In this document: positions 1 to 21,764 of the stretch, in pieces
Layout: each line of letters opens with the position of its first letter
Numbering within the stretch: position 1 is the stretch's first letter
Virus record (IMG/VR): IMGVR_UViG_3300037088_000116
Coordinates: 1 to 21,764 of that record
Source of the DNA: a virus
Strand: one strand, 5' to 3'
Length of the DNA stretch: 21,764 nucleotides
Translations under genes and position numbers: made by a program
Notes under the pieces: model-generated
The model's database searches: none
Seen by the model: the letters and a program-made list of their open reading frames with translations, nothing else
What the model was told of the DNA's origin: nothing

Positions 1-156
1 CAGGAATAAAACATCATCCTGCAGTTTCATGTCCTGCACTTCCTTCTGGATAGCCTCATACCGTGGTTTTAACTGCTCACGTATTGAGCTGATTTGACTC
101 TGTAACTCTGTCAACCGTACAAGGTCGGCAGGATCAATCTTGGCTATGTCATTCAT
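1..156 (-). CDS. Hypothetical coiled protein, C-terminus cut by window edge
   Basis: An open frame starts at ATG 156-154 and runs off the left edge (52 codons visible). It is preceded by an AAGGGG ribosome site (from TAAGGGGTCAGTGT). The visible part is rich in Leu, Gln, Glu and Arg with heptad-like spacing (residues about 14-45), suggesting a helix or coiled coil. The start overlaps the end of the upstream gene by 8 bases (ATGAATGA), which points to translational coupling in a leftward operon. I do not recognise the family. It could be a small early or replication-associated phage protein, but only its position supports that. Confidence 0.6.
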   Translation of the reverse strand, partial: MNDIAKIDPADLVRLTELQSQISSIREQLKPRYEAIQKEVQDMKLQDDVLFL

Positions 157-457
157 ACACTGACCCCTTAATCTTCTTCTGCCACATTTCTTCAATATCG
201 CAAATAAATTCGACAAGCTCATCGTAGTCCCTTATGGAACCAAAGTCATTAACATAGAAGATTATGGACACATCATCCTTGTCGTGTATGGCTCTCACTG
301 TATCATCCTGAGTAAGAACATCCCACTTGATCTTGCCCTGCCCATTGAGAGCTTCAGCCACATCCTCAAAATCCGAAATACTAAAGTTCATTTCATCCGC
401 TTCCTCAAACTTCTCATCAACCAATTCCTCTACAATTGCTCCAAATTCTTCATTCAT
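149..457 (-). CDS. Hypothetical acidic protein (102 aa)
   Basis: A 102-residue frame with a strong ribosome site (GGGAGGAG, 7-8 bases before the ATG). That site lies inside the last codons of the upstream gene, whose stop ends only 2 bases away, so the two are probably co-translated. The protein is strongly acidic, with many Asp/Glu (for example EELVDEKFEEADE near residue 10) and few basic residues until a short WQKKIKG stretch near the C-terminus. It has no membrane segment or cysteine motif. No family is recognised. Small acidic early phage proteins sometimes act as inhibitors or DNA mimics, but that is only an analogy. Position between a DNA-binding-like gene and a coiled protein suggests an early-operon member. 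Confidence 0.75.
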   Translation of the reverse strand: MNEEFGAIVEELVDEKFEEADEMNFSISDFEDVAEALNGQGKIKWDVLTQDDTVRAIHDKDDVSIIFYVNDFGSIRDYDELVEFICDIEEMWQKKIKGSVYE

Positions 458-459
458 AA

Positions 460-702
460 TTAACTCCTCCCATTTTGATATAGTTTTATTTGTTTTTTCA
501 ACAGGATATATATCCTGCTCCTGATAGCAAACGGTGTACGGCCATGTTTTACATATGTATCTCGAATAAAATCTTGGAATCTGTTAGCAAGTAAATCATC
601 CTCAAACTCAGTCCATGGATGATGATGACGTGATGTATCATTTGCCTTTGGCAAGCCACACACTGAGCATACCCTTGAACCACATGTACATTGATCACTC
701 AT
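460..702 (-). CDS. Small zinc-motif plus Myb/SANT-like DNA-binding protein (80 aa)
   Basis: The N-terminus holds four cysteines at residues 5, 7, 12 and 15 (CxC-x4-CxxC), a likely zinc knuckle. Three histidines follow at 26-28. Residues 30-68 fit the Myb/SANT-like helix-turn-helix pattern: W30-T-E-F-E-D-D-L-L at the first helix and GRTPFAIRSRI (54-64) at the recognition helix. That pattern is common in phage HTH proteins that bind DNA. The ribosome site is AAGGGGG. The ATGA junction at 699-702 overlaps the stop of the upstream 41-aa gene, and the downstream start lies 3 bases after the stop. It is a candidate regulator or DNA-binding early protein; its target is unknown. Confidence 0.75.
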   Translation of the reverse strand: MSDQCTCGSRVCSVCGLPKANDTSRHHHPWTEFEDDLLANRFQDFIRDTYVKHGRTPFAIRSRIYILLKKQIKLYQNGRS

Positions 703-824
703 AGTTGACCCCCTTTCAAATCCTTGAATAGTTTGTTAGCAAAGTAACTGACAATTGTTATAACACCTATGCATGAGAAGAACACTATGCATCCAAACCA
801 GTAAACATTAATAACAACGTCCAT
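699..824 (-). CDS. Small single-pass membrane protein (41 aa)
   Basis: The frame starts at ATG 824-822, preceded by GAAGGGAG at good spacing, and ends at TGA 701-699, which overlaps the next ATG (ATGA). The 41-residue product is hydrophobic from about residue 3 to 29 (WFGCIVFFSCIGVITIVSYF inside) and ends in a basic/polar tail (NKLFKDLKGGQL). It has two Cys in the membrane segment. It is the first gene after the promoter at 926-954, with a 5' leader of roughly 95 bases. No family is recognised; size and topology fit a small inner-membrane early phage protein. Confidence 0.65.
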   Translation of the reverse strand: MDVVINVYWFGCIVFFSCIGVITIVSYFANKLFKDLKGGQL

Positions 825-925
825 TGTCTTGACTCCCTTCTCCAGTGCTTGACTGGCAATAATGAAATGAAACTAATTGACTGTGTTACCTGAACTTAAC
901 TATTTAATATCTATCATCAAAAAAG

Positions 926-967
926 AGTATATACCCTTTTAAATAAAAAAGCAAGGTTTATTTTAAA
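926..967 (-). promoter_or_regulatory. Leftward sigma70-type promoter A with AT-rich upstream element
   Basis: Read on the minus strand: -35 TTGCTT (954-949), a 17-bp spacer, and -10 TATACT (931-926), with AT-rich TTTAAAATAAA just upstream of the -35. The 23-bp stretch 945-967 is repeated with one mismatch at 2098-2120 in promoter B, and the 11 bases around the -10 (924-934) are identical in both. Transcription would start near 919 and run into the 41-aa gene. The shared architecture and correct position before an operon make this a strong call. No experimental start is available. Confidence 0.75.
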
Positions 968-980
968 GTATATTCCTAAG

Positions 981-998
981 TAATATCGCGGACTTAGG
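981..998 (-). repeat. Iteron copy 1 (CCTAAGT-N4-GATATTA)
   Basis: On the minus strand this reads CCTAAGT CCGC GATATTA. Both 7-base half sites match the consensus exactly and only the 4-base spacer differs from copy 3. A plus-strand CCTAAGT at 975-981 pairs with its ACTTAGG (992-998), giving a local 7-bp dyad. Confidence 0.7.
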
Positions 999-1030
999 TC
1001 GTTTATAGGGGTATAGTATAAAAGGGTAGG

Positions 1031-1048
1031 TCTAAGTAGCTAATATTA
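1031..1048 (+). repeat. Iteron copy 2
   Basis: Reads TCTAAGT AGCT AATATTA: one mismatch in each half site relative to the consensus CCTAAGT-N4-GATATTA. Identity with copy 3 continues for 5 more bases (TTAAG region), so the direct repeat 1031-1053 / 1125-1147 is 23 bp with two mismatches. Confidence 0.7.
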
Positions 1049-1086
1049 TTAAGTTTATTTTAACAAAAGAGCATCACGTCTTTTTT

Positions 1087-1179
1087 CTGTGAATTTATAC
1101 ACGCTCGGATAGGGGTAACTATTGCCTAAGTAGCTGATATTATTAAGCGAAAGTCATTGTTGTATAAACGCACGCACAA
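1087..1179 (+). repeat. Left arm of a roughly 93-bp imperfect inverted repeat
   Basis: The block is the imperfect reverse complement of 1361-1454. The outer 17 bp (1087-1103 versus 1438-1454) match perfectly. The inner 19 bp (1161-1179 versus 1361-1379) match with one mismatch. In the middle, TAACTAT and the iteron half sites also align, with only about one base of length difference overall. The two arms are separated by 181 bp that carry the C8 and T13 tracts. Confidence 0.7.
1125..1142 (+). repeat. Iteron copy 3 (consensus copy)
   Basis: Reads CCTAAGT AGCT GATATTA, the form closest to the consensus. It lies inside the left inverted-repeat arm, opposite copy 4 in the right arm. Confidence 0.7.
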
Positions 1180-1360
1180 TTTGACTTTCGGAAAATAACC
1201 GACCCCCCCCTAGATTCTTAGACCCCCTAAAAAGTTTAATGTGACAATTTATATAACACTATATAAACCTTATTGTTATACCTTTTTATAGGTCTGGGGA
1301 GGATTTCTTTTTTTTTTTTTCTTCTTTCTATTTCCTAAGTAAATAAGAATTAAAATCTTG

Positions 1361-1454
1361 TTGTGCGTGCATTTATACACTATCGTATATATAATAGTAA
1401 TATCGTATAGTTAGGTCGATAGTTAGGGGTATAAATCCGTGTATAAATTCACAG
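1361..1454 (-). repeat. Right arm of the roughly 93-bp imperfect inverted repeat
   Basis: Partner of 1087-1179. It also shares a direct-repeat relation with the stretch 980-1016: GTAATATCG, TTAGGTCG and AGGGGTATA occur in the same order and nearly the same spacing at 1397-1433. The region therefore seems to have grown by several duplications and inversions of one module. Confidence 0.7.
1398..1415 (-). repeat. Iteron copy 4
   Basis: On the minus strand this reads CCTAACT ATAC GATATTA: one mismatch in the first half site, none in the second. It is in the opposite orientation to copies 2 and 3, so the four copies are ordered minus, plus, plus, minus. Confidence 0.65.
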
Positions 1455-1499
1455 GGATGAGAAGGTAAAAAAGAGGTAAAGTAAAAGCGGATATAGAGT

Positions 1500-1539
1500 A
1501 AAAAAAAAGGGTAATGAGATTAATTTCTCATTACCCTTT
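1500..1539 (-). terminator. Rho-independent terminator after the 1557-1985 gene
   Basis: Perfect 14-bp inverted arms (1506-1519 and 1526-1539) enclose a 6-base loop. On the minus strand the hairpin runs directly into nine T (A1500-A1508 on plus). It begins 17 bases after the stop codon of the leftward gene. This is a textbook intrinsic terminator and isolates that gene from the repeat region. Confidence 0.92.
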
Positions 1540-1556
1540 AAGTCAACTACAAGAAA

Positions 1557-1985
1557 TTATTCAGTTTTCGGTGCTTCTGTGGTCGTATTTGCTTTCAATG
1601 CTTTGGCCTCTGCATCACGTTTGGCCTTTTTGGCTTTGGTCACGCTGGATGATCTGATGATCACCTGATATTCATCAGTAACATTGAAGCTGATGGAATC
1701 CTGACCACTCGTAACATCATTTGCATCTGATCTACTATTTGCAAAGAGCTTGCTGATAGTCTCTGCATTTGCTTCAAGAGTGGGCAGAAAATTGGCCACC
1801 AGCAAAACATATTCCGCACTCTTGACTTTAGGTTCTTTGTCTTCAGTTAACTTGATACCCTTTGCTTTGGCATCCTTCTTGACCGCTTTGACTTGAGCAT
1901 TCAATGACTTTGCACTTGCTAACATAATGTTTATTTCGTCCATCGTCATTGCTTTGTCGCCCACCATAATCGTAACTTGATCCAT
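1557..1985 (-). CDS. Hypothetical Lys/Ala-rich protein in its own transcription unit (142 aa)
   Basis: A 142-residue frame with a strong AAAGGGG ribosome site 8 bases before the ATG, its own promoter (2079-2107) and a strong terminator (1500-1539). The N-terminal half is helical-looking with a Lys-rich stretch (residues about 30-52). The middle (about 57-85) is hydrophobic/helical (AEYVLLVANFLP). A beta-like segment (SFNVTDEYQVIIRSSS) precedes a basic, Ala/Lys-rich C-terminal tail (about 116-142). No cysteines, membrane segment or known motif is seen. I do not recognise the family. The dedicated signals suggest high or separately timed expression; the basic tail allows but does not prove nucleic-acid binding. 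Confidence 0.8.
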   Translation of the reverse strand: MDQVTIMVGDKAMTMDEINIMLASAKSLNAQVKAVKKDAKAKGIKLTEDKEPKVKSAEYVLLVANFLPTLEANAETISKLFANSRSDANDVTSGQDSISFNVTDEYQVIIRSSSVTKAKKAKRDAEAKALKANTTTEAPKTE

Positions 1986-2078
1986 TGTAATACCCCTTTC
2001 AATAATATAATGTGTGGCTTACCCCGTGTCATTTGCTTTATTGCAGGTCAGGTAAGTAACCTTTCTTGATTTAAGTAG

Positions 2079-2120
2079 AGTATATACTAAGGGTAGAAAA
2101 AAAGCAAGCTTTATTTTAAA
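2079..2120 (-). promoter_or_regulatory. Leftward sigma70-type promoter B with AT-rich upstream element
   Basis: On the minus strand: -35 TTGCTT (2107-2102), a 17-bp spacer, -10 TATACT (2084-2079). The upstream 2098-2120 stretch is a 23-bp near-copy (one mismatch) of the one in promoter A, and the -10 neighbourhood is identical. Transcription starting near 2072 would give a leader of about 85 bases before the ATG at 1985. Confidence 0.75.
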
Positions 2121-2129
2121 TTATTATAT

Positions 2130-2201
2130 CGTCTAGATGCCTATGCCTAGAGGGTTTTAAACGGTAGACGTTTTACTTTTGATGATGAGGCCGTATCATC
2201 A
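2130..2201. promoter_or_regulatory. Dyad elements between divergent promoters (candidate operators)
   Basis: CGTCTA (2130-2135) pairs with TAGACG (2165-2170), and TGATGAT (2180-2186) pairs with ATCATCA (2195-2201) across an 8-base loop. They lie between the leftward promoter B and the rightward promoter at 2325-2354. No T-run follows, so they are not intrinsic terminators. They may be regulator-binding sites. The rest of the 390-bp intergenic stretch (1986-2374) holds no gene that I can see; 2219-2244 is made of three C-runs of 5-6. Confidence 0.3.
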
Positions 2202-2324
2202 TGATGCTAAGGGGTACACCCCCTACCACGCCCCCCTACCCCCCTCACAACGGACAAACCCTCCTCTTCACGTGGCAACAATTTTTAAATCTAAATATAT
2301 TTATTCCCACCCCTACCTTTTTCC

Positions 2325-2354
2325 TTGACAAAAACACGTAGTGTAAGTTATACT
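2325..2354 (+). promoter_or_regulatory. Rightward sigma70-type promoter for the structural gene block
   Basis: A perfect -35 TTGACA (2325-2330), an 18-bp spacer and -10 TATACT (2349-2354), with A/T-rich sequence further upstream (2281-2305). Transcription would start near 2361, leaving only about 14 leader bases containing AAGGA (2362-2366) before the ATG at 2375. It is the only strong rightward promoter I see; no terminator interrupts the genes downstream, so it may serve the whole rightward block. Confidence 0.8.
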
Positions 2355-2374
2355 CTCTTATAAGGAATTACTAT

Positions 2375-2677
2375 ATGGCAGATAGAAGTGTACTACGACA
2401 AGCAGCTGGTGAAGTATATGGCGCTTATGGAACTACTCTCAATAAGGTGAAAGAACTTTTAACATTCGACAACATAAATGATGTAGATGTTTTACATTTA
2501 TTTAATGAAACCAACAGGAATACAGGTAAACGGCCAGATACAGTGAGTGATGAGAAGAAAGCCATTTACAAGAAGCACGGAGAGAATCGTATCTTCGAAG
2601 AAGTGGATCCCACTCACGATAGTTATGTTAATGAAAAGGGACAACGAGTTACATTTCAAGTGCCAAAGGACGAATAA
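2375..2677 (+). CDS. Hypothetical protein, first gene of rightward operon (100 aa)
   Basis: The frame begins 21 bases after the -10 of the rightward promoter, with AAGGA at 2362-2366. The 100-residue product is hydrophilic and charged, with mixed acidic/basic content, no Cys, no membrane segment and a C-terminal stretch (YVNEKGQRVTFQVPKDE) that looks like a beta hairpin. I do not recognise the family. As the first rightward gene it may be a small regulatory or structural accessory protein. Confidence 0.75.
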   Translation: MADRSVLRQAAGEVYGAYGTTLNKVKELLTFDNINDVDVLHLFNETNRNTGKRPDTVSDEKKAIYKKHGENRIFEEVDPTHDSYVNEKGQRVTFQVPKDE

Positions 2678-2679
2678 CA

Positions 2680-2832
2680 ATGACGAATCTATATTACTTC
2701 TTAGGTGGAGTGGGAATAGCCAGCATTATCTGGTTCTTCATTCTGTTGAACAACTCATCGGAAATTAGAAAAGATTTGAATGATGAGATAGATAAACTGA
2801 AAAGAAAATTGCCGAAAACAAACTTTAGCTAA
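2680..2832 (+). CDS. Small single-pass membrane protein (50 aa)
   Basis: ATG at 2680 follows AAAGGA (2665-2670) at 9 bases, and starts 2 bases after the previous stop. Residues 4-23 are hydrophobic (LYYFLGGVGIASIIWFFILL), followed by a charged, amphipathic helix-like tail rich in Lys, Asp and Glu (residues 28-45). The topology is one N-terminal membrane anchor with a cytoplasmic coil. The stop overlaps the TAATG at 2832. Function unknown; a lysis-accessory or membrane-anchoring role is possible but unsupported. Confidence 0.6.
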   Translation: MTNLYYFLGGVGIASIIWFFILLNNSSEIRKDLNDEIDKLKRKLPKTNFS

Positions 2833-2864
2833 TGTTAAAGAAAGTCAATAATAGGTGGGCACTC

Positions 2865-3005
2865 ATGAGTAAGGGTAGTCCCAATAAGGTTTTGAAATGG
2901 TTTGGTAAGAACAAGCCAAGTTCCAATGCGGTGAACCACAGGGAGAAACAAGTAGATTACTTTAAACAAACTAAATTGAGGAAAATCAAGAAGGAGAAAT
3001 TATGA
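2865..3005 (+). CDS. Small basic hypothetical protein (46 aa)
   Basis: The frame is open from ATG 2832 (TAATG overlap, 57 aa) and from ATG 2865 (46 aa). I chose 2865 because AGGTGGG sits at Shine-Dalgarno distance, while nothing purine-rich precedes 2832. The product is highly basic (about 14 Lys/Arg in 46) with no hydrophobic segment. It ends in TGA at 3003-3005, overlapping the next ATG (ATGA), and its last codons AAG AAG GAG supply the next gene's ribosome site. Function unknown. Confidence 0.5.
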   Translation: MSKGSPNKVLKWFGKNKPSSNAVNHREKQVDYFKQTKLRKIKKEKL

Positions 3006-3202
3006 ACTCATTGATTCAGCTTTTGATTTATGTTATTATCTTTGGTATTATCGGCTATGGACTGTGGTGGGTGTGTGCTAAGTTCGCATTACCTCAACCA
3101 GTAATGTGGATAGTCGGTGCCATCCTCCTGATCTTCCTCCTTGTTTTCTTAGGCGGACAACTTGGTGTTGGCAATAATTTCCACTTTGGAAGTTTAAAAT
3201 AG
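3002..3202 (+). CDS. Two-TM small membrane protein (66 aa), holin-like topology
   Basis: Two hydrophobic helices (residues about 4-27 and 34-54) are joined by a short ALPQPV turn, with a polar C-terminus (GNNFHFGSLK). The pattern resembles the widespread small two-TM families often called small phage membrane proteins or holin-like proteins. The ribosome site AAGGAG lies 7 bases before the ATG. Another, better candidate holin is encoded at 9043-9480 beside the endolysin, so this one could be an accessory membrane protein rather than the main holin. Confidence 0.65.
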   Translation: MNSLIQLLIYVIIFGIIGYGLWWVCAKFALPQPVMWIVGAILLIFLLVFLGGQLGVGNNFHFGSLK

Positions 3203-3214
3203 GTAGGTGATATT

Positions 3215-3394
3215 ATGGCATTAGTAATTAGGTGTGCGGTTTGTGGGAACTTCGTTGAAGTAGCAAGTATATCCAATGATGCGGAGAGTGTCATCAGGGT
3301 ATATCCATGCAAGTGCCAGTATGATGAGGGTGTTAAAGAGGGTACTTCCATTGAAGTTCGCAATGAAGGCAAGTCTCTTGGTATCGGGGGTTAA
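3215..3394 (+). CDS. Mini zinc-ribbon-like protein (59 aa)
   Basis: ATG 3215 follows AGGTAGGTGA. The product has a CxxC pair at residues 7-10 (CAVC) and a CxC pair at 32-34 (CKC), spaced as in a small zinc ribbon, with a Gly-rich end (GIGG). It is followed 2 bases later by another CxxC protein. Function unknown; small zinc ribbons often bind nucleic acid or act as protein adaptors. Confidence 0.6.
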   Translation: MALVIRCAVCGNFVEVASISNDAESVIRVYPCKCQYDEGVKEGTSIEVRNEGKSLGIGG

Positions 3395-3396
3395 TC

Positions 3397-3600
3397 ATGG
3401 CTCAACGAATATGTTGTAGTTGTGGGAAAGAACTTACCATCACAGCCCAGTATGCAGATGCATCCAATACAGTAGTTGCTAAGTATTGTCCTATGTGTAT
3501 TGTAGCAGCTTATAATATTGGTTATATAGATGGTGCTGCAACAGCTACACCTAAAACAGATGCTGATGTTATTATGACAGGGCGTATTGATCTTGGATGA
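3397..3600 (+). CDS. Mini zinc-ribbon-like protein (67 aa)
   Basis: CxxC pairs at residues 6-9 (CCSC has an extra Cys at 7) and 31-34 (CPMC) form a C4 zinc-ribbon pattern near the N-terminus. The C-terminal half is Ala/Thr/Asp-rich. GGGGG (3386-3390) may serve as ribosome site. The gene overlaps the start of the following zinc-motif gene by 14 bases. Function unknown; second of three consecutive C4 proteins. Confidence 0.65.
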   Translation: MAQRICCSCGKELTITAQYADASNTVVAKYCPMCIVAAYNIGYIDGAATATPKTDADVIMTGRIDLG

Positions 3601-3787
3601 GACCATAATTTGCTGTCCTGAATGTTGGAAAAAGGATGGGAAGTTTCCCCTATATGGGGAGATTCCTGTTGGCAACTCACAGATATGCTACTGTGAGAAG
3701 TGTCACAAGGTTTATTCGGTCAGGTTCGATTTTGAGAAGAAGGTCAGCTTAAAATATACAGGACAACTGGAGACTTGGTTCTATTAA
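3587..3787 (+). CDS. Mini zinc-ribbon-like protein, TTG start (66 aa)
   Basis: CxxC pairs at residues 10-13 (CPEC) and 36-39 (CEKC, preceded by C34) give a clear C4 zinc ribbon, followed by a beta-rich C-terminus. No ATG lies upstream of the first Cys pair in frame. TTG at 3587 with AGGGCG just before it is the best start; TTG at 3593 is an alternative. The stop overlaps the next ATG (TAATG at 3785-3789). Third of three adjacent C4 genes; function unknown. Confidence 0.6.
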   Translation: MILDETIICCPECWKKDGKFPLYGEIPVGNSQICYCEKCHKVYSVRFDFEKKVSLKYTGQLETWFY

Positions 3788-4305
3788 TGGAGACACTAGC
3801 ACTAAGTTTAACAGACCAATATAATAAGGATAGGGCGATTCTATCGCAACCTATATCCTCTTTGGCGAAACTGGCAGGGTTGAAAGTTGAGGATGTGTAC
3901 GATAGACTTATTCCAGAACTTGCCAAGAAAGACTTGGGGGAGGTTATTAAGTTTGCTGATGTTGGCTTGCGGTATGCCAGTATTGTTGATAGGAATAGGT
4001 TGCGAGAAGAATGTGGTGAGAAGTTTATCACCGCCATGCATATGATTATCGGTACTGTTAAGAGTGGTCTTGACAGCAAGGAGAATTGGATAAAGCGAAA
4101 GGCCATGGGGATGCATGGTGCTTTGATTGATGAGCAGGCAGAGAAGCAACGATTTGTCGAAGTTCTTATGACAGAGAGGAAGATTGAGATGTTGAGGGAG
4201 TCTCGTAAGAATCTTGACAAACTTGAAGAAGAAATAATTGATATAGAGCAAGTGTTTCCCAAACAGAAGGAAGTAACTTGCAGGGAGGTGGTGGTATGGA
4301 AGTAG
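3787..4305 (+). CDS. Candidate terminase small subunit (172 aa)
   Basis: I chose ATG 3787 (TAATG overlap) over the in-frame TTG at 3775. Residues about 16-40 (ILSQPISSLAKLAGL, then a second helix) could form a helix-turn-helix. The middle is helical, and residues about 118-155 form a strongly charged coiled coil. Size, an N-terminal HTH-like part, a central helical oligomerisation-like part and a place two genes before TerL fit a small terminase, which recognises phage DNA. I see no diagnostic motif, so this is inference from position and shape. Confidence 0.5.
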   Translation: METLALSLTDQYNKDRAILSQPISSLAKLAGLKVEDVYDRLIPELAKKDLGEVIKFADVGLRYASIVDRNRLREECGEKFITAMHMIIGTVKSGLDSKENWIKRKAMGMHGALIDEQAEKQRFVEVLMTERKIEMLRESRKNLDKLEEEIIDIEQVFPKQKEVTCREVVVWK

Positions 4306-4547
4306 TAAGTTATAGGCCAAGTGCGGGTGATTGTCCAAGTAATGGAATGTTTGGATTGCTGTGTATAGCAGACGGTACAAACGCTGCTACGATTACTGTT
4401 AGAAATTCAAAGGGTGTAACTCTCATGACTATTGTAACCAAGCAACCTTTGTCTTTGTTCGGCCCAATTAGGGGCGGTGATACTCAATATTCATTTACAG
4501 CATCAGGAACTGGTGGAAGTGTTCTATTCTTTGAGGCAATAATTTAG
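4296..4547 (+). CDS. Hypothetical beta-rich protein (83 aa)
   Basis: The ATG at 4296 follows a strong GGGAGG (4283-4288) at 7 bases. An upstream TTG at 4278 would include the ribosome site in the gene and is rejected. The 83-residue protein is Gly/Thr/Ser-rich with alternating hydrophobic residues (TITVRNSKGVTLMTIVTK), suggesting a small beta sandwich. It overlaps the previous gene by 10 bases and its TAG stop overlaps the GTG start of TerL. The fold type fits a small virion or decoration protein, but I cannot assign it. Confidence 0.65.
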   Translation: MEVVSYRPSAGDCPSNGMFGLLCIADGTNAATITVRNSKGVTLMTIVTKQPLSLFGPIRGGDTQYSFTASGTGGSVLFFEAII

Positions 4548-6082
4548 TGAACGATGAATTGGTCGAAGCTCGTGAGAAATATAAAGCAAATATTTATTAT
4601 CTCGCTAAAGATTTGCTTGAGTTTAAAGACCTCACAGCGGAGTTTCATTATAAATTTGTCTGCAAAAGATTGAGTGAACCACGGAAGAAGGACATACGAT
4701 TATGGCTTCTACCACGTGGTTTCTTCAAGACCACTATACTCACGCTTACACATGCAATATCTTTACAAATTAATACCCCTTCAATAAGAATCGCAGTAAT
4801 CTCATCTGTTCTTGCCAATGCCAAGGATATGGTTACTGCGATTGGCCATCCTTACTTAGTTAATGAAAGATTCAGGATGTACTTTGAAAAATACTGTCCA
4901 AAGAAACCTCAATCTCCAGACACGATATGGACTCAGACAGAGATACATGTTCCCAATCGTGGTGGCAGACCAGTGTTGGAAGGAACGTTTGAAGCATTCG
5001 GTGCGGATAGCACACTTACTTCTAGACATTTCGATCATATTATTATTGATGACTTAGTGACAAGAGAGAACTCCACTACTCGTGATCAAATGGATAAGGT
5101 CAAACAATTCTACCGTGCCATATTCCCATTGAGAAATGACCCCCATACACCCATTGATATTATTGGAACACGGTGGGATGATTATGATTTATATGGGGAT
5201 TTAGAAAAGGATGAGGATGTTGAGCTCATTAAGATAGCATCTTATACAACTGATGCTAGTGGTGAGAAGATACCCACCTGGCCAGAGAGATACCCCATTG
5301 ATGAACTCATGAAGATTAAACAGGGTAAGAAGATGGGTTCATATTTATTCTCCTGTTTATATCAGCAAGACCCTGTACCACAAGAAAACGCAGTATTCAA
5401 AGCAAGTTATTTCAAATACTTCAAATACAATCCTGCCAAGAATACAATTGTTCGTGACGATGATGTTGAAATTCCAGTAGGCAATACCTATATGGCTGTT
5501 GACGGTGCTACTGAGGAAGGGAAGAATGACTACTCTACCATAGTTATTGGTTGCCAGGATTATAAAGAGAATGTATATATTCTTGATGTGTGGTTTAAAC
5601 AAATAGACCCTGCAGCATTTCTTGATGTTATGAAGGAATACTATACCAGATGGAAATGTTTAAGGTATGCTGCACAGAAGGCAATGGTTGAGAAGATGTT
5701 GAAATCATTTCTCAAGAAGAAGCAACGTGATGAGAAGTTCTATATGTCTCTTGAGGAATTGGGAAAGAATACTGGGCTAAATAAAGAATACACCATTAAA
5801 CAAATGCAGCCGTGGTATGAGGGTGGTTACGTTTGGCATAACCAAAAGTTACTTGGAACTGAACTTGAAGAACAACTTACAAGGTTTCCCAAAGCAAGTC
5901 ATGACGACATAATTGATGCTGAGCAGATGTTGTTCGAAATTATCAAACCATCTAGTAAGGTTGTCAGCATTCAGGATTATGACAGGAACTCAGTTCATTT
6001 GTGGAAGCGAAGATTGAAACGTGCACTCGGCCCCAATATGAGTGAATCAACTGGTGGTGTTGTTGACGCAAGGACTTACTAA
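4547..6082 (+). CDS. terL: Terminase large subunit (ATPase/nuclease)
   Basis: This is the motor that cuts and packages phage DNA into the prohead. The ATPase domain shows a Walker A-like PRGFFKTT (residues 56-63), a Walker B IIIDD (165-169) and the motif-III-like IIGTRW (205-210). The C-terminal nuclease domain has the RNase-H-like acidic residues: AVDGATEEGKNDYS (D319, D328) and SHDDIIDA (D453/D454). Length (511 aa) is normal. The start is GTG overlapping the previous TAG (TAGTG), with GAGG 12 bases upstream, so translation may depend on coupling. The portal gene follows with a TAATG overlap. Confidence 0.95.
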   Translation: MNDELVEAREKYKANIYYLAKDLLEFKDLTAEFHYKFVCKRLSEPRKKDIRLWLLPRGFFKTTILTLTHAISLQINTPSIRIAVISSVLANAKDMVTAIGHPYLVNERFRMYFEKYCPKKPQSPDTIWTQTEIHVPNRGGRPVLEGTFEAFGADSTLTSRHFDHIIIDDLVTRENSTTRDQMDKVKQFYRAIFPLRNDPHTPIDIIGTRWDDYDLYGDLEKDEDVELIKIASYTTDASGEKIPTWPERYPIDELMKIKQGKKMGSYLFSCLYQQDPVPQENAVFKASYFKYFKYNPAKNTIVRDDDVEIPVGNTYMAVDGATEEGKNDYSTIVIGCQDYKENVYILDVWFKQIDPAAFLDVMKEYYTRWKCLRYAAQKAMVEKMLKSFLKKKQRDEKFYMSLEELGKNTGLNKEYTIKQMQPWYEGGYVWHNQKLLGTELEEQLTRFPKASHDDIIDAEQMLFEIIKPSSKVVSIQDYDRNSVHLWKRRLKRALGPNMSESTGGVVDARTY

Positions 6083-7953
6083 TGGTTAAGGAAACTCAAA
6101 AAGAAAAAGACTTGCAAGAGATTAAAGTTTGGCGTGACCGTATTGAACGTGGTAAGAAACTACGCAAGCGGAAAATCAAGGAAGCCAAAAAGTATATCAA
6201 GTATTACAAGTCTGATCAATGGAGTGATTCAACTGGTTACAAAGAGAAACCAGTTACTAATCTTATATTTGCAAGCATCAAGTCACAACTACCATTCTTG
6301 TACTTCCAGAATCCTAAGTGGTATGTAACACCAAAGACTGGACATAAGCAAGATAAGAAGAAGATCATTGAAAATGCCAAGACAGCTAGTTTGTTTCTTA
6401 ACTATTATGCTAATGAGAATCTTAGAATAACATTGAAGAAACAAGCCAGGCTTGTTATTCTTGATGCCATATTTATTTTTGGTGCTATGAAGGTTGGGTA
6501 CGTTCCCAATATGGTTATTAATGAGAACTATGGCAAACCTAAAGTATTGGGATATGAAGATCAAGAACCAATATATGATATTGATGATAAAGGTAATGTC
6601 ATAGTTGATGAAGATGAAGATATTATGTTGAATGAGAAGTTTGTTGCTCGCAGGGTTTCACCTGCTTCATTCATATTTGATACTGAATGTCAAAACTATT
6701 TTGAAGATGGTCGCTATATCATTGAAGAAATCTCTCTCCCCTTGGAGGATGTGAAGAACGATAAGAAATACAAGAATACAAAGAATTTGAAACCCTCTTA
6801 TATGGCCAAGAGGGGGTTGGATTTATCTGAAAATGAAATGGCTAAGTCTGACTATCGTGAACTGCAGGAGGACTTGAAACGAGTTACCCTGTATGAAATT
6901 TGGGATATTGAGCATGACAAGTTGAAGGTCATTGCCGAAGGACATGACGATTGGTTACGCAACGTTGAGACCCCCGAAGGTGTGGAAAGCGACCCATATG
7001 TTTTCCTGCAGTTCAATGATATTCCAGATGAAGTGTATCCCTTGTCAGATATAAGGGTACAAATTTCTCCACAGGATGAATACAACAAAGCAACTGCTAT
7101 GGTACTTACGCATGCCAAAAGATTCAATCGTAAGTATGGTTATGTTGAAGGAATGATTGATGAAGACCAGATGAGAATTGTTGAATCTGGTGAAGATGGT
7201 TCTTTTTTCAAAGTTAAAGATATGCCGTTGTCAAAAGTTATTGAACCGCTAACCGATTCGCAGATTAACCAAGCTGTGTTGATGGGGTTGGAAGGTTCGA
7301 GACAAAACTTTGACAAAGTTTCTGTTACTAATGAAGCAGACCGTGGAGTTATTGAAAGAAGAAAAACAGCGTTTGAAGCCAATAAAGTGTATGGTTCTTC
7401 TGATTTGAGAAAAGAAGATAGGCGTTCATTGGTTGAAGATATGATGTCTCAGGTTGGCGATAAGTTGCTTCAAAGCATGCAAGCCAATTTGACTCCGCAA
7501 GAGTCAGTTCCAATTGGTGGTGTTGAGAATGCACAGAATTGGGCAAATCTTGATAAAGATAATATTGAAGGACAATTCAATGTAAAAACAGAAGTTGGTA
7601 GTATGACTCCTAAACTACCAGAATCTGAGAGACAAGAGTTTGTACAATTTATGCAAGTATTGACTATGTTCCCACCAGAAATGATTAAAGTGAAAGTTAA
7701 TATGGATGGCATACTTGAAGCTATGACAACTATGTTCCCTGCACTTGAGGATATTGAATTAATTAATCCTCCAGAAACACAAAAGGTTGTTGGAGAACAA
7801 ATACAAAAACAAAAGCAGATGGAAATGATGTTGCAAGTTGCTAAGATGCGTGGTGGAAAGTTGCATCTTGATCCACAAGGGCAACCCAAGGGACAACCCA
7901 AGGGAAAGGGTAAGCAACCCGCAAAACAACTGATGATGGGAGGTGGCAAGTAA
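6082..7953 (+). CDS. Portal protein (623 aa)
   Basis: The portal forms the dodecameric ring at the capsid vertex through which DNA passes. Evidence is the place directly after TerL, the size, and family-like features: a basic N-terminal helix (residues 1-50, YIKYYKSDQW), PFLYFQNPKW near 70, and SPQDEYNKAT around 330-340, typical of P22-type/podoviral portals. The long helical C-terminal part is followed by a Gln/Met-rich helix (about 570-590) and a low-complexity basic Gly/Gln/Lys/Pro tail (GQPKGQPKGKGKQPAK). The start overlaps the TerL stop (TAATG) with AAGGA upstream. Confidence 0.88.
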   Translation: MVKETQKEKDLQEIKVWRDRIERGKKLRKRKIKEAKKYIKYYKSDQWSDSTGYKEKPVTNLIFASIKSQLPFLYFQNPKWYVTPKTGHKQDKKKIIENAKTASLFLNYYANENLRITLKKQARLVILDAIFIFGAMKVGYVPNMVINENYGKPKVLGYEDQEPIYDIDDKGNVIVDEDEDIMLNEKFVARRVSPASFIFDTECQNYFEDGRYIIEEISLPLEDVKNDKKYKNTKNLKPSYMAKRGLDLSENEMAKSDYRELQEDLKRVTLYEIWDIEHDKLKVIAEGHDDWLRNVETPEGVESDPYVFLQFNDIPDEVYPLSDIRVQISPQDEYNKATAMVLTHAKRFNRKYGYVEGMIDEDQMRIVESGEDGSFFKVKDMPLSKVIEPLTDSQINQAVLMGLEGSRQNFDKVSVTNEADRGVIERRKTAFEANKVYGSSDLRKEDRRSLVEDMMSQVGDKLLQSMQANLTPQESVPIGGVENAQNWANLDKDNIEGQFNVKTEVGSMTPKLPESERQEFVQFMQVLTMFPPEMIKVKVNMDGILEAMTTMFPALEDIELINPPETQKVVGEQIQKQKQMEMMLQVAKMRGGKLHLDPQGQPKGQPKGKGKQPAKQLMMGGGK

Positions 7954-8273
7954 TGCCCATCTACGAATACGAATGCAAAAGGTGTAAAATAATATTGGGT
8001 ATGTATGCCCCTGTTCGTGATTGGAATAAGAGGCAAAAGTGTGAATGCGGTAGAACCATGAAGAAGATTCTTTCGGTGCACGAAGCCCGTGCATTTGTTG
8101 AACAAAATTTGAATGTGACTATTACAGATAGGAAAACTGGCAATGAGAAGATTCTTCATGCAAATAATAGACAAGAGGTTAAGGATGCTATAAATAGATA
8201 TAATGATACACCGGATGCATCAAGAACTGGTAAAATTTCACAGGTTGAGATATTGTCTCAAAGGGAGTTCTAA
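7953..8273 (+). CDS. FmdB-like zinc-ribbon protein (106 aa)
   Basis: The N-terminus MPIYEYEC is the hallmark of the FmdB/CxxC regulatory zinc-ribbon family. Cysteines lie at 8, 11 (CKRC) and 30, 32 (CEC). The family is found widely in bacteria and phages and its role is poorly known. The C-terminal part (about 50-106) is hydrophilic and unmatched. TAATG overlaps join it to the portal gene and to the next gene. Its recurrence here, next to several other small zinc proteins, is notable. Confidence 0.8.
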   Translation: MPIYEYECKRCKIILGMYAPVRDWNKRQKCECGRTMKKILSVHEARAFVEQNLNVTITDRKTGNEKILHANNRQEVKDAINRYNDTPDASRTGKISQVEILSQREF

Positions 8274-8599
8274 TGGAATTCTTATCAATAACAAATTTAA
8301 ACACATTAATCATTCCTATTGTAATTAGTTTATCTACAGCATTTATTATTCAACATTCAAACAGGAAGGCCAAACAACGTGATGAGCACGAAACAGAAGT
8401 TAAAAAATTATTGAAGCAAATTGAAGATACTAAAGAGATATCTCTTACTGAATGGCAAGCGGAAGTTCACAAGAACTTCAATGAAATTAAAGATATGACC
8501 AAAAAGATTGCTGATGATGCAAGGGATATGGTTCCATTTGAGTCTTGTGATAAGCGAATGGAAAAACTTGAAGAGAGAGTCAGAAAGATAGGTGGATGA
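8273..8599 (+). CDS. N-terminally anchored coiled-coil protein (108 aa), spanin-like shape
   Basis: Residues about 9-27 form one membrane segment (NTLIIPIVISLSTAFII). The remainder (30-108) is a charged amphipathic helix that fits a long coiled coil. This resembles the inner-membrane component (i-spanin, Rz-type) of phage lysis cassettes, and the next two genes are the endolysin and holin. No o-spanin lipoprotein was found nearby. The TAATG start has AAGGGAG upstream, and the TGA stop overlaps the endolysin ATG. Spanin identity is inference from topology and context. Confidence 0.7.
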   Translation: MEFLSITNLNTLIIPIVISLSTAFIIQHSNRKAKQRDEHETEVKKLLKQIEDTKEISLTEWQAEVHKNFNEIKDMTKKIADDARDMVPFESCDKRMEKLEERVRKIGG

Positions 8600-9030
8600 T
8601 GAAATACTTTCAGATTTATGAGTTGGTAGATGAGAAAACATGGAGAACTATTGGTGATAAGGCGTGGGAGTTATTTAAACCGGATGCTCTTATAATGTTA
8701 GATAATTTCAGAGAGTTTATCGGTGTTCCTTGCTCAGTGAATAATTGGTATGGTGCTACTGGTGGTTATGCAACGAGACAGTTTTCAGGATTTCGCCCAG
8801 AAGATTGTCCTATCGGTGCAAAACACAGCCAACATAAATTGGGAAATGCCTTCGATGTCCATGTAAAGGACATGAATGCTGATGATGCAAGAAAACGTAT
8901 TTTAGCAGATAAGGATAATCCCTTGTTGTTAAACATAACACGGCTTGAATCGGGTGTGGCATGGGTTCATATGGATGCTATGGTGCTTCCTGCAGGACTT
9001 AAACGTATTCATGTATTTGCGGATGTATGA
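8596..9030 (+). CDS. Peptidase M15-type endolysin (144 aa)
   Basis: This is a candidate zinc peptidase that cuts peptidoglycan cross-bridge peptides at lysis. The M15 family signature is complete: SQHKLGNAFDVH (H80 and D87 as metal ligands) and ESGVAWVHMD (E118 as catalytic base, H125 as ligand). No signal peptide or membrane segment is present, so export would depend on the adjacent holin. The length suits a single catalytic domain without a cell-wall-binding module. Two ATGs in a row (8596, 8599) are possible; the first overlaps the previous stop. Confidence 0.9.
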   Translation: MMKYFQIYELVDEKTWRTIGDKAWELFKPDALIMLDNFREFIGVPCSVNNWYGATGGYATRQFSGFRPEDCPIGAKHSQHKLGNAFDVHVKDMNADDARKRILADKDNPLLLNITRLESGVAWVHMDAMVLPAGLKRIHVFADV

Positions 9031-9042
9031 AAGGAGCATGAT

Positions 9043-9480
9043 ATGGGATTTGATATAACAGGATTAGGTTCGATATTTGATTTTGGAAGCAAAGTAATTG
9101 ATAAAATCTTTCCAGATAAAACTGCTGCTGATAAGGCAAAGTTTGATTTGCTTACACAACAGCAAGCAGGACAATTGACTGAGTTACAAAACGATTTTAA
9201 TCTTGCAATTAAACAAATTGAAACAAATGCGGTAGAAGCTGAAAATCCAAGTACCTTCGTATCAGGATGGCGACCTTTTGTGGGATGGATATGTGGAGTT
9301 GCTTTGGCATATAATTATATATTTATGCCACTTTTTGTATATATTATGCAAATGGCCTTTAAAGGAGCACCTGGCATGCCAGCTCTTGATATAGGGGAAT
9401 TGATGACATTATTAATTGGTATGTTAGGGCTTGGTGCTTTAAGGTCTTATGACAAACAAAATGGCGTAGCAGCCAAATAA
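9043..9480 (+). CDS. Holin of the three-TM phage/GTA type (145 aa)
   Basis: The N-terminal half is a soluble helix region (residues 1-70). Hydrophobic segments follow at about 77-104 (probably two passes, or one long one) and 118-134. The pattern SGWRPFVGW ... then LMTLLIGMLGLGALRSYDK at the end matches the three-TM holin family known from gene transfer agents and many phages. Holins make the membrane hole that releases the endolysin, which is the gene just upstream. The ribosome site is AAAGGAG. Confidence 0.85.
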   Translation: MGFDITGLGSIFDFGSKVIDKIFPDKTAADKAKFDLLTQQQAGQLTELQNDFNLAIKQIETNAVEAENPSTFVSGWRPFVGWICGVALAYNYIFMPLFVYIMQMAFKGAPGMPALDIGELMTLLIGMLGLGALRSYDKQNGVAAK

Positions 9481-9494
9481 GAAAGGAAAAGATT

Positions 9495-10274
9495 ATGCCG
9501 CCCAAAGACATTCATGAAGGTGTTACAGACGATGGACAGAGTTATGTTAGAATTTTGGAAGATGACGATACCTTACACGATGATGAAATTCAAGATGATG
9601 AAGGTGGTGATGAAAATCCCATAACAACAATTCTGAAAAAACTTGATATTAAATCTTTGCCTCAAGAACAGCAAGATTTGTTCAAGGAACTGGAAGACAA
9701 TATTAAAAGTCGTAACAATGATAAAAGTGATGAGGAGCGACAAACAACTGTTGAAGCTCTTAAAAATATTGTTGCTCAATTACAAGATTTAAAGAAACCA
9801 CCTGCTGATGACCAAACACCAGCAGGTAGGAAGAAATTAGCAGAGTCATTGAAATTTGAAGATAATGATTTTTATGCTCCCTATTTCAAGCAAGTAGCGT
9901 CAGCACTTGATTTGGCAATTGATAAGTTAGAGGGCATTGAAAAAGCAAGGGTAGATGATAAGAGATCGTCTTTTCAAGAAAAGGCTGTCACTTTCATCAA
10001 AGAAAATAAACTATCTCCCAAAGTAATAGGTAAAATGGATGAGATTTCTAAAGCTATGGGTTCAGGCGTCTATAATGATTTGCCGAGATTACTGAAAATA
10101 GCAAAGTCAGAACTCGGAATCAGAGACATACCCCAAGGCAGACCGAGGCCCAATGAGAATAATATCGTTGAGTTTCGTGGTAGAAAGAAATCTGATTCAA
10201 CTGTTGACCAGAGACCTGCTAAAACGATGGAGGAGGCATGGAATCGGGCACAGGAACAGTTAGGTGGAGAATAA
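9495..10274 (+). CDS. Head scaffolding protein candidate (259 aa)
   Basis: A hydrophilic, helical protein immediately upstream of the major capsid gene, the usual place of the scaffold that guides prohead assembly. It has an acidic N-terminal patch (about 22-40, DDDTLHDDEIQDDEGGDE), long charged helices with coiled-coil potential and a basic C-terminal part (about 214-235, FRGRKKS), which in known scaffolds binds the coat protein. No catalytic protease motif was seen. Ribosome site AAAGGAAAAG. The call rests on position and composition. Confidence 0.78.
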   Translation: MPPKDIHEGVTDDGQSYVRILEDDDTLHDDEIQDDEGGDENPITTILKKLDIKSLPQEQQDLFKELEDNIKSRNNDKSDEERQTTVEALKNIVAQLQDLKKPPADDQTPAGRKKLAESLKFEDNDFYAPYFKQVASALDLAIDKLEGIEKARVDDKRSSFQEKAVTFIKENKLSPKVIGKMDEISKAMGSGVYNDLPRLLKIAKSELGIRDIPQGRPRPNENNIVEFRGRKKSDSTVDQRPAKTMEEAWNRAQEQLGGE

Positions 10275-10297
10275 CAAGTTAATCGGAGGATTCTATT

Positions 10298-11356
10298 ATG
10301 GCAGTTAATTCATTAACTTACAACTTTGATGACCTTTTATCAACCACATGGATGAATTATAGGTCACAGTTGTATGACAACATATTCAATGCATGTCCGT
10401 TCTTTTATTGGATTCATGCCAATGAGAGAAAGCGTGTGGAAGATGGCGGTGAAAGGATTGTTATTTCTCTGGAATATGGTAAAAATACTACTATCAAATC
10501 CATGTCAAGTGGATATGATGTTATTGATACTACTCCTCAGGAAGTCTTTACTGCTGCGTACTACACGTGGAAGGAGGTCGCAGGTTCGACAAGCATTTCA
10601 AACAAAGAACTTGCAATGAACCAAGGTAAAAACAAAATACTTGACTTACTTACTAAGTTGGCTCATAATACTGAGATGTCATTCTCAGAAGTTATTGAGG
10701 CAATGATTGTTGGTGCACTTACCAATGGAAATGGTGGTGCTGATCTTACACCTATCAATCTATTGATTAAGTCTGACCCTACTACATCTACCACGATTGG
10801 TGGTATTAACCAGAACACTTATTCTTGGTGGAGAAACCAGTATAAACAATCTTCTGCATCTACATATGAACAGTTTATCAAAGAAATTGTTACTATGTAT
10901 AACCTTTGTTCTAGGTATGGTAGTAAGAATGGTAAGAGAAAAGCACCAGATGTAATTCTCTGCGACCAGTATTACTATGAAACCTACCTTGGTGCTGCAC
11001 GAGCTAAGGGTCAGGTTATTATGCAGAATGATAAAGTAGCAGACATGGGCTTTGGTGGTGCTAAGTATCTTGGTGCTACCCTTTTGTGGGATGAATATGT
11101 ACCTGATGTTTATACTGGTACAGCCAATACTAACCCTGCATCTTATACCTATACATACTCTGCTGGATTGTTTATCAATTCAGAGTTCCTTGAGTTTGTT
11201 GTGTGTAAAGGTCAGGATTTTGTTGTTGGCCCGTTCATTCAGCCTGAAAACCAGAAAGCCAAAACGTCGATCATTTATTTGATGGGAGAACTTGTTTGCT
11301 CTAATAGAGCAAAACAGGGCGTGCATCAGCATGTTTCTCAGTCAATCACTTCTTAA
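10298..11356 (+). CDS. Major capsid protein (352 aa)
   Basis: The main building block of the head shell, probably HK97-fold. Support: length, position after the scaffold, a near-perfect ribosome site (CGGAGGA), and the expected alpha/beta composition with a long central helix region (NTEMSFSEVIEAMIVGAL, about 128-145). The C-terminus has an SSIIYLMGEL-like core strand region. There is no obvious prodomain cleavage site. No other gene in the window is a better candidate. Confidence 0.88.
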   Translation: MAVNSLTYNFDDLLSTTWMNYRSQLYDNIFNACPFFYWIHANERKRVEDGGERIVISLEYGKNTTIKSMSSGYDVIDTTPQEVFTAAYYTWKEVAGSTSISNKELAMNQGKNKILDLLTKLAHNTEMSFSEVIEAMIVGALTNGNGGADLTPINLLIKSDPTTSTTIGGINQNTYSWWRNQYKQSSASTYEQFIKEIVTMYNLCSRYGSKNGKRKAPDVILCDQYYYETYLGAARAKGQVIMQNDKVADMGFGGAKYLGATLLWDEYVPDVYTGTANTNPASYTYTYSAGLFINSEFLEFVVCKGQDFVVGPFIQPENQKAKTSIIYLMGELVCSNRAKQGVHQHVSQSITS

Positions 11357-11366
11357 CTAAATTACT

Positions 11367-11385
11367 ATTGCCTAAAAACGGCAAT
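11367..11385 (+). promoter_or_regulatory. Weak hairpin after the capsid gene
   Basis: ATTGCC (11367-11372) pairs with GGCAAT (11380-11385) around a 7-base loop, in the 49-base gap between the capsid and the next gene. There is no T-run, so it is not a full terminator. It could modulate the relative level of the downstream gene or protect the capsid mRNA end. Confidence 0.3.
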
Positions 11386-11405
11386 GCTCAATAGGAGGAT
11401 TTACC

Positions 11406-11855
11406 ATGATATTTTCAAGAATAAATAAAACTGACCCCGAAAAAATTTGGGTTTCTGTGCAAGCAGGTGAAGCGTTGTTACAGGGTCGGCCTGTTGTGTA
11501 CCATTGGACAGGAACAAGTGACGGCAAGATCGGTTGGCTTGCTGATGCAGCGTATGATGGAACTGGTGTAATTGGTTTGGCTGATGCGGCAATCGCAATC
11601 AATGCCTACGGTTTGGTTCAGTGCTATGGGTATCGGTCTGATGCACAGTTGGTTTGTGCTTCTGATGCAGCCACGAACTGCTGTGCTATCATGGCCGTTG
11701 CTTCTGCTTCATCTGGATACCTCTATATGTCCGTGTCCATCGGTGCAGCGACTGGTGTTCAGCCTAGTTTCATTCTTGGCCACAGCGTTGCGTTATCCTC
11801 AACTTCAGTTTCTGCAACCCTTACTACAGGTGGTGTGTTCATTCGATGCATGTAA
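11406..11855 (+). CDS. Candidate capsid decoration/cement protein (149 aa)
   Basis: A strong ribosome site (AGGAGGA) precedes ATG 11406. The protein is rich in Ala, Gly, Ser and Thr with many short hydrophobic strands (WVSVQAGEALLQGRPVVYHW near 15-34), the composition of beta-rich decoration proteins. Position right after the major capsid gene is where cement proteins usually lie. It contains several Cys (about residues 74-93 and the terminal CM). Function inferred from context; not matched to a named family. Confidence 0.65.
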   Translation: MIFSRINKTDPEKIWVSVQAGEALLQGRPVVYHWTGTSDGKIGWLADAAYDGTGVIGLADAAIAINAYGLVQCYGYRSDAQLVCASDAATNCCAIMAVASASSGYLYMSVSIGAATGVQPSFILGHSVALSSTSVSATLTTGGVFIRCM

Positions 11856-12019
11856 CTGATATTACGGCATATCGGTGCGATGATTGTAAAAACATCGTAA
11901 CTGATGTGGAAATTTCAAAATATGGGAAATGCCCCTTCTGTTCTGGTTCACGGTTCAGAGGGGCATCTCCCACTAAATGGGAAACAGTAAAGCTGTTTTT
12001 CCGATTACTATTACAGTAA
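11846..12019 (+). CDS. Small zinc-ribbon protein overlapping the decoration gene (57 aa)
   Basis: ATG 11846 opens a frame that overlaps the end of the previous gene by 10 bases in another frame and ends at TAA 12017-12019, just before the glycosyltransferase ribosome site. CxxC pairs at residues 11-14 (CDDC) and 29-32 (CPFC) make a clear C4 zinc ribbon, and the C-terminus is basic/hydrophobic (KLFFRLLLQ). It fills the otherwise empty gap of about 180 bases exactly. Upstream GGTGG is a modest ribosome site. Role unknown. Confidence 0.7.
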   Translation: MHVTDITAYRCDDCKNIVTDVEISKYGKCPFCSGSRFRGASPTKWETVKLFFRLLLQ

Positions 12020-12034
12020 AGAAAGGATAGCCCC

Positions 12035-12901
12035 TTGAAAAAGATTAAAGTAATGGTTGCTACCAATTTGTATAACATTGACCCAGTTGTGTATTCGTCT
12101 CATATGGATATGTTTTATAAATTGGGTAAAGCTCACAAAGAGATTGAAATTGTGTTTCTTGGCCCATGGCGTCAACCCATTGATATTGCGAGAAATAATG
12201 CAGCAAAACTAGCCTTGGAGTGGGAGTGTGATTACCTGGCATTTTATGACGATGATATGTATTTCAAGTCTGGTGAGGATTTTGTTAAACTTATCAGAAC
12301 AGTTCGTGATAGCAAAGACAGAATACACATTCTCCAAGGGCTTGCATACATAAGGGGCTATCCTTTCAAACCAATGTGTTTTAAGTTTGATGACATTACA
12401 GATGGTGATAAAAGAATTGTCGGTTATGATGATTGGGAGAAAAACATTGACAAGGATGGATTAGTTAAATGTGATGCTCTTGGTTGTTGTGGAACTATTT
12501 TTGATGTCAAGTTATTCAAAATGGTTCCAAGGCCGTGGTTTTTAACAGGTAAAACGCATACAGAAGATATTTATTTCTGTGTAAAAGCAGGGCAGTTTCT
12601 AGGGAATCTTGGTATCTATATGGATACCACCGTTGAGATTGGTCATTTGTTGGACAAGATAATTCTTACAAGGTCAAACAGAGATTTGCTTAAAAACATC
12701 TATGAGGAACACAAGATTAACCAGTTATTCCTACCTGATGAAACTTTTGTTACTCAGATTGAGGAAAGCTCTGGTATGATTTTTGAGGAAAAAAACAGAG
12801 ATAATCCCTTAACAAATCTTGACAGGTTGTATTACGAAAATGAGGAGGATAAACCAGATGGCACTTCAAATAAGAAAGACGCAAATATTTCAAAAGTATA
12901 G
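12035..12901 (+). CDS. GT-A-type glycosyltransferase (288 aa)
   Basis: Predicted nucleotide-sugar-dependent transferase. The sequence shows a Rossmann-like N-terminal start (IKVMVATNL), RNNAAKLALEW (53-63), the metal/sugar-nucleotide DDD motif in LAFYDDDM (72-74), TEDIYF (176-181), and a distal metal-ligand-like H204 (EIGH). These match GT-A families (GT2-like). The start is TTG at 12035 with AAAGGA upstream; ATG at 12053 would shorten it by 6 residues. The C-terminus (about 250-288) is acidic/polar and overlaps the next gene by 44 bases. Adjacent to capsid genes, so virion or surface glycosylation is plausible. Confidence 0.85.
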   Translation: MKKIKVMVATNLYNIDPVVYSSHMDMFYKLGKAHKEIEIVFLGPWRQPIDIARNNAAKLALEWECDYLAFYDDDMYFKSGEDFVKLIRTVRDSKDRIHILQGLAYIRGYPFKPMCFKFDDITDGDKRIVGYDDWEKNIDKDGLVKCDALGCCGTIFDVKLFKMVPRPWFLTGKTHTEDIYFCVKAGQFLGNLGIYMDTTVEIGHLLDKIILTRSNRDLLKNIYEEHKINQLFLPDETFVTQIEESSGMIFEEKNRDNPLTNLDRLYYENEEDKPDGTSNKKDANISKV

Positions 12902-13145
12902 AAAAGGATTGAGACAGTATCCATTTTCTATCATTGATATGTTTGAGGAAACTGCAGGTTCTGCTGATAAGATGATTGCTCAGGGAATGATTCCAGACCT
13001 TCCTGAAATGCTTTATTGGCAATCACTATATGCTGCAGGTCAGGCCGATGAACATGAACAAATGGAACTTAACATCGATCCAATGATTGACCCACCTTTT
13101 ATTTATGATGGGTCGTTGGGGACAGGAATGTACACAGCATGGTAG
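12858..13145 (+). CDS. Hypothetical protein in transferase cassette (95 aa)
   Basis: The frame is open from further upstream, but ATG 12858 has a strong GAGGAGGATA ribosome site inside the glycosyltransferase gene, giving 95 residues. The N-terminus is basic (RKTQIFQKYRKGLRQ) and the rest acidic with Met/Pro-rich segments (MIPDLPEML). No motif recognised. It overlaps the glycosyltransferase by 44 bases and the methyltransferase by 7 bases, so the three are likely expressed as a unit. Function unknown. Confidence 0.65.
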   Translation: MALQIRKTQIFQKYRKGLRQYPFSIIDMFEETAGSADKMIAQGMIPDLPEMLYWQSLYAAGQADEHEQMELNIDPMIDPPFIYDGSLGTGMYTAW

Positions 13146-13660
13146 ATTTAGAAAATGCGGAGTATATCAACATTGGTTGTGCCAATGTTCGTTACGACAA
13201 TTGTATCAACATGGATATTGCTTTAAACAAATACACTTATGTAGATGTTGAAGGTGATGTCCGAAAGATACCATTTCCTGATGAAAGATTTAAGGGAGTG
13301 ATTTTCTCTCATGTTCTTGAACATCTACCACAATGTGACCATCAAAAAGCTATGATGGAAATTAGAAGGGTTTTAAAACCTGATGGCACATTATATCTTG
13401 GGTGTCCAGACCTTGAACAAGTGATGAGAAATTATCTTGAAAATTACAAAGGTCGTAATGATTACTGGTATCAGTGTATTTATGGCAGGGTGAACTATCC
13501 ATCAGACCGACATCTTTCGGGTATTACACAAGAGTTTTTAACCGACTTACTTTTTGGTTGCGGGTTTGGTAAGTTAAAATGGTTGAAGAAAAACAGAGAC
13601 CAAGCTACATTGGATGTAATCGCAACTAAAATGGATGAACTCCCACGGAGTCAAATATGA
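13139..13660 (+). CDS. SAM-dependent methyltransferase (173 aa)
   Basis: A class-I methyltransferase of the Methyltransf_11 type. The motif I region is INIGCANV (10-17), followed by an acidic NMDI (24-27), IPFPDERFKGVIFSHVLEHLP (split: IPFPDERF at 44-51, SHVLEHL at 57-63), and the RRVLKPDGTLYLG motif (76-88). It is short but complete for this group. Substrate is not visible from sequence; small phage enzymes of this kind sit in sugar-modification cassettes, and the neighbour here is a glycosyltransferase. Overlaps the previous gene by 7 bases and the next by 4 (ATGA). Confidence 0.85.
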   Translation: MVDLENAEYINIGCANVRYDNCINMDIALNKYTYVDVEGDVRKIPFPDERFKGVIFSHVLEHLPQCDHQKAMMEIRRVLKPDGTLYLGCPDLEQVMRNYLENYKGRNDYWYQCIYGRVNYPSDRHLSGITQEFLTDLLFGCGFGKLKWLKKNRDQATLDVIATKMDELPRSQI

Positions 13661-14364
13661 TGCTATCCGAAATAACAGCGTGGTGTATGGCAAGATTAGC
13701 CATAGAAGCAGGAACTAACCTGTGGTGGACAAATGCTCAAATAGATAGTTATGTCAACGAAGTATATCGTGATAGTGCTATGGCATTGGCTAATCTCAAA
13801 CACAGGGATGCAACAACAAACACAGTTGTCGGAACGGCCAGATATGTTATCCCTCTTGCAGCAATCGTTGACCATATAATAAAGCTGACAAATGTTCAAT
13901 ATGACCCAACTGAGAATGGCTATATTGATTTTTACACCAATGAACAATTGGACGACACAGACCCCCTTTGGCGAAGTCTTGGAAACGGAACTCCATGGGG
14001 TGCATTCTATGAACTTGGTGATGAGAATTTAGCAGTTTCATTAGTTCCTGCACCTGGAGATATAAAACCTCTTGCTTTTGAATTTGTATATGTTCCTGCT
14101 GAATTAGGACAATCTGATTCACCTAAAGCACCATACAACGGTGTTATCTTGGCTAATGGTGCAATGGCTATGGCTCTTGCTGCACCTGGTGGTGGTAGAG
14201 ACTTGGATAGGTCTGACTACTATTTTGCTTTGTTCATGAGCCAATTTCCTACACTTTCAAAACATTTATCACCTGTATGGCGTGGTCTTAGAAGTGTTGA
14301 AGATGCACCATATAAAGGTGGAGTTAGATTGCCCAGTAATTATCCACGATATTCCTTTGATTGA
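13657..14364 (+). CDS. Head-tail connector (adaptor) protein (235 aa)
   Basis: Adaptor proteins bind under the portal ring and join head and tail. Support: SEITAWCMARLAIEAGTNLW at the N-terminus with a W-rich helix, VNEVYRDSAMALA, then a beta-rich part with LVPAPGDI. This layout (N-terminal helices with WTNAQIDSYVNEVYRD, then beta) resembles the phage adaptor/neck family. Position between capsid genes and tail proteins agrees. ATG at 13657 and 13660 are both possible. Confidence 0.7.
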   Translation: MMLSEITAWCMARLAIEAGTNLWWTNAQIDSYVNEVYRDSAMALANLKHRDATTNTVVGTARYVIPLAAIVDHIIKLTNVQYDPTENGYIDFYTNEQLDDTDPLWRSLGNGTPWGAFYELGDENLAVSLVPAPGDIKPLAFEFVYVPAELGQSDSPKAPYNGVILANGAMAMALAAPGGGRDLDRSDYYFALFMSQFPTLSKHLSPVWRGLRSVEDAPYKGGVRLPSNYPRYSFD

Positions 14365-14374
14365 GGTATAAATT

Positions 14375-15121
14375 ATGAGCTTTGCATATTCTTGGGATGA
14401 TGCATTTGAATCTCTCCCTGATAATAATACATACGGATATTTGATTGATGATTACTTTCGGCAACTATATGTTGCTATCCGAGAACGAATGCAGGTTGAC
14501 CATATATGGAAAGTTGGAGAGACTGATGGTGGTCATAATAAAGTATCTCTTGCAAAACAAACAGGTGCACCATTAACTACTGCAGCTTATGGATTTATAT
14601 ATACAAAAGATGTTGGTTCTGGTGTAATTGAACTATTTTATAAAGATGCTGCGGGAAATGAAGTTCAGCTTACAGGTGGTGGACTTTCTACTTACTTTCC
14701 TGCTGCAACCAAGATGCCATTCTATATGAATGTTGCACCATTAGGATGGACAATTGATACAACTCTTGATGATAAATTATTGTTTGTAACAAAGGGTTCT
14801 GGAGCAGGTGGGCAAACTGGTGGTGGTGCTCATTCAACAGGAAGTTGGACAATATCTGGAATTACAAATCAAGCGGTTACATTAACGGCAGGCCAATCTG
14901 GATTAAGAGATCATATTCATAGTGTCACATATACTCAGGGTACAGCAGGTGGGCAACAAACTAATCCTACTGGGAGTGGGCCAACCGCTACATTCTCTGC
15001 TAATACTAATGCGGTTGTTGGTGGTGCTTTACCTGCCAATGACTCACATAATCACTCAACATCGCAGGATGGAACTTGGCGACCACCTGCTTATTGCGTA
15101 ATCTTAGCGAGTAAAAACTAA
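14375..15121 (+). CDS. Tail collar/fibre-like protein with HxH motifs (248 aa)
   Basis: The N-terminal part (1-100) is compact and mixed. From about 113 the sequence KMPFYMNVAPLGWTI and DDKLLFVTKGSGAGGQTGGG matches the repeatedly seen phage collar/tail-tip family. Two HxH motifs (H180/H182 and H225/H227) resemble the metal-binding histidines of T4 gp12-type fibres that trimerise around a metal ion. The end WRPPAYCVILASKN is also typical. Role: receptor contact or fibre trimerisation. Preceded by TGAGG and followed by a TAATG overlap. Confidence 0.8.
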   Translation: MSFAYSWDDAFESLPDNNTYGYLIDDYFRQLYVAIRERMQVDHIWKVGETDGGHNKVSLAKQTGAPLTTAAYGFIYTKDVGSGVIELFYKDAAGNEVQLTGGGLSTYFPAATKMPFYMNVAPLGWTIDTTLDDKLLFVTKGSGAGGQTGGGAHSTGSWTISGITNQAVTLTAGQSGLRDHIHSVTYTQGTAGGQQTNPTGSGPTATFSANTNAVVGGALPANDSHNHSTSQDGTWRPPAYCVILASKN

Positions 15122-15423
15122 TGCAAAAAAATACTTGTAATAAAGAATGTTTAATGTGGGCGGTATTCGATGGAAAGTGCCCAAATCATTACGTTAATAT
15201 GTTTTATCCCACAGATAAATTAGAAGAAGCATATCAAGTAGATGATTGTGCACCCATCAGAACAATGCTTTTAATGAAGGAATTACATTCAGCGACGATT
15301 GGAACTCAAAAAGCATTTGAAGAACAACGAAATGAGATGGAAAAAAGTTTGATGCCAATAAAAGATTTTGTTGAAATAGTCAAACATCTTGCTCTTAACA
15401 AAAAAGAGCAAATAGAGGCATAA
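15121..15423 (+). CDS. Small Cys-containing hypothetical protein (100 aa)
   Basis: The N-terminus carries Cys at 6, 10, 20 and 43, with ECLMW, GKCPNHY and DDCAPIRT. This could be a zinc or disulfide site. The C-terminal half (about 50-100) is helical and charged (EEQRNEMEKS). It is linked by TAATG overlaps to the collar-like and the large tail gene, suggesting a tail-module role, perhaps a chaperone. The family is not recognised with certainty. Confidence 0.65.
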   Translation: MQKNTCNKECLMWAVFDGKCPNHYVNMFYPTDKLEEAYQVDDCAPIRTMLLMKELHSATIGTQKAFEEQRNEMEKSLMPIKDFVEIVKHLALNKKEQIEA

Positions 15424-17873
15424 TGTTACAACGATTCAGACAAAAGCGAGTCCAGAAAGATAAGGAATATGTGGCTAAATCTGCACAATTTCAATTTACT
15501 GGTATAAATCTTGATGAATCACCTATAAAAATACAAGAAAATGAACTGTCTCGTTCTTTGAATGTTTTTATAAAAGAGGGTAGATGGAGAAAACGACCTG
15601 GATTAATACCTTTTGGAAATGGATTACCACTACCAAATCCAGTAATGCAAATTGAACAGTTCTTTAGGTATGATGGAACGGAATATCTTGTTGCTCTTAC
15701 TACAAGAGATGCATATTGGTATAATGTCGTTACACAGTTTTGGGATTTAATATCAGAAAATTTATTAGTTGATGATTGTGAATTGACTTGGACAGCTAAC
15801 CAAAATGCATCAGCAATAATAGATACATCTTGGTTTAGATATGGTAGCAAATCGGCAAAAATATCAACTCAAGCTGGATTTACAACAGGAATTGCAGCTA
15901 CAAAGAATTTAGTTAGTCCAATTAATTTATCAGGATATACACATATTCATTTGTATATTAAATCAAGTATTGATTTAAATGCAGGTGATTTGCAAATATT
16001 GTTCAATGGTCAAAGTGTAGGCGGTGTTGCATTTGATAATATTAACACACCAGACTTAACTACCGATGCTTCTTCTGATATGGAAAAAGCATCTGTACCA
16101 ATTGATGTTCGTGATATTACTGCAGGAGATTTAGCAAATTTAAACATACTGCCTACGTTGCCAAGTTCTGTATCTGGAAATATTGACACGCAACCACTTA
16201 CAGTTGACATTCCATTAGATATGGAATGTGCCATAGCTGTTAGTGGTAAAGATATAAACCCAATAACAGCACAAGATTTGGCTGTTCTTAATATTTTACC
16301 AGACTTAACTGGACTACCCGATGTAAATATTCCAAGATTGACAATATTTGCAACGGATATGCCAATTGATCTTGAAAAAGATATTGCTAAATCTTGCAAA
16401 GATTTATCTCTATTAACTGTGAGTGATTTAAAGAACTTACAAATTATGCCAAATGAACCAATTGGTTCTTCTTCAGAAACCCTTAATGTTCCTGCATTAG
16501 ATGCAAATGTTCCAACTGAAATTGAAATTATTTTATCAAATGCTTCTCTTGATACAAATATTTCATCAATAAGTCTTAAAGTTGCAACAAACAAAGGTAT
16601 ATTCGATGTTTGGTTGGATGATATTCGCACTATTAAATGCTTTACTGGAGATATTAATAACAGATTCAGTTGTGAAACAGTATATGACAATGATTCAAAT
16701 GAGGTAAAATTTATAATAACAAATGGATTTGATGTTCCAAAGTGTTGGAATGGAACATTGCATCTTATAGACCTGCCTGGCAATCCACATAAAGCTAAGT
16801 TTGTTAAGCAGTTTTATACTTGGACTTTATTGTTAAATTGTAATGTTCTTGGTAATGATACTCCTCAACGTGTTGATTGGTGTGTTCCAGGTAATCCAAA
16901 AGATTGGTCAGGTGTTGAATCTGGAACTAACACGTTGGCGGCAACAACTGGGCCAATTGTTGGTTGTGAAATATTAAGAGGACAACTTGCCATATTATTG
17001 GAACGTTCAATAACTATGATGTACGCAACAGGAAGTTCACCACCCTTTACCTTTGATGAAAACAAAATCCTTGATGTAGGATGTATGTCAGCAGGAAGTA
17101 TTCAATCTCTTGGTGAAACATTGATGTTCTTGGGATGGGATAATTTCTACACTTTTGATGGATTCTCTTGCAATCCTATTGGAGACAAAGTTATTAATTA
17201 TTTTCTTGATAACTTAAATCCAAATGGAATTGACCAGATGTTTTCTCATATGTTGGAAGATTATAATTTGTATTTGTTGTTTTTCCCATCACCGCAATCG
17301 GATGCACCAGACCAAGTTATAGTTTATGATTATTCTAAAAATGCTTTTATTGGAATTTGGAAATTTGCTTCTGATATGACAGCTGATGGATATTACAGAT
17401 CAGAGAGTGCAACAACTATTGGTGCTTTAACAATGATTATTGGTGATATGGACTTTAAAATTGGTTCAAGAGTATTTCAAAGTGTTGCACCATACGATAT
17501 GTTGGGCGATTATGATGGGTATATTTATAGAAATACAGAAATGATTAAAAATGATGATGGTGTTCCAATAGAATCCTATATGGATACTAAAAGTTTTATG
17601 CCAAATCTTGGAAAATACAGTAGATTTGTAAGGAATGAATTTTATGCAGTTGGTGATTTGTTAGAAACATATGTTAGCAATGATAATGGCAAAGTTTTTT
17701 CCCTGCTTACATCAACTCTACTTGGTACAGATGAAACAGAACCAATATTGACAGACCCATTTGATGTAACAAATGAGAAAGCAATATTCAGATTAAGAAA
17801 CGCTGAGATGGAAGGATTTTTTAATTTGGATGGATTCAGATATTATTCAATTGATAAAGATGAGGAAGTGTAA
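15423..17873 (+). CDS. Large tail protein, gp10/propeller-like, with internal repeats (816 aa)
   Basis: The N-terminus GINLDESPIKI followed by GRWRKRPGL (about 27-61) is the pattern of podoviral tail hub/stabilisation proteins, which close the tail beneath the connector and often fold as beta propellers. Residues 115-403 look like an inserted beta-sandwich (ending DVWLDDIRTI, a typical last-strand signature). Inside it, a unit of about 49 residues is repeated three to four times (see findings). Residues 430-816 return to propeller-like strands with W/F/Y-rich loops. TAATG overlaps on both sides place it within the tail block. Confidence 0.75.
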   Translation: MLQRFRQKRVQKDKEYVAKSAQFQFTGINLDESPIKIQENELSRSLNVFIKEGRWRKRPGLIPFGNGLPLPNPVMQIEQFFRYDGTEYLVALTTRDAYWYNVVTQFWDLISENLLVDDCELTWTANQNASAIIDTSWFRYGSKSAKISTQAGFTTGIAATKNLVSPINLSGYTHIHLYIKSSIDLNAGDLQILFNGQSVGGVAFDNINTPDLTTDASSDMEKASVPIDVRDITAGDLANLNILPTLPSSVSGNIDTQPLTVDIPLDMECAIAVSGKDINPITAQDLAVLNILPDLTGLPDVNIPRLTIFATDMPIDLEKDIAKSCKDLSLLTVSDLKNLQIMPNEPIGSSSETLNVPALDANVPTEIEIILSNASLDTNISSISLKVATNKGIFDVWLDDIRTIKCFTGDINNRFSCETVYDNDSNEVKFIITNGFDVPKCWNGTLHLIDLPGNPHKAKFVKQFYTWTLLLNCNVLGNDTPQRVDWCVPGNPKDWSGVESGTNTLAATTGPIVGCEILRGQLAILLERSITMMYATGSSPPFTFDENKILDVGCMSAGSIQSLGETLMFLGWDNFYTFDGFSCNPIGDKVINYFLDNLNPNGIDQMFSHMLEDYNLYLLFFPSPQSDAPDQVIVYDYSKNAFIGIWKFASDMTADGYYRSESATTIGALTMIIGDMDFKIGSRVFQSVAPYDMLGDYDGYIYRNTEMIKNDDGVPIESYMDTKSFMPNLGKYSRFVRNEFYAVGDLLETYVSNDNGKVFSLLTSTLLGTDETEPILTDPFDVTNEKAIFRLRNAEMEGFFNLDGFRYYSIDKDEEV
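16050..16631 (+). repeat. Internal about-49-residue protein repeats within the tail protein
   Basis: Residues about 210-257, 258-305, 306-355 and a diverged 356-403 share TAGDLANLNILP, TAQDLAVLNILP and TVSDLKNLQIMP cores, spaced 49 and 50 residues apart, each preceded by an LTVDIPLDME-like strand (DMEKASV, DMECAIA, DLEKDIA). DNA-level identity is low, so the duplications are old. Confidence 0.75.
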
Positions 17874-18091
17874 TGAATTATATATTAAACAAAGGTACAT
17901 TTATGATTCCAGTTGTGCCTACTAAATTTGAAAATTTATCAGATGTTCAGAAAGTTTTGACCCAATTTCAACAACATCTTAGCGATATTGGAAATTCAGT
18001 TAATTTGTATGACCCAAGTAATTATCTTGATGGTGGATTTCCAAGTTCTGTGTATGGTGGAACTGACACGGTTGATGGTGGTGGAGTGTAA
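17873..18091 (+). CDS. Small tail-associated hypothetical protein (72 aa)
   Basis: TAATG overlaps tie it to the large tail gene and to the fibre gene. The start at 17873 is supported by GAGGAAG; ATG at 17903 would drop 10 residues. It is mixed helical up to about 45 (FENLSDVQKVLTQFQQHL) with a Gly-rich end (GGTDTVDGGGV). Function unknown; it may connect the tail to the fibre or act in fibre assembly. Confidence 0.65.
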   Translation: MNYILNKGTFMIPVVPTKFENLSDVQKVLTQFQQHLSDIGNSVNLYDPSNYLDGGFPSSVYGGTDTVDGGGV

Positions 18092-19662
18092 TGGCACAAA
18101 AGATTCAATTAAGAAGGGGTACTGCTGCTCAGTGGACAGCCGCTAATCCAATTCTTGGCCAAGGTGAACTCGCTATGGAGATTGACACCTTGAAGTTTAA
18201 GATTGGTGATGGCACTACTACGTGGACTTCCCTTTCTTATTTCACGCAAGGAGTTGCTGGGCCAACTGGGCCTGCAGGTGCAGCAGGTGCGACTTGGTAT
18301 CAAGGAGCGACAATACCTTCGTCTGGACTTGGAGTTAATGGAGACTTCTATTTCAGAACAGTCACTTGTGATATTTACAACAAGTCATCTGGAACGTGGT
18401 CAATCATAGCAAATACAATAGGTGCAACTGGCCCACAAGGAATACAAGGTGCAAGCGGTAGTATCCCAACAGCAGCAGCAGGTGGTAGTGCTGATGCAAT
18501 CACAGTAACTTACAATCCACCTATTACACTTGCAGACCAACAAAACATAAGATTTGTTGCTGCTTATGCAAATGCTACGACAACACCAACCATAAACCCT
18601 AATGGTCTTGGTGCAGAAGTTATTACTAAACAAGGTGGACAAGCTCTTTCTACTGCCGACATTCCAAGAGCAGGTGCTGTTTGTGACTTACAATATAATC
18701 TTGCAAACACAAGATGGGAGCTTCTGAATCCTGCCTCTCCGTCTGTATCAAGCGAACTGATTATCAATCTTAAGCTCGTTGTCAATGGTTCTGTTAATAA
18801 GTTGGACATCTTTACAAAGTCTGGCGGTGCGGTTCCCGACGGCACAAATTTTCCCACGATTTCCATTCCTGATGGGACAGGTCTTGTTCAGAGAACCCGC
18901 AAGGCAACCTACCTTTCCGGCACTTCTCAATTCATTATGGCAGATGCAGCAAATTACTGGTCGAAAGGTTCACTGGATGCGGAGATTAAAACCGCATACG
19001 TCTATGCTATTTGGGATGCAGCAGGGGGAATTGTATGGGCATTGGGCGGCTATTCAGGGTTCACAAGATGTCCTGCATCCACTACGGCAACAGACGATGA
19101 TTTTTTCCTACTCGAAGCCAGTTCAACCTACACGAAAGTTATCACCGATTACTGTGTCTGTGTAGGTAAAATCCGCTATCAGTATGACACCGCCGACACG
19201 CCGGATCACACCATTCAGGCAACCGTGTTGGATGCCCCGCAGGTGATGTGGAATCCAAAGTCCACCTATGGTAAAACGGTTTCTCTCGCAACCTCGATAA
19301 CATCTGGTGCAGATATCACCGCGTCGTCCATTATTTCTGCTGTGATAAAGCAAAGCGGGGCCTATAATATAGGATTCTATGTTTCTGGCGGGTCTGACGG
19401 GGCTGGGTTTTGTTTCTTATATCCGTTAATCAAAACAGGGTCAGCGACCTTTGGGTCAGCAGTAACGCAGGCAGCGAGCACATTCCAAATAGCTACGGGT
19501 TATTACTTTGGGGGGTGTGTATCCATAGTAGGGCTATATCTAAACGCAGGAGATACTATACATTTTGGTTGTGCCGTGACAGCCGCTTCGGGGCTACGAC
19601 AAATATTAGGAGATAACCAATATCTTAAAGCAACAAATATAAGTTTCACGAGAACAGATTAA
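18091..19662 (+). CDS. Modular tail fibre/receptor-binding protein (523 aa)
   Basis: Residues 1-50 (QLRRGTAAQW, GQGELAMEID, KFKIGDGTTTW) match the N-terminal attachment domain seen in major-tropism-determinant-like phage fibres. Collagen-like GPTGPAGAAGA lies at 57-67. A WYQG...GDFYFRT...DIYNKSSGTW module spans 69-103, with a second collagen-like stretch GATGPQGIQG at 111-120. A common fibre module spans about 126-215 (ADAITVTY to RWELLNP). The C-terminus (about 395-523) is beta-rich, C1q-like in look, and probably the receptor-binding head. Base composition rises in GC from about 18740, a sign of domain exchange. Confidence 0.82.
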   Translation: MAQKIQLRRGTAAQWTAANPILGQGELAMEIDTLKFKIGDGTTTWTSLSYFTQGVAGPTGPAGAAGATWYQGATIPSSGLGVNGDFYFRTVTCDIYNKSSGTWSIIANTIGATGPQGIQGASGSIPTAAAGGSADAITVTYNPPITLADQQNIRFVAAYANATTTPTINPNGLGAEVITKQGGQALSTADIPRAGAVCDLQYNLANTRWELLNPASPSVSSELIINLKLVVNGSVNKLDIFTKSGGAVPDGTNFPTISIPDGTGLVQRTRKATYLSGTSQFIMADAANYWSKGSLDAEIKTAYVYAIWDAAGGIVWALGGYSGFTRCPASTTATDDDFFLLEASSTYTKVITDYCVCVGKIRYQYDTADTPDHTIQATVLDAPQVMWNPKSTYGKTVSLATSITSGADITASSIISAVIKQSGAYNIGFYVSGGSDGAGFCFLYPLIKTGSATFGSAVTQAASTFQIATGYYFGGCVSIVGLYLNAGDTIHFGCAVTAASGLRQILGDNQYLKATNISFTRTD

Positions 19663-19674
19663 GGAGACAAACAT

Positions 19675-20058
19675 ATGGATGCCTACACTTTATGCACACT
19701 TTTAGCACAGAGGATTCCACCGGAACAGTTCCAAATAAGGGGCGAGGAAGTCTATTTCATCGACTCTGATGCAAACAACAAGCCCGTAGATGCACCTCAC
19801 ACCTCACCCTATGACACCCCCGAAAACAGGGCAATCGTTGAGGATGTAATCAGTAACTATGACACTCTTGAGACTGCGTATCTAGCAGAAGAACTCAAAG
19901 CAAAGACCAACGCCGAAACCATTGCCAAACTTGAACTGATAGACAAACAGTCTATCCGAGGAATCAGAGAATGGATTGCAGTTCAACCAACGGCATCGAA
20001 ATTTGTGATTGACCTTGAAGCTGAAGCGGCAACGGAGAGGGTTAAAATACTGAAGTAA
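19675..20058 (+). CDS. Fibre-associated small protein (127 aa), candidate assembly chaperone
   Basis: It starts 12 bases after the fibre stop with a strong AAGGAGA site. The C-terminal half is helical: LELIDKQSIRGIREWIA and LEAEAATERVKILK are in a style often seen in small proteins directly downstream of phage fibre genes. The N-terminus (IRGEEVYFIDSDANNKP) is beta-like. Its composition is closer to the GC-richer end of the fibre gene, so it may have been acquired with it. Chaperone function is inference from position. Confidence 0.6.
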   Translation: MDAYTLCTLLAQRIPPEQFQIRGEEVYFIDSDANNKPVDAPHTSPYDTPENRAIVEDVISNYDTLETAYLAEELKAKTNAETIAKLELIDKQSIRGIREWIAVQPTASKFVIDLEAEAATERVKILK

Positions 20059-20075
20059 CGGAGGAAAGGGAAGCC

Positions 20076-20483
20076 ATGAAAATCATTAAGACCAAAGATC
20101 AATCAGTTATCATTTACATCAATGAAAAGATCAAACAGTACATTGAACGTGAGGAAATTAAAGAGTACGATTCGCAATTATTTATTAAATGGCTAAGGCC
20201 ATCCTTAACAGCATTTAACATTGCTGTATGGGTCGCATTGGAAGACGATAAATGTATGGGCTACGTCATCGTACAAGTAAACCCTACATTCACATCAGAG
20301 AAACTGACGATAGTATCACTCTTTGGCGATACACCCGAAATCGAAGCTAAACTGTTAGAAGGGGCTGAGGTTTGGGCAAAAAGTAATGGCATTAAAATAT
20401 GCCAAACTTCTACTTTTCATCCTAAAAAATGGAAAGATAGGGGATTCCAAGTCGTGGAACACCTTTTAACAAAGGAGATTTAA
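20076..20483 (+). CDS. GNAT-like acetyltransferase family protein (135 aa)
   Basis: The layout is GNAT-like: NIAVWVALEDDKCMGYVIVQVNP as central strands (split: NIAVWVALEDD, MGYVIVQVNP), KLTIVSLFGD, a helix with LLEGAEVWAKSNGIK, and a terminal KKWKDRGFQVVEHLLTKEI-like strand (short form GFQVVEHLL). The GxxxGF part that would bind acetyl-CoA is weak, so enzymatic activity is unsure. Such genes occur among tail genes of environmental phages, possibly modifying virion or host proteins. Ribosome site AGGAAAGGG. Alternative: an inactive GNAT-fold structural protein. Confidence 0.6.
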   Translation: MKIIKTKDQSVIIYINEKIKQYIEREEIKEYDSQLFIKWLRPSLTAFNIAVWVALEDDKCMGYVIVQVNPTFTSEKLTIVSLFGDTPEIEAKLLEGAEVWAKSNGIKICQTSTFHPKKWKDRGFQVVEHLLTKEI

Positions 20484-20484
20484 A

Positions 20485-21312
20485 ATGGCAGACTGGTTTA
20501 GTGGAAGTCCATCGAGTGTAAATACAACTTCATTATCTAATCTTACACCAGAAATGTCGTCAATGCTTCAAAGTTTGATGCAGTATATGCAGCCATATAC
20601 TGCAAACCCATCTGCCATACCTTCATATACAGGACAATTTACTGCTCCGTTGACAGATGCTCAAACTGGTGCAATGAGTAATGTTTCGGGATTATCAAAT
20701 CTTCCTGCATCTGGTGATACACTATCTCAGATTATGAATATGATTAGTGGTAAAGCATTCGACCCTACTTCTGAGACAAAGGCATATACGGAAGGTGTTG
20801 AAAAGCCTATGATAGAGAATTTCAACAGAGATATAATGCCCAAACTTGATTCTTCATATTCAAAAGCAGGTTTATTTTATAGTGGTGGTGGTGCTGGAAG
20901 TGGTAGTAGGGGAGATGCAACACAAGTGCAATCTGAAACATTAATGGATGCTATTACAATGGGAAGGTCAAATTTACAAGCTAAAGAAGATAGTGAAAAA
21001 TTGGCAACTCAGCAATCTGGTATTACTGATTTTAGCAATTTTTTGACTAATCAAAATAATTTGAGTTCATCTTTATTTAATATGGGTACGCAAGAACAAA
21101 CTACAAATCAAAATGATTTAAATGCTTTACTGCAACAATGGCAACAACAGAATATTCCAGGTGATCAACCTATGGATCAACTATTAACGTCTTTGCTTGG
21201 ATTAAAACCAACTGACAATCAAACGGCTGTAACTCCTGCATCAACTGGTGCTGGAACAACAATAGTAAGTAGTGTTGCTACAGCAGCAGGAGCAGCAGCT
21301 GCGGCAGCCTGA
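20485..21312 (+). CDS. Virion-associated protein with hydrophobic Ala-rich C-terminus (275 aa)
   Basis: The product is rich in Ser, Gln, Asn, Thr and Met with repeated NxxQ-type patterns (QWQQQNIPGDQPMDQLL). Its middle (about 88-130) is charged/helical, with a Gly/Ser linker (SGGGAGSGSRG). The last 20 residues (TIVSSVATAAGAAAAA) are hydrophobic and could insert in a membrane. The composition and place after the fibre genes suit a minor virion or ejection protein, which passes with DNA into the cell. No family is assigned. Ribosome site AAAGGAGA. Confidence 0.65.
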   Translation: MADWFSGSPSSVNTTSLSNLTPEMSSMLQSLMQYMQPYTANPSAIPSYTGQFTAPLTDAQTGAMSNVSGLSNLPASGDTLSQIMNMISGKAFDPTSETKAYTEGVEKPMIENFNRDIMPKLDSSYSKAGLFYSGGGAGSGSRGDATQVQSETLMDAITMGRSNLQAKEDSEKLATQQSGITDFSNFLTNQNNLSSSLFNMGTQEQTTNQNDLNALLQQWQQQNIPGDQPMDQLLTSLLGLKPTDNQTAVTPASTGAGTTIVSSVATAAGAAAAAA

Positions 21313-21321
21313 AAGGAAAAT

Positions 21322-21764
21322 ATGTTACAAAATAAATTAAATGAAACTAAAAAAATAATTGAAAGTATTGATAAGAATTATTTGAAACCAATTATATATT
21401 GGGGTGGTGGTAAAGATTCAAATACACTATTACATATAACAAGAGAAATGGGTTTCAAGTGGCCTATTATGTTTCATAGAGATCCATACTTTCCTAAAAA
21501 ATATATATACGCAAATTGGCTTATAACAGAATGGGATTTGATTTGTTATGATTATCCTGCAAGTAAATGTAGTATTTTTCATCAAAATGATACTTTTGAG
21601 GTTGTTAGGCATTTTGCATGTGGTTCATCATATATGATTCTTTGTGCTATGTTATATAAACCAGATGAATTTATAGATGGAGAATATCTCTGTGCTTATA
21701 AAGATATTTATTTACAACCAAAAGGTAGCTATAATTATTGTTGGGATATTGGCATACAAGCACA
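21322..21764 (+). CDS. PP-loop ATPase, PAPS-reductase-like; 3' end cut by window
   Basis: ATG 21322 follows GAAAGGAAAA and the frame stays open to the window edge (147 codons). Residues 26-38 (YWGGGKDSNTLLH) form the PP-loop of the PAPS reductase/adenine nucleotide alpha-hydrolase superfamily (usual form SGGKDS; the first Ser is Gly here). Later parts include DYPASKCSIFHQ (about 74-85) and Cys at 80 and 95. Family members activate substrates by adenylation or reduce PAPS. Phage copies are seen in sulfur metabolism or nucleic-acid modification, but the role here is unknown. It is the most AT-rich gene of the window. Confidence 0.8.
   Translation, partial: MLQNKLNETKKIIESIDKNYLKPIIYWGGGKDSNTLLHITREMGFKWPIMFHRDPYFPKKYIYANWLITEWDLICYDYPASKCSIFHQNDTFEVVRHFACGSSYMILCAMLYKPDEFIDGEYLCAYKDIYLQPKGSYNYCWDIGIQA

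Follow-up and report, generated by a model that had tools for sequence, protein, structure and literature searches.

Sites for integration host factor (IHF), a bacterial DNA-bending protein, lie upstream of phage early promoters, as at the early promoter of phage Mu and at lambda pL, and are found with DnaA sites in iteron-type origins like oriC and those of pSC101 and R6K. They are also carried by the tRNA-end attachment sites of integrating elements, and Pseudomonadota are IHF-bearing bacteria. Mycobacteriophage L5 has stoperators. The window, by which we mean the whole stretch of 21,764 nucleotides of viral DNA analysed here, holds copies of a motif that resembles IHF sites in its placement, both in phage control regions and at the attachment sites of mobile elements.

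Four motif copies in a noncoding gap

The preliminary description listed four copies of CCTAAGT-N4-GATATTA in mixed orientation, with at most one mismatch per half-site. All are present as given (Table 1), the two mismatches of copy 2 being split between its halves, and every other position of the window has at least three mismatches to this pattern. The degenerate fifth copy proposed to start at 1334 was rejected because it has four mismatches to the refined motif (see below) and stays under all matrix thresholds used, keeping only CCTAAGT. Copies 1 and 2 form an inverted pair, 50 bp start-to-start, and copy 1 is overlapped by a small palindrome, CCTAAGT-N10-ACTTAGG.

Table 1. Positions of the motif copies and of neighbouring features in the window, and overlaps of the window with contig G001
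Feature	Position	Strand	Remarks
Overlap with G001	1..11224		G001 23528-34751
Overlap with G001	16471..21764		G001 1-5294
First small ORF of leftward operon	699..824	-	41 aa
Candidate sigma-70 promoter, leftward early operon	926..954	-	-35 TTGCTT (949-954), 17-bp spacer, -10 TATACT (926-931)
Motif copy 1, CCTAAGTCCGCGATATTA	981..998	-	0 mismatches to CCTAAGT-N4-GATATTA; closest copy to leftward early promoter
Motif copy 2, TCTAAGTAGCTAATATTA	1031..1048	+	2 mismatches, one per half-site
Left arm, imperfect inverted unit	1087..1122	+	pairs with 1419-1454, 75% complementary, centre ~1270
Motif copy 3, CCTAAGTAGCTGATATTA	1125..1142	+	0 mismatches; best copy
Inner arm with TGTATAAACGCACGCACAA	1161..1188	+	partner 1352-1379, 82% complementary
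T13 homopolymer in pyrimidine-rich tract between copies 3 and 4	1308..1320	+	
Inner arm partner	1352..1379	-	pairs with 1161-1188
Motif copy 4, CCTAACTATACGATATTA	1398..1415	-	1 mismatch
Right arm, imperfect inverted unit	1419..1454	-	pairs with 1087-1122
Intrinsic terminator of 1557-1985 gene	1506..1539	-	right-hand end of control region
142-aa protein gene	1557..1985	-	42% identical to G003 counterpart

The four copies stand inside the noncoding gap 825-1556, between the first small ORF and the leftward gene for the 142-aa protein; up to the terminator of the latter the gap covers 825-1505, ~680 bp. Copies 3 and 4 mirror each other about position 1270 and are carried by an imperfect inverted unit that is not seen in the relatives G004 and G016 presented below. 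The candidate leftward promoter has a weak -35 (3/6), below the reach of the promoter scan. A second leftward promoter, at about 2079-2107, shares a near-identical upstream stretch (27 bp, 93%) with the one at 926-954; it has no motif and is a natural comparison. An RNA element was rejected, the region giving sub-threshold eukaryotic microRNA models only. Farther right, positions 2205-2354 form a conserved noncoding block upstream of the rightward late operon, with a C-rich run, then TATTTATTCCCAC, then TTGACA-18-TATACT. This block is shared with G003 (L008:900-1075) and G004 (L142:580-760) and could be a late-promoter element or a packaging site.

Window-only statistical support for the motif is modest. 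The count over the whole window at three mismatches is 7, against a shuffle mean of 2.9, and 7 was reached in 5 of 100 shuffles. A post-hoc-fair test looked for the best 7-N4-7 family in the shuffled intergenic region; it attained four copies 3 times in 200 shuffles.

The array in the phage genome and its relatives

The window, an IMG/VR fragment, overlaps the near-identical contig G001 at both ends, and the two combine into a circular 39,999-bp (~40.0-kb) map with the motif region at the head of divergent operons. The rightward arm codes for terminase, portal, head and tail proteins; an ATP-grasp (GARS-like) protein gene is found at its far end (L140:10967-12232). Beginning at the motif region, the leftward arm encodes an SNF2 helicase, a radical SAM protein, a PD-(D/E)XK nuclease, Sak4-like and SSB-like proteins, a resolvase-like protein, HNH and a CHC2 primase joined to an MCM-like AAA domain. 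The proteins examined include no lysogeny functions. Named phages have no DNA-level match to the motif region; at the protein level their terminases are at most ~27% identical and their primases ~31-32%.

Two relatives carry the motif at the corresponding region. In G004 (39 kb), whose terminase is 73% identical, a (-) copy is followed by a (+) copy 50 bp away start-to-start, as in the window, and an independent matrix finds that pair only. G016 (29 kb) is syntenic, its SNF2 helicase being 57% identical, and its array matches that of the window in place, order and strands (-,+,+,-), the matrix giving 4+1 matches. A homopolymer tract separates its third copy from its fourth; the region also contains a terminator-like hairpin, and the 142-aa gene has an evident homologue there. 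At the DNA level, homologues of the 1557-1985 reading frame flank this region in G016 and lie at the start of the G004 contig. The counterpart of the homopolymer tract is a long A run in G016, and the G004 contig ends at a similar poly-T tract. That contig end (L139:13980-14015) matches 1308-1320, and assembly may fail there. The TAA of copy 1 lies 42 bp from the -35 in the window and 32 bp from it in both G004 and G016, a difference of about one helical turn, as expected if the face of the helix matters.

The independent matrix was trained on unrelated viruses only, all sites of this phage clade being left out. On shuffled genomes it averages 0.4-0.8 matches at ≥12 bits, and no match there reaches 20 bits. 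In the ~40-kb map it finds the four copies and one weak match, so that the motif is clustered, as first described, and not scattered through the genome. Its excess over shuffled sequence is clear when this matrix is run against shuffled genomes and only modest in the window alone. The relatives and the independently trained matrix provide the decisive evidence that the motif is real. The four sites are genuine copies of a 20-base predicted protein-binding site, and their array is conserved.

The refined motif in other viruses and in bacterial chromosomes

A scan that left the spacer unconstrained yielded 36 cluster sites, with S at position 4 in 36/36, Y at position 5 in 35/36 and T at position 14 in 36/36, and the motif is therefore written as TAASYNNYTRATWTTATTRG, 20 bp. 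Across phages, position 8 is also Y, and TTATTRG (positions 14-20) continues the site. The earlier picture of two contact blocks around a free centre is kept for the blocks, which belong to a clustered, sequence-specific site, but not for the centre, which is constrained to S-Y at positions 4-5. A text search of the literature with the motif letters returned unrelated papers only.

IMG/VR was scanned with a seed; its 14 bases alone are common there by chance. The hits are mostly in unrelated contigs, several of them with clusters of additional copies, and in 22 carrier records the motif vastly outnumbers the reversed control. The motif is not this phage's own, being present in many unrelated virus contigs and at chromosomal tRNA 3' ends. 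A fresh sample has 72 of 83 sites outside ORFs, although 76% of its DNA is coding, and another copy within 500 bp at 25/89 loci vs 1/89 random points. This noncoding clustering, the independent matrix and the array conserved in syntenic phages refute a chance resemblance in AT-rich intergenic DNA, which would agree with the modest statistics of the window but is hardly credible.

Virus contigs L033 and L021 have 11-14 matrix matches. In L033 the motifs occupy many intergenic positions upstream of sigma-70-like promoters, frequently paired in inverted orientation on either side of a G+C-rich core. This recurrence between genes and the inverted pairs are reminiscent of the L5 stoperators, from which the L033 sites differ in sequence; no repressor or lysogeny module was identified. 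An identical motif region with six copies is found in four contigs of 30-131 kb (L165, L180, L188 and L191), of which the 131-kb record is perhaps composite or flanked by host DNA. Among isolates, six relatives of the L165 and L197 phages, which are other carriers, have no motif clusters. Promoters at 31/32 and 41/42 bp from the motif were in excess in a first survey (30 vs 8 expected, with some overlapping counts), largely due to L021, L033, L189 and this clade. A second, independent set had no excess at these spacings (3 vs 2.8). Promoter spacing was therefore rejected as a general feature of the motif, and belongs to this clade and a few other arrays such as those of L021, L033 and L189.

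The chromosomal survey covered 398 genomes of one phylum, the Pseudomonadota, and gave 55 exact matches to the extended motif vs 2 for the reversed control. In 9 of 30 loci the motif coincides with a tRNA 3' end placed by ARAGORN, further cases being recognised by T-arm sequence, and the final TGG of the motif at tRNA ends is usually the complement of CCA. S-Y is present in 41/60 chromosomal sites when the spacer is left unconstrained in the scan. These positions (L202-L231) suggest that the motif is a common element of tRNA-linked attachment sites. In genome G395, seven near-identical copies are dispersed in one chromosome (L218 and six other places), possibly inside a repeated element.

The abutment to chromosomal tRNA 3' ends, with an integrase ~1 kb from the motif in two genomes, would also be expected if the copies in the window belonged to an attP, as arm or core sites bound by a tyrosine integrase. 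An integrase is absent from G001 and G004, which led us to reject integrase arm sites, and is present in only 2 of 22 carrier records; with the lack of lysogeny genes among the proteins examined, this makes an attP at the locus very improbable.

Candidate binding proteins and possible role of the region

The E. coli IHF consensus is WATCARnnnnTTR, which is YAANNNNYTGATW when reversed, and TAAnnnnTTGATW is marked at the attL of the Rac prophage (PMC8407004). Copy 3 fits this consensus exactly and copy 2 with one mismatch. Copies 1 and 4 have at least two mismatches, with TATCGC / TATCGT in place of WATCAR, and both G004 copies have TATTAG there, one mismatch each. In 2.5 kb around lambda attP, YAANNNNYTGATW has three matches, at the known positions of the IHF sites H1, H2 and H'. 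Copy 3 has 11/13 core bases equal to H1 and, like it, an AT-rich flank. The fixed four-site array without integrase sets this locus apart from lambda attP, and the motif matrix gives no strong score for H1, H2, H' or any P4 site. The four unconstrained bases of the E. coli consensus are not reproduced, S-Y occupying positions 4-5 in 35/36 cluster sites, and these positions, like the conserved TTATTRG at 14-20, fall outside that consensus. The in vivo logo of E. coli IHF has S at another position than here (PMC8407004).

A phage-encoded HU/IHF protein was rejected as the binder because none of 23 carrier records has a DNABII gene. Comparison of ten contigs found no protein family shared by all or most unrelated carriers: only helicase, terminase, nuclease and structural families recur, none in all ten, and a shared phage-encoded binder was also rejected. 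The products of 460-702 and 1557-1985, previously put forward as binders, match no DNA-binding family and have no support in this role. Since neither an integrase, nor an HU/IHF gene, nor, among the ten contigs compared, any other family is common to the carriers, a host factor is favoured. The most likely reading, which we hold tentatively and at close to an even chance, is that the copies are host IHF-type sites in an early control region.

In the main rival reading, the protein is instead a dedicated, non-IHF one, either conserved among hosts or widespread in phages and mobile elements. It would recognise TAASYNNYTRATWTTATTRG and regulate phage early promoters and the attachment sites of elements. 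Such a protein would account for conserved positions where the IHF consensus leaves freedom, for the TAAT variant in both copies of G004 and both of L173, and for the intact outer blocks of copies 1 and 4, whose IHF core is broken. We regard it as unlikely, given that the core coincides with the IHF consensus, that the placement beside tRNA genes is expected of att-region IHF sites and that no shared protein family was found.

According to the IHF reading, a host IHF-type DNA-bending protein would occupy the copies and, over several sites, build a nucleoprotein control region in front of the leftward early/replication operon. Copy 1 is upstream of the leftward promoter, where bending may create contacts with upstream DNA or with the polymerase alpha subunits. 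The arrangement would recall the Mu early promoter and lambda pL, where a site in rotational phase precedes a sigma-70 early promoter; unlike there, the copies are multiple, the distance to the -35 is fixed at 32 or 42 bp in this clade, and activation is putative. Copies 2-4 would give structure to the AT-rich DNA around the homopolymer, a plausible replication origin. We infer all three elements of this scheme: IHF as the binder, activation of the promoter and the origin.

The homopolymer tract, the repeats, the adjacent replication genes and the GC skew make the region possibly an origin. The same features would fit copies that are themselves iterons for a phage-encoded initiator, with unwinding at the homopolymer/AT-rich centre and the flanking TTATACAC octamers as DnaA-like boxes. 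Like iteron-type origins, the region combines repeated sites and an AT-rich tract in noncoding DNA beside replication genes (primase-helicase, Sak4 and SSB in the neighbouring left operon). Its repeats are symmetric about 1270, and the tract is shared with G004 and G016. The cumulative GC-skew minimum lies at or beside the motif region in the ~40-kb map and in G004, although skew also follows gene direction. The three TTATACAC octamers occur within the window only in this region, but have no counterparts in the G004 and G016 regions, and were rejected as DnaA boxes. The mixed orientations and wide, uneven spacing of the copies are unlike iterons, the left operon has no recognised initiator, and the motif also stands beside tRNA genes and in unrelated viruses whose replication genes differ. 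Iterons are therefore quite improbable at this locus, and host IHF-type sites remain the preferred reading.

A wider proposal, which we consider doubtful, is that TAASYNNYTRATWTTATTRG is a new, widespread site of a conserved protein, or of an IHF with a stricter code than that of E. coli, used by phages as an early control array and by integrating elements as a site beside tRNA genes. A site defined from one intergenic region is found clustered in the noncoding DNA of many unrelated viruses and also at tRNA-linked attachment sites. If its binder is not IHF, a conserved regulator of phages and mobile elements is still to be identified; if it is IHF, the IHF code would be sharper outside E. coli, and many environmental phages would be IHF-dependent.
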